Assembly (NCBI GenBank): GCA_945883435.1
Contig: CAMCXK010000020.1
Span: 1-45,159, forward strand
DNA: 45,159 nt
Source of the DNA: Chthoniobacter flavus
GTDB taxonomy: Bacteria; Verrucomicrobiota; Verrucomicrobiia; Chthoniobacterales; Terrimicrobiaceae
Reading direction: 5' to 3'
Under the pieces are notes generated by a model, which was given only the letters and a program-made list of their open reading frames with translations, had not been told where the DNA came from and ran no database searches. Made by a program: the position numbers and the translations under genes. Positions 1-45,159 of the stretch are shown here, piece after piece; the stretch's first letter is position 1; each line of letters opens with the position of its first letter.

Positions 1-1
1 T

Positions 2-157
2 GTGATCCTCCCCGTCGCCTACGAAGGCACTGGAAACCTCGAATCCTACAAGGGAAAATCCGTTTCGATCACCGGTCGGCTGGAACGCTACAAAGGCCGC
101 ATCCAAATCAAAATTCTGGACCCTTCCCAGCTTGTCACGGATTCTCCCGCCCCTTGA
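2..157 (+). CDS. C-terminal end of an OB-fold nucleic-acid-binding protein (partial)
   Basis: Only the last 51 codons are in the window; the start lies upstream. The reading frame carries ESYKGKSVSITGRLERYKGR followed by IQIKILDPSQL. This is the strand pattern of the OB-fold domain found at the end of many bacterial secreted or DNA-associated proteins (tRNA_anti/YhcR-like OB families), in which a GK.V.V.G.v..Y.G.pqI..., dp.Qi series is typical. What it binds cannot be told from this fragment. It converges on the ECF sigma gene with a 19-base gap and no visible terminator. Confidence 0.6.
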   Translation: MILPVAYEGTGNLESYKGKSVSITGRLERYKGRIQIKILDPSQLVTDSPAP

Positions 158-176
158 TCACGGGTCCGCGGGGTCC

Positions 177-764
177 TTAGTCGACGGACGGGCCGACCAA
201 TTTGCGGAGCCGCACCATGCCGCGATGAATGCGGGCTTTCACGGTGGACAACGGCTTTTTCAGCCGATCGGAAATTTCCTGTTGGGTCAGGCCCCGGAAG
301 TAAAGCATCTCGATCACCTCGCGCTGCTCGGGATTGAGTTTCAAAACCGCGCTGCGAACCATTTGGTTCTGCTCGCTCTGCCCGAGAGCCAGGGAGGGGG
401 AGAGTTCATCCACAGGGTCGATCTCTGGAGACTCCTGGCGCACGTCGTCTTGAAGCCGCAGGCGCCGCTGCACCGAGCGCAGGCGGTCGATCGCCTTGTT
501 CCGAGTCATCGTGACAGCCCAAGTCACAGGCTTGCCACGCTGCAAGTCATACATCGGGGATTTCTCCCAAAGCATGAACATGACTTCCTGGGCCACATCC
601 TCGGCATCGGCCTCGTTGTTCAAAACCCGGTAGGCGGTGCTGAACACAATTCCGATGTGACGGCGGAAAAAACTCTCATACGCCACACGGTCGCCGCGCC
701 CCATGCGCTGGATGAGATCCACATCGTCCGATTCGGCGGGTTCGATTGCCACGGTCTGAAACAT
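177..764 (-). CDS. ECF-type RNA polymerase sigma factor
   Basis: A 195-residue sigma-70 family protein that would direct RNA polymerase to a specific promoter set. Region 2 spans roughly residues 24-95, including ADAEDVAQEVMFMLWEK and the W..T..RN.AID.LR helix that contacts the -10 element. Region 4 is at about 138-190, with LNPEQREVIEMLYFRGLTQQ then EIS..L..PLSTVKARIHRG, a clear helix-turn-helix for the -35 element. The ATG at 764 is preferred: the longer open frame would run into the divergent enzyme I gene and adds low-complexity sequence. No anti-sigma gene is adjacent. Regulon unknown. Confidence 0.9.
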   Translation of the reverse strand: MFQTVAIEPAESDDVDLIQRMGRGDRVAYESFFRRHIGIVFSTAYRVLNNEADAEDVAQEVMFMLWEKSPMYDLQRGKPVTWAVTMTRNKAIDRLRSVQRRLRLQDDVRQESPEIDPVDELSPSLALGQSEQNQMVRSAVLKLNPEQREVIEMLYFRGLTQQEISDRLKKPLSTVKARIHRGMVRLRKLVGPSVD

Positions 765-882
765 AGGGGGCCTGTGCAACCTTGCAAACCACCAATTTCC
801 ACCCGCAGAATTGATTGACTTCCTCCGGCACCTGTTCTTCTGATTGCCCCGCGCCTGCCGCCCGGCATACGATTCCCCGAAC

Positions 883-2655
883 ATGGACGGCCACGACACC
901 AAACACCGCGACGAGCAGCGATTCCATGGAATTGCCGTGGCCCAAGGCATCGCCCGCCACACGGCGGTCGTTCACTTTTCTGAAGAGGAGGAAATCCTGC
1001 CCCGGCCGCTCGACGAGGCGGACCTCCCGTCGGAAATCCTCAGATTCGAAGCTGCTCTGATCGCCACCCGCGTCGAAATTCTCGAAATCCAACAAAAAAT
1101 CACCACCGCCATCGGAGCGCAGGATGCCAGTATTTTCGATGCCCACCTGCTTGTGGTGGAGGACCGAACCCTCATCGACGAGGTTTTGCGCGGACTCGAG
1201 CGCGAGCGGTTGAATGTCGAATACATCTTCCAGCAGGTCGCACGGCGCTACTGCGCCACCCTTGAGGCGATCGACGACCCTTACCTGAGCGAACGGGTTG
1301 TCGACATCGAGGACGTCTCCCACCGCGTGATCCGACACCTGCTGGGCAAGGCGTCCCGCAATCCCGCCGCCCAGAGCGCCCCCCACATCATCGTCGCCCA
1401 CAATCTCACCCCCTCCGACACCGCCCAACTCGACCGGGGCTTGGTCCAGGGCTTCGTCACCGAGGTGGGCAGCAAAACCTCCCACACCGCCATCATGGCC
1501 CGCTCGCTGGAGATCCCCGCGATCGTCGGCATGCAAGGCATCTGCCAGCAAATTCAAACCGGGGACGACATTCTCATCGACGGCTACAGCGGCCTTCTCA
1601 TCCTGAACCCCTCCTCCGCCACATTGGCCGCCTACGAGCGCCTGGCCCGCCAAAAGGCCCAGGTCGCGGAGCGCCTGCGGCTCATCCGCGAAACAGCCTC
1701 CACCACACGCGACGGCCGCCACATTATTCTCTCGGCAAACGTCGATCTCCCCGAAGACCTGTCCGATGTCGCCGCAAATGGCGCCGAGGGCATCGGGCTT
1801 TTCCGCACAGAATTTCTCTATCTCAACCGCGAGGCCCCCCCCGGCGAGGAGGAGCAATTAGAGCACTACCGCAACGCCGCCCAACTCGCCCTGCCGCACT
1901 CGGTCATCATCCGCACCCTCGACATCGGCGGTGACAAGCTGGCTTCCAGCCTGGACACACCGGAGGAGGAAAACCCGTTTCTCGGATGCCGCGCCATCCG
2001 CTTCTGCCTGGAAAATCCGTCTATTTTCAAAACCCAGCTCCGTGCCATCCTCCGCGCCGCGACGCTCAACAACATCCGCATCATGTATCCGATGATTTCA
2101 GGCGTGGAGGAACTGCGGCTCGCCAACCGCATTCTCGAGGAGTGCAAGCAGGAACTTGGCTCGGCAGGCATTCCCTTCAATCCCTGGATCGAAGTCGGCA
2201 TCATGGTCGAAACGCCCAGCGCGGTCTTCACCGCCGACCACCTGGCCCGCGAATCCCGCTTCTTCAGCATCGGGACAAACGACCTCATTCAATACTCGAT
2301 CGCCGTGGACCGGCTGAACCAGCGCATCGCCCACCTTTACAACCCCACCCATCCCTCGATCCTGCGCATGATCCGCATGGTGGTGGATGCAGGACGCGCA
2401 AAGGGCATCTGGACCGGCATCTGCGGCGAAATGGCGGCCGACATCACGCTCACACCCCTGCTCATCGGCCTCGGGATCGAGGAACTCAGCGCCACCAGCG
2501 CGCTGGTGCCCCGCGTCAAAAAAGCGGTGCAATCATTGGATGCCTCGGCCTGTGAGGCGCTGGCGGCCTCCGCCCTCGGCCTTGAGGACTCGGCAGAGAT
2601 TCTCGCCCGCAGCCTGGCGATGGCCCGCGAACACTACGGCGAGCTTTTGGACTGA
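883..2655 (+). CDS. ptsI: Phosphoenolpyruvate-protein phosphotransferase (PTS enzyme I)
   Basis: Enzyme I takes phosphate from PEP and passes it to HPr, in sugar uptake or, in regulatory PTS systems, in signalling. The 590-residue protein has the usual order. The phosphohistidine domain has GSKTSHTAIMAR with the active His at residue 201. The PEP-binding barrel follows, with GIGLFRTEFLYL, TLDIGGDK, EVGIMVETPSAV, SIGTNDLIQY and the GICGEMAAD loop with the catalytic Cys. The ATG at 883 is chosen because family similarity begins a few residues later (FHGIAVAQGIA). HPr and sugar-specific components are not in the window, so substrate and role are open. It is divergent from the sigma gene. Confidence 0.95.
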   Translation: MDGHDTKHRDEQRFHGIAVAQGIARHTAVVHFSEEEEILPRPLDEADLPSEILRFEAALIATRVEILEIQQKITTAIGAQDASIFDAHLLVVEDRTLIDEVLRGLERERLNVEYIFQQVARRYCATLEAIDDPYLSERVVDIEDVSHRVIRHLLGKASRNPAAQSAPHIIVAHNLTPSDTAQLDRGLVQGFVTEVGSKTSHTAIMARSLEIPAIVGMQGICQQIQTGDDILIDGYSGLLILNPSSATLAAYERLARQKAQVAERLRLIRETASTTRDGRHIILSANVDLPEDLSDVAANGAEGIGLFRTEFLYLNREAPPGEEEQLEHYRNAAQLALPHSVIIRTLDIGGDKLASSLDTPEEENPFLGCRAIRFCLENPSIFKTQLRAILRAATLNNIRIMYPMISGVEELRLANRILEECKQELGSAGIPFNPWIEVGIMVETPSAVFTADHLARESRFFSIGTNDLIQYSIAVDRLNQRIAHLYNPTHPSILRMIRMVVDAGRAKGIWTGICGEMAADITLTPLLIGLGIEELSATSALVPRVKKAVQSLDASACEALAASALGLEDSAEILARSLAMAREHYGELLD

Positions 2656-2672
2656 TTTTCCCGCCCGCGCGT

Positions 2673-3467
2673 TCAGCCGAAAATCTTCGTCGCAATGGCG
2701 AAGAGCACCTCGTAAACGATCAACAGCACGATGGCCGCCTCCAGCCTCAAGCTGCGCTGGGTGTCGATGAGATCGGTGAGGGCATGGGCGGTGTCCCGCA
2801 CCACCTCGATTTTCCGGGCCAGCGTGCTCCCGCGCTCCTTGAGTTCGTATTCGTCCTCCAAACGCGCGTAGAGACGCTCAAGGTCGGGCCGGTCCCACAA
2901 AATATCCGGCTTGTCCTCGACGGCCACCCGGCCGGCCATGCGGTGATCGACCAGCAGCGACTCGCCGATGAGTTGGATGATGGCCTTGCGGCGGCGCGGC
3001 AGGCGGCCATCCCGCGCCAAATCCCGCGCCAGGGGATCGATCACGTCGAAGACCGCGCTGACCTGCCGTTCATGCTGCGCCAAGGCCACGCTTTTGGCCA
3101 AGGCATCTGCGATCACCAACAATCGCTCGGACGAAAATTCCCGCAGCGAAATCGTGCCTCCCGGCGGGATGTGGTCGTCTTTCTCCGAGTCGAGCCGCAC
3201 CTGCGCGACCTCGTCTTCAAGCCGCCCCAGCCGCCCTGAAACACGCGGCTCCAACTTTCTTAAAAAATCGTCCTCTTCGACCGGCGAGAGTCCGGCGAGA
3301 ACCACCACGCCGTATCGGAAAAGGGCGGCAAATCCATGATCGTCGATGCGAAAGGCAAACGGTGTGGTCGAGATCATGTCCGACCGCTCGAGTCCGCCGG
3401 TGTCCAGGCGGTCCCCCAGCAACAGCGCCCGCACGGTCAGGCTCTCACGGTGTGTCAAGGCAGGCAT
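2673..3467 (-). CDS. DUF155 (RMD1/YagE-like) membrane-anchored protein
   Basis: 264 residues. The C-terminal half carries the DUF155 signature: KPDILWDRPDLERLYARLED then EYELKERGSTLARKIEVV, followed by a single hydrophobic segment (about residues 244-262, AAIVLLIVYEVLFAIATKI) at the C-terminus. Relatives include yeast Rmd1/Rmd8 and human RMND1, the last linked to mitochondrial translation; the bacterial function is unknown. The start at 3467 follows prfB by 19 bases in the same direction, so the two are probably co-transcribed, which fits a link with translation (inference). A longer frame overlaps prfB and is less likely. Confidence 0.8.
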   Translation of the reverse strand: MPALTHRESLTVRALLLGDRLDTGGLERSDMISTTPFAFRIDDHGFAALFRYGVVVLAGLSPVEEDDFLRKLEPRVSGRLGRLEDEVAQVRLDSEKDDHIPPGGTISLREFSSERLLVIADALAKSVALAQHERQVSAVFDVIDPLARDLARDGRLPRRRKAIIQLIGESLLVDHRMAGRVAVEDKPDILWDRPDLERLYARLEDEYELKERGSTLARKIEVVRDTAHALTDLIDTQRSLRLEAAIVLLIVYEVLFAIATKIFG

Positions 3468-3486
3468 GGGAGGGAAAAAGTCCGGC

Positions 3487-4624
3487 TCAATCCTCTTCTT
3501 CGTCGCTCTCGCCCTTCTTGTAGGTGAGGCCGCGCAGCTTGCCTTCAATAAACGCATCGATCTCCCCGTCCATCACCGCCTGGATGTCGCCGGTCTTCAC
3601 CCCGGTGCGCAGGTCCTTCACCATCTGGTAGGGCTGGAACACGTAGCTGCGGATTTGATTGCCCCAGGCCACGTCGCCTTTTTCGCCGTATTGGCGGTCG
3701 ACCTCGGCGCGCTTTTTATCGCTCTCGATTTGGAAAAGTTTCGCCTTGAGCATTTGAAGGGCCAATTCGCGGTTGCGGCCCTGGCTCCGCTCGGCCTGGC
3801 ACGCGACCACAATTCCGCTCGGCAGGTGCGTGAGACGCACTGCGGTTTCCACCTTGTTCACGTTTTGCCCCCCTTTTCCACCTGCCCGGAAGGTGTCGAG
3901 CTTGATATCGGCCTCGTTCACCTCGATCGGCACGTCCTCGATTTCCGGCACCACGTCGACCCCCGCAAAAGACGTGTGGCGGCGCTTGTTCGCGTCGAAC
4001 GGGGAGATGCGCACCAACCGGTGGACGCCGCGCTCGGTTTGCAAAAACCCGTAGGCGTTCTCGCCGGTGACGCGCAACGTGGCGGACTTGATCCCCGCCT
4101 CCTCGCCAAGCTGGATGTCGGTGATGGCGAATTCCAAACCGTGGCGTTCCATCCAGCGCTGATACATGCGGAGCAACATGTCCGCCCAGTCGCACGACTC
4201 GGTGCCACCTGCTCCGGCATTGATGGAGAGAAAGGCGGGGCAACGGTCGTATTCGCCCGAGAGCAGGGCCTGGATTTCAAACTTGTCGATATCCCTCCCC
4301 AGAGCCTCGTGCTCCGCCAGAACCTCGGCGGCGGCGGCCGCCTGGTTTTCCGCAGGCTCCTCCAAGGCCAGTTCACGGAGAACCTCCAGGTCGTCCGCCC
4401 GCCCCTCCAAACCTTGCAAGGGAAGGATTTTGGAGCGCAGCATCGAGACCTCCGCCACATCCTTCTGGGCACGCTCCCGCTGGTCCCAGAAGTCCGGCGC
4501 CGACATGCGGGCCTCGATTTCGTTCAGACGCCGGGTGAGTTCCGGCACGTCAAAGAAACCTCCGCAGAGAGCTCAATCGGCCCTTCATCGCGGAGGTATC
4601 CAAGTTTTGCAAATCCACACTCAT
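3487..4624 (-). CDS. prfB: Peptide chain release factor 2, with +1 programmed frameshift
   Basis: RF2 releases peptides at UGA and UAA. The main frame (below 4551) has the SPF anticodon-like motif ([15 protein letters not shown]) and the peptidyl-transferase GGQ motif ([16 protein letters not shown]). A 24-codon zero frame starts at the ATG at 4624, preceded by AGGATG, and ends at an in-frame TGA at 4552-4550. Skipping the T at 4552 joins it to the main frame, so the product is about 378 residues, normal for RF2. The junction reads LRRFL-DVPEL, as in RF2 from many bacteria. The gene autoregulates by sensing its own activity at that UGA. It heads a pair with the DUF155 gene. Confidence 0.93.
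4550..4564 (-). promoter_or_regulatory. prfB: RF2 autoregulatory +1 frameshift site
   Basis: On the minus strand the site reads CGGAGGTTTCTTTGA, followed by C. A Shine-Dalgarno-like GGAGG sits three bases before the CTT-TGA-C slip site, the same spacing as in the E. coli prfB gene. The CTT codon is 4555-4553 and the TGA is 4552-4550. This arrangement is well established to raise RF2 synthesis when RF2 is low. Confidence 0.92.
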
Positions 4625-4741
4625 GTGAACTCATCCTAATCGCGCGGCCGGGTCCCACAAAGCCAATTTTCTCCTTTCCAATCCCGTGGATCACGCAAAA
4701 ATCGCCCCCCTCCGCATGGCTCACCACCTGCGGTTTCCGAT

Positions 4742-4762
4742 TGCCTCGTGGTGTAACGGTAG
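4742..4762 (+). repeat. attL core: 21-bp copy of tRNA-Gln 5' end
   Basis: These 21 bases are identical to the first 21 bases of the tRNA-Gln at 34898. Identity stops at 4763. The following sequence does not fold as a tRNA, so this is the host 5' stub left by integration rather than a gene. The native tRNA promoter should lie to its left. Confidence 0.85.
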
Positions 4763-4811
4763 AGAATTACCCGCTTTGTAAAGCGTTGATTTCAAACGAA
4801 AGCCCACTTTA

Positions 4812-4853
4812 TCCCACAAGATTTTTGTGGAGGCGTGTGGGAGCTTGTGGGAG
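4812..4853 (+). promoter_or_regulatory. Candidate integrase arm-type binding sites, left
   Basis: TGTGGGAG occurs at 4836-4843 and 4846-4853. An inverted copy (TCCCACA) is at 4812-4818 and a variant TGTGGAG at 4826-4832. The same octamer is found twice just inside the right junction. Clusters of short repeats flanking the core are what tyrosine integrases of the lambda type use as arm sites; the role here is inferred from position and repetition. Confidence 0.5.
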
Positions 4854-4862
4854 TGTTGAGCC

Positions 4863-5942
4863 ATGGCTTTTTTGCGCACGACACCGAAATCCAGCTTTTG
4901 GATCCTCAAGTATCGCGATCTCGAGTCCGGCCGGTGGAGGGAGGTGAGCACGCGGTGCCGGATCGAGGATCCCAAGGAGACTCGGCGGGCGCAGCGGATG
5001 GCGGAGGATGCGAGCAAGAAGGAGGCACAGGCCGCGCCGCAGCAGGGCGCCTTCTGTGAGTGGACGGCCGCATACCTCGAGTCCCACTTTGCCAATGTGC
5101 GGTCGAGAAAGCGATACGATGTCGCTTGGCAGCGGTGCCTTGAGTGGATGCGGGGGAAAAATATCCGGCATCCCTCGGAAGTGCGATATGAGCATGCGGC
5201 GGACTTTATGGATTGGAGGAAGGCCAAGGGGGCGTCGCACAATACGGCGAGGCTTGAGCTGAAGCTTTTTTCCTTTGTCATGCAGGAGGCGCTACGACGG
5301 GAGATTTGTGTGAAAAACCCGCTGGCTTTGGCGAAGGTGCCTCGCACACCGGCAAAGCCGAAGAAGGAGTTGGACATCGAGGACTTTGCCTCCGCACGGG
5401 CGGCATTTGCCCCAAGAGCTCCTTGGATGCTGACGGTCTTTGAGATATGCGCCCACCTCGGCTGCCGGTTCAATGAAGCCGAGTTTGGCCAGGAAGATGT
5501 CGATTTCGGGCAGAAGATCATTTGGCTCACGGATTCAAAGCGGAAGGAGGGCGACCCTCGGAAACGCTATGCCGTCCCTTTGCCGGCAGGTTTGGAGGCG
5601 CATTTGCGAGGGGTTTTTTCCAGCCGACCGCGCACCAGTGGCAGACTGACCGGAGATCAGAATCGGGTTTTTAACTCCGTGCTGAAAGCCGCCTGCGGGG
5701 CGACCAGTCATTCCTTGCGGGTTTCCTTTGTGACGAGGTGTCATCGGGCGGGCCTCAGCGAGTCGCAAGCGATGCGGTTGGTGAACCACTCCACTCGGCT
5801 GGTCCATGCGGTTTACTCGAAGTTGAATCTTGATGATGCCCGGGCGGCTGCGGCCTTGGTGCCCCCGCCTGGTCTGCGAGAAAATCCCGCACCCAGCGCA
5901 CGGTCGTCTTCCGCCCGTAGAAGGGGCAGCCCTTGCGCTTGA
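4863..5942 (+). CDS. int: Tyrosine-type phage integrase
   Basis: A 359-residue site-specific recombinase that would insert and excise the prophage at the tRNA-Gln core. The N-terminal part is a SAM-like core-binding domain (about 60-150). The catalytic domain shows Arg202 (HLGCRFNEAEF), a beta-hairpin Lys region (227-234), His283 and Arg286 (SHSLRVSFV), His309 (LVNHST) and the nucleophile Tyr318 (VHAVYSKL). Its position 100 bases inside attL, reading into the prophage, is typical. The last 188 bases overlap an antisense gene, and that overlap covers the Tyr318 codon. The tail after residue 335 is low complexity and probably dispensable. Confidence 0.95.
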   Translation: MAFLRTTPKSSFWILKYRDLESGRWREVSTRCRIEDPKETRRAQRMAEDASKKEAQAAPQQGAFCEWTAAYLESHFANVRSRKRYDVAWQRCLEWMRGKNIRHPSEVRYEHAADFMDWRKAKGASHNTARLELKLFSFVMQEALRREICVKNPLALAKVPRTPAKPKKELDIEDFASARAAFAPRAPWMLTVFEICAHLGCRFNEAEFGQEDVDFGQKIIWLTDSKRKEGDPRKRYAVPLPAGLEAHLRGVFSSRPRTSGRLTGDQNRVFNSVLKAACGATSHSLRVSFVTRCHRAGLSESQAMRLVNHSTRLVHAVYSKLNLDDARAAAALVPPPGLRENPAPSARSSSARRRGSPCA

Positions 5943-6099
5943 GGTAGGCGATTTCGTTTTTGGAGAGGCCGATGACCGAGGCCAGCGCCGATGGGAAATC
6001 CAGACGATCAGGGTCGAGAGGTGGCGGCATCGGTGTAGAGGTGGCGGTTGTCCACAGCGGCGATTGGAAATCCAGACGATCGGGGTCGAGGGCAGTCAT
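5755..6099 (-). CDS. Small helix-turn-helix protein, excisionase-like or Nu1-like candidate
   Basis: 114 residues. The start at 6099 overlaps the previous stop as ATGA, which supports a real gene. The middle reads SALASVIGLSKNEIAYLKRK then GCPFYGRKTTVRWVRDFLA, resembling the winged-helix domains of excisionases and of phage Nu1-type proteins. The N-terminus has two copies of LDPDRLDF, encoded by a direct repeat. The C-terminal 60 residues are Pro/Ser-rich and lie antisense to the end of the integrase gene. Last gene of a leftward overlapping chain. A role as recombination directionality factor is an inference from the fold and from its place beside int. Confidence 0.6.
   Translation of the reverse strand: MTALDPDRLDFQSPLWTTATSTPMPPPLDPDRLDFPSALASVIGLSKNEIAYLKRKGCPFYGRKTTVRWVRDFLADQAGAPRPQPPGHHQDSTSSKPHGPAEWSGSPTASLATR
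5994..6090. repeat. 25-bp imperfect direct repeat inside the HTH gene
   Basis: The units are 5994-6018 and 6066-6090, 72 bp apart, with one mismatch in 25. AGAGGTGGCGG also occurs twice between them (6017-6027 and 6037-6047). The repeat encodes the duplicated LDPDRLDF in the antisense gene. It may be a simple duplication or a binding site for the encoded protein. Confidence 0.7.
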
Positions 6100-6281
6100 A
6101 TTTTGGGAGCATCTGGGAATGGACGCCAGTGCAGCACCTGGGCTTCGATGCGGTCGCCGGAGACATAGCGCCACTGACCTGCGTCCAAGAAGCCTGTCCA
6201 GACCTCGCCGTCATCGAGATGGATGAGCACCGTCGCATCGTCATCTGGAAGAGCTTGGGAAGCAGTGATCCAACGGGTCAT
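6096..6281 (-). CDS. DUF551-like small phage protein
   Basis: 61 residues beginning MTRWITASQALPDDDATVLI and continuing HLDDGEVWTGFLDAGQWRYVSG, ending HWRPFPDAP. The W.P.s..LP.dd..VL....dG..w.g......W....G......V.HW.PlP pattern is that of DUF551, common in phage and prophage genomes and of unknown function. ATGA overlaps link it to the genes on both sides. Confidence 0.75.
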   Translation of the reverse strand: MTRWITASQALPDDDATVLIHLDDGEVWTGFLDAGQWRYVSGDRIEAQVLHWRPFPDAPKI

Positions 6282-6607
6282 TGCGCCCCTCCGTCCTTGA
6301 TTTTTTTGAATTTCCGGCGGACGCCTTCGATTTTTTCGGCGAGGGAGCCGGAGGAGAAGTTTTCCAAGACGGCCAGGAGGGCATCGGCTTCGGCAGCCCA
6401 TGTTTTGTAGGAGTGCCGGGGGCCTTGCCAGGAGCGGTGCACTCCGCCGCCGACGATCCACCAGTTCCAGCCGGGCGGCCACACGGTGGGGCGCAGCTTG
6501 GTGGCTTGGCTGTCCCAGCGGGGCCGGGTGCGTTCGTTGAGGAGGCGCATGACCTCGTGGGGCAGGCAGGGGCGGTCGCCCCAGTATTCGCGGATGGTTG
6601 TTGGCAT
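6278..6607 (-). CDS. Hypothetical phage protein
   Basis: 109 residues from the ATG at 6607 (MPTTIREYWGDRPCLPHEVM). It is Trp-rich (PTVWPPGWNWWIVGGG) and ends in a basic helix (EGVRRKFKKIKDGG). I do not recognise a family. It sits within the overlapping leftward chain, four bases after the preceding gene and overlapping the DUF551-like gene by ATGA. Longer frames upstream are shadows of the neighbouring gene. Confidence 0.65.
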   Translation of the reverse strand: MPTTIREYWGDRPCLPHEVMRLLNERTRPRWDSQATKLRPTVWPPGWNWWIVGGGVHRSWQGPRHSYKTWAAEADALLAVLENFSSGSLAEKIEGVRRKFKKIKDGGAQ

Positions 6608-6611
6608 GGTA

Positions 6612-6920
6612 TCAGGCAGCGAGGGGGGTGAGGAGATATTCACGCGCCAGGAGTTGGAGGCGGGCGAGTTGATCGGCGTCGAGTGGCTCTTGCAGGAGGG
6701 CGAGGGTGAGAAGGGTGTGCTCGTAGCCGGAGGGACGGTGGCGATGGAAGATTTGCTCGGCCGTGGCCGCGAGACTTTGGCGGTCTCGGGCCTCGAGGGC
6801 GCGGAGTTCAGCTTCGAGTTGAGTGAGGATGGACTCGCAGCGGGCGATTTCCTGCTCGGCGGCGGAGAGCTCGCGGCGGGTCTCTTCCATCTCGTGGAGG
6901 ATATGGTGGCGCTCACTCAT
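6612..6920 (-). CDS. Coiled-coil hypothetical phage protein
   Basis: 102 residues starting MSERHHILHEMEETRRELSA. Residues 5-50 form a strong heptad coiled coil rich in Glu, Arg and Leu, followed by a helical tail. No family recognised. The start overlaps the end of the 52-residue gene upstream by eight bases. Confidence 0.65.
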   Translation of the reverse strand: MSERHHILHEMEETRRELSAAEQEIARCESILTQLEAELRALEARDRQSLAATAEQIFHRHRPSGYEHTLLTLALLQEPLDADQLARLQLLAREYLLTPLAA

Positions 6921-7071
6921 AGACGGGTCGGAATTTGTGGGTGAGTGTCTCGACCATGAGGGCCCACTGGTCGCGGAGGGTGGCGGGGTCCGTGGCATCG
7001 AGGGGCGGGAGCGGGGTTTCCTCGGGCTCTGGAGAGACCGGGAGCGTGGCAGGGTGCTGATCGGCACTCAT
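6913..7071 (-). CDS. Hypothetical 52-residue phage protein
   Basis: Starts at ATG 7071, overlapping the preceding stop as ATGA. The N-terminal half is Pro/Glu-rich (PVSPEPEETPLPPLDATDPA) and the C-terminal half helical (LRDQWALMVETLTHKFRPVYE). Function unknown. The tight overlaps on both sides are the main evidence that it is translated. Confidence 0.55.
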   Translation of the reverse strand: MSADQHPATLPVSPEPEETPLPPLDATDPATLRDQWALMVETLTHKFRPVYE

Positions 7072-7742
7072 GCCACTCCTCCTTGCTGCTCGGCCATTTG
7101 AGCCGTGCGCCATAGGGTGGCCATGGGTTGCAGGAGCTGGCGCACGCGCAGAAGTTGCGCCGAGTCCCACCGGTCGGGGAATCCATCGTCCATGGCGCGG
7201 CTCTGCCAGCGCAGGAAATCCATGTGGATGGCCTCGAGGGTGAGGATGCCGGTGGAGCCCGTGCCGCTGGCATTTTTTGCAGGCTCGCGGACGATTTTCC
7301 CGGCTTTGATCGATTCCTTGAGTTCTTTTGGACTGAGTTGTTCCTCCTCGGCGATGCGCAGCCACTTTTGGGCGGACTCCTGCCACTCGGCGCGGGCCTT
7401 CGTAAGACCGTCGGCGGGGAGGGTTTTGCTCAGGGCGATGTGATGTTCGTCGCTGAGGGCTTCGCTTCTGTTTTCCAAGGCTTCGAGGGCCTCGGCGGCC
7501 GCGAGGTCTTTGAACTCGAGCTGGAGGTGCTTCGAGAATTGCTCGACCACCAAGTCGCCGAATTGCGTGCGGCCTTCCCGGCGCCAGTCGGCCATCCAGC
7601 GCAGGCTGGAGCCTCGGGCGGCGTGGACATAGCGGCCGATCTGCTCCCACTCGTGCTCGGTGGGCGGCCTGTTGAAGACAAGGGCGCCGCGTGAAAAGGT
7701 GCAGACGCCTTCGGGTAGGGTGAGGGTGGTGGTGGTGGTCAT
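7068..7742 (-). CDS. Hypothetical phage protein, 224 residues
   Basis: The largest gene of the left chain. A Thr-rich start (MTTTTTLTLPEGV) precedes a region with aromatic residues (TEHEWEQIGRYVHAAR, SSLRWMADWRREGR). A long helical part with LSPKELKESIKAGKIVR follows, a motif style seen in conserved early phage proteins acting with DNA-binding partners. No catalytic motif is visible and I cannot name a family. Coupled by ATGA overlaps to the HTH gene upstream and the 52-residue gene downstream. Confidence 0.7.
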   Translation of the reverse strand: MTTTTTLTLPEGVCTFSRGALVFNRPPTEHEWEQIGRYVHAARGSSLRWMADWRREGRTQFGDLVVEQFSKHLQLEFKDLAAAEALEALENRSEALSDEHHIALSKTLPADGLTKARAEWQESAQKWLRIAEEEQLSPKELKESIKAGKIVREPAKNASGTGSTGILTLEAIHMDFLRWQSRAMDDGFPDRWDSAQLLRVRQLLQPMATLWRTAQMAEQQGGVA

Positions 7743-8182
7743 TGTTCCTTTCGTTTGCTCCAGGCGAGGGTTTGGGCTGCGGAGAAGACGGATCTGGAGC
7801 GCTCCGACTTGCGGAATTTGAAGACGCCGAGCCTTATTTTGTCGGCCCAGTCGGTCACATAGTGGCTGATGAGGGCGCGGGTGCAGCCGATCTGGCGAGC
7901 GATCTCGGCCTGGCTGTGACAGGAGTTCACCTGGTCCAGCCCCGCTGCAAAGATGAGGCCGTAGACGCGGGCCCGCAGGTTTTTGCAGGGCCTCGTGAAT
8001 TCACTCAGCACCGTGGACAGGATCCGCGCCACCTCCCAATCCACTGACTCGGCCAGGTGCTCGTCTTTGTAGTCCTTGATTCGCTGGGCGAGGGCCACGC
8101 CCACGCCCAAGCGCTCGCAGATGAGGTCCACCTCGGTGTCGAGGCCCTCGGTGTCGTCGAAGTAGTGCGGCTCGTGAATCAT
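7739..8182 (-). CDS. Helix-turn-helix phage protein
   Basis: 147 residues from ATG 8182. The C-terminal half has SQAEIARQIGCTRALISHYV, a standard HTH (recognition helix CTRALISHYV), followed by TDWADKI and a basic tail. The N-terminal half is acidic and helical. This looks like a DNA-binding regulator or a sigma-like HTH protein of the early region; its target is unknown. The first ATG of the open frame (8233) is rejected because it would overlap the gene upstream more deeply. Confidence 0.65.
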   Translation of the reverse strand: MIHEPHYFDDTEGLDTEVDLICERLGVGVALAQRIKDYKDEHLAESVDWEVARILSTVLSEFTRPCKNLRARVYGLIFAAGLDQVNSCHSQAEIARQIGCTRALISHYVTDWADKIRLGVFKFRKSERSRSVFSAAQTLAWSKRKEQ

Positions 8183-8382
8183 GGAGCGGTATCCTCGGGC
8201 TGGGGACGGCGGGCAGGTTCCTCGGTGTCCCACTCTTCGCCTTCGTAGTCGAAGGCGTCCCAGAGCCAGAAGGCTCCGTGGACGAGCTGGGTGATCGTGA
8301 AGAGCGCCACCCCGCCGAGGGCGGCGGCGGCGGCACAGCGGAGCATGGCATCGAGGGCCACGAGTGTTTCTTGGTGGGTCAT
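8179..8382 (-). CDS. Small membrane protein
   Basis: 67 residues with one hydrophobic segment at about 14-40 (RCAAAAALGGVALFTITQLV then HGAFWLW) and an acidic C-terminus (EGEEWDTEEPARRPQPED). First gene of the overlapping left chain. Function unknown. Confidence 0.6.
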   Translation of the reverse strand: MTHQETLVALDAMLRCAAAAALGGVALFTITQLVHGAFWLWDAFDYEGEEWDTEEPARRPQPEDTAP

Positions 8383-8393
8383 GGGTTTTCTGG

Positions 8394-8579
8394 TTAGGCG
8401 GGGGTGGAAATTTGCCGGGTCGGGCCTGTTTCCCCGGGCGATTGATCTTCCAAGACCTGCTGAAGCAGCAGGCGGATCATGTTGCTCATCGGGCGGTGCT
8501 CGCGGTCGGCGGCGGCTTTGATTTTCCGCTTCAGACTCGCCGGAATGCTGATTGTGAGGGTCGTATTGCCGTCTTGCAT
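8394..8579 (-). CDS. Ribbon-helix-helix (Arc/CopG-type) repressor
   Basis: 61 residues. NTTLTISIPASLKRKIKAAA forms the beta strand and first helix, and DREHRPMSNMIRLLLQQVL the second helix. Such proteins bind palindromes as dimers through the paired strand. The ATG at 8579 is preferred; a TTG at 8594 would add five residues. It is divergent from a second RHH gene and the two share an intergenic palindrome, suggesting auto-regulation of this switch region. Confidence 0.8.
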   Translation of the reverse strand: MQDGNTTLTISIPASLKRKIKAAADREHRPMSNMIRLLLQQVLEDQSPGETGPTRQISTPA

Positions 8580-8595
8580 CTTCGCGTGATTCAAT

Positions 8596-8612
8596 ACGCC
8601 GTGTTACGGCGT
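8596..8612. promoter_or_regulatory. Palindromic operator candidate between the two RHH genes
   Basis: ACGCCGT-GTT-ACGGCGT is a perfect 7-bp inverted repeat with a 3-bp spacer. A further half-site ACGGCG lies at 8649-8654 near the start of the rightward gene. The position between divergent DNA-binding genes makes a repressor operator likely. Confidence 0.65.
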
Positions 8613-8669
8613 GTCAACAAGAAAAAAAGAAAAATGTTGAAAAATGTGACGGCGCGTTAATTTTTAGTA

Positions 8670-9017
8670 ATGAAAAAACGAAACCACGCCCGCGCAGCGG
8701 GTATGACGACTCTCAGTCTTTCGCTTCCCGTGGTGCTTAAACAAAGGATCTCCGAGGCGGCCAGGGCAGAAAATCGCACCGTCTCAAATTGGTTTGAGAC
8801 TCATGTCGAGAAGCTCTTGGAAAACGATTTTTCGCGCCTTTCAATCGCCGATCTGGCCGCGAAATCTCATCTTTCGCATCAGGTAAAACCCCCGGGAAAA
8901 TATCCGAAGGCAGCGCCGCGACGCGGCCCTGCTGGTGCCAAGACGGCGAAGCTGTCCGAGAGTTTAGGCTCTGGGTCCTCAACAGCTACGACGGTCGCCT
9001 CCCGCCGGGCTGGGTAG
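8670..9017 (+). CDS. Ribbon-helix-helix DNA-binding protein with long basic tail
   Basis: 115 residues. TTLSLSLPVVLKQRISEAAR and AENRTVSNWFETHVEKLLEN form an RHH domain (about residues 12-50). A Lys/Arg/Pro-rich tail (KPPGKYPKAAPRRGPAGAKT) follows and may add non-specific DNA contacts. It is related in fold to the divergent RHH gene. No classical CI/Cro-type repressor was found, so this pair is the best candidate for lysogeny control, which is an inference. Confidence 0.75.
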   Translation: MKKRNHARAAGMTTLSLSLPVVLKQRISEAARAENRTVSNWFETHVEKLLENDFSRLSIADLAAKSHLSHQVKPPGKYPKAAPRRGPAGAKTAKLSESLGSGSSTATTVASRRAG

Positions 9018-9066
9018 CGGAGATTCACGAGTTGACAGAAACGTGAGTTTCTGGAACGAGCAAGCG

Positions 9067-9327
9067 ATGCCGCACACCTACCATGTGGAGTTTTTCAAGA
9101 CGCGTTTCTTCAGCGGCACCGTGGATGAGCAGAGGCTGGAGCAAACTCTCAATCGCCTGGGCAAGGAGGGCTGGGTGCTTGATCGCACGATTCATGAGAA
9201 GAAGAGGTTGTTTTTCTTTTTCAGTCGCGAGGTCCACATATTGATCTTTCGCTTTGTCGGAGCGGATCCTTCCCCTGAGCTGTTGCGGCAACTCCTGCGG
9301 GCCTACGGCCACGAACCGGTGGCGTAG
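9067..9327 (+). CDS. DUF4177-like small protein
   Basis: 86 residues from ATG 9067 (MPHTYHVEFFKTRFFSGTVD). The pattern Y.V.......... LE..LN.LGKEGWVLDR resembles DUF4177, a short domain in which a helix precedes the strongly kept GW motif. Function unknown. It is part of a rightward accessory group that may be expressed from the prophage in lysogeny. Confidence 0.6.
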   Translation: MPHTYHVEFFKTRFFSGTVDEQRLEQTLNRLGKEGWVLDRTIHEKKRLFFFFSREVHILIFRFVGADPSPELLRQLLRAYGHEPVA

Positions 9328-9334
9328 ATACTTT

Positions 9335-9988
9335 ATGAAATACACTCTTTCAACTCACACAGACGCTCACGGCCAGCCGCTGAGGATGTTCAAAGCGAAT
9401 TTTGAAAACAATGTGTCCAAAGCGATCGATCAGCTTTCTGGAATATGCGCTGGCATCCTAGCCGATGGAGTCGTGAGCGAGCAAGAAGCGGCTTTTTTCG
9501 CAGACTGGGTGCGAAAGTTCTCCCCGCTGGAGCCCGTCTGGCCTTTCACAGACATTCTGGCTCGGGTGAATCGCATCTTTGCCGACGGGCAATGCGATCA
9601 GGATGAGAGACAGGAGCTCAAATGCGTAATGGAAGCCCTCTGCGGATACGGCATCGATACGGAGGCACAGGAGACTTATTCCAGCACCTTGCCGCTGAAC
9701 ACGCCGATGCCGGATTTGATATTTGTAGATCGGATTTTCAACATCACCGGCCGATTCGCTTTTGGCACGCGCAAAAAAGTCATGGAAGCGATTGAAGCCA
9801 AAGGCGGGAAGCCATCAGATTCCCCGCCCAATCGCGAGTCGCACTACTTGGTCATCGGAGTTTTTGCCAGTCGCGACTGGTTTAACACCAATTACGGCCG
9901 AAAAATCGAGCGAGGCGTGGAGTTGCGCGATTCAGGCACTGGGCTTGCAATCATCTCCGAGGAGCATTGGAAGCATTTTTTGGTCTGA
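9335..9988 (+). CDS. BRCT-domain protein with TerB-like N-terminus
   Basis: 217 residues from ATG 9335. The N-terminal region has AGILADGVVSEQEAAFFADW, like the TerB-type helical domain (an acidic ADG...E...). The C-terminal 90 residues form a BRCT domain as in NAD-dependent DNA ligase: FNITGRFAFGTRKKVMEAIE, then KGG, the YLVIG strand, SRDW...YGRKIE and a final SEEHW. BRCT domains bind proteins or phosphorylated or DNA ends. No ligase domain is present, so a stand-alone DNA-damage or replication adaptor is suggested. Only 7 bases separate it from the DUF4177-like gene. Confidence 0.75.
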   Translation: MKYTLSTHTDAHGQPLRMFKANFENNVSKAIDQLSGICAGILADGVVSEQEAAFFADWVRKFSPLEPVWPFTDILARVNRIFADGQCDQDERQELKCVMEALCGYGIDTEAQETYSSTLPLNTPMPDLIFVDRIFNITGRFAFGTRKKVMEAIEAKGGKPSDSPPNRESHYLVIGVFASRDWFNTNYGRKIERGVELRDSGTGLAIISEEHWKHFLV

Positions 9989-10032
9989 CCAACAACGCTT
10001 TCAATTTACCCCTTCCTTCCGCCAATCTTTCA

Positions 10033-10323
10033 TCACGCCGCCGCCTCACCCATGGAGATCGCCGCGCAGGCGAGGTCATGATCCATCTGGAGGCCGAGGA
10101 AAAACCCTGGGGAAATCCCGAGCGCCTGCCCCAGCAGGATCGAGGTGCGGGCCGTCACGGAGCGCTTGCCGCGCACGATCTCGGAGACCGTCATGGGGCC
10201 GCAACCCATCTGCCGCGCCAGATCGCGGATCGTGAGGCCCATGGGAATGAGAAACTCCTCGCGCAAGATGTCTCCTGGTGTATTCGCGGCCGGGCCGAGT
10301 GGGATGGTGGTTTGGGTTTTCAT
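10033..10323 (-). CDS. higA: HigA-type antitoxin
   Basis: 96 residues with an XRE-family HTH: PGDILREEFLIPMGLTIRDL, ARQMGCGPMTVSEIVRGKRS, then a helix ending in FFLGLQMDHDL. This is the standard HigA/VapI form, neutralising its toxin and repressing the operon. It follows higB directly (the stop of higB and this ATG are adjacent), in the toxin-first order typical of higBA. Confidence 0.9.
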   Translation of the reverse strand: MKTQTTIPLGPAANTPGDILREEFLIPMGLTIRDLARQMGCGPMTVSEIVRGKRSVTARTSILLGQALGISPGFFLGLQMDHDLACAAISMGEAAA

Positions 10324-10602
10324 TTAGTGGTAGTCGGCGATCTCCACCGCCGCCGGGCCCTCGGGAGTCCAGCGGAAGCAGACGCGCCATTGTTGGTTGA
10401 TGCGGATCGAGTGCTGGCCCGCGCGATCCCCGCGCAAGGCCTCGAGCCGGTTACCCGGCGGCACCCGCAGATCCTCGAGATTCGCCGCCCGGTTCATCAT
10501 CTGGAGCTTTGCGAGCGCTTGCCGCGCGATGGCAGCAAAGCGGCGGTTGCCCCCTGTCATCCAAAGCTCCCGAGTCTCCTTGCAGCGAAAATCAACGATC
10601 AC
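10324..10602 (-). CDS. higB: HigB-type toxin (RelE superfamily)
   Basis: 92 residues from a GTG at 10602. FRCKETRELWMTGGNRRFAA, then DLRVPPGNRLEALRGDRAGQ and HSIRINQQWRVCFRWTPEGP: the RelE/HigB fold with the conserved NRLE and QWRVCF signatures. Members cut mRNA on the ribosome. With HigA it forms a toxin-antitoxin pair that can stabilise the prophage or act in phage exclusion. An inverted repeat lies just upstream. Confidence 0.9.
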   Translation of the reverse strand: MIVDFRCKETRELWMTGGNRRFAAIARQALAKLQMMNRAANLEDLRVPPGNRLEALRGDRAGQHSIRINQQWRVCFRWTPEGPAAVEIADYH

Positions 10603-10609
10603 TCTCTCA

Positions 10610-10630
10610 GTGTATCGCGATGCAATACAC
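10610..10630. promoter_or_regulatory. Inverted repeat upstream of higB
   Basis: GTGTAT (10610-10615) and ATACAC (10625-10630) are exact complements with a 9-base spacer containing ATCGCGAT. The site is directly before the higB GTG, where HigA or HigBA usually binds. It also overlaps the region upstream of the rightward DUF2513 gene, so it could control both. Confidence 0.6.
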
Positions 10631-10685
10631 GCGCAAGAGTTTTTTTAAGATTTTCTGGGTGGGGTGGTCTACGCTAACAAAAAGA

Positions 10686-11042
10686 GTGATTCGCGACCTT
10701 GAAACAATACGAAGCCTTCTGCTCAAAGCAGAAGCCAGCAGAGAGGCATTCCCCTGCGAGTCGGCGGAAGAAATTTACAATGCCGTGCTGCTCTCGGATG
10801 CCGGGCTTATCGAGGCTCGTTTTGCTCCGCCAACAATGCCCACAGCCGCCATGATTTTGCGGCTCACTTGGCAGGGGCATGATTTTCTTGATGCCGCAAG
10901 GAACGAGACGATCTGGAACATCGCCAAGGAAAAGTTTTTGAAGCCCGGCATTTCTTGGACTTTCTCCATCGTCTTTGATTTCCTCAAGGCTGAGGCTCAG
11001 AGGCAGCTTGGGCAGGCTTTAGGATGTCCTCCAAATCAGTAG
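10686..11042 (+). CDS. DUF2513 protein
   Basis: 118 residues if translation starts at the GTG at 10686 (M-IRDLETIRSLLLKAE). DUF2513 members begin RD..liR.iLl..E, continue with a helical LL..AGLIEA segment, and keep LTWQGHDFLDAARNETIW, all seen here. The domain is winged-helix-like and of unknown function, frequent in phages. An ATG at 10620 would add 22 residues but lies inside the higB operator region. The 3' end overlaps the convergent 10984-11205 gene by 59 bases. Confidence 0.7.
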   Translation: MIRDLETIRSLLLKAEASREAFPCESAEEIYNAVLLSDAGLIEARFAPPTMPTAAMILRLTWQGHDFLDAARNETIWNIAKEKFLKPGISWTFSIVFDFLKAEAQRQLGQALGCPPNQ

Positions 11043-11205
11043 CGGCATTGAAATAGCACATGGCTCCGTGTTCGATGAACCGTGCCTCCATGCCTGTGGA
11101 TTTTGCGGCATCCGTAAACTTTCTTTGAGCCATCTCCTTCCAGTTTGAAATGAGGGCGAGCAATTCGGCGCGCGGGATGGATTCTCTCTCGACCGCAATG
11201 CTCAT
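10984..11205 (-). CDS. Hypothetical protein, last gene of the late operon
   Basis: 73 residues (MSIAVERESIPRAELLALIS start), helical, with no recognised domain. Its ATG overlaps the endolysin stop (ATGA), so it appears to be translated with the lysis genes. It might be a lysis accessory or an unrelated cargo gene. It converges with and overlaps the DUF2513 gene. Confidence 0.5.
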   Translation of the reverse strand: MSIAVERESIPRAELLALISNWKEMAQRKFTDAAKSTGMEARFIEHGAMCYFNAATDLEDILKPAQAASEPQP

Positions 11206-11678
11206 GCCAGGATATCGACCTTTTTGGCGACGCGGGCGCGGAGGGCGGTGAGCATCTCGGCCTCGGTCATGCCGAGGGCCCAGCCGGGGCGGAATTGGTA
11301 GTGGGGCTCGTCGTTAAATTTCCACCGGCCTCCCCACTCGAGGCCGAGGGATTCGCCCAGGGGGCCGAGTTCGCGGTAGAGGGCGTGGTCGGGGAGGTAT
11401 TCTTTGGCGCGGAAGATGCCGATATCGATGGCGAGGCCGAAATTGTGGTTTGAAAACCCAGCACGGGCGTTGGTCACTCGCGGGCCGGGGAGAGTGCGGC
11501 CTTTGGAGTAGAGGGCGTCCTGCTCGGCGTAGGAGCGCAGGCCGGAGATGATGCGGACATCGAGACCGCGAGCGGCGGCGAGGCTCTTGGCGGCGGAGAG
11601 GAAGGCCACGATGCGCGGCTGGATGGCCGGGTGGAGCGTGGCCAGGTGGCGTTCGGAGCGTTCGTCGAGTTTGGTCAT
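11202..11678 (-). CDS. Endolysin: M15-family (VanY-like) peptidoglycan peptidase
   Basis: 158 residues. It should cut the peptide cross-links of the host wall at lysis. Zinc ligands are visible: SNHNFGLAIDIG gives His78 and Asp85, and EPHYQF gives His126; ISGLRSYAEQDALYSKGR is the substrate-pocket segment of M15 enzymes such as the T5 L-alanoyl-D-glutamate peptidase. There is no signal peptide, so it depends on the holin encoded just before it. ATGA overlap with the holin gene. Confidence 0.9.
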   Translation of the reverse strand: MTKLDERSERHLATLHPAIQPRIVAFLSAAKSLAAARGLDVRIISGLRSYAEQDALYSKGRTLPGPRVTNARAGFSNHNFGLAIDIGIFRAKEYLPDHALYRELGPLGESLGLEWGGRWKFNDEPHYQFRPGWALGMTEAEMLTALRARVAKKVDILA

Positions 11679-12082
11679 TTGGAGTTTACTCCTTTGATTT
11701 TTTCCAGGGTGCGGAGGGTGCCGAGGCCGAGCATGCCGAGCAGCGTGGTCATGAGCAGCTCGGTGGGCAGGGCGATGACGGGGGCGGGTTGCTTGGTGGC
11801 CAGGACATAGACCCATGAGAAAAATGGCTGGCCCACGCAGACCCAGGCGAAGCTCAGGGCACACACCCAGCCGACGGCTGGCCGCCAGCCAGAGACGAAG
11901 AGCGAGGGGTGGGCGGCCTCGGCGGTGTTGGTCTGGCTTTGCTGGGTTGCCTCCTGCGCGGCGATCTCGAGGACGCGGAGTTGCCAGGCTTCTTGGGCTC
12001 GGCGCTTGGCGTCGGCGTCGGGGATCACTTTGTCGATGATACCGAGCCCGGCTTGAATCATAGCGGGGACGTCCCAGGTCAT
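11675..12082 (-). CDS. Holin of the 3TM (GTA-holin-like) type
   Basis: 135 residues. An N-terminal helix (PAMIQAGLGIIDKVIPDADA) and an amphipathic EAWQLRVLEIAAQEATQQSQ precede hydrophobic segments, SGWRPAVGWVCALSFAWVCV and LLMTTLLGMLGLGTLRTLEK. SGWRP before the first membrane segment is a hallmark of the 3TM phage holin family. It would open the inner membrane for the M15 endolysin. Confidence 0.85.
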   Translation of the reverse strand: MTWDVPAMIQAGLGIIDKVIPDADAKRRAQEAWQLRVLEIAAQEATQQSQTNTAEAAHPSLFVSGWRPAVGWVCALSFAWVCVGQPFFSWVYVLATKQPAPVIALPTELLMTTLLGMLGLGTLRTLEKIKGVNSK

Positions 12083-12336
12083 CGGCGTTCGAGCGTTCGC
12101 AGGCGGCCTTCGTGATCGGCCAAAATGGTTTCATGGCGGCGGTCTGTCTCGGCGTTTGCCTCCATTCGGATGAGGACGGCTTCGATTTTTTCCACGCGCC
12201 CGCTGAGCTTTTGGCTGGCGGTCTCAAATTCCGACCGGGAAACGAACTGGCTTTGCAGCACGATGACCACGAGTATCCCGGCGGGAGTGACCCACCGGGA
12301 TGCGAGGTCCAGAGTTTTTGTGAGGCTTTCGCTCAT
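12079..12336 (-). CDS. Small membrane-anchored coiled-coil protein, holin partner
   Basis: 85 residues: one transmembrane segment (about 14-28, VTPAGILVVIVLQSQ) then a coiled coil (RVEKIEAVLIRMEANAETDR and onward) to the C-terminus. This architecture and its place directly before the holin fit an inner spanin-like or holin-modulating protein, but no cysteine or outer partner was seen, so the role stays open. Confidence 0.6.
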   Translation of the reverse strand: MSESLTKTLDLASRWVTPAGILVVIVLQSQFVSRSEFETASQKLSGRVEKIEAVLIRMEANAETDRRHETILADHEGRLRTLERR

Positions 12337-12353
12337 TTATACCCGGCTTTTCA

Positions 12354-12524
12354 TTAGTCGGAATCAGGTGTTGTTGCGTGGATGTATGGCTCCCGCTCCG
12401 ATGGTTTTTGCAAAGTAGTAATTTCGGCGTTCGGAGGCTCGCTGGCCTTGAAGGCTTTAGCTTCCTGCTGTGTCAAAAACTCGCGCCATCCTCCGTCAAA
12501 TGTAACTCGATATACAGTAATCAT
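12354..12524 (-). CDS. Small 56-residue protein after the tail fibre
   Basis: Starts at ATG 12524, where TAATG overlaps the fibre stop codon, and ends at TAA 12354. The product begins MITVYRVTFDGGWREFLTQQ and is acidic and Pro-rich toward its end. Tail-fibre genes are often followed by a small chaperone-like or tail-tip protein. No family recognised. Confidence 0.5.
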   Translation of the reverse strand: MITVYRVTFDGGWREFLTQQEAKAFKASEPPNAEITTLQKPSEREPYIHATTPDSD

Positions 12525-14857
12525 TAGTATTGCAAAGTGAAGCCCGTGTTGTAGAGCCGAACAAAAATCAGGTCCAAATCGAACTCCAAGGATGTCGTGT
12601 TGCTAGTGGATGTGCGGACTATCCCGGTTCCGTAGTTGACCCGGTTCGTTGGTCCACCCGGCAGAGCATAGAACGTGGCTTGAAGGCTTCCGTTGAAAAA
12701 GAAATCAACGGCATTGCCGTTGTCGTAAACGACCACCTCGTAAAGGTTCATTTCTCCAACGGCAGGCCGGAAACCTTGGTTGGTCACGTTTTCAAATCCG
12801 TTGGACACCACAACACATTGAAGATCTTCGTCATTCACAATTCGGAAATACGCGCCGTTGACGGACGGGCCGTTGTAATTGTCGATGAAGCCCGAATACC
12901 ACAACCCCGTTACCAATCCGCTCGGCAACTGGAAGAACGCGCATCGGCTTGTGAAGATGTGTTTTGGAGCCCGCAAAAAATCGACGGCATTTTCGTTGAC
13001 TTGATCGACGCCCATAGTGCTGTGCGCCACTACCGCCGATGTGCCCGTTGCCAACGTGACAACGCCTGTCGAGTTGTAAGTCCGAGAAGCCAGAGAGGAG
13101 GCCGACGATCCACCGCCACCCGTCAGGTTTCGCAGATTGTTCAGCGCAAGGTTCCCCTGCATGAAATGCTCGAAAAGCGTGTAGGCTTGCTGGTCGGCAA
13201 TGCCAAGACTCGCCCGCGCCGCTTCCGTTGTGTTTGCTCCTGTGCCGCCTTTCGCAATCGGAAGAACGGTGATAGCAGGCTCCGCACCGATCTGCGCGGC
13301 TGTTACTTGGTGCGGGTTGTTAGTGTCCGCAATGTGATTTTCGATCTGCGCCCCAACGGCAGCCGTCGCGGTCGCATTGCTGGCCGTGCGGTTCTGCAAC
13401 TTTCCAAGCGCAACCAAAACTGAATCCGTTGCGGCAACCGCGGCGCCACTGGTAGTTTGCAAACCCGTCAGAACAGTCGAGCGAACCCTGGCATCGGTAA
13501 AGTAGCGGTTCGACGATCCTTCGGTGATCCCGTCTGTGGTCGGCTTGTCGGTGATGCCGTTCCACGATGTTGTTCCTGCCGGGCCGGTCTCACCCTGTAA
13601 GCCTTGTGGTCCTTGCGGTCCCTGCACACCTTGCGGGCCTTGAGGTCCGGTCTCCCCTTGGATGCCTTGCAGAGCTTGCGGCCCCTGCGGTCCAACCTCG
13701 CCTTGAATTCCTTGCGGCCCCTGCGGTCCCTGTGGGCCTGTCGCCCCGGCAGGACCTTGAACACCTTGAATCCCCTGCGGTCCCTCAGCCCCGACCGCGC
13801 CAGAAAGGTTCACTGCCCAAGAGGAAAATGTGCCATCTCCGTCTTTGTGTTTGATGGCAACTACAAGCTCCCCGGTTGCCGGGTTGTAGCTGTCCACCTC
13901 GCCGTGCATGTGGTTGGCGATGTCGTGCGAGATCAGAACCGCTTGGTTTGTCGAATAGGAAAGCCCGGTGCCAATCGTGAGCGTGACAGTGCCGGTGTTG
14001 GCAATCGTCAGTGTGGTGCTCGATGTGGTCTGGTATTTGTCGCCAGCCTCGCCACGCTCGCCCTGAATGCCCTGCGGCCCCTGCGGTCCAACTGGTCCTT
14101 GAATGCCCTGCGGACCTTCCGGACCGACAAACGAATACGGGTTCCAGTAAACGCCGACGCCTTCGGTCGGAAGGATCGCGTCGTTGTCCGCGATGCAAAT
14201 CCAGTATTGGCCGGCGTAATAGACGACCTCGTTGACTTTGTATTGATCGGCCAGCACACGAGACGGCGAGAACTCGAAGCCGCCCCATCCGCGAACGCCC
14301 TGCGGGCCTTGAATGCCCTGCACACCTTGAATGCCCTGCGGTCCAACTTCTCCTTGGATGCCCTGCACCCCTTGAATGCCTTGAGGCCCAACCGGGCCAA
14401 TCGGCCCCTGCGGGCCAACCTCTCCGGCGTCGCCCTTGACTCCTTGCGGGCCTTGGATGCCCTCAGCCCCTTGTGGACCCGTCTCGCCTTTGTCGCCCTG
14501 AATTCCCTGCTGCCCTTGAATCCCTTGTGGTCCGGTTGCGCCCGTATCGCCCTGTGGACCCTGTGGACCGGTTGGGCCTTGAACCAGAACGATCTGGCTC
14601 TCCGCTCCGTTTTCGTAGAAAATTGTCAACAGGTCGCTGTTTGCCATTCCGTCGAGATTGGCTTTTAATGTGATAACACTGTTTGCTCCTTGTTGGTATG
14701 ACGCGGCCCCCAAGGCAGATTCAGCCAGATTGTAGATGACCTGGTTGCGTGTCGCGTTGATTATCAGCAGCACGTAGTTAACCGGAACATTCAGCTCCGT
14801 CAGCGTGACGGTTTTGGCGGCAGCGTCAAAGGAGTAGTTGGTGGCGAGTTGTTTCAT
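12524..14857 (-). CDS. Collagen-like tail fibre protein
   Basis: 777 residues. The N-terminal part (1-90) likely attaches to the tail. Three blocks of Gly-X-Y triplets, mostly GPQ and GIQ, follow (about residues 93-195, 240-275 and 357-430), predicted to form a collagen triple helix in a trimeric fibre. A region with IADTNNPHQVTAAQIGA, a common tail-fibre repeat motif, follows. The C-terminal 200 residues are beta-rich (FRIVNDEDLQCVVVSNGFEN), like a lectin or concanavalin-type receptor-binding head. It should mediate host recognition. Start overlaps the previous gene by ATGA. Confidence 0.88.
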   Translation of the reverse strand: MKQLATNYSFDAAAKTVTLTELNVPVNYVLLIINATRNQVIYNLAESALGAASYQQGANSVITLKANLDGMANSDLLTIFYENGAESQIVLVQGPTGPQGPQGDTGATGPQGIQGQQGIQGDKGETGPQGAEGIQGPQGVKGDAGEVGPQGPIGPVGPQGIQGVQGIQGEVGPQGIQGVQGIQGPQGVRGWGGFEFSPSRVLADQYKVNEVVYYAGQYWICIADNDAILPTEGVGVYWNPYSFVGPEGPQGIQGPVGPQGPQGIQGERGEAGDKYQTTSSTTLTIANTGTVTLTIGTGLSYSTNQAVLISHDIANHMHGEVDSYNPATGELVVAIKHKDGDGTFSSWAVNLSGAVGAEGPQGIQGVQGPAGATGPQGPQGPQGIQGEVGPQGPQALQGIQGETGPQGPQGVQGPQGPQGLQGETGPAGTTSWNGITDKPTTDGITEGSSNRYFTDARVRSTVLTGLQTTSGAAVAATDSVLVALGKLQNRTASNATATAAVGAQIENHIADTNNPHQVTAAQIGAEPAITVLPIAKGGTGANTTEAARASLGIADQQAYTLFEHFMQGNLALNNLRNLTGGGGSSASSLASRTYNSTGVVTLATGTSAVVAHSTMGVDQVNENAVDFLRAPKHIFTSRCAFFQLPSGLVTGLWYSGFIDNYNGPSVNGAYFRIVNDEDLQCVVVSNGFENVTNQGFRPAVGEMNLYEVVVYDNGNAVDFFFNGSLQATFYALPGGPTNRVNYGTGIVRTSTSNTTSLEFDLDLIFVRLYNTGFTLQY
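13566..14580 (-). repeat. Degenerate 9-bp repeats encoding collagen Gly-X-Y blocks
   Basis: Tandem units such as CCTTGCGGTCC on the plus strand occur at roughly 13580-13790, 14060-14125 and 14290-14580. They encode the fibre collagen blocks and are not a CRISPR. Such repeats can expand and contract by recombination and so change fibre length. Confidence 0.85.
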
Positions 14858-15447
14858 GCGAGGGCTATGGAAAGAGCGAGGGCCGTATTTTTTCGAAAGT
14901 AGAGATCGTCGTGAGAGTGCGGAGCCGTGGGTTTATTTGTGACTTGCTCCTCGATGGCCTGCGCGGTGCGCAGCGGGGTCATCCAGCGCTCGTTGTCGGT
15001 GCCTGCTTCGGCTTGGGATTGGGTCGCTTTTCCGTCTGGGACGGCTTCGGGGGTGGCCTCGGTGCCGAGGATGACGCTGTTTTGCACCTCCGCCTGGAGC
15101 GTGGCCGTGCGGGTGGTCTCGCCGGGGACGGCCCAGCGGATTTCGAGGAGGGCGGAGATGGCGGCGGGATTGCCTGCGGAGAAGATGGCCTCGAGGGGGA
15201 CTGTGTTAAGGTTTAATGTGGGTGGTTCCCCAGAGGCCAGAGCGAGGAAATTGGAGTCTGCAAAGGTGCGCTTGAGCGCGATCGAGCTCGTGGTGCCGAC
15301 CGGCATGGTAGCCACGGCGTTGCGGGAGACGAAGACGATCTCGACGGCGAGGCTGTCGCAGCGCTTGAGCACGACCCGCTCGAGGGCGACATTCGATGCC
15401 GCGCTCTTGACGAGCTGTTTTTTGGAGAGGTCGACGAAAAATTTCAT
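14854..15447 (-). CDS. Tail-fibre-associated (baseplate or fibre connector) protein
   Basis: 197 residues starting MKFFVDLSKKQLVKSAASNV. The C-terminus has QSQAEAGTDNERWMTPLRTA followed by QAIEEQV, a motif widely seen in tail-fibre proteins of dsDNA phages. The N-terminal half is beta-rich. ATGA overlap with the collagen-like fibre gene suggests the two are made together and may form one fibre assembly. Confidence 0.65.
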   Translation of the reverse strand: MKFFVDLSKKQLVKSAASNVALERVVLKRCDSLAVEIVFVSRNAVATMPVGTTSSIALKRTFADSNFLALASGEPPTLNLNTVPLEAIFSAGNPAAISALLEIRWAVPGETTRTATLQAEVQNSVILGTEATPEAVPDGKATQSQAEAGTDNERWMTPLRTAQAIEEQVTNKPTAPHSHDDLYFRKNTALALSIALA

Positions 15448-15506
15448 GCCGCTGAACCAGCGGCAGGTGTCAAATCACGCTTCCGAGCGGCTCCGCAGGG
15501 GCGGGA

Positions 15507-16571
15507 TCAGACGCTCACGAAAGGCTGGGTGCGGACGCGGAGGTGGCCCCGGTGCTCGCCTTCGAGCTCGTGGTAGGCGCGGTGGTGAAGGATTTCCGGA
15601 GAGTCGGCCGGGGCGTCGGGCGATTTGCGCTTGATGTGGTCGCAGGCGATGTGGGGCACACAGGCGATCCTCAGGCCGGCCGGGGCCCAGCGGTGCCAGC
15701 ACAGAAAGAGGTCCTGGGTGCCCTTGCCCTCGTAGCCGGTGAAGTCGGCGTGGGCGAGGGCGCGGCGGGAGAGCAGCGTGCAGCCGAGGCCGCACCAGTC
15801 CGAGGGCACGATAGCCCCGCGACCGATGCCTGGGTAGGCGAAGTCCAGCCAGCCACGGCGGCGCCAGCCATGCTTGGCGGTGACCTCCCAGATATTGCCA
15901 TCCGGCGGGCAGGCTTTGATGCGCTCGCGCAGACGGCCCAGGCGCCGATGCTCTCGATCGGCCAGGCGGTGGGTGGCCTCGGCTTCAGCTATGTTTTCGG
16001 GGCGTTTGAGAGATTTCAGGCGGGCTTCGCAGGCTTCCAGCACCAGGCGCAGGCGGGGCGGCAGGCGGCGTTCGGCGGGCAGGAAGTCCTCGGCGATCTG
16101 GTGGGTCTGCGAGCCGAAGCCTCCCAGGAAAAGCCCGTTCGGGTAGGTGGCGGCGGCGATGTCGTAGTGTGGCTGGCCGTCGGCGGTCGGCATCGAGAGA
16201 GTCCACTCGAGCACGCGGAGAGCATCGGCGGGAATGATCGTGTCGCTTTCGACGACCAGGCAGCGGGTGGCGCGGATTTTCCGTGCAAACGCGAAGGCGG
16301 CACCCTGGAGCGCGGCGATGCGGAGCTGGGCGGCCTCTTTGTAGCGCGTCGAGGCGTCGTCTTTGATCGGCAGGTTGAGCACGGTGACTTTCCAGCCCTC
16401 GGGGAGTTCGCGGGTGGCCACCTCAGCGGCGGCTTTGGCTTCCCGGCTTTCGTCCGTGGCCAGTATAAAATGGGCCTCAGAGAGGTGCCAGGCGGCGGCG
16501 GCGACGGCGCGCACGCATTGCGGGAATGCGTAGAGGTAGCTGCGGGTGGCGGCGACGGTGATGGCGATCAT
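15507..16571 (-). CDS. Prophage glycosyltransferase, GT-A fold
   Basis: 354 residues. N-terminal strand-helix pattern of a nucleotide-sugar-binding GT-A domain (MIAITVAATRSYLYAFPQCV...), then LVVESDTIIP, whose E-S-D at 108-110 is the DxD-like metal site. Later GRGAIVPSDWCGLGCTLLSR and a YEGKGTQDLFLCWHRW acceptor-side segment. No signal peptide or membrane anchor, so it acts in the cytoplasm. Its start overlaps the stop of the Thr-rich gene (ATGA). A role in glycosylating a virion protein, most simply its neighbour, is an inference. Alternatively it could alter host surface sugars. Confidence 0.75.
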   Translation of the reverse strand: MIAITVAATRSYLYAFPQCVRAVAAAAWHLSEAHFILATDESREAKAAAEVATRELPEGWKVTVLNLPIKDDASTRYKEAAQLRIAALQGAAFAFARKIRATRCLVVESDTIIPADALRVLEWTLSMPTADGQPHYDIAAATYPNGLFLGGFGSQTHQIAEDFLPAERRLPPRLRLVLEACEARLKSLKRPENIAEAEATHRLADREHRRLGRLRERIKACPPDGNIWEVTAKHGWRRRGWLDFAYPGIGRGAIVPSDWCGLGCTLLSRRALAHADFTGYEGKGTQDLFLCWHRWAPAGLRIACVPHIACDHIKRKSPDAPADSPEILHHRAYHELEGEHRGHLRVRTQPFVSV

Positions 16572-18775
16572 GGCATTCCGTCATCAAGCAAACTTTGAGT
16601 AAATACCCCATATCCCTGAACTATTGGTATATAACTGGAAATTGTAATAGGAACTTCCCCGTTCAAATCGTCTGTGTAAGTAGTCCCAGTAGGATATTGA
16701 GTTGAACCTGTTCCAGAACTTTGTCCGTCATAAGTTGTCAGTAGTATTATAGCCCCAGCCGACACAATTATGGTGTTGGAAGCGTTGGGAGTGAAAAACC
16801 CTCCTCTGATACTCCCCGCAACCACTTCCGCTCCAACTCTTGCTTCAACAAATGAGTTTATGGTAAATGATCCGCTGGATGTTGTATTTTGTGTAATTGT
16901 TCCTGTAACGGTTTTATATACAATAGTCGTTGTAAAACTTTCCCCTATGCGCGATCCATTCACGGTAGTATATTCTGCTGTGTCGCAAAGTTCCCAACCT
17001 TCCAAATCTTTGTAAATTAAGCCGGAAAATTTAGGATAGAGGGGGACGGCCCCAACAACGCCCGGCATGATGTTTCCGCGTTCGATTTCTCGACCCCATG
17101 TGTGTTGCGCGTTGTCAGACATAAACGCGCCTAAAGTAGAGTGTGTATTGTCGGTGATGAAATCAAGGGAAGGATTTGCTAACCCGTGACCTTGAAAATT
17201 TTGGTGGGCAAATCTAACAATTTCTGCCCCATTTATTTTACTTGTTGAATACCCAAGTTTAGAAAAAAAGCTACCTATCTTTTTATTTCCCCACTCGAAT
17301 GTAGTTGCACCATCCTGCTTTTCGGGAAAAGGCACTTTGACTTCGCCTTTCTCTTCATCCTGTGAATAAGTAAAAGTTATACGGTCTACCTTATGTGTGG
17401 AGGTTCTTTGTGTCGATATAAACCAAGTATGCTCAAAATCCACATTGCTGGACGTATTTGTAATAAAACTGGTTTTATCGTTAGGAAGATGAAAGAATCG
17501 TTTATTGCCACTCCCTGTTGTTGACCACGGGAACACATCTTGATCTACCAATCCGGGCCAATCTTGCGACGACACAGTTAAAAGACCGCCAGTCGTAAAA
17601 AATGTTGAGGTTTCTATAGATTCCGTGTTTTCAACATAATACGTTCTTGTTCTTATCTCTTTTGGCCCCCCTGCGCCATACCTCCCTGTCCACCATCCAA
17701 ACCTGTCATAAAGAGTTGTTTCTGATTCTCCATAATAAGTTTCAGTCGTAGTAGTTGTCGTATCGACAACAGTATCGCTTGTAGTCGTCGTAAAAAATCC
17801 CATCTGATACGAAACAGGGGTTGTTCTTGTTACATTGTCAGAAACTGTATATTGATACGAGTTTCCTTCGTCGTCTATTTCTTCATAAACAGTAAACCCT
17901 GTTCTATTTGAGCAGCTTCGAGTTTCGTATGATCCGTAGTAGCTTAAAAAAGTTTCTTCAACCCAAGTAGACGTGGTTGTTTCATGGCCACTTATTATTG
18001 TAGATGTGGTTGTAACGCTTTTTGTGGATAAACTTTCATCACGCACATTGATTGTTTTTATGTAGAGTTCCTTAAAAGAGTGCGTAAACCGTGTCGGTAA
18101 ATAAGATAGTTCTGTTACTGGTTTATTTGATGTGGGGGAGTCAAAAGTAGCTGCATTAAGAGCTTCATAAATAGTGTGCGCGATCACCTCCACATTCCCG
18201 TCAAGTGCTGTGTATGTAAGGAGTTCGACTTCTTCTCCTTCAATAATAATGGTTCTGGTTTTTTCGGTAATAACATATGTAGCAACTGTTTTTTCAATTT
18301 CTTTAGTGTCCTGAAAAAAATTTGTGATATTGTCAGTTATTCCGACTGTCCAAAAATAATCTAATTGCGGAATAGTTGTTGTCTGCCGCACATAATCTTC
18401 ATAAGATTCGGTTGCTGTGGTTTGCTGTCTTATTGTTAGTAACGGAGATGTTGAAACGGTGCTGTCTTCATAACTAGAATAAGTTGTAGAGTTCCTATCC
18501 ACACTTGTATAAAGTTGTGTGCGATATTCAGCACCGCCTCCTATCGTGGTTCTGGTGCCAAAAACCGCTTCGGCCCAATAAGTGGTTGCGAGAGAAGTAA
18601 GAACAGGAGAATATGTTCCTTTAACTACGCGATAATAACTGTTTGATTCTGTTTCGCGCCCCACAGTCCCTGGTCCCAATCTACTTGAGCTTTCAGATCC
18701 AGAAAAAGTAGAAATAATTTCACCTACAAAAGTTGGCAGAACTTTTGAAGTTGTATATGATAGCCAAGCAATCAT
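16568..18775 (-). CDS. Large Thr/Ser/Tyr-rich protein of strongly AT-rich composition
   Basis: 735 residues, no recognised family. The gene is visibly AT-rich (two sample lines of 60 bases are about 43% and 30% GC) against clearly GC-rich neighbours on both sides, with matching codon choice. The protein has Thr clusters (FFTTTTSDTVVDTTTTTTET), many Tyr/Ser pairs, little helix and few cysteines, like an extended beta-repeat virion protein. The second ATG (18775) is chosen because it overlaps the preceding stop as ATGA; its own stop overlaps the glycosyltransferase start. The position between baseplate-like and fibre genes suggests a tail-tip or side-fibre protein acquired by recent transfer. 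Confidence 0.8.
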   Translation of the reverse strand: MIAWLSYTTSKVLPTFVGEIISTFSGSESSSRLGPGTVGRETESNSYYRVVKGTYSPVLTSLATTYWAEAVFGTRTTIGGGAEYRTQLYTSVDRNSTTYSSYEDSTVSTSPLLTIRQQTTATESYEDYVRQTTTIPQLDYFWTVGITDNITNFFQDTKEIEKTVATYVITEKTRTIIIEGEEVELLTYTALDGNVEVIAHTIYEALNAATFDSPTSNKPVTELSYLPTRFTHSFKELYIKTINVRDESLSTKSVTTTSTIISGHETTTSTWVEETFLSYYGSYETRSCSNRTGFTVYEEIDDEGNSYQYTVSDNVTRTTPVSYQMGFFTTTTSDTVVDTTTTTTETYYGESETTLYDRFGWWTGRYGAGGPKEIRTRTYYVENTESIETSTFFTTGGLLTVSSQDWPGLVDQDVFPWSTTGSGNKRFFHLPNDKTSFITNTSSNVDFEHTWFISTQRTSTHKVDRITFTYSQDEEKGEVKVPFPEKQDGATTFEWGNKKIGSFFSKLGYSTSKINGAEIVRFAHQNFQGHGLANPSLDFITDNTHSTLGAFMSDNAQHTWGREIERGNIMPGVVGAVPLYPKFSGLIYKDLEGWELCDTAEYTTVNGSRIGESFTTTIVYKTVTGTITQNTTSSGSFTINSFVEARVGAEVVAGSIRGGFFTPNASNTIIVSAGAIILLTTYDGQSSGTGSTQYPTGTTYTDDLNGEVPITISSYIPIVQGYGVFTQSLLDDGMP

Positions 18776-19401
18776 TGAAATAAAATTTGATACCACCGAT
18801 CCACGCCGGGAACGCCGGGAAGCGGGGCTTCGGTTTTATCAATGACAACCGCTTGGTTGAAAGTGACGCTGGGATTTCCGGGACCGAGGGTGCGATAAAC
18901 TATTCCTTCAAAAGTCAGGCCAAAGAGAACCCACGCCTCGGCGGGCAGTGCGGAAGGGACAATTCTTTGCACAGGCGGGTCGCTGGCATCGATGACGATC
19001 TGAACACTCGTAATCTGTTTGCCGTCAGTCAAACATTTTGCTTTCCATTTCTGAAGAGTAGCGGGAACGGTGAACGAGGCGAGTTCACCGTCGGCAAATA
19101 GGTTGGACGGCAAAAGACCAGCAACCGTTCCCGGCCAGACTTCGGCTTTGTAGCTGTTATATTTTCCTTCGTCGTCTGGTTCTCCCTCGCCACGCATATT
19201 GATGATGTCCCAGGGGCGCTTCTCCGAGGCGGCCGCGCCCCCGCTGCGCGTGGGCTTGAGCGAGACGACGGTGCCATTGAGCGTCTCGGTGAGCTTGATT
19301 CCCACGCCGGGGAGCACGCGGGCGCGCTTGAGGGCATCGACCAGGGCATTCAGGTCGGAGGCGTTGAGGGGGCTGCGTTTTTGGTAGGTGGGGTATTGCA
19401 T
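18772..19401 (-). CDS. Hypothetical tail or baseplate protein
   Basis: 209 residues from ATG 19401 (MQYPTYQKRSPLNASDLNAL). The N-terminal segment with LNALVDALKRARVLPGVGIK and a GTVVSLKP strand resembles small tail-tip proteins that carry short trimerising segments before beta domains. No firm family. GC content falls from its 5' to its 3' end, toward the AT-rich gene it overlaps by ATGA, so the border of the transferred block may lie inside this gene. Confidence 0.55.
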   Translation of the reverse strand: MQYPTYQKRSPLNASDLNALVDALKRARVLPGVGIKLTETLNGTVVSLKPTRSGGAAASEKRPWDIINMRGEGEPDDEGKYNSYKAEVWPGTVAGLLPSNLFADGELASFTVPATLQKWKAKCLTDGKQITSVQIVIDASDPPVQRIVPSALPAEAWVLFGLTFEGIVYRTLGPGNPSVTFNQAVVIDKTEAPLPGVPGVDRWYQILFQ

Positions 19402-20048
19402 CAGTCCGCGCCGTAGATGTCGGCATTCCAGCCCCGGGGGCCACTGGACATGTATTCGCGAGTGACCTCCCAGTTGTTGTCCGCATCTTGGCTGCCATCG
19501 ACGCCGGTCAAGAGCCAGTTGGCTCCGGCGGGCAACTCGGGCGCTTTCGTCGGGCTGGCGATTTTGCCGAGATCGGTCAAGGTGGGCTCGTCGGTATTCG
19601 CATCGGTGACGCGGATCGAGATGCGCGGCTGGAGGTAGTCGGTGAACCCGCGCAGGTAGAGCGCGACGAATTTCTGAAAGCCTTCGCCGTAGCTGGTGAG
19701 ATTCTCGGCGGCGATGTCGGTGCCTTCCTTCTGCCACTTGTCCCATTTTTTCCACTCGTCGTCGCTGACTGCCCATTTGCCTTCGGGCTGGAAGTGCGGG
19801 TGGGTGGCCAGAGGTTCCTGGGAAGCTGTGCCCGAGAGAGAGTAGGTGTCGCCCACGGAATCGTCTACCTCGTCGTAGGTCAGCACGGCGCGGCCGTCGG
19901 CGAGGGATCGGCGCACATTGCGGATCTTCGAGCCCGAGGGCTTGGGGATGGCGTCGATGCTGCTGGCTCCGACTTCCTCGAGGGTCACGCTGGTGACTCC
20001 CCGGTTGCGGTTGTTGACAGTTTTTTCGCGGCGGGTTTCGGCAGGCAT
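19401..20048 (-). CDS. Hypothetical tail protein
   Basis: 215 residues. Begins basic (MPAETRREKTVNNRNRGVTS), then an acidic, aromatic middle (DDEWKKWDKWQKEGTDIAAE) and a beta-rich end. It lies directly after the tape measure gene (one base apart), where distal tail or baseplate proteins are encoded. Its stop overlaps the next start (TGATG). Not recognised beyond context. Confidence 0.6.
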   Translation of the reverse strand: MPAETRREKTVNNRNRGVTSVTLEEVGASSIDAIPKPSGSKIRNVRRSLADGRAVLTYDEVDDSVGDTYSLSGTASQEPLATHPHFQPEGKWAVSDDEWKKWDKWQKEGTDIAAENLTSYGEGFQKFVALYLRGFTDYLQPRISIRVTDANTDEPTLTDLGKIASPTKAPELPAGANWLLTGVDGSQDADNNWEVTREYMSSGPRGWNADIYGAD

Positions 20049-20049
20049 A

Positions 20050-21636
20050 TCAGGAGAGGACGGGTTGAGGTGCCAGGCGGCCGATGCCGTCGGCGATGCG
20101 CTTCAGGAAGAGGGTCTGCTTGCGGCTCTCGTCGAGCAGCGCGGGGGCCCCGGCGACCGCGCCGCCCCCGCCGATCTTGGCGAGGCTGCTCGCGAAGAGA
20201 GGCTGGTTCGTGGCCTTGCCAGTCTCGGCTTCGTTCAAAGCCCCGAAGGCGGCTTGCAGGCCGCCGGGGGCGTTGGGCGCCGGGAGGGCGGCTTGAGCTT
20301 GGGTTTTCAGCGACTCCACGGTGTCGCCCAACCGGGCGAAGGTGCCGTCGAGATTCGACTGCACGCCGGAGAGGTCGACGAGATCGCCTGCCCCGGCAAA
20401 GCTTTCTTGAAACCCGCTGGCCAAGGCCCCCAGCGAAGCACTCATTCGGTCGCGGGCTTGCGCAAAGAAGGGGGCCAGGGCGTCCCCGCCGGACGTTAGA
20501 TTCTTGTCCGCCCCGGCTTGGAGATTTTGACCGGCCTGCGTGACGGCTTCCAGTGGACCTTTGAGTTTTTCACCGAGGCCGGGGATTTTGGAAAAGAGCG
20601 ACAGCGCCTTGGCCACGATGCCCAGCAACGCCGCGCCGAAGGCTTGAGCCGCGCCGATCAGTGCCGAGAGCATTCCTTTCCAGAAGTCCGGCTGGGTCAC
20701 GATGCCGAACAGAGTGACCGCATTTTGAACGATCTCGGGGATCAGGCGAGCGATCGCCCCGAAGACGCCAGAGAGGGAGCGAAAGAGAAAATTCACGGCA
20801 TTCCCCAGGGCGATGCGGATCGAGTCGCCCATGATCGACCAGATCGAGCCATCGGTCATGGCTTGGATGAACATGGCCGCCGCCGAACCGATCTGCTGGC
20901 CCAGGGCGGTGAAATCCATGGCGTTGAATTGCTCGAGCAGCGGCAGGATCGCCGGGGCGATGCTCTCCGCCATGCCCACGAAGACGCCCTGCAGCTTGTT
21001 GCTGGACGCGTTGATAAGGTCGGAGACGCGGTCGAAGATCGACGCATTCTGGTCCATGATCGCGGCTTGGCCGCCCAGCGTGTCGGCCGCCGTGGCAAGG
21101 GCCCCCGAGTCTCCGAAGAGGGTGAGCATCTTGCCCCCCGACTTGCCGAAGATCTCCATGGCCGTGGAGGCGCGTTCGGTGGGGTTGCCGATGCCGTTGA
21201 TCGCTTCGCCCAGAGTCTTGAATGCCTGGTCGGGGGCCATATTGGCGAGGTCGGTGGCATTCAGGCCCAGCTTGGCAAGGGCCTCCGCAGCGGGACCAGT
21301 GCCACTGGTGGCTGCGGCGAGGGCCTTCTGCATCTTGTTGATGGCAGGGCCCACTTGGTCCGCACCGATCCCCGCCTGGTCGAAGGCGGTGCGCAGCAGC
21401 ATGACCTTGCCGGCCGTCATGCCGGTCTGGCCTGCGACATCCGAGAGCAGGCCGCCCATATCAAGGGCCGCCTTCACACCGGCAGCCGCCCCCGCCAGAG
21501 CGGCAAAGGCCGCTGCGCCTGCGGCGGCGATGCCTGCCATGGCGGGCTTGAGCGAGGCCACCGAGGATTGGGTCTTTTTCAAGGCGGTTTGGAGCCCGGT
21601 ATCCTTCGCGCCCAATGTGACTGTTACATCTGCCAT
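20050..21636 (-). CDS. Tail tape measure protein
   Basis: 528 residues. Sets tail length and is thought to pass into the cell with the DNA. N-terminal coiled region (DTGLQTALKKTQSSVASLKP), very Ala/Gly-rich hydrophobic stretches (IAAAGAAAFAALAGAAAGVK; MLSALIGAAQAFGAALLGIV), and the family-typical early motif AFDQAGIGADQVGPAINKMQ ... LGLNATDLANMAPDQAFKTL. At this length it predicts a rather short tail: using about 1.5 angstrom per residue, near 80 nm (inference). Confidence 0.92.
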   Translation of the reverse strand: MADVTVTLGAKDTGLQTALKKTQSSVASLKPAMAGIAAAGAAAFAALAGAAAGVKAALDMGGLLSDVAGQTGMTAGKVMLLRTAFDQAGIGADQVGPAINKMQKALAAATSGTGPAAEALAKLGLNATDLANMAPDQAFKTLGEAINGIGNPTERASTAMEIFGKSGGKMLTLFGDSGALATAADTLGGQAAIMDQNASIFDRVSDLINASSNKLQGVFVGMAESIAPAILPLLEQFNAMDFTALGQQIGSAAAMFIQAMTDGSIWSIMGDSIRIALGNAVNFLFRSLSGVFGAIARLIPEIVQNAVTLFGIVTQPDFWKGMLSALIGAAQAFGAALLGIVAKALSLFSKIPGLGEKLKGPLEAVTQAGQNLQAGADKNLTSGGDALAPFFAQARDRMSASLGALASGFQESFAGAGDLVDLSGVQSNLDGTFARLGDTVESLKTQAQAALPAPNAPGGLQAAFGALNEAETGKATNQPLFASSLAKIGGGGAVAGAPALLDESRKQTLFLKRIADGIGRLAPQPVLS

Positions 21637-21637
21637 A

Positions 21638-22417
21638 TTATTGTTGGAGTCCTGCCTCCTTGGGTTTGGTTTTGCGGATTGCGTGGCTCATCATGCTGTA
21701 GAACTTGCGGCGGGCTAAGTTGACGGCAAAAGATTGCCCGTTGCCGGGAAGGGTTTCGCGGGAGTAACGGACGCCGTTTTTGAGTTTGATTTCCCAAGAA
21801 AAACCCGTGGCCCTGCGGTCGTTTATAGACCCCTTTGCTCGAGCCATGTTTCGACGCACCCATGCTGGAATGCCGCGCAATGGTTGGCGCGTATCGGCTT
21901 TGCATGCGGCAGCCGCAATGCCCCAACCTGCTTTTGCAAGGCCGACTTTTTTTAGAGTTTCCTTCAGATACTTCCGGTAGGCGGCTTGTTTGATAATTCC
22001 GCGATCAAGCATTCTTAGCGCTTTAGTAGTCCCATCAGGTGCACGGTTTTTTTTGTGAAAAGATTTAGCTGACTCAGCGCTTGCAAATGTTTCCTGAGTG
22101 TCGCGCGCCCAGACGATGCTGGACTTTGTGTGGACAAGCACTTCGCGCCCTTCTTTCCCCATGTTCATGACAGCCCGCCACCATGTGGGATTCACGATTG
22201 TAAAAATACTGCGCAGATTTCTTGTAATTTTCTTCTCGCCTTCTTTTTTTGCGGCCACACCAGCGCCTTTCGGAACCGTATTTTTAGCGAGTTCAACGGC
22301 GCAAAGGCGACCGGCATTGTAGACGAGTTGCCTGACTTCCTTTCCCACGACTTGCTCGTATTTACGCATCTTGCGAAGCATCTTGGCGTCGTCGATTTTT
22401 ATGGTGGGAGCTGGCAT
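21638..22417 (-). CDS. Basic hypothetical tail-region protein
   Basis: 259 residues from ATG 22417; a TTG at 22438 is possible but would overlap the chaperone gene. Very Lys/Arg-rich (KKEGEKKITRNLRSIFTIVN; IHxxR-like helices) with lower GC than its neighbours. It lies between the tail chaperones and the tape measure gene, where lambda-like phages normally have nothing, so it is an extra gene. No domain recognised. Confidence 0.6.
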   Translation of the reverse strand: MPAPTIKIDDAKMLRKMRKYEQVVGKEVRQLVYNAGRLCAVELAKNTVPKGAGVAAKKEGEKKITRNLRSIFTIVNPTWWRAVMNMGKEGREVLVHTKSSIVWARDTQETFASAESAKSFHKKNRAPDGTTKALRMLDRGIIKQAAYRKYLKETLKKVGLAKAGWGIAAAACKADTRQPLRGIPAWVRRNMARAKGSINDRRATGFSWEIKLKNGVRYSRETLPGNGQSFAVNLARRKFYSMMSHAIRKTKPKEAGLQQ

Positions 22418-22418
22418 T

Positions 22419-22619
22419 TTATTCGTCGTCCTCGTCAATAGTTGGCAGCGAAGTCAAAAGTGCGGCGAGGTCGTGCTCGGCCGGGGCGGATGGCTTGACG
22501 GTCCAGACGCCATGAGCTCGCAGGGCGGCGTGCTGGTAGGCCAGCGCTCGGTGAAGTGGGAGTTCCCAGAGAATGAAGTGTTCGGGCCATCCGGTTTCTT
22601 TTGCCAGGGTGAAGACCAT
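22419..22619 (-). CDS. T-part of the G/GT tail assembly chaperone
   Basis: 66 residues if started at ATG 22619, but the frame is open upstream to 22646, meeting the G gene at a slippery site. The sequence LAKETGWPEHFILWELPLHR then ALAYQHAALRA is characteristic of the T domain that recruits tail tube protein around the tape measure. It is therefore most likely made mainly as a G-T fusion of about 203 residues by -1 frameshifting, as in lambda. Confidence 0.8.
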   Translation of the reverse strand: MVFTLAKETGWPEHFILWELPLHRALAYQHAALRAHGVWTVKPSAPAEHDLAALLTSLPTIDEDDE

Positions 22620-22642
22620 TGCGGCCGCCGACCCTGGCTCGA

Positions 22643-23029
22643 TTAGTTTGGGGGGGTGGATTCCTCTTTGTCGCCCGGCTTGGCCTCGACGCCGAAGCTG
22701 GCGGCCGCCACGGCTTCCCCCATGCGGTTCAGCTCGGCGGAGAGTTCCCCGATGCGGGCGAGGTCGATCGTGAACATGAAAGCGTCGATGGCTTCGTGGG
22801 CCCGTCCAGTGTGGACGGCGCGCAGGACATCGGGCACCGGAGCGGATTGGAGCCAGGCGATGGCGGCGATGTTGCGCAACTGGTCGGCCTCGGAGAGTTG
22901 GCCGTCGAGCTGGATGCCGAGACGCTGCATGAGATTCAGGGACCCGATGCTGAAGGGCCGCAGGCGCAGGCCTGCGACATCCAGAGTCGCCGGATCCAGG
23001 TAGAGGTAGTCGGATTGGGGATCAGTCAT
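22643..23029 (-). CDS. Tail assembly chaperone (gpG-like)
   Basis: 128 residues with LRLRPFSIGSLNLMQRLGIQ and a helical middle; the position before the tape measure region and after the tail proteins is that of lambda gpG. It binds the tape measure protein during tail assembly. It ends EESTPPN-stop over a run of seven C residues followed by AAAC, the -1 frameshift site. Its start overlaps the preceding stop (ATGA). Confidence 0.8.
   Translation of the reverse strand: MTDPQSDYLYLDPATLDVAGLRLRPFSIGSLNLMQRLGIQLDGQLSEADQLRNIAAIAWLQSAPVPDVLRAVHTGRAHEAIDAFMFTIDLARIGELSAELNRMGEAVAAASFGVEAKPGDKEESTPPN
22646..22652 (-). promoter_or_regulatory. -1 ribosomal frameshift slippery site (C CCA AAC)
   Basis: On the minus strand the in-phase heptamer C-CCA-AAC lies just before the G gene stop TAA (22645-22643). 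After a -1 slip the ribosome reads CTA-ATC-GAG-CCA and so on without a stop into the T frame. The heptamer fits the X-XXY-YYZ rule, and the preceding run of C residues could help slipping. Efficiency cannot be judged from the sequence. Confidence 0.75.
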
Positions 23030-23529
23030 TTCAGGTAGGAGAGGAGCTGGGTTTTTTTATCGGAGGGAAGATCGGCCGGGATCGTGACCATCTTGCGGCC
23101 ACGGCGGAGAATGGCGGCTGGCGTGAGCGAGCGGATCCTGTCCCGCAGCTCGCTGTGGTGCCGGTCGCCCCAGCGCATGAAGGCGATCGGGTGGTGGCAG
23201 TGCTCCAAGCACCATTGCTCGGAGTGGTAGCGGCGTTGGAACTCGGCGAAGTCGATCTCTTCGCGACCTTCGGCGGTGACGAAGAGGCCCTTGGATGCCC
23301 CATCGATAAACCACTCCACTTTGCGAAGGGGGCCTTTCTCGGTCTGCTCGACGGTGTCGCGGAAACCGCCCGGCTCAACGAGCCGGAAGCCGCTCGTGAG
23401 CGCATGGGCGATGAGGCGGGTGTTTGATGCGTTGAGGGGGTTGTTTCCGTAACGCACGCGGCCGTTCGGATCGGTTTCGCCGAAGGATGTCTCGGTGAGG
23501 TAGTGGTAGCTGTCGCCTGGCTTTAACAT
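23026..23529 (-). CDS. Hypothetical tail-region protein
   Basis: 167 residues, starting MLKPGDSYHYLTETSFGETD. Has an unusual His/Trp-rich stretch (YHSEQWCLEHCHHPIAFMRW then GDRHHSEL), which could bind a metal, followed by a basic helix. It lies between the tail tube pair and the G chaperone. Unrecognised; possibly a tail completion or assembly protein. Confidence 0.6.
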   Translation of the reverse strand: MLKPGDSYHYLTETSFGETDPNGRVRYGNNPLNASNTRLIAHALTSGFRLVEPGGFRDTVEQTEKGPLRKVEWFIDGASKGLFVTAEGREEIDFAEFQRRYHSEQWCLEHCHHPIAFMRWGDRHHSELRDRIRSLTPAAILRRGRKMVTIPADLPSDKKTQLLSYLK

Positions 23530-23580
23530 AATGGGATCGGTGGGCAGACGGCCGGTCTGCGAGCGGGCGCGGGTGCGCGG

Positions 23581-23901
23581 TTAGGTGGCCGAGGGGAAGC
23601 CCTCGCCGGAGTATTCCCAGGATTCCCAGTCGTCGTTGTTGGTCTGGTTTTTCACGCTGTTGATGATGACCTTTCCGGTGATACCGCTGGGCTTGCCGGT
23701 GCCGTCGTCATTGATCGAGACCGGGCACTCGACGCCTTTGCCCGACACAGTAAAGGCGAACTTCGGGTCGTAGACGGCGGCTTTCGAGAAGTTGCCGGAT
23801 TTGTCGACCAGGATTGCGACTTCGCCTTGGCTGGTCACTTCCACGCTTTGCGCGGTGGCTTCGGCGACGAGGGTGATTCCGATTGCGGTGGGTGCGGCCA
23901 T
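23581..23901 (-). CDS. Tail tube-like protein, copy 2
   Basis: 106 residues, beta-rich, without Lys/Arg clusters: MAAPTAIGITLVAEATAQSV ... TGKVIINSVKNQTNNDDWES. Its C-terminal layout (T-G-x-x-I-I-x-S, then an acidic aromatic segment) matches that of the gene immediately upstream, so the two look like diverged tandem copies. The position between head-tail joining genes and chaperones fits a major tail (tube) subunit or a minor partner. Confidence 0.55.
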   Translation of the reverse strand: MAAPTAIGITLVAEATAQSVEVTSQGEVAILVDKSGNFSKAAVYDPKFAFTVSGKGVECPVSINDDGTGKPSGITGKVIINSVKNQTNNDDWESWEYSGEGFPSAT

Positions 23902-23904
23902 AGG

Positions 23905-24213
23905 TCAGGAGACGGAGAATTGTTGGTAGGTGACTTCGTAGTCGGGAAAGTCTTCGGCGGATTGGGAGGCCTTCGATGCGGTGATGATGGCTGTCCCGGT
24001 GACATTTTTATTCACCGTCACGGCGGGCGTGTAGGTGCCCTTGCCCTTCAGGACCGTCTCGGTGGTGACGACCCCTTTCAGGACGGCGGCCTTGGTGACG
24101 CCCGTCGTGTCGCGCACGGTCACGATCTCGGCGGATTTGGTCTCGGTGGTTTCTTGCAAGTAGCCCGAAGCGGGGTCGGTCACGCCGAAGAGGTTGATGT
24201 CGGAAAAAGCCAT
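23905..24213 (-). CDS. Tail tube-like protein, copy 1
   Basis: 102 residues: MAFSDINLFGVTDPASGYLQ, Thr/Val-rich strands (VTTETVLKGKGTYTPAVTVN), ending TGTAIITASKASQSAEDFPD-YEVTYQQF. Similar in size, order of strands and C-terminal motif to the next gene. Three bases separate the two. Which copy forms the tube cannot be told. Confidence 0.55.
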   Translation of the reverse strand: MAFSDINLFGVTDPASGYLQETTETKSAEIVTVRDTTGVTKAAVLKGVVTTETVLKGKGTYTPAVTVNKNVTGTAIITASKASQSAEDFPDYEVTYQQFSVS

Positions 24214-24219
24214 GTTGAT

Positions 24220-24378
24220 TTAAGGTTGAGCGGGTGGTTTCACTGGGACGCGGAGGGTGAAGTAGAATTCGAGTTTCAGCAGGCCGTCCTCGACCGGCAC
24301 GCTGCCGACGCTGGAGAAGGCCCCGGCGGCAGAGGCCTCCTCGAGGAGGGCGCGGAGTTTGGATTCGAGTTCGGGCAT
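24220..24378 (-). CDS. Hypothetical 52-residue protein
   Basis: MPELESKLRALLEEASAAGA start at 24378; an N-terminal helix followed by strands (LLKLEFYFTLRVPVKPP). It lies between the tail terminator-like gene and the tail tube pair. Long frames through this area are shadows. Small size limits confidence. Confidence 0.5.
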   Translation of the reverse strand: MPELESKLRALLEEASAAGAFSSVGSVPVEDGLLKLEFYFTLRVPVKPPAQP

Positions 24379-24395
24379 TTGCTTGGGTGGCGTTG

Positions 24396-24797
24396 TCAAA
24401 TCTCGCGCACGCCCACGGCGAGTTCGGCGGTGGTGAGCCAGCGCTCGTCCTCTCGGGAGTCGTTCCATTGCGAGAGGTGGCGGCCGGAGTAGGCGAGGGT
24501 CTCGGGGAGGTGGGTGGAGAGTCGGGCGAGGTCGCCGAGTTGCTGGCGCAGCACGGTGGCGAGGGCGCGATGGGCCTCCAGCCCGTCTTGCAGAATACAG
24601 GGCGTCGAGAGGGTGATCTGCACCGTGGCGCGGTAGAGCCCGGCCACCGGCGACTCGGCCGTGTCGCAGGCCACGACGAGGGCACTCTGGTCGCCGGGGA
24701 TCTCCTGGTCGTCGCTGCTGGCGTGGATGGCGAGGCCGTCGAATGCCTCGGCGGTGCGGAAGAGGGCGGCAAGGGCGTGCTGAATTTCGAGGGTCAT
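24396..24797 (-). CDS. Tail terminator/completion-like protein
   Basis: 133 residues: MTLEIQHALAALFRTAEAFD start, then ALVVACDTAESPVAGLYRAT-VQITLSTP, a helix-strand order seen in tail terminator proteins of siphoviruses such as lambda gpU. Position after the head-tail joining gene and before the tube genes supports this. Assignment is by size, position and pattern only. Confidence 0.55.
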   Translation of the reverse strand: MTLEIQHALAALFRTAEAFDGLAIHASSDDQEIPGDQSALVVACDTAESPVAGLYRATVQITLSTPCILQDGLEAHRALATVLRQQLGDLARLSTHLPETLAYSGRHLSQWNDSREDERWLTTAELAVGVREI

Positions 24798-25117
24798 TGC
24801 TTCGAGCCGGGGGTAAGGGTGCAGACATGCTCGCCGGGCATGTTCGCGGGTTGTGTGGTCTCAGTGATGAGATAGGTGCGGCCGTTGTAGAGCACGGGCT
24901 CGCCGCGTTGCGGAGCGTGGGCGAGCGTGCTGGCCAGGAAGCGGCACTTGAACTCACCGCTCTGGCGCAGGCCGCCGGTGTCGAGATCCAGACCAAGAGC
25001 CACTGGCGCGAGACAGACCCGCAGCTCGGCGCCTCGGAATGTCACAGGCACGCCGTGCACGCGGTTGGCGGCGGCGGCGGCCTGGAGGGCGAAGGCGGTG
25101 CGGGCAGCGGCGGTCAC
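24794..25117 (-). CDS. Head-tail joining protein candidate
   Basis: 107 residues from a GTG at 25117. N-terminal helix (AARTAFALQAAAAANRVHGV) followed by strands, including GEPVLYNGRTYLITETTQPA, a style seen in lambda gpFII-like joining proteins where a beta-barrel ends with a short tail. First gene after the terminator that follows the capsid gene. ATGA overlap with the next gene. Confidence 0.55.
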   Translation of the reverse strand: MTAAARTAFALQAAAAANRVHGVPVTFRGAELRVCLAPVALGLDLDTGGLRQSGEFKCRFLASTLAHAPQRGEPVLYNGRTYLITETTQPANMPGEHVCTLTPGSKQ

Positions 25118-25133
25118 GCCTCTCGCAGGGTGT

Positions 25134-25175
25134 CAAAAAGAAAACGCCCCGCCGGGAGTGAGACCGGCGAGGCGT
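25134..25175 (-). terminator. Rho-independent terminator after the major capsid gene
   Basis: In the leftward sense the RNA has ACGCC-t-CGCCGG, loop TCTCACTC, CCGGCG-g-GGCGT and then TTTTCTTTTT. The near-perfect 11-bp GC stem and U-rich tail start 32 bases after the capsid stop codon. It would cap the capsid message, leaving tail genes to read-through or antitermination, or to a promoter not seen here. Confidence 0.88.
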
Positions 25176-25206
25176 CTTACCTCAGGAAACCAACCGCGAT
25201 GGACTT

Positions 25207-26058
25207 TTACTCGGGCACGATGAGAGCCATGGTGCCTGCGGTGAGGCCCTTCGCCGCTCCGAACATGACCTCCAGGGAGGCGTTCACCTGGCGGTTCGCT
25301 GTGGAGCCCCAGACGTTGTATTGCACCGAGAGACCGATCTGGTCGAGGGTGACCACGTCGGAGATGGCGAACTGGCTGGAGACCGCCGGGTCGATGGCGG
25401 GCGCTGCAGCAGCCATCACGAGGGCCTCGGGCGAGCAAGCGAAGCCTGCCAGGTCTTGCTCCCCGCCGAAAGAGGTCGAGAAGTAGATGCCGTTGTCGAA
25501 GCCATAAGCCCCGGCCGAGAGAGGCAGGCTCTCTTGCGTGGTGGGGATGAGCTTCGAGTAGATGGTGGGGTTCACCACGAGGCCTTTGCGGGCGCTTTTG
25601 TGGATGGCGGCCCAGAGTTCGGCGAGCTTGCCATTCGATGGCGTGATGTCGCCGGAGGTGACTGTGGCCGCGCCGAAGTTGGCAACGGTGATCGGTGCCG
25701 TGGCGAGGGCCCAGATCTTGTCGGCGAGAGCGTTCAGATTGATCTGAATGAGTCGCTCGAGGCGATGGCCGAGGCCGAGTTCCGCCTGGGTGATGGCGAA
25801 GGGCTGGTAAATGTGGTCGAGAGTGACCGTGGTCTTGGTGACCGTGGTGCCGCCGCCGGGCTCGAAGCTGGTGGGGTTCACTTGCGTGGCAGCGGTCGCC
25901 GACACGATAGGCACCTGGATGGTGTCTTTCGGCTTGCGCACATCGGAGGAGAAATCCGTGGCGAAGATGTTGAGAGCCGCCAGTCGGTTGGCGAGGACGG
26001 TTTTTGTCTGCTGGCTGATGGAATCAGCAACCAGGGCGGAGTCGAATGTATTGGGCAT
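25207..26058 (-). CDS. Major capsid protein
   Basis: 283 residues, starting MPNTFDSALVADSISQQTKT. The sequence TKTTVTLDHIYQPFAITQAE, a long helix (ERLIQINLNALADKIWALAT), and a beta-rich end with ISDVVTLDQIGLSVQYNVWG fit an HK97-fold coat protein of the P22/CUS-3-like or related class. Its place after the protease/scaffold gene and before a strong terminator, typical of the most expressed virion gene, supports this. Confidence 0.85.
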   Translation of the reverse strand: MPNTFDSALVADSISQQTKTVLANRLAALNIFATDFSSDVRKPKDTIQVPIVSATAATQVNPTSFEPGGGTTVTKTTVTLDHIYQPFAITQAELGLGHRLERLIQINLNALADKIWALATAPITVANFGAATVTSGDITPSNGKLAELWAAIHKSARKGLVVNPTIYSKLIPTTQESLPLSAGAYGFDNGIYFSTSFGGEQDLAGFACSPEALVMAAAAPAIDPAVSSQFAISDVVTLDQIGLSVQYNVWGSTANRQVNASLEVMFGAAKGLTAGTMALIVPE

Positions 26059-26097
26059 TGGATTGGTGGTGTTGGGTTGGTTGGTTTTCCCTCGGCT

Positions 26098-27147
26098 TTA
26101 GGCTTTGGAAATTTTTTGGCGGTGCGCCCAGAGCAGGGCTTTGTGCTTGGCGAAAAGAGCGGAGGCGGCTTTGCGGTCGCCTGCCTCCAGAGCCGCGAGG
26201 TATTCGGCGACCGGGTCGGCCGAGGCGTCGCTGTGCGGCTGTATGAAGGGGACCACCTCGGCGGCTTGCAGCCCGAGGCTGCGCTCGAGGCGGGCGAGGG
26301 CCTCGCGCTCGGAGGCGAGCTGGCCTTTGGCCAAGGCGAGCGCATCGCGCAGCGAGTCGCGCTCGGCCAGTGCGGCATTGTATTTGGCCACGATGTTGTC
26401 GACGGCGGCGATCATTGCCACGGGCGCGGCGGGCTGCGCGGGTGGGAGCTCGATGATTTCCTCGATGGCGGGAGTGGTGTGCTCCAGCACGCCGGGGGCG
26501 ACTGGTGGTTCGACAGGAGTGTCTGCGGTCATGCCCTTGGCAAAGGTGTCAAATCGGGCGCGGAGTTGCGCGGGGGTGGCGGTGGCGGCCGCCGCCACGC
26601 CGTCCTCGATGGCATCGGCAAATCCGAGGGCGACGGCCTCGACGGCGTCGAGCCAGGTCTCGGCATCCATGAGCGCGGCGACTTGGTCCTGATCCATGCC
26701 GGTCTTGCGGACATAGGCGTTCACCAAGGTGGATTTGAGCTTGTCGAGGAGGTCGGCTTCTTTGCGGAGCTGGTCGGAATCTCCGACACTCATGGTCCAG
26801 GGATTGTGGATCATGAGGAGAGCGTTGTCGGCCATGTAAACGGGAGCGCCTGCCATGGCGATCACAGAGGCCATGGATGCGGCGAGCGCATCGATGTGGA
26901 CGGTCAGCCCGCCTTGGTGGCGGCGTAGGGCGTTGTAAATGGCCGTTCCCTCAACCACGGACCCACCGGGCGAGTTAATGCGGAGGTGGATATGCTGGCC
27001 GTCGAGCTTTCCAAGGTCGGCCAGAAACTCTTTGCTGCCTGCGCCGAAAGCACCGACCTCGTCATAGAGGTGGATGGTGGTCTCAGTGTCGCCGGTTTTT
27101 TCCAGAGCATAGAATTTGGTGGGTGGGTTGGGTTGGTTCATGGGCAT
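26098..27147 (-). CDS. ClpP-type prohead protease with scaffold-like C-terminus
   Basis: 349 residues. Residues 20-200 form an S14 (ClpP) domain: LRINSPGGSVVEGTAIYNAL, ALAASMASVIAMAG with the nucleophile Ser91, and LLMIHNPW with His114. Residues 200-250 are a Pro/Thr-rich linker and 250-349 a coiled coil (NAALAERDSLRDALALAKGQ) ending in a basic tail. This is the lambda C/Nu3 arrangement, where the protease matures the prohead and the C-terminal part acts as scaffold, possibly also from an internal start. Confidence 0.9.
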   Translation of the reverse strand: MPMNQPNPPTKFYALEKTGDTETTIHLYDEVGAFGAGSKEFLADLGKLDGQHIHLRINSPGGSVVEGTAIYNALRRHQGGLTVHIDALAASMASVIAMAGAPVYMADNALLMIHNPWTMSVGDSDQLRKEADLLDKLKSTLVNAYVRKTGMDQDQVAALMDAETWLDAVEAVALGFADAIEDGVAAAATATPAQLRARFDTFAKGMTADTPVEPPVAPGVLEHTTPAIEEIIELPPAQPAAPVAMIAAVDNIVAKYNAALAERDSLRDALALAKGQLASEREALARLERSLGLQAAEVVPFIQPHSDASADPVAEYLAALEAGDRKAASALFAKHKALLWAHRQKISKA

Positions 27148-27148
27148 T

Positions 27149-27319
27149 CTATGAGCGGGGCTTCGTCAAAGATCCGAGCCAGAGCTGCTCGACACGGGCA
27201 GGCTTCGGAGGAGGTGACTCCTGGGACACGGCCAGCGGGGGGCGCTGGAAGATCGAGCGCACGGCATTCAAAAACAGGCGCCGCTCAGGCGGGGGGCGCA
27301 GCAGGCTCGGTCGAGGCAT
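27149..27319 (-). CDS. Possible 56-residue protein between portal and protease
   Basis: MPRPSLLRPPPERRLFLNAV start at 27319, Pro/Arg-rich, ending LWLGSLTKPRS. It overlaps the end of the portal gene by 35 bases and ends one base before the protease ATG, which would couple translation. No family; it could be a chance frame, but otherwise this 137-base gap would be unusually long in this operon. Confidence 0.35.
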   Translation of the reverse strand: MPRPSLLRPPPERRLFLNAVRSIFQRPPLAVSQESPPPKPARVEQLWLGSLTKPRS

Positions 27320-28748
27320 GGCTGGGGAAGACGTCGGAAGGATCGAGCCCGAGGGCCTCGCACTTCTCCTTGCGGCGGATGTAGGCGGTGAGGATGTCGT
27401 CCTCCTCGGCTTCGGCATCCAGCCCGTGGAGGTTGCAGTAGCGCTCCCAAGACATGTAGCCCTTGTCGAGAAGGTCGGCGTAGAGGCGACCGTCGCGGCC
27501 ATTGTCCACCGTGATCTTGCGGGGTGTGACCCAGTCGCACCTCCACCAATCGTCGCCGGGGTAGGGCAGGCGGCCGGCGGAGATTTCCTGGTAGACCCAG
27601 AATTTCCAAAGGGGGCGGCAGAACTGGTCGATGAGCATTTGCTGGAGCCTCTCTAAGAAATTCTGCGCGACCTCGAGGAGGCCTCGAAACTCGGTGCCCG
27701 CCGAGCCGACGAAGATCATGAGCGCCTCGGGGGGCAGACCCATACCCCGGGCAATCTCGCCCATGATCTGCCGGATGAACGGCTCGAAGGCGGTGCCGGG
27801 ATGCTCGTTTTTGAACGACTGGATGGACTCGCCGGGCTTCAGCTTGGGGATGAGGGTGCCGTTGTGCAAGGTGTCCACGGTGAGGTCTTGGGCCGGGGAG
27901 TCGGCGGAGCCCATGGCGCTCAGCCCGCCGCCGAGGCGAATCGCTTCGGAACTGGTGACGACGAAGCCAATCTGCGAGGCCGCCTTGGCGCTGCCCTTGG
28001 TGTAGGCCATGAACTCGGAGAGGTCTTGGGCGTTGATGATGGCGTTGTGCAGCCAGGAGATGCCTCGCGGGTAACCGGCGCGGCGGACATGGCGGAAGTG
28101 GAGCATGTCACGGGCGGGGACATCGGTGTATTGGCCGCTGGCGCGGTCGGTGATGACGCGGTAGGAGCGGGGGGCGCCCAAGGGGTCGAGGAGCACGCCA
28201 TCGAAGGCGTATTGGCTGGAATCGGCGGTGGATCCGATGGCCTCGCCACCGATGAAGCGCACGCGGGTGCCGCCTCCGGCTGTGGACAGGAACTGGCCGA
28301 AGAAGTCGCCATCCACGGCGACCTGGCGAAGGATGAGGGACTGGGCGCCGTAGAAATTCACAGCGGCGGCGGCGTCAAATGCCCAGGCGTCGCCACAGGC
28401 GCGGTCCTCAAACGCGCGCTCGACTTGACGGTTCCAGGCGGGATCGGCGGTGCGGGCTTGCGGAACGATGCCGGTGCCCACGGCGCGCTGGGCAATGTGC
28501 TCGACGATGTAGGCGGCGATGCCGACGTTATTATAAAGCCAGCGGGCTTTTTTGAGGAGCTCCAGGCGCGTCTGTGGCGGTGCCTCGCGCTGTGGCTCGA
28601 CGGTATTCAAGTAAATGTAGCCTCGGTTGCGAGAGGCGATATCGGCCGCCTCAAAGGAGGAATTCACAAGGGCCTTGGGGCGACCGGCTCCGGGTCGGCG
28701 GCCGCCTCGGTTTGATTTTTTGATTTCCGCGTTTGATTTCGACGACAT
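27285..28748 (-). CDS. Portal protein (lambda GpB-like)
   Basis: 487 residues. The portal forms the dodecameric DNA channel. N-terminal basic tail (GGRRPGAGRPKALVNSSFEA), then LLKKARWLYNNVGIAAYIVE, ...LHFRHVRRAGYPRGISWLHN and QIMGEIARGMGLPPEALMIF, all strongly typical of the lambda portal family. Follows the small head genes after terminase and precedes the protease. Confidence 0.93.
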   Translation of the reverse strand: MSSKSNAEIKKSNRGGRRPGAGRPKALVNSSFEAADIASRNRGYIYLNTVEPQREAPPQTRLELLKKARWLYNNVGIAAYIVEHIAQRAVGTGIVPQARTADPAWNRQVERAFEDRACGDAWAFDAAAAVNFYGAQSLILRQVAVDGDFFGQFLSTAGGGTRVRFIGGEAIGSTADSSQYAFDGVLLDPLGAPRSYRVITDRASGQYTDVPARDMLHFRHVRRAGYPRGISWLHNAIINAQDLSEFMAYTKGSAKAASQIGFVVTSSEAIRLGGGLSAMGSADSPAQDLTVDTLHNGTLIPKLKPGESIQSFKNEHPGTAFEPFIRQIMGEIARGMGLPPEALMIFVGSAGTEFRGLLEVAQNFLERLQQMLIDQFCRPLWKFWVYQEISAGRLPYPGDDWWRCDWVTPRKITVDNGRDGRLYADLLDKGYMSWERYCNLHGLDAEAEEDDILTAYIRRKEKCEALGLDPSDVFPSHASTEPAAPPA

Positions 28749-28763
28749 GCCACGGAGGGGCTG

Positions 28764-29045
28764 TCAAAGCGGGGAGCGATAAAGAGACCGGTCGAGGATG
28801 GTGCAGAGGGTGCGGGGAGCGTTCCCCTCTGCATAAACCTCCATGATGGCGGCGAGCTTCTGCTCGCGTGGCAGGGTGCTGATCTGCCCGCTCGAGCTGG
28901 TGCCCTCGGTGCCGATGCTGGTGATGGTGACATCCTCGAGGCCGTCGGCGAGGGCGGCGGCCATGGTGAGCAGCTCGGCTTTGGATTTGCCGAGGGCTTT
29001 TATGTAGGCTTTGTAGCCGGAGAAGGCGGAAGCGTGCTGGTCCAC
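28764..29045 (-). CDS. Small head protein between terminase and portal (gpW position)
   Basis: 93 residues from a GTG at 29045: helical N-terminus (GYKAYIKALGKSKAELLTMA), a strand pair with ITSIGTEGTSSSGQISTLPR and a C-terminal helix. The helix-hairpin-helix layout and place before the portal resemble lambda gpW, a head completion protein, but sequence similarity is not evident to me. Confidence 0.55.
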   Translation of the reverse strand: MDQHASAFSGYKAYIKALGKSKAELLTMAAALADGLEDVTITSIGTEGTSSSGQISTLPREQKLAAIMEVYAEGNAPRTLCTILDRSLYRSPL

Positions 29046-29239
29046 GACTTGTCACTCAAGTCAAACAAACCCCGCGTGCGGTGCCGCTGGATGAGTCGGC
29101 GCTCGGCGGTCTGCAACCAGAATCGGTCGCATGCGGCGGAGACTTGGCGGCTGAGGTTGATGAGCCAGGTATCAACGGGAGATTTTTTCCCGGCCGTGGC
29201 GGGAATCCCGGCCGAGCAGGAGGATTTATGTTTTTTCAT
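29000..29239 (-). CDS. Small basic protein coupled to terminase
   Basis: 79 residues. The ATG at 29239 overlaps the terminase stop as TAATG. Basic and Trp-containing (VDTWLINLSRQVSAACDRFW then LQTAERRLIQRHRTRG). It overlaps the next gene by 46 bases, more than usual in this operon, so its C-terminal part is suspect. No family recognised. Confidence 0.5.
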   Translation of the reverse strand: MKKHKSSCSAGIPATAGKKSPVDTWLINLSRQVSAACDRFWLQTAERRLIQRHRTRGLFDLSDKSWTSTLPPSPATKPT

Positions 29240-30954
29240 TATTTCAGGACCCACCAGGCGACCCCGTGGAGCTTCGTGCAGTCGCCGTAGTGGTCTTCGG
29301 CGATTTTTTTGAAGTAGTAGGGGGCGAGGCGGGATTGTTTGTTTTGGAGGAGTTGCTGGCCGCTGTGGCCTCTGATGAAGTCCTGCCCCGCATCGGCCGG
29401 GAAATGCAGCAGCGGGGGCATCTTTTTTGAGACGCGCTCGATGTAGAGCTCGAGCTTTGCTGTGAGATCGACATAAGTGACGAGCCTCAGAGTAGGGTAG
29501 CCATTCACAGCGGACTGGCTCCAGGTGCCGAAAGAGGCGGTGGACCCCTTGCTGGGTTGGTAAAGGCCGCCGCTGCGGGCGCACACGGAATAGACTCGCT
29601 CGGCGCTCCAGCCGGAGTCGATCAAGCCGAAGCGGGGCGCGTAGGTTTTTTCGCCGCTGGTGTATCGGCGGGCGGCAAGAAACTCGGGAGAGACGAGGTC
29701 CTCGATGGCGAGGACAGTGCCGTAGTCGATGAGCCAGCTCTCTCCGGCGGCCGAGCGGGCCTCAACCGTCCAGTGAGTGGCGCGTTCGCCGGGGTCGGCG
29801 CAGAGGGTGAGAATGACGGGCTCGACGCCATCGGGTAGGGTGCCGAGGCGGTAGGTGGAGTCGCGCAGACCCAGCACGGCGTCCTCTTTGACCTGAGCGG
29901 CGCGGTTCTCCCACGGGAGGCCAAGAAAGTTGTTGTAGAAATCGTGCAGGCCGCCGGTGGATTCTTTTTTTTGCAGGAAGATGCGGGCGAGGTCGCCCCA
30001 GGAGATCTGCGGGGAGTAGAGGGCGGAGATGTGAGCGGAGATGTGATCGGAGGGCGCCTTGGGATTCCCGGCAATCCATTCGCCTCGTCGGATCAGATCG
30101 GATTGCATGGATTGCGGCCAAGGAGAGTTGCAGGCATCGCAGTGGCAGGCGGTGTCGCGTTCGACTCCGCCGAGGTCCCACATTCCAGCCAGGTCGCGGT
30201 GGTGCTCCGGCCAACGGAGCTGCTCGAAGCGCAGGGGCTGGCTGTGGCCGCAGTCGCGACAGGTCACATGAAACCGGTGCTGCGACCCGGCAAGGAATTG
30301 GGTCCAGATAGCCCCGGATTCCACAGTAGGCGTGGAGGCGAGGCAGGCTTTGGAGATTTTGCGGTAGAAATTGAGACGCGCCATGGCGAGCTCGAGCGCG
30401 GGGGCCTCGAGGGAGGAGTCATCGGGCCATTTGTCCACCTCGTCCGCGAAGAGGTAGCGGATCGGGCGGCTGGCCAGATTGCCTTCAGAGCAGGCGCCGA
30501 CGAGCTTCAGGGTGCATGTGGCGAAATGCATTTCCGTCTTTCGGAAGTCGTCGTCATTGTCCGGCAGCAAATGCTTGAGCGCGCGGCAGGCGCGGAGGCG
30601 GGGGTGGAGTTCGCGTTCCGACCAGGACTTGGCGTTCTCGTTGGTCGATGTCACGTAGAGGATCGGGCCCGGGTCCTCGGAGATCGCCCACATGAGGCAG
30701 TTGGCCAGCCAGGTGGTGCCGCCGACCTGGGCGGACTTCACGAAGGTGAGTTGCCGGATTTTTGGATCCGAAAACCAAAGGTGAAGCTGGCGAAGGTAGG
30801 GGGTGTAGTCGGCGTCGTAGCGGCCGGGGCGGGGGGAGAAGCGTTTGTCGAGGTGAACATTCTCCTCAGCCCACTCAAGAGCCGATGGCCGTCGCGATGG
30901 AGACCAAAGACGGGCGAGGGCCTCGCGGGCGGGAGCGTCAAACAGCAAGGACAT
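29239..30954 (-). CDS. Terminase large subunit (GpA family)
   Basis: 571 residues. ATP-driven DNA packaging motor and nuclease. Walker A FVKSAQVGGTTW (73-80) and Walker B YLFADEVDKW (168-175); a Cys-rich zinc-like segment (CRDCGHSQ ... CHCDACNSPW); then nuclease-domain acidic motifs CADPGERATHW and FGLIDSGW. Lambda GpA-type enzymes usually cut at cos sites, so cohesive ends are expected but not shown. Overlaps the small subunit gene by 17 bases. Confidence 0.95.
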   Translation of the reverse strand: MSLLFDAPAREALARLWSPSRRPSALEWAEENVHLDKRFSPRPGRYDADYTPYLRQLHLWFSDPKIRQLTFVKSAQVGGTTWLANCLMWAISEDPGPILYVTSTNENAKSWSERELHPRLRACRALKHLLPDNDDDFRKTEMHFATCTLKLVGACSEGNLASRPIRYLFADEVDKWPDDSSLEAPALELAMARLNFYRKISKACLASTPTVESGAIWTQFLAGSQHRFHVTCRDCGHSQPLRFEQLRWPEHHRDLAGMWDLGGVERDTACHCDACNSPWPQSMQSDLIRRGEWIAGNPKAPSDHISAHISALYSPQISWGDLARIFLQKKESTGGLHDFYNNFLGLPWENRAAQVKEDAVLGLRDSTYRLGTLPDGVEPVILTLCADPGERATHWTVEARSAAGESWLIDYGTVLAIEDLVSPEFLAARRYTSGEKTYAPRFGLIDSGWSAERVYSVCARSGGLYQPSKGSTASFGTWSQSAVNGYPTLRLVTYVDLTAKLELYIERVSKKMPPLLHFPADAGQDFIRGHSGQQLLQNKQSRLAPYYFKKIAEDHYGDCTKLHGVAWWVLK

Positions 30955-31537
30955 CGGGATTGATTTCTTGAGCCGCTCTCAAGACCTCATCGGTCTCGGC
31001 ACGGATCTTGGCGGCGAGGTCATCACCGAGTTGCGGCAGCAGGGAGAGGATGCGATCGGGCAGATGGGAGACGGCCGCGACGACCGCTGCGGAGTATTGC
31101 AGGATGGCCTGAACCGCTTGCTTTCGCTGAACCACCTCGCCGGAGGCAGCAGAGATGCCGGGGGCGTCTTTCTCTAAGCGGCGCAGCGCCTCGGCGTGCT
31201 GGAGCCACATGCGCCGGAGCGCCATCTCGGCATCAAGGTCGCCGACGCTCTTAGCGAGTTCCGCCCTCTCGCGCAAATCGGCCGTCGCCTCTTTCATTTT
31301 CCGAATTTGGTTGTCCAGGGCGAGTTCCTCATCGGTCCACTCGCGCACTTGACCGGCTACTGGAGCAGGGGCCGCCGATCCCATGGGAACCATGCCAGCA
31401 ACCGCCCGGTCAGCCAGGAATCCATTCCATCGCGGATCAGCCGCGTCACGCCACTTGCGCACCGCTCGAGTTGTGACGCCGTGCTTCGCAGCGCACGCCT
31501 TTACCAGGTCCGCTTGTTCCCTTCCGTGTCGTTTCAT
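30938..31537 (-). CDS. Terminase small subunit candidate
   Basis: 199 residues beginning MKRHGREQADLVKACAAKHG. An N-terminal HTH (VKACAAKHGVTTRAVRKWRD) would recognise the packaging site. A long coiled-coil (ELALDNQIRKMKEATADLRE) would mediate oligomerisation, and the C-terminus would contact the large subunit. Size, HTH and position directly before the large subunit are those of Nu1-like proteins. A cluster of CGGAAC repeats lies immediately upstream. Confidence 0.75.
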   Translation of the reverse strand: MKRHGREQADLVKACAAKHGVTTRAVRKWRDAADPRWNGFLADRAVAGMVPMGSAAPAPVAGQVREWTDEELALDNQIRKMKEATADLRERAELAKSVGDLDAEMALRRMWLQHAEALRRLEKDAPGISAASGEVVQRKQAVQAILQYSAAVVAAVSHLPDRILSLLPQLGDDLAAKIRAETDEVLRAAQEINPDVLAV

Positions 31538-31542
31538 GTTTT

Positions 31543-31602
31543 ACGGAACGGAAGATTGTCAAACGGAACAGGCGCGGAACTGGTTCCGTGGTTCCGGTTC
31601 CG
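31543..31602. repeat. Cluster of CGGAAC/GTTCCG repeats upstream of small terminase
   Basis: ACGGAAC at 31543-31549 and 31563-31569; a perfect palindrome CGGAACTGGTTCCG at 31575-31588; GTTCCGGTTCCG at 31591-31602. Another ACGGAAC is at 31694-31700, and GTTCC/TTCCG units continue inside the small terminase start (31516-31525). Repeated short sites beside a small terminase gene suggest its packaging-site binding region (inference). Confidence 0.65.
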
Positions 31603-31773
31603 CATGGTAGGAAGCGCACTCTCTTAAAAACAACGGGCGACTGCCAAACTCCAGAGATGCAGGTTTCAAAAAGATTCCTTCCCCCCCTGGACAACGGAAC
31701 TGCAACACAGGTGCGGAGGTCTCCGACTTTATGTTTCGACGCCACCCCAACCCATCATCACAAAACCTGAAAG

Positions 31774-31878
31774 ACCTATGCCACCTATGCAACCTTAACA
31801 TTGGAGGGAATCCAGACGCTGATGGAGAACGAGTTGCAAAACATGAAAAGCGCGGGGGTGCTGCGTAGGTGCATAGGT
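31774..31878. repeat. Inverted pair of ACCTATGC tandem repeats
   Basis: Left arm: ACCTATGC at 31774-31781 and 31783-31790. Right arm: the complement, GCGTAGGT at 31863-31870 and GCATAGGT at 31871-31878. The arms pair over about 20 bases with one bulge and one mismatch around a 72-base loop. This could be an operator set, an origin iteron group, or a structured RNA. Confidence 0.7.
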
Positions 31879-31960
31879 CGTTTGCGAAGCGTTGAAGGGG
31901 GGACGGGGGCGAGAGGGTGTGAGGCGCGGAACATTGCGGACCCCTGCATGACCTCTGCGG

Positions 31961-31991
31961 AAACAAAAAGGCCCGCCGAGTGGCGGGCCTT
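31961..31991 (-). terminator. Rho-independent terminator after the helicase gene
   Basis: In the leftward sense: AAGGCCCGCC, loop ACTC, GGCGGGCCTT, then TTTGTTT. The 10-bp GC-rich stem begins 3 bases after the helicase stop. It separates the replication pair from the late operon and implies that the terminase operon has its own promoter. Confidence 0.9.
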
Positions 31992-31994
31992 ATC

Positions 31995-33620
31995 CTACTC
32001 GAGGACGGTGAGCGTGTAGACTCGTTGTCGATTCTTCCCACTCTGGCCCCATCGCACGACGCGGCCGGTCGGCAGGCGGAACTTCTTGCCACCATACTGC
32101 TCGGCGAGGAGACGGCCGAACTTGGAGTTCGCCCGAGCGGTAAGGACGAAGCGGCGGGGGCCGTCCTTGCCTTCCCGCTCTTCCTTGCCTTCCAGCATCC
32201 ATGTGAACGCATTGACCTCAATGGCGGCCTCGACGACATCCTGGAAGCTGAATTCGCTGGAGTCGTCGATACCCTTGGCGAGGTGGGAAACGAGGGCTGT
32301 CATGTCGGCCAGTTCCGAATTGCCAGACTCTTCGACGGGGAGTGGCTCCATGGGATCGCCAAAGCCCGCATGCTGGACCATGCCGCCAAACAAGGCGCAC
32401 CACGGTTCGTAGCCTCGGATGATGCGGCTCGGGGTCGGGCGGCCGGCGGCGTCCCAAGATCGGACGATGGACCAGAGACAAGAGAGAAGTTGGGACCTTA
32501 CCTCGTGCCGCTCCAGCCATTCGTCGTCAAAGGTCTTTGCTATCTTGCGGGCCTGCGGATCGGCCTCGTCTGTGGTCATGCGGCAGTGCAGGAAGCGCCG
32601 GGCGACATCGGGCGTGACCTCGAGGTTGTTACCGGTTAGGAAGACGGTGGCGAGCTTAGGGACCGCGAACTTTTGCTGAGTATTCATCTTTCGCCCCGTC
32701 CAGGTCGCGGCTGTGAGAAATGCGTTTAGGGTCGGGGATTTGAGGAAGCCATTGCAGTCGTCGAACAAGATGTAAGGACTGCCTGCAAGGGATTCAGTAT
32801 CGAGTATTTTGCGCCAGTCCTCTTGGTTTTCCGGCAAGGGCTGAATGTCGCATGTGCCGAGGCTCGTGATAATGGCAAGCTGGGCGAGCAAGGTTTTGCC
32901 ACTGCCGACGCTGTTGGATGAAAACATGAAGTTCATGCGGCGTGCTTGGGCACGCAGGACCGGGGCGGCAAACATGGAAAGCATTCCCGCGATTACAATG
33001 GCCTCGTTGCGGGATTGGCCGTCGGCTTTGCGGTCTCCGAAGGGGAACTCTTTCAGCAGTTCGCGCAAAATGTGGCGGGCCTCGTCGATGGGCATGTCGG
33101 GGGAGAACTCGATGCCAGAGTTTTGGGTCAAGGTCTGGGATTCGGTATCGTAGCCGTAGGGGAGAAGTTCGATGCGGCCGTCCTTGCGGCGCACGGGCTG
33201 GCGCACGGTGGCCACGCGGAGGAGTTCGCGCTGGCGAGAGAGGAACTGGTCCGACTCCAGGATGGTGGCTGCGGCATCGACAGTGATGGTCTGAGGCTTT
33301 TTCTCGAAGACATTCGGCTTTGGCATCTCCCACTTGAAAGTCACGAGGTGGTCTTCGCAGTAGGTGCGGAACCGCCTCGGCGTCATTTCGACCAAACGTC
33401 CTTCGGGGGAAATGGTCATGGCGCTGCGTTGACGGACGAAAACGCCGTTTTGGCTGAGGATGCCGCCGATCTCCCGCGCCATGGTCGAAATGACAGGCAC
33501 GATCTGCACCATGGGCATCTCGGGGATTTCTGCGGCCGGGGCCGCTGGTGCATCATCGGGGTGCGGGACAATCCCATATTCTGCCAGCTTCGCGCTGACC
33601 TGATCTCCAATCTCACTCAT
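31995..33620 (-). CDS. Phage AAA+/SF3-like replicative helicase
   Basis: 541 residues. Walker A SNSVGSGKTLLAQL (235-243), Walker B YILFDDCNGF (284-288), a sensor TVFLTGNNLE (329-332) and an arginine finger in PDVARRFLHCRM. This ordering is that of superfamily 3-like helicases encoded beside phage primases. The N-terminal 200 residues bear no known enzyme motif and may be a primase-interaction or DNA-binding region; the C-terminus resembles a winged helix (RFVLTARANSKFGRLLAEQY). It would unwind phage DNA in replication. Follows the primase gene by 15 bases. Confidence 0.8.
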   Translation of the reverse strand: MSEIGDQVSAKLAEYGIVPHPDDAPAAPAAEIPEMPMVQIVPVISTMAREIGGILSQNGVFVRQRSAMTISPEGRLVEMTPRRFRTYCEDHLVTFKWEMPKPNVFEKKPQTITVDAAATILESDQFLSRQRELLRVATVRQPVRRKDGRIELLPYGYDTESQTLTQNSGIEFSPDMPIDEARHILRELLKEFPFGDRKADGQSRNEAIVIAGMLSMFAAPVLRAQARRMNFMFSSNSVGSGKTLLAQLAIITSLGTCDIQPLPENQEDWRKILDTESLAGSPYILFDDCNGFLKSPTLNAFLTAATWTGRKMNTQQKFAVPKLATVFLTGNNLEVTPDVARRFLHCRMTTDEADPQARKIAKTFDDEWLERHEVRSQLLSCLWSIVRSWDAAGRPTPSRIIRGYEPWCALFGGMVQHAGFGDPMEPLPVEESGNSELADMTALVSHLAKGIDDSSEFSFQDVVEAAIEVNAFTWMLEGKEEREGKDGPRRFVLTARANSKFGRLLAEQYGGKKFRLPTGRVVRWGQSGKNRQRVYTLTVLE

Positions 33621-33635
33621 ATTTTTTTCCTGTTG

Positions 33636-34787
33636 TTAGGGGGGTGTTAAAAATCGTTCCTCGAGCTCGTCACCGACGTCCCGGAGTCGGACGTCAAAGC
33701 GCTCGTAATACCGACAAGCCTGAACAGCTCTGTGAATTTGGCTCGCCGGATAGCCCGTCGAAATGAGTCGAGAGGCCTCCGCGAGCCAGTGTTGCAAAAC
33801 ATCACGCCGGGGCAGAATCTCCGAAATGGGCAAACTCGGTGCGCTGGGCGAAAAATAGAGCAGCTTTTGTTGTTTCGAGCCTCGCATACAGCTCGGCAAG
33901 CGCGTCAACCGGACTGCTGACAACGCGCCAGGATCCGCCCCGACAGTGACCAGTCCCAAGATACGTTTTTTTTGCTCGTCCCAGGCTTTCTTGGTCGGCG
34001 CGTCCACTCGGACCAGCGCGTGGACGGAGCGCCCCCCCGAGGTCGTGATAGCGGCAATGCGCGGCACCGCCTTTGAAAGCGCGGCCAGCCAGAGTCTCAA
34101 CGGGGCCTCGTCGCTTTCGAGGACCATCCACCGCCAGGCGAGCACAGATTCCTCCGACCGCCGGGACATTTTGCCCAGGCGAGGGTTTGGGCGGAGCTTG
34201 CCATCGACCGGCTGCGCGAGAAACCAGATGCCATCCGGTCCCGAAGTCGGGATGGCCTCCACTGGCCAAAGCGCTTGGCCCTGAGATTTGTATTCCGAAA
34301 AGACAATAACCCGCTCACCAGCCTCCGCAGCATAGAGTTTGGACAAGAAATGAGTCGCATCGATGCCCGCTGGATCGATTTCAGAGCGGTTCGCCAGCCA
34401 GGGCAAATCCACCACCTGCTCGCCCGCCAGACGTCGAAGCATCTCGGGGTCAAAGGCCAGCTTAGGGCGGGGCTTCGAGGCAGGCAGAGGAGCCCTAATT
34501 GGCTCAAAAGCAGTGCCCTCGCCCAGCAGATACCCATCTTGGCCAGGCCCATTCGCCGCCGAGCGGATCTTGTGCTGCAGTTCGTGAGTGGACCACTTCT
34601 CGGAATTGCTCTGATTCCACTCGTCCAAGAGGGCCAGCGCTTCCGTTGGAGGCAGCAAAAAGCCCCTGACCAGGGCGCGAGCCGCTAAAAGCGTGTGGGT
34701 ATGGCCGCCCGCGCCCGAAATGGCAGGCCCCATTTTCGCCAGGTAGCGGCGAGCCCGCTCGTTCACAGACGCTTTTTCCTTGTTCAC
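33636..34787 (-). CDS. AEP-like primase with N-terminal PriCT-type domain
   Basis: 383 residues from a GTG at 34787, which is preceded by a strong GGAGG site 9 bases away. Residues 8-80 match the primase-associated helical domain (ISGAGGHTHTLLAARALVRG ... EWNQSN....W...EL.HKI.SA). Residues 215-330 resemble a compact archaeo-eukaryotic primase core: acidic VLESDE (224-227), SGGRSVHALVRV (250-260) and RLTRLPSCMRG. It should make primers for the neighbouring helicase. First gene of the leftward program, near the right junction. Confidence 0.65.
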   Translation of the reverse strand: MNKEKASVNERARRYLAKMGPAISGAGGHTHTLLAARALVRGFLLPPTEALALLDEWNQSNSEKWSTHELQHKIRSAANGPGQDGYLLGEGTAFEPIRAPLPASKPRPKLAFDPEMLRRLAGEQVVDLPWLANRSEIDPAGIDATHFLSKLYAAEAGERVIVFSEYKSQGQALWPVEAIPTSGPDGIWFLAQPVDGKLRPNPRLGKMSRRSEESVLAWRWMVLESDEAPLRLWLAALSKAVPRIAAITTSGGRSVHALVRVDAPTKKAWDEQKKRILGLVTVGADPGALSAVRLTRLPSCMRGSKQQKLLYFSPSAPSLPISEILPRRDVLQHWLAEASRLISTGYPASQIHRAVQACRYYERFDVRLRDVGDELEERFLTPP

Positions 34788-34843
34788 TTGGCAGCCCTCC
34801 CGCAGGTTGCTGCCTGTTGCACACCGGCAACCGCTAAGAAATT

Positions 34844-34862
34844 TGTGGGAGCCGTGTGGGAG
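34844..34862 (+). promoter_or_regulatory. Candidate integrase arm-type binding sites, right
   Basis: TGTGGGAG at 34844-34851 and again at 34855-34862, the same octamer and orientation as inside the left junction. The spacing between starts is 11 bases here and 10 at the left, near one helical turn. These lie 36 bases before the att core. They may overlap the promoter that now serves tRNA-Gln. Confidence 0.5.
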
Positions 34863-34897
34863 CGCTCCAGAAATGCTTCATAATCAACGCAAAGTAA

Positions 34898-34918
34898 TGC
34901 CTCGTGGTGTAACGGTAG
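34898..34918 (+). repeat. attR core: 21-bp identity with attL
   Basis: The first 21 bases of tRNA-Gln, identical to 4742-4762. Because the shared part is the 5' end of the tRNA, the complete gene at this junction has a phage-side upstream region. A CATAAT at 34879-34884 is placed well for a -10 box, but no good -35 box was seen. Confidence 0.85.
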
Positions 34919-34971
34919 CACTGCAGATTCTGGATCTGTTTGTCATGGTTCGAATCCATGCGAGGCAGCCA
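34898..34971 (+). tRNA. tRNA-Gln (anticodon CTG)
   Basis: 74 bases with encoded CCA. The acceptor stem TGCCTCG pairs with CGAGGCA, discriminator G. The anticodon stem is GCAGA/TCTGT around loop TTCTGGA, anticodon CTG at 34930-34932, and the T arm is CATGG-TTCGAAT-CCATG. All four arms are intact. It is the integration target of the prophage on its left. Confidence 0.96.
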
Positions 34972-35179
34972 GGCAGTGGAAGAATTCCTCCAAACTTTGA
35001 ATTCCTGCATTTAGAAAATGCATTCGCGCAAAATGGATGCGGATGACGAGGCAAAAGGGGCGCTGTTTATGGAAATTGAGGGGGTGGCATTGGTGTCTCG
35101 ACACCCGAACCCAATGTGCGGAGTTGAATCGGGTGGTTCGTGATCGCCACGGAGTGGGATTGCCCGACTGAACTGAAGG

Positions 35180-35557
35180 TCAGGCCTCCTTCGGTTGGGA
35201 TTTTTTGAGTTGCAAGGTTTGTTTCAGAAGAGGGAGGTGGGCGATGTCCTTGGGGCGTTGGATGTGGACTTTGCTGGCAATGATGCGCTCGATGGGGAGG
35301 ACTTTCACGAGGCGCCCGAGCAAGTGGAGTTCGTTGGCGGTGGTGTATTCCTGATCGAACGTGCCAAGCCCATCCACACGGTAGAGAAAATTCACGAGGG
35401 TGTCATCGGAGAGGGCGATGACTGTTCTCGCGAGAATGTCCGCACCTTGGTTTTTGGCGATTTCCAACACCTGGACATACTGGCGCTCCGGCAGGTCGAT
35501 CCAAATGTCGGTATCCAATGTGCTGGCAGGGACCCCTTGCAGGATCGCGGCGGTCAT
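35180..35557 (-). CDS. Nucleotidyltransferase-fold protein, apparent N-terminal truncation
   Basis: 125 residues from ATG 35557: MTAAILQGVPASTLDTDIWI carries the T.D.D metal-binding motif of minimal nucleotidyltransferases (MNT/AbiEii/DUF6036-like). The frame stays open upstream and there encodes RFLDALGQRGIRFQFAG, the helix and first strand expected of this fold, but I found no ATG, GTG or TTG in that stretch. Either an unusual start, a frameshift from the upstream gene, or a disrupted gene is implied. Such proteins are often parts of toxin-antitoxin pairs. GAATGA overlaps the previous stop. Confidence 0.6.
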   Translation of the reverse strand: MTAAILQGVPASTLDTDIWIDLPERQYVQVLEIAKNQGADILARTVIALSDDTLVNFLYRVDGLGTFDQEYTTANELHLLGRLVKVLPIERIIASKVHIQRPKDIAHLPLLKQTLQLKKSQPKEA

Positions 35558-35775
35558 TCCTGCGAATTGAAAGCGAATTCCTCTCTGGCCGAGCGCATCG
35601 AGAAACCGAGCGAGCGCAGGTGGGCAAGGTTCATTTGCCAGCGTTCGTCGGGGGTGGCTGACAGGCTTCTTGCGAACAGGATTCTCTCGTGTTCGTCGAG
35701 GTCCGGGACTTTTTGGAGTTTCTCCAGAGCCAGTCGCAGTTTTTTTTTCATTGGCTTGGGAAGTATGGATCTCAT
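35554..35775 (-). CDS. Small helical protein upstream of the nucleotidyltransferase
   Basis: 73 residues from ATG 35775 (another ATG is at 35751): MKKKLRLALEKLQKVPDLDE, then SATPDERWQMNLAHLRSLGF. The TPDERW.MN...LRSLG pattern is familiar from small proteins encoded directly before nucleotidyltransferase genes. A run of nine A residues follows the internal ATG. Its 3' end overlaps the coding-like upstream extension of the next gene in another frame. Confidence 0.55.
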   Translation of the reverse strand: MRSILPKPMKKKLRLALEKLQKVPDLDEHERILFARSLSATPDERWQMNLAHLRSLGFSMRSAREEFAFNSQE

Positions 35776-36007
35776 GGGAACCAAGTCAATCTGGAGGCGG
35801 CACGCAGGGCGGAATTTCAGCTATGGCATCAAAGACTGCGAACGGATTTCACCCCAAAATCGGATTCTTTACACCGCATGAAATGGATTGGCAGATTGTT
35901 TTAAGGACCAGCTGGATATCCCGCAAAGAGCAGCGGAGTTGGACTTTTGGAAGTCTCGCTTCAGCCAAAAATCAAAGGAGCATTTTCAAGACTGGGAGAG
36001 GTCAATG

Positions 36008-36079
36008 AGGCGAGGGTCGGAATCGAACCGACGCATACAGCTTTTGCAGAGCCGCGCCTTACCACTTGGCTACCCCGCC
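36008..36079 (-). tRNA. tRNA-Cys (anticodon GCA)
   Basis: 72 bases without encoded CCA. Acceptor GGCGGGG pairs with CCTCGCC (one G-T), anticodon stem CGGCT/AGCTG with loop CTGCAAA, anticodon GCA at 36047-36045, and T arm GTCGG-TTCGATT-CCGAC. It lies 16 bases before, and divergent from, the deacetylase start. Confidence 0.95.
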
Positions 36080-36095
36080 GACAACAAGGACCATT

Positions 36096-36950
36096 ATGGA
36101 ACTCTGGGCCGGAATCAAGGATAGAAAACCAATCGGGAGCGATCTGTTCTCAAAGCCCGATCCTTGGTATCGATATTTTAGGCTCCGCTTTTTTCTCGAT
36201 TTTGCCCGCAGGCTTGGATTGGCTATGGGCCCTTTTGTGAACCCCGTTGTTGCGATTCTTTCCTACCACAAAGTCGGTGCCCCGCCGCCGGAGGGATGGA
36301 CCACTTGGAACTACACCCCCATAGCGGAATTCGAGTCCCAGATCGATTGGTTTGTCAACAAGGGGTGGACGTTTTTGAGCGCCTCCGCATTTGTCGAGGG
36401 GTTGCAAAACACGCCCTTGCTGCCCCGGCGGGGAGTCATGGTCACATTTGACGATGCCTACGCATCGCTGGAGTCATCGGCTCTTCCAGCGCTGGCTGCA
36501 CGGGATGTTCCCGGCGTCGTCTTCGTGCCCACCGGTTTGGCGGGACAGCGAAACACTTTTGACGAAGGAATTGAGCCAGCCGAGGCAATCGCCGATTGGG
36601 AGCAACTTCGCAACTGGCAGGCGGCCGGGTGCTCGATTCAATCCCACGGCGCCTCGCACCGGAGTTTCGAGGACCTGGAAAACGACACCTTGCGCCAGGA
36701 ATTGATTCATTCGCGGGAAGCGATCGAACAGCACCTGGGACGCCCGGCGTGTCTGCTGGCTTATCCTTACGGCCATCCCGGCAACGTCGCTCAACGGACG
36801 GCCGCGTGGGCCGAGGAGGCGGGATATGCGGCCGCTTTTGCCTATGGCGGGGGAGCGGTGGATTTCGGCACGTCCCTCGAGCGTTACCACCTGCCGCGAC
36901 TGGCCATGGGACCGAGCGTCGATCCCGGGGACTTGTTGAAAGGTTTGTGA
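36096..36950 (+). CDS. Polysaccharide deacetylase (CE4/NodB family)
   Basis: 284 residues. Metal-dependent removal of N- or O-acetyl groups from a polysaccharide. Motif 1 is MVTFDDAY (117-120, catalytic Asp and metal-binding Asp), motif 2 SHGASH (183-188, two metal His), and motif 3 AYPYGHPG. The N-terminal 50 residues are hydrophobic in part (LAMGPFVNPVVAILSYHKVG) but lack a clear signal peptide. The ATG at 36096 has AGGA 6 bases upstream; an upstream start at 36066 lies inside tRNA-Cys. Confidence 0.9.
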   Translation: MELWAGIKDRKPIGSDLFSKPDPWYRYFRLRFFLDFARRLGLAMGPFVNPVVAILSYHKVGAPPPEGWTTWNYTPIAEFESQIDWFVNKGWTFLSASAFVEGLQNTPLLPRRGVMVTFDDAYASLESSALPALAARDVPGVVFVPTGLAGQRNTFDEGIEPAEAIADWEQLRNWQAAGCSIQSHGASHRSFEDLENDTLRQELIHSREAIEQHLGRPACLLAYPYGHPGNVAQRTAAWAEEAGYAAAFAYGGGAVDFGTSLERYHLPRLAMGPSVDPGDLLKGL

Positions 36951-37005
36951 AGCGCCCCGTCGCGCTTGCGTGCGGCACAGGCTTTGCTTGAATAGGACAA
37001 GCGCC

Positions 37006-38142
37006 ATGGCTCAAAAACCCGCCACCATCACCCCCGGGCAGAAATACAAGTTTGTGGTCAAGTCGGCCGAGGAGGCCGCGGCCGTCATCCGCGAAAAACT
37101 CGGCGAGACGGCGCAGGTCATCTCCGTGCGCCAGGTCGAAGGCGAAGGTCTGGCCCGCTTCCTGAAATCGCCCAAGCTGGAAATCATCGCCCAAATCCCG
37201 CCGGAGCAACCGCCCGGGCCACCCGCTGAACCCGCCCCCCAGGCGCCCGCCGCACAGGATGCGGATGATGAGGCTGTCGAACCAGGCGCGCGCCGCCGGC
37301 CGTCCCGCTCCCGCAAGAACCGCGGGGCGGGCGAACCCAGACGCGACGAGGCCGATTTCGTGCCCGAGGCACTCGTGCGGGCGATGTTCAACAATCTGCC
37401 GACCGGCCGCCTGTGGACGATTTTGTCGAAAGCGGGAATTCCAAGCGAGTTCTTGGCACAGTTCGGCGAGAGGCCGGAGTCGCGCCATCTGGCCGAGCAG
37501 CCGCTTCAAACCGCGATTTCCCGCTTTGCGATGCTCATGCGCGACCGGGCGCCCAGCCGCAGCCTGCCCCTCGGCAACCGCATTGCATTTTTCGGATCGC
37601 CCGGTTGCGGGTCCACGACCGCCTTGTGCAAGCAGCTTTCAGGCGATGTGTTTTTGCGCGGCCGGAAGGCGTGCGTCATGAAGCTCGAATCCGACGAACC
37701 GAACTCCAGCGAGGGTCTTGCCATGTTTTGCGAGGCTCTCGGAGTGCCCCTCCTGCGCACGCGGGCCGAGTTGCGCAAGGTCGATGATGAAACCAGCGTT
37801 TATTTTGACATTCCCGGCCTGGTCCTCAGTGGCCGGAATGTGCGGCATCTCCAAAAAACATTCGACGATCTGGATATCGCCTCGCGTGTGCTGGTGGTGA
37901 ATGCCGCTTACGAGCGGCAGTTGATTCAGGAGGCTTACACGCGCGCAACGTCTTTGGGAGCGACCCATGTGGTGTTCACCCATGTGGATGAAATCCCGCG
38001 ATGCGGAAAATTGTGGGAGTTTGTTCTGGACGACGGATTGGTGCCGCTCTTCGCCAGCACCGGTCAGAATGTGGCTGCGGATTTCGACCGCCACATCATC
38101 GACCTGCTGGTGCGCCGCACACTTTCCGCCGGGGACGAGTAG
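37006..38142 (+). CDS. FlhF-like SRP-family protein with degenerate GTPase motifs
   Basis: 378 residues. The N-terminus (YKFVVKSAEEAAAVIREKLG then ETAQVISVRQVEG) matches the FlhF B-domain start. A Pro/Arg-rich linker (65-115) follows, then an NG-like domain with P-loop GSPGCGSTT (197-205) in which the usual Lys is Ser. G3 is DIPG (268-271) in place of DTAG, and a later THVDE stands for TKxD. FlhF places polar flagella. Here nucleotide binding may be weak or altered, and no flagellar gene is nearby. ATG 37006 has AGGA 8 bases upstream. Confidence 0.7.
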   Translation: MAQKPATITPGQKYKFVVKSAEEAAAVIREKLGETAQVISVRQVEGEGLARFLKSPKLEIIAQIPPEQPPGPPAEPAPQAPAAQDADDEAVEPGARRRPSRSRKNRGAGEPRRDEADFVPEALVRAMFNNLPTGRLWTILSKAGIPSEFLAQFGERPESRHLAEQPLQTAISRFAMLMRDRAPSRSLPLGNRIAFFGSPGCGSTTALCKQLSGDVFLRGRKACVMKLESDEPNSSEGLAMFCEALGVPLLRTRAELRKVDDETSVYFDIPGLVLSGRNVRHLQKTFDDLDIASRVLVVNAAYERQLIQEAYTRATSLGATHVVFTHVDEIPRCGKLWEFVLDDGLVPLFASTGQNVAADFDRHIIDLLVRRTLSAGDE

Positions 38143-38202
38143 CCGGCTCCGCTCCGCGTTTGCAGAATCCGCGCCCTTGGGGGTAGAGTGCGCGCCCGAT
38201 CG

Positions 38203-40779
38203 ATGAGCACGCAGCGCAAGCACTATCCCTTCACCGAGTTTGAACCCCGCTGGCAGGCCCGCTGGCTCGCCACAGGAGCCTTCCGCGCCCCGAACCCCGG
38301 CGATCCCGGTTTCGACCCGGCCCGCCCGAAATACTACGTGCTCGACATGTTTCCCTATCCAAGCGGCGACGGACTGCACGTCGGGCATGTCGAAGGCTAC
38401 ACGGCCACCGACATTCTGGCGCGCTTCCACCGCATGAAGGGCTTTCAAGTGCTGCACCCCATGGGATGGGATGCGTTCGGACTCCCCGCCGAGCAATTTG
38501 CCATCAAAACCGGACAGCATCCGCGCGTCACGACCCAACGGAACATCGACCGGTTCCGCGCGCAACTTCAAGCGGTGGGCTTCAGCTACGACTGGAGCCG
38601 CGAGGTGAGCACAACCGACCAGGGGTATTTCCGCTGGACCCAGTGGATCTTCCTCCAGCTTTACAATGCGTGGTTCAATCCCGTGTCGGGAAAAGCGGAG
38701 CCGATCACGACCTACGGCGGCGGGGATCCCGATGCCGTGCGGTTGGCCTATGTGGCGGAAATGCCGGTGAACTGGTGTCCACAACTGGGAACCGTGCTGG
38801 CGAACGAGGAGGTCGTGGATGGCAAGAGCGAGGTGGGCGGCTACCCGGTCGAACGCCGTCCCCTGCGCCAGTGGATGCTCCGGATCACGGCGTTCGCCGA
38901 GCGGCTTTTGGAGGGTCTTGACGGCCTTGATTGGCCGGAGGGCATCAAGCTCCTTCAGCGAAACTGGATCGGTCGCAGCGAAGGCGCGGCGGTGCGCTTC
39001 CGGGAGGAATCAACAGGCGCTTCCATCGAGGTCTTCACCACCCGCCCGGACACCCTGTTCGGGGCCACCTACCTGATTCTCGCACCCGAGCATCCCCTGG
39101 TGGCATCGATTGCCAGCGCGGACCGGCGGGCGGATGTCGAGGCCTACCAAGCCGCCATTGCGTCGAAAAGCGATCTCGACCGCACCGAGCTCAGCAAGGA
39201 GAAAACCGGCGTTTTCACCGGAGCCTTCGCGGTGAATCCGGTCAATGGCGAGCGCCTACCGGTGTGGATCGCGGATTATGTGCTTATGGGATACGGCACG
39301 GGCGCCATCATGGCGGTGCCGGCGCATGACGAGCGCGATTTCGAGTTTGCACGCGCCTTCAACCTGCCCGTGCGCGAGGTGGTGCGCCAAGCCGACGAGG
39401 CGGCCCAACCGGGACCGGAGAGTCCGGAGGGAGGATGCTTTGCCGGAGAGGGAGTGGCGGTGAACTCCGGTTTTCTGGATGGATTGCCCACGCTCGAGGC
39501 CAAGCGGCGGATCACGGCCTGGCTTGAGGAAAAGGGCCTCGGGCGCGGCACGGTGAATTACAAACTGCGCGACTGGCTGTTCTCCCGGCAGCGGTATTGG
39601 GGCGAACCATTCCCGGTGGTGTGGGAAAACGGCCGCCACCGCCCGCTTGCGGCCGACGAACTCCCGCTCGTGCAGCCCGACATGGAGGATTTCAAACCCA
39701 CCGGCACGCCCGAGCCGCCGCTTTCCAAGGCTCGCGACTGGGTGCGGTATTCGGCACAGGCCGAGCGGGAAACCAACACCATGCCGCAGTGGGCGGGCTC
39801 CTGCTGGTATTACCTGCGGTTTTGCGATGCGCGGAACAGCACGCGCTTCGTGGGAGCCGAAGCCGACCGCTATTGGATGGGCCAGACCGGAAAACCGGGG
39901 GGCGTCGATCTCTATATCGGCGGCACCGAGCATGCGGTGCTGCACCTGCTGTATGCCCGCTTCTGGCACAAGGTTCTTTTCGACCTCGGCCACCTGACCA
40001 CGCCGGAACCATTTCAGCGACTGGTGAACCAAGGCATGATTCTCGGCCCCGACGGCCAGAAGATGTCCAAAAGCCGGGGCAATGTGGTGACGCCCGACAG
40101 CGTGATCGAGGAATACGGTGCCGATGCCCTGCGGCTCTACGAGATGTTCATGGGACCCTTGGAGCAAACCAAACCTTGGAGCATGAAGGGCGTGGAGGGC
40201 GTTTACCGCTTTCTGGCCCGGGTCTGGCGCCTCGGCATGGAGGAGAATCAGGAGGGCGAATGGATTCCCGCAACCGATCTGGCCGATGTGGACCTCACGC
40301 CTTCCCAGGCCCGCGTTGTTCACGCCACGATCAAAAAGGTCACCTCCGACTTGGAGGCCTTGGCATTCAACACCGCCATCTCTGCCATGATGGTGTGCAC
40401 CAACGAGTTTGTCGGCGCATCGCCCAGGCCGAAAGCCGCGCTGCGGACACTGCTCGTGCTTCTCAGCCCCTTCGCGCCGCATCTGGCCGAGGAGCTGTGG
40501 AACCGTCTGGGGTTCGAGGGGGCGGCTTCCGCACAACCCTGGCCGGCATACGACGAGTCGTTGCTCGTGGAAAGCGAGGTCGAGGTCGTGGTGCAGGTCA
40601 ATGGAAAGCTGCGCGACAAATGCCGCGTGGCGAAGGACGCGCCGGCAGCCGATGTCGAGAAGACCGCTCTTGCCCTGCCGAAAATCACCGAGGCATTGCA
40701 GGGCCATGAGGTGGTCAAGGTCGTGGTTGTTCCCGGCAAGCTGGTGAATGTGGTCGTCAAGCCCCGCCCGGCGACATGA
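38203..40779 (+). CDS. leuS: Leucyl-tRNA synthetase
   Basis: 858 residues, full length for bacterial LeuRS. It charges tRNA-Leu with leucine. The HIGH motif is HVGH (59-62, in [20 protein letters not shown]), the KMSKS motif is intact at 620-624, and the CP1 editing domain has [19 protein letters not shown]. The C-terminal [20 protein letters not shown] domain binds tRNA. ATG 38203 is preferred over the GTG at 38188 by similarity. The stop overlaps the yjbQ ATG. Confidence 0.97.
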
Positions 40780-41201
40780 TCTCGCACACGCTGGAGATCG
40801 AGGTGCCCACCCGCGGCAAGGGCCTTTACGAAATCACCGGAGATCTCCACCGCGCCGTGCGGGAGTCCAAGGTGGGCGACGGAGTGGCCACCGTTTTTGT
40901 GAGGCACACGAGCGCAAGTCTGGTGGTTTTTGAAAACGCCGACCCCTCCGCCGCGCGTGATTTGGAGATGTTTTTCGAACGCCTCGTGCCGGAGGACAGC
41001 CCGGGCTTCACACACACACTGGAGGGCCCGGACGACATGACCTCGCACATTCGCATGGCCCTCACTCGCACCAGCGAGTCGATTCCCATCGCCGGCGGAC
41101 GGTTGGCTCTCGGCACGTGGCAGGGGGTTTTTCTCTTCGAACACCGCTGCGCGCCACACGTGAGGCGCTTGGCAATCAATCTCACCGGGGCTTCGCTCTG
41201 A
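40776..41201 (+). CDS. yjbQ: YjbQ/UPF0047 family protein
   Basis: 141 residues. Family signatures: [40 protein letters not shown] and [15 protein letters not shown]. The conserved His and Asp/Glu form a metal-binding pocket; E. coli YjbQ has thiamine phosphate synthase activity in vitro or when overproduced, but its true role is unsettled. ATGA overlap with leuS makes co-translation likely. Confidence 0.93.
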
Positions 41202-41312
41202 GCCTGCCCCCGGTTCGCCTGGGCACGCCACAGGCGGCCTGGAAATCGTTGTCCCAACCAGCGATCACGACGCAAGGGACTAGGTTCCGCGGCTTGAACA
41301 GTCGTTTCGGAT

Positions 41313-41861
41313 TCAGGCGCGGAGGAAAACCCAGCCAGCCAGGCCGCCACCGAGAATGAGAACGGCGGGGTTGATTCGCCGCGCAAAAAGAATCCCGACC
41401 ACGACAAGCGCCACCACACAGGTGGTGGTGTTGAAATACAGGGATCGCTCGGGATTCCAGCACGCCGTTTTTCCCACCGCGTGCACACCCGCCAGCATGA
41501 GGCCGATCGTCACGGGAGCCATGCCTTTTTGAATCGATGCCCGCCAAGGGTTGTCCCGAAAGCTGTCCCAGACATGACTGCAGCCATAAACCAGAAAACT
41601 GGAGGGCAGGTAAAATGCCACCAGCGCCACCACAAAGCCAAGGATCCCGCCGGCCTGCCATCCAATCAGCGCGACCATCGACATGTTCGGCCCGGGAGCC
41701 ATTTGACCCAAGCTGTAAATCGTCGCGAACTGGTCGCCGGTGATCCATCCGTGCAACGCGACAGTCTCATGCTCCATCTGGGGCAGCACCGCGCTGCCAC
41801 CACCCACTGCCAGAAGGGAAAGCAGGCAAAAAACGTTCAGAATGTGGATGTCGTCTTTCAC
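41313..41861 (-). CDS. Chromate transporter, C-terminal half (ChrA pair)
   Basis: 182 residues from a GTG at 41861, overlapping the partner stop (GTGA). A membrane protein with about five or six hydrophobic segments. GGGSAVLPQMEHETVALHGW and LGQMAPGPNMSMVALIGWQA are the CHR-domain signatures. Short-chain ChrA proteins act as two-gene pairs with opposite membrane orientation, exporting chromate or related anions. Confidence 0.88.
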   Translation of the reverse strand: MKDDIHILNVFCLLSLLAVGGGSAVLPQMEHETVALHGWITGDQFATIYSLGQMAPGPNMSMVALIGWQAGGILGFVVALVAFYLPSSFLVYGCSHVWDSFRDNPWRASIQKGMAPVTIGLMLAGVHAVGKTACWNPERSLYFNTTTCVVALVVVGILFARRINPAVLILGGGLAGWVFLRA

Positions 41862-42421
41862 GGAGTTCTGGGCGGTTGCGGAGGCCGGTTCAGCATGATC
41901 GCAAATGGCGCGATCAGGAACAGCACCACCGGCAGCGAGACGTGGTGGAAAGCGACGAGATAAAATGTGGCCAGCACAAAAACGAGATCGCGCAGCGCGG
42001 TGAACTGGCGGGCTCCGATTTTCAAGGTGACTTGCAGCAGCAAGCCCACCGAAGCGGCGGCGATTCCCGCCAGCACCGGCGCCACATCGGGATTGTGACG
42101 GAATCGCGCATACAAAAGCCCGAGGCCAACCAGAATCGCCACTCCGGGAAGAACCAGACCGCTGGCGGCGGCCACCGCGCCACGCGCTCCCGCAAGATGC
42201 CGGCCGGCGATGATGGCGATATTCACCGAATTCAAACCCGGGAGGGTCTGACCGATCTCGAGGGCGGCGAGAAATTCCTCTGGAGTCATCCACTTGCGGT
42301 CCGTCACCATCGCATCGCGCAGATAGGCGACGAGCCCCCCGCCGAAGCTGGTAGCGCCGATGCGAGCGAACACCGCGAATATCTCTCCTGCGGACGGGGC
42401 GCTACTCGCGGCTGGTGGCAT
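41858..42421 (-). CDS. Chromate transporter, N-terminal half (ChrA pair)
   Basis: 187 residues from ATG 42421. CHR-domain motifs: ARIGATSFGGGLVAYLRDAM and EIGQTLPGLNSVNIAIIAGR, followed by several membrane segments (VAAASGLVLPGVAILVGLGL). Its start overlaps the end of the CYTH-like gene by 20 bases, so the three form a leftward operon. Transported ion is not certain from sequence. Confidence 0.88.
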   Translation of the reverse strand: MPPAASSAPSAGEIFAVFARIGATSFGGGLVAYLRDAMVTDRKWMTPEEFLAALEIGQTLPGLNSVNIAIIAGRHLAGARGAVAAASGLVLPGVAILVGLGLLYARFRHNPDVAPVLAGIAAASVGLLLQVTLKIGARQFTALRDLVFVLATFYLVAFHHVSLPVVLFLIAPFAIMLNRPPQPPRTP

Positions 42422-43274
42422 GGGGGGAGGAGCCAAGCTGATAGACGATGGCGGTCTTGGTGGTGCCGAGGGAAACCCAATCTTGTGCGTCCAGCTGAAG
42501 GGCTTTGTAAAAATCCTCCGCGCGTTGCAAGCTCGACTTGTGCAGTTCGTCCTCGCTATCGAAATGACACTGGAATGCAAACTCCCCGCAAAACGCCCGC
42601 TCGTATTTTCTCAACCGCCACACGGCAATCGTGGTCTTGCCATGGAATCCTCCGCCGAAATTCAGCTCCCCCACATCCACCTGCACCTCTTCGACAGCCG
42701 TGTCATTGACAAGGCGCATGGGTGATTCCTTGTCGGCTCCCACCTGGTGGATGGCGGGAAATGCCGCCGCCAAATCGCCGATGGCCACCTCGAGCCCCTC
42801 GCGCGGCTTGGCCAAGACACAATTGTGCGAAAAAATCGACCGCACCCCCCCGAGCGTCTCCCGCAGCGGTAGAAGCTCTTCTTTAAATTTGATGCGCGCA
42901 ACCCCTCCAGGCGTCGCCGGGTGCACATTGACCTCCGCCGCCGTCTTGAACTCGGGGTGCCGGAACTTGAACGTGAGTTCCGGAATGCCGTCCGGCCAGC
43001 CGTTTTTATAATGCGTGCGCAACCGCAAAATGAAGTGGTTGCGATACAGCGCAAATTCCTCCGTGTCGTAGAACAAGACCTCGCGCACCTGATTCGCAAA
43101 GGGCTCGTCCGCCTCTTTAACCTTGACATCAAACTTGTGGGCCGTGTGGCGAACGATTTTCCAGAAATCCACGAACGCTTGAGGCGACTGGAAATGCTCC
43201 GGGCGGAGGATGATTTTGTATTCCCGGTATTGCAGCCGGTCGCCCGGGGTGCTCTCGATCTCGTGCTTCGACAT
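42402..43274 (-). CDS. CYTH-like (triphosphate tunnel-type) protein
   Basis: 290 residues. Starts with LQYREYKIIL, giving the E-x-K strand of the CYTH/VTC tunnel fold, then VLFYDTEEFALYRNHFILRL, ELTFKFRHPEF and FKEELLPLRETLGGVRSIFS. These alternate acidic and basic strand residues suggest binding of a phosphorylated or polyphosphate ligand with metal. No assigned reaction. Leads the ChrA operon. Confidence 0.55.
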   Translation of the reverse strand: MSKHEIESTPGDRLQYREYKIILRPEHFQSPQAFVDFWKIVRHTAHKFDVKVKEADEPFANQVREVLFYDTEEFALYRNHFILRLRTHYKNGWPDGIPELTFKFRHPEFKTAAEVNVHPATPGGVARIKFKEELLPLRETLGGVRSIFSHNCVLAKPREGLEVAIGDLAAAFPAIHQVGADKESPMRLVNDTAVEEVQVDVGELNFGGGFHGKTTIAVWRLRKYERAFCGEFAFQCHFDSEDELHKSSLQRAEDFYKALQLDAQDWVSLGTTKTAIVYQLGSSPHATSRE

Positions 43275-43393
43275 AATCCCGAGATTACGCGCCTCCTTGC
43301 ATGTCGTGCAAGGGACTTGGCGCGTCCCTCACCACTTTTCAAGCGCGCCGATGCCAGAGTCGCACTTCAACTGGGGGTCAGCAACGAATGGCG

Positions 43394-44923
43394 CTAAGTT
43401 AGTGGGGATTTGGGATGATTTTCGACGCCCACTTTTCGATGCGGGAGGGGTCCCATTTCTTTGCGGGGTTTTGTCATCAAGCGGTAGTTCTTTGGGCGGC
43501 GTTTTTTGACGTGGGGTTCACTTCTTCCTGGGCGAAGTGGAGTGAGATCCCGCGCGATGGTCAGCAGCATGTCATCTAACATGGCGTCGATTGTTTTTGG
43601 TTTCTTCTCCACGCCGCTCATTGCGTGGGCGAATTGGCGCAGGGTATCAAGGCAACCTTTGAAGGAAACGCGCTGCAGATTTACATCGTGAGTGAGTGCG
43701 GACTTCTGCATCACGCTTCGGACGAGGTTGTAGGCAATAAAGTGCATCCGCAGTTCGCGTTCGATCATGTGAGGGGAGCGGCATCTCAGGACATCCATCT
43801 TGAGATGAGCTTTAATCTCGCGGAAGTGGAGTTCGATGCCCCAGCGCCGCCCGTAAAGAGCGGCAAGATCCTCGGCGGGGATGGCTGCATCGGTGAGGGT
43901 TGTCACGAGTGTCACGCTTTGGGTTCGAAACCCCTTGTGAGCAACGCTGTAGCGGACAACGCGGACATCGAGGCTCTCGGGCAACGCGGCGAACTCTTCC
44001 TCTGTCATTTTTGGAGTGCGCTGAGCGGGGCGTTTCCAATTCACAAGCACATCAAAATGAGCTGCCTTTGGGAGGTGCTCACCAATCGCCTTACGGATCT
44101 TTTTTTCTGGCAAACGCATCAGAGAGTCCACTCCCTGGGCCTTCAATGACGCAAAGGAACCGAAGGAGCAAAATCCTCGGTTGGCCACGACGAGAGCGCC
44201 TTTTTCCAGATGGGGCCAGAGAGATTGAAAAAGTTTGCTTTCGTGGATATGACGATCTTCGTAAGCGGCCTTGATAAGGGCACCTGTAACCAGACAGAAA
44301 ATCCCAACCATGTTCATCGATGGGAACCCGCACCCGGGAGTCTGCAATTTGCTTTGAGGCCATTTCGCTTGGTTGAGTGCCGTATCGGGCATTGAAATGC
44401 CGGTTCCATCAACGAGTCTGACTTGCCGCCCATGCCAGAGATTCCCCTCTGGGATATGCTTTTGCATTCGATCAACGAGATGTGTGTTGATTTGATCCAA
44501 CATGTCGAGAGGGAGTTTGTTGCGGGCCTGGCAATAGGCGCTGGTGGCTTGGCTGATCGAAGGGCTTTTTCCGCTTGCCGATTTGCGAGTCAGGAAGGCC
44601 GAGAGGGAGCGAACCGCCTCGCGACAGGAGCCATCGGGCGTTTGAATTTGATGGAGAAAAGTCCAGAAAATGACATCCAAGGAAAAAATGCGACGGCGAG
44701 CCTTGATTCTAACTGCATTCTGAGAAAGCAGTTTATTTGGAATGTAGGAGCCAAAAACCTTGCGGAGATGGGAAAAAGAACTAGCTTGCGAGAACTTGTC
44801 AAAAGCCGCTGCTGCCTCTGAAGCTGGAGGTCTTCCAAAGAGAAGAGGACCGAAACATTTGAAGAAAGGAGTTGTATTGCTCACACAAAGGAACGTATAG
44901 TTACGATCATGCAAAGTAAACAT
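43394..44923 (-). CDS. IS4-family transposase with altered DDE triad
   Basis: 509 residues from ATG 44923; GTG 44884 is also possible. First catalytic Asp172 in VRLVDGTGISMPDT; the second position reads LVVANRGFCSF, with Asn248 (codon 44182-44180) where IS4 enzymes have Asp in a DRGF/DRAY motif; the Glu364 in YGRRWGIELHFREIK is kept as part of the Y-R-E-K signature. The frame is open throughout, but the Asn would be expected to abolish or greatly reduce cleavage. The GGCGCTAAG at the 3' end resembles IS4 group ends; the partner end is outside the window. Confidence 0.88.
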   Translation of the reverse strand: MFTLHDRNYTFLCVSNTTPFFKCFGPLLFGRPPASEAAAAFDKFSQASSFSHLRKVFGSYIPNKLLSQNAVRIKARRRIFSLDVIFWTFLHQIQTPDGSCREAVRSLSAFLTRKSASGKSPSISQATSAYCQARNKLPLDMLDQINTHLVDRMQKHIPEGNLWHGRQVRLVDGTGISMPDTALNQAKWPQSKLQTPGCGFPSMNMVGIFCLVTGALIKAAYEDRHIHESKLFQSLWPHLEKGALVVANRGFCSFGSFASLKAQGVDSLMRLPEKKIRKAIGEHLPKAAHFDVLVNWKRPAQRTPKMTEEEFAALPESLDVRVVRYSVAHKGFRTQSVTLVTTLTDAAIPAEDLAALYGRRWGIELHFREIKAHLKMDVLRCRSPHMIERELRMHFIAYNLVRSVMQKSALTHDVNLQRVSFKGCLDTLRQFAHAMSGVEKKPKTIDAMLDDMLLTIARDLTPLRPGRSEPHVKKRRPKNYRLMTKPRKEMGPLPHRKVGVENHPKSPLT

Positions 44924-45159
44924 AATTGTATTATGAATCAACATTTTCTGAAAGAAAAAGACGGACAAAAGCTACAAGGCCGCTTCCTCGAACTGCGAAA
45001 AGAACTATCCAATCTGGAATGGATAACCCATGGCAGTGTAACACCCAATCACCCAGGCAACTGGAGGTGGACAACAAAGGTCAAAGCGAAAACCGTCACT
45101 TTGTCACTCTCTGCGGAGCAAGCCGACCTCTTCAAAGAGGCTATCGCCGCCAACAGGAA
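44909..45159 (+). CDS. DUF6788-like protein, divergent from the transposase (partial)
   Basis: Open to the window end; at least 83 residues. From ATG 44909 or 44933 it reads LQGRFLELRKELSNLEWITH, GSVTPNHPGNWRWTTKVKAK, TVTLSLSAEQADLFKEAIAA. LEWI..GSV.......W.WT.K...KTV...LS..Q is the DUF6788 pattern, often found beside transposase genes. It may be an IS accessory or regulator; function unknown. Confidence 0.7.
   Translation, partial: MQSKHNCIMNQHFLKEKDGQKLQGRFLELRKELSNLEWITHGSVTPNHPGNWRWTTKVKAKTVTLSLSAEQADLFKEAIAANR

Follow-up and report, generated by a model that had tools for sequence, protein, structure and literature searches.

Glycosylation of virion proteins has been demonstrated for few phages. 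Serine-rich repeat adhesins, such as Fap1 and GspB, are Ser/Thr-rich surface proteins encoded beside a dedicated glycosyltransferase (GT). In mycobacteriophages (Che8, Rita and their relatives), O-glycans on the capsid and/or the tail act as a shield, according to PMC11256854, PMC11652166 and PMC12619734, which cite Freeman et al. 2023. Here, we describe a stretch of 45,159 nucleotides from Chthoniobacter flavus (contig CAMCXK010000020.1; hereafter, the window) in which a gene for a Thr-rich protein adjoins a GT gene. Based on comparisons of sequences and predicted structures, the two genes probably form a dedicated cassette for O-glycosylation of a virion protein, in which a constant enzyme would be combined with a hypervariable acceptor.

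The window carries an apparently intact prophage of ~30 kb. A 21-bp direct repeat, TGCCTCGTGGTGTAACGGTAG (att), occurs at 4742 and at 34898, and the copy at 34898 forms the 5' end of a tRNA-Gln gene. Besides an integrase, the prophage encodes primase-like proteins, a GpA-type terminase, a lambda-type portal, a ClpP-like protease and an endolysin. The features considered in this work are as follows.

4742..34918, no strand assigned: prophage extent, based on the 21-bp repeats, tRNA-Gln, integrase, terminase, portal and ClpP protease
4863-5942: integrase, inside the prophage
12524..14857, minus strand: collagen-like tail fibre (PF01391, E 4.7e-31; PHROG tail fibre)
14854..15447, minus strand: p197, conserved protein downstream of the GT
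15507..16571, minus strand: GT-A glycosyltransferase (the GT), 354 aa
16568..16571, minus strand: ATGA overlap of the Thr-rich stop and the GT start, read directly from the sequence
16568..18775, minus strand: Thr-rich hypervariable protein, 735 aa, ATG start at 18775; proposed glycan acceptor
18772..19380, minus strand: p202, conserved, directly upstream of the Thr-rich gene, with tblastn matches in most GT loci
19401..20048, minus strand: p215, conserved tail-module protein
20050..21636, minus strand: tape measure protein (phrog_9483, E 2.7e-23)

Tail-tip and fibre genes usually follow closely on the tape measure gene, and the genes that do so in the window are, in order, p215, p202, the Thr-rich gene, the GT and p197. 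The Thr-rich protein is probably a large, beta-rich tail-tip or fibre protein. Among isolates, Verrucomicrobia phage P8625 gives the match that covers the tape measure protein best (27.7% identity), and named genomes with the GT include Opitutales, Rariglobus, Planctomycetota and Burkholderiales/Betaproteobacteria MAGs. Phages bearing the gene pair are probably siphovirus-like (pro)phages, mostly of Verrucomicrobiota.

A first-pass annotation of this DNA had described a protein with Thr and Ser clusters and an adjoining GT at 15507-18775, and both ORFs were found there on the minus strand. It had also taken their overlapping stop and start as a sign that the two genes are linked. The ATGA (16571-16568) is real, but four-base stop/start overlaps also occur between p202 and the Thr-rich gene (18772-18775) and between p197 and the fibre gene (14854-14857). 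The overlap consequently shows only one tightly packed operon, and translational coupling was rejected as evidence for a GT/Thr-rich link. An alternative GTG start at 18796 would make the Thr-rich protein 742 aa. Adjacency of the two genes could persist through synteny of the tail module rather than through function.

The GT matches no curated family of Pfam, PHROG or NCBIfam above the family's own cut-off. Its match to PF13641 (GT family 2) scores 16.1 bits (E 0.012), below the cut-off of 27, and 13 of 34 relatives give a weak match to this family, the best at E 4e-5. An AlphaFold (AF2) model built from 34 sequences has a Rossmann-like GT-A fold (pLDDT 84.6). A Foldseek search of this model against PDB gave 88 matches at E<=1e-3, and the best 50 of these 88 are nearly all GT-A enzymes. 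The closest fold is that of human COLGALT1 (PDB 9evj), a collagen hydroxylysine galactosyltransferase (Foldseek E 3e-9; VIA Z 18.6, rmsd 3.5 over 240 residues), which also shows a weak sequence match over the N-terminal GT-A half. Identity to COLGALT1 is only 12%, however, and many other GT-A enzymes come within one Z unit of it, Mnn9 and several polysaccharide GTs among them (range for structural neighbours, 16.7-18.6). D110, W259, D287, H307 and H312 are invariant across the 34 aligned GT sequences and are candidate active-site residues, a candidate catalytic acid among them; D110 closes a putative metal-binding DxD-type motif, [ED]-[SA]-D, at 108-110, which aligns with the DAD of COLGALT1. 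The GT-A assignment made in the first-pass annotation thus holds, as fold and invariant residues agree in spite of the sub-threshold Pfam score. The maximum Kyte-Doolittle value of 1.08 indicates no transmembrane segment, and the GT is predicted to be a soluble enzyme. A dN/dS of ~0.2 against two relatives (L004 and L049) indicates purifying selection, and the GT looks active and under selection.

COLGALT1, the nearest fold, is a protein-modifying enzyme, and this was counted in favor of O-glycosylation of a virion protein. The GT-A likeness also spreads to polysaccharide and teichoic-acid GTs, so that the fold does not fix the acceptor. As COLGALT1 is both the closest fold and a weak sequence match, and as a collagen-like tail fibre (12524-14857) is encoded two genes downstream of the GT, the enzyme could instead glycosylate that fibre in the manner of COLGALT1 or of glycosylated bacterial collagen-like proteins, with the Thr-rich protein being incidental. 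We consider this very unlikely, given that collagen-like repeats occur in just 15 of the 49 GT loci with adequate flanks, where they mostly span 24-36 aa, as compared to a Thr-rich gene in 86 of 87 loci. In addition, of the 207 residues in the triplet stretches of the window, only 9 are Thr and 3 are Lys.

The GT and the Thr-rich gene are a real, conserved unit. A GT-based search found 91 viral stretches, 80 of which were kept, and 88 GT loci were compiled in all, one of which (L008) is truncated at 140 bp and was not assessable. In 86 of the 87 assessable relatives, on viral contigs and in genomes, the GT adjoins a Thr/Ser-rich gene, although many of these loci belong to related phages and the count overstates their independence. 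The adjoining gene is upstream of the GT in 75 cases and convergent with it, following inversion, in 11. The sole assessable locus without such a neighbor (L084) is on a Planctomycetota contig. By comparison, the same composition threshold is passed by 46 of 289 other ORFs of at least 330 aa. Partners found through the GT are Thr/Ser-rich and range from 438 to 858 aa. A clade in which a cupin precedes the GT at first seemed Thr-free, and its Thr-rich gene was found on the opposite strand, convergent with the GT; in a further locus (L085) a longer ORF, read in a different frame, masked the partner. The same gene order, with a partner of 660 aa and 19% Thr, is found in a genome from another part of the phylum (G303), and the pairing also recurs in the G028 genome. 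The first-pass annotation had proposed a search for the pair elsewhere and had named a GT found mostly without this partner as the outcome that would speak against it; the opposite pattern emerged, with the pair recurring in viral contigs and other genomes.

Further evidence for the pair as a unit comes from related phages that lack the GT, where the slot is occupied by a different or much smaller protein. Two single-protein anchors, not chosen by the GT, were used to find relatives, and this search returned 24 contigs that carry the GT with a Thr-rich partner, along with three distinct phages that lack the GT. The slot protein of the first such phage (L166) is unrelated, with 595 aa and 9% Thr, while that of the second (L184) has 287 aa and 7% Thr. 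The third (L172/L173) encodes a 228-aa slot protein with 13% Thr, which passes a loose threshold by composition alone and is a partial exception to co-absence. Apart from the slot, L166 closely resembles the window phage (p266, 93%; terminase, 83%; tape measure, 73%). No GT was found anywhere in its 57.5-kb record. Co-occurrence of the GT and the Thr-rich gene gave a Fisher p of 3e-4, which rises to 9e-3 when L172 is classed as Thr-rich; both values are nominal because the rows are related phages.

These comparisons also bear on a different substrate, phage DNA, which the GT might glycosylate (hypermodification) for defence, given that DNA-modifying phage GTs are known (cited in PMC12619734). 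A close relative keeps its terminase and replication genes yet has neither the GT nor the Thr-rich gene; moreover, the GT is a tail-module gene that adjoins a structural gene, and no DNA-modifying enzyme was seen adjacent to it. DNA as the acceptor is accordingly regarded as highly improbable.

Thr makes up 17.3% and Ser 10.1% of the Thr-rich protein of the window, and Thr runs occur, for example TTTTTT at residue 339. It has no match in Pfam, PHROG or NCBIfam, and a single-sequence homology search with it returned nothing; relatives surfaced only through the GT, and homologues were found only in L049 (45% identity) and L010. No tandem repeats are reported within 16568-18775. The N-terminus reads MIAWLSYTTSKVLPTF, and the strongest hydrophobic 19-mer, at residue 661, reaches only 1.37. 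Thr content averages 16.3% (range 11.5-22.6) across 51 non-redundant partners, and 200 runs of TTT or longer were observed in 51 representative partners versus 121 in shuffles, an excess over chance. Compared to neighboring structural proteins, partners are enriched ~1.8 to 2-fold in Tyr, Thr and Ser, and not in Val or Ile.

Thr is also preferentially conserved. Its identity in homologous partner pairs is 0.597 versus 0.435 overall (1.37x), as compared to 1.00x in neighboring structural proteins, and Ser conservation relative to the average residue is 1.06 in partners versus 0.66 in those neighbors. An approximate correction for abundance, made by hand, gives (0.597-0.175)/0.825 = 0.51 for Thr versus ~0.39 for all residues, and in one partner family 10 of the 20 best-conserved columns are Thr. 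Such conservation fits modification sites, but Thr ladders in a beta fibre would explain it too.

The strongest rival explanation builds on the latter point: the Thr-rich protein would be an unmodified beta-rich fibre or receptor-binding protein in which Thr, Ser and Tyr are structural, and the syntenic GT would modify a host surface glycan or another virion protein. A model of the Thr-rich family is all-beta with long strands, at low confidence (pLDDT 51), and Thr autocorrelation at lag 2 is 1.22, both in keeping with this explanation; a fold search with the same model gave no match (Foldseek best E 0.19). A host glycan as substrate would agree with the presence of the wall-glycan enzymes TarP, TarS and RmlT among the GT-A neighbors of the GT model, and with known phage GTs that alter host serotype (PMC12619734). 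A structural role for Thr is, on the other hand, at odds with the lack of Val/Ile enrichment and with the preferential conservation of Thr, and a substrate elsewhere is at odds with a GT that stays beside the Thr-rich gene through inversion and is absent together with it. Typical seroconversion clusters are membrane-linked, unlike this GT, which has no membrane segment and lies in a tail module. On balance, we find structural Thr with a GT acting elsewhere unlikely, and modification of the Thr-rich protein by its neighbor remains the preferred reading.

Partners are mostly not detectably related to one another at the sequence level, yet all are Thr-rich. The first 67 partners fell into 34 BLAST clusters, and an iterative HMM with a reversed-sequence control joined 42 of 76 partners, the window family being limited to three members (itself, L049 and L010). 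Without bias correction, reversed sequences score equally in this HMM, and such matches were discarded. A single common ancestry for all partners was rejected, since the controlled HMM unites only those 42. The exchange is apparent between close relatives: L004 and L049 share 96.5% identity in the GT, and L003 and L006 share 95.5%, with partners at the level of shuffled sequence in both cases (z 1.7 and 1.6, respectively). The GT of L004 is also 87% identical to that of the window, and its Thr-rich partner is unrelated to the one encoded there. For GT pairs with an identity of at least 85% (n=560), partners score z <6 over shuffled sequence in 331, and flanking genes remain syntenic. Because partners are exchanged while the GT stays ~96% identical, the enzyme probably recognizes Thr-rich segments in general and not a single sequence.

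GC3 is lower in the Thr-rich gene than in the GT in all 66 of 66 loci (0.31 versus 0.84 in the window). The AT-shifted segment starts inside p202 and takes in its C-terminal half, so the Thr-rich gene probably travels with this half. Nothing points to a diversity-generating retroelement as the source of variability, as no reverse transcriptase (PF00078) was found in the genome that contains the window or in 14 related viral records, some of which may be fragments; controls were positive. It is tentatively proposed that selection acts on Thr density, with a constant, low-specificity GT serving a freely exchangeable Thr-rich scaffold, and that the product is a mucin-like, sugar-coated and variable tail structure that serves adhesion or evasion of host surface defences; we see this as possible, though somewhat short of probable.

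The first-pass annotation had called the pair self-contained, which the sugar supply does not bear out. In ~43 contigs a cupin gene lies before or after the GT, usually abutting it. The cupin matches PF14667 above cut-off (2.3e-9) and PF00908 and FdtA below cut-off, and it weakly matches dTDP-sugar isomerases, including QdtA and PDB 3ejk (a dTDP sugar isomerase; E 9e-4). These matches support a sugar-nucleotide function for the module and hint that cupin-bearing phages may use a deoxy- or keto-sugar. The cupin was not found in the window phage, nor was a sugar-nucleotide gene found among the scanned ORFs of the window, and host sugars are therefore probably needed.

In the mechanism that we propose, the Thr-rich protein, encoded after p202, would be a variable tail-tip or fibre protein, and the soluble GT would act in the host cytoplasm during virion assembly. 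It would move a sugar from a host nucleotide sugar to the hydroxyls of Thr (and Ser, possibly Tyr) in the neighbor protein, with a low sequence specificity that accepts Thr-rich segments generally. The result would be a variable, sugar-coated tail structure. Such a coat could hide the protein from host defences or proteases, or it could stabilise or tune receptor binding.

Among isolates, Verrucomicrobia phage P8625 resembles the window phage in head and tail gene order, but it has no match to the GT, and the gene after its tape measure gene encodes 334 aa with 10.5% Thr. Searching the open-access literature for a phage pair of a Thr-rich protein and a GT returned none. Virion glycosylation as such is not the new phage trait that the first-pass annotation had suggested, since glycosylation of mycobacteriophage capsids and tails is already established (Freeman et al. 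2023, cited in PMC11256854, PMC11652166 and PMC12619734). Like those phages, the window phage encodes a GT, which lies inside the tail module of the prophage. Acceptors in mycobacteriophages are the C-termini of capsid and tail-tube proteins, whereas the acceptor proposed here is a large, hypervariable Thr-rich tail-module protein; the GT genes of mycobacteriophage Maravista lie near the 3' genome end, whereas the GT of the window adjoins the Thr-rich gene. A tblastn search with three GT queries (E 0.01) against 50,697 phage records gave no match, and there is thus no detectable homology to mycobacteriophage GTs.

If the proposed function is correct, the pair would be a compact two-gene system for protein O-glycosylation, would offer a way to spot phage glycoproteins from sequence, and would give glycans a testable role in phage adsorption. 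An acceptor that is exchanged wholesale while staying Thr-rich, alongside a conserved enzyme, suggests that the virus adds a sugar coat to part of its particle. In layout, the locus resembles those of Fap1 and GspB, where a gene for a Ser/Thr-rich protein likewise sits beside a GT gene; it differs in that the Thr-rich protein has no tandem repeats and, judged by hydrophobicity, no evident signal peptide, and in that a phage is assembled inside the cell whereas the adhesins are secreted. To the virion glycosylation known from phages, the present comparison adds one particular enzyme and its likely acceptor, indicated by sequence evidence and found in dozens of uncultured phages.

The gene for the Thr-rich protein (735 aa; 16568-18775, minus strand) lies in a segment of the window, 16568-19176, that is strongly shifted toward AT. 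The shift begins within the neighboring gene p202 (18772-19380, minus strand) and ends sharply at the start of the GT-A glycosyltransferase (GT) gene. The Thr-rich gene has a GC content of ~40%, as opposed to 60% for the phage, and its GC3 is 0.31. A shift in the same direction was found in 66/66 relatives. In L166, a close relative that lacks the GT, the place of the Thr-rich protein is taken by another:

L166:14759-16546, 595-aa protein

Its N-terminus is Cys-rich (MPECNDPDRTLPCAECC), and a search for relatives of this protein found none.

In seven related viral contigs (L015, L016, L020, L022, L024, L029 and L079), the GT is inverted relative to the tail module, yet still adjoins the Thr-rich gene, the two being convergent. 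A short, sugar-isomerase-like cupin gene stands next to the GT, either before or after it, in ~43 viral contigs, for example:

L016:9576-10004, cupin
L136:469-906, cupin
L051:11706-12131, cupin

No cupin was found in the window, which also contains:

12524-14857, collagen-like tail fibre
43394-44968, DDE transposase
4742-4762 and 34898-34918, 21-bp direct repeat TGCCTCGTGGTGTAACGGTAG

The fibre has runs of Gly-X-Y in which many of the triplets are GPQ/GIQ, and globular segments lie between these runs. The host leucyl-tRNA synthetase gene is within a few kb of the transposase. The second repeat copy forms the 5' end of tRNA-Gln, and the two copies are likely the attachment sites of a ~30.2-kb prophage.
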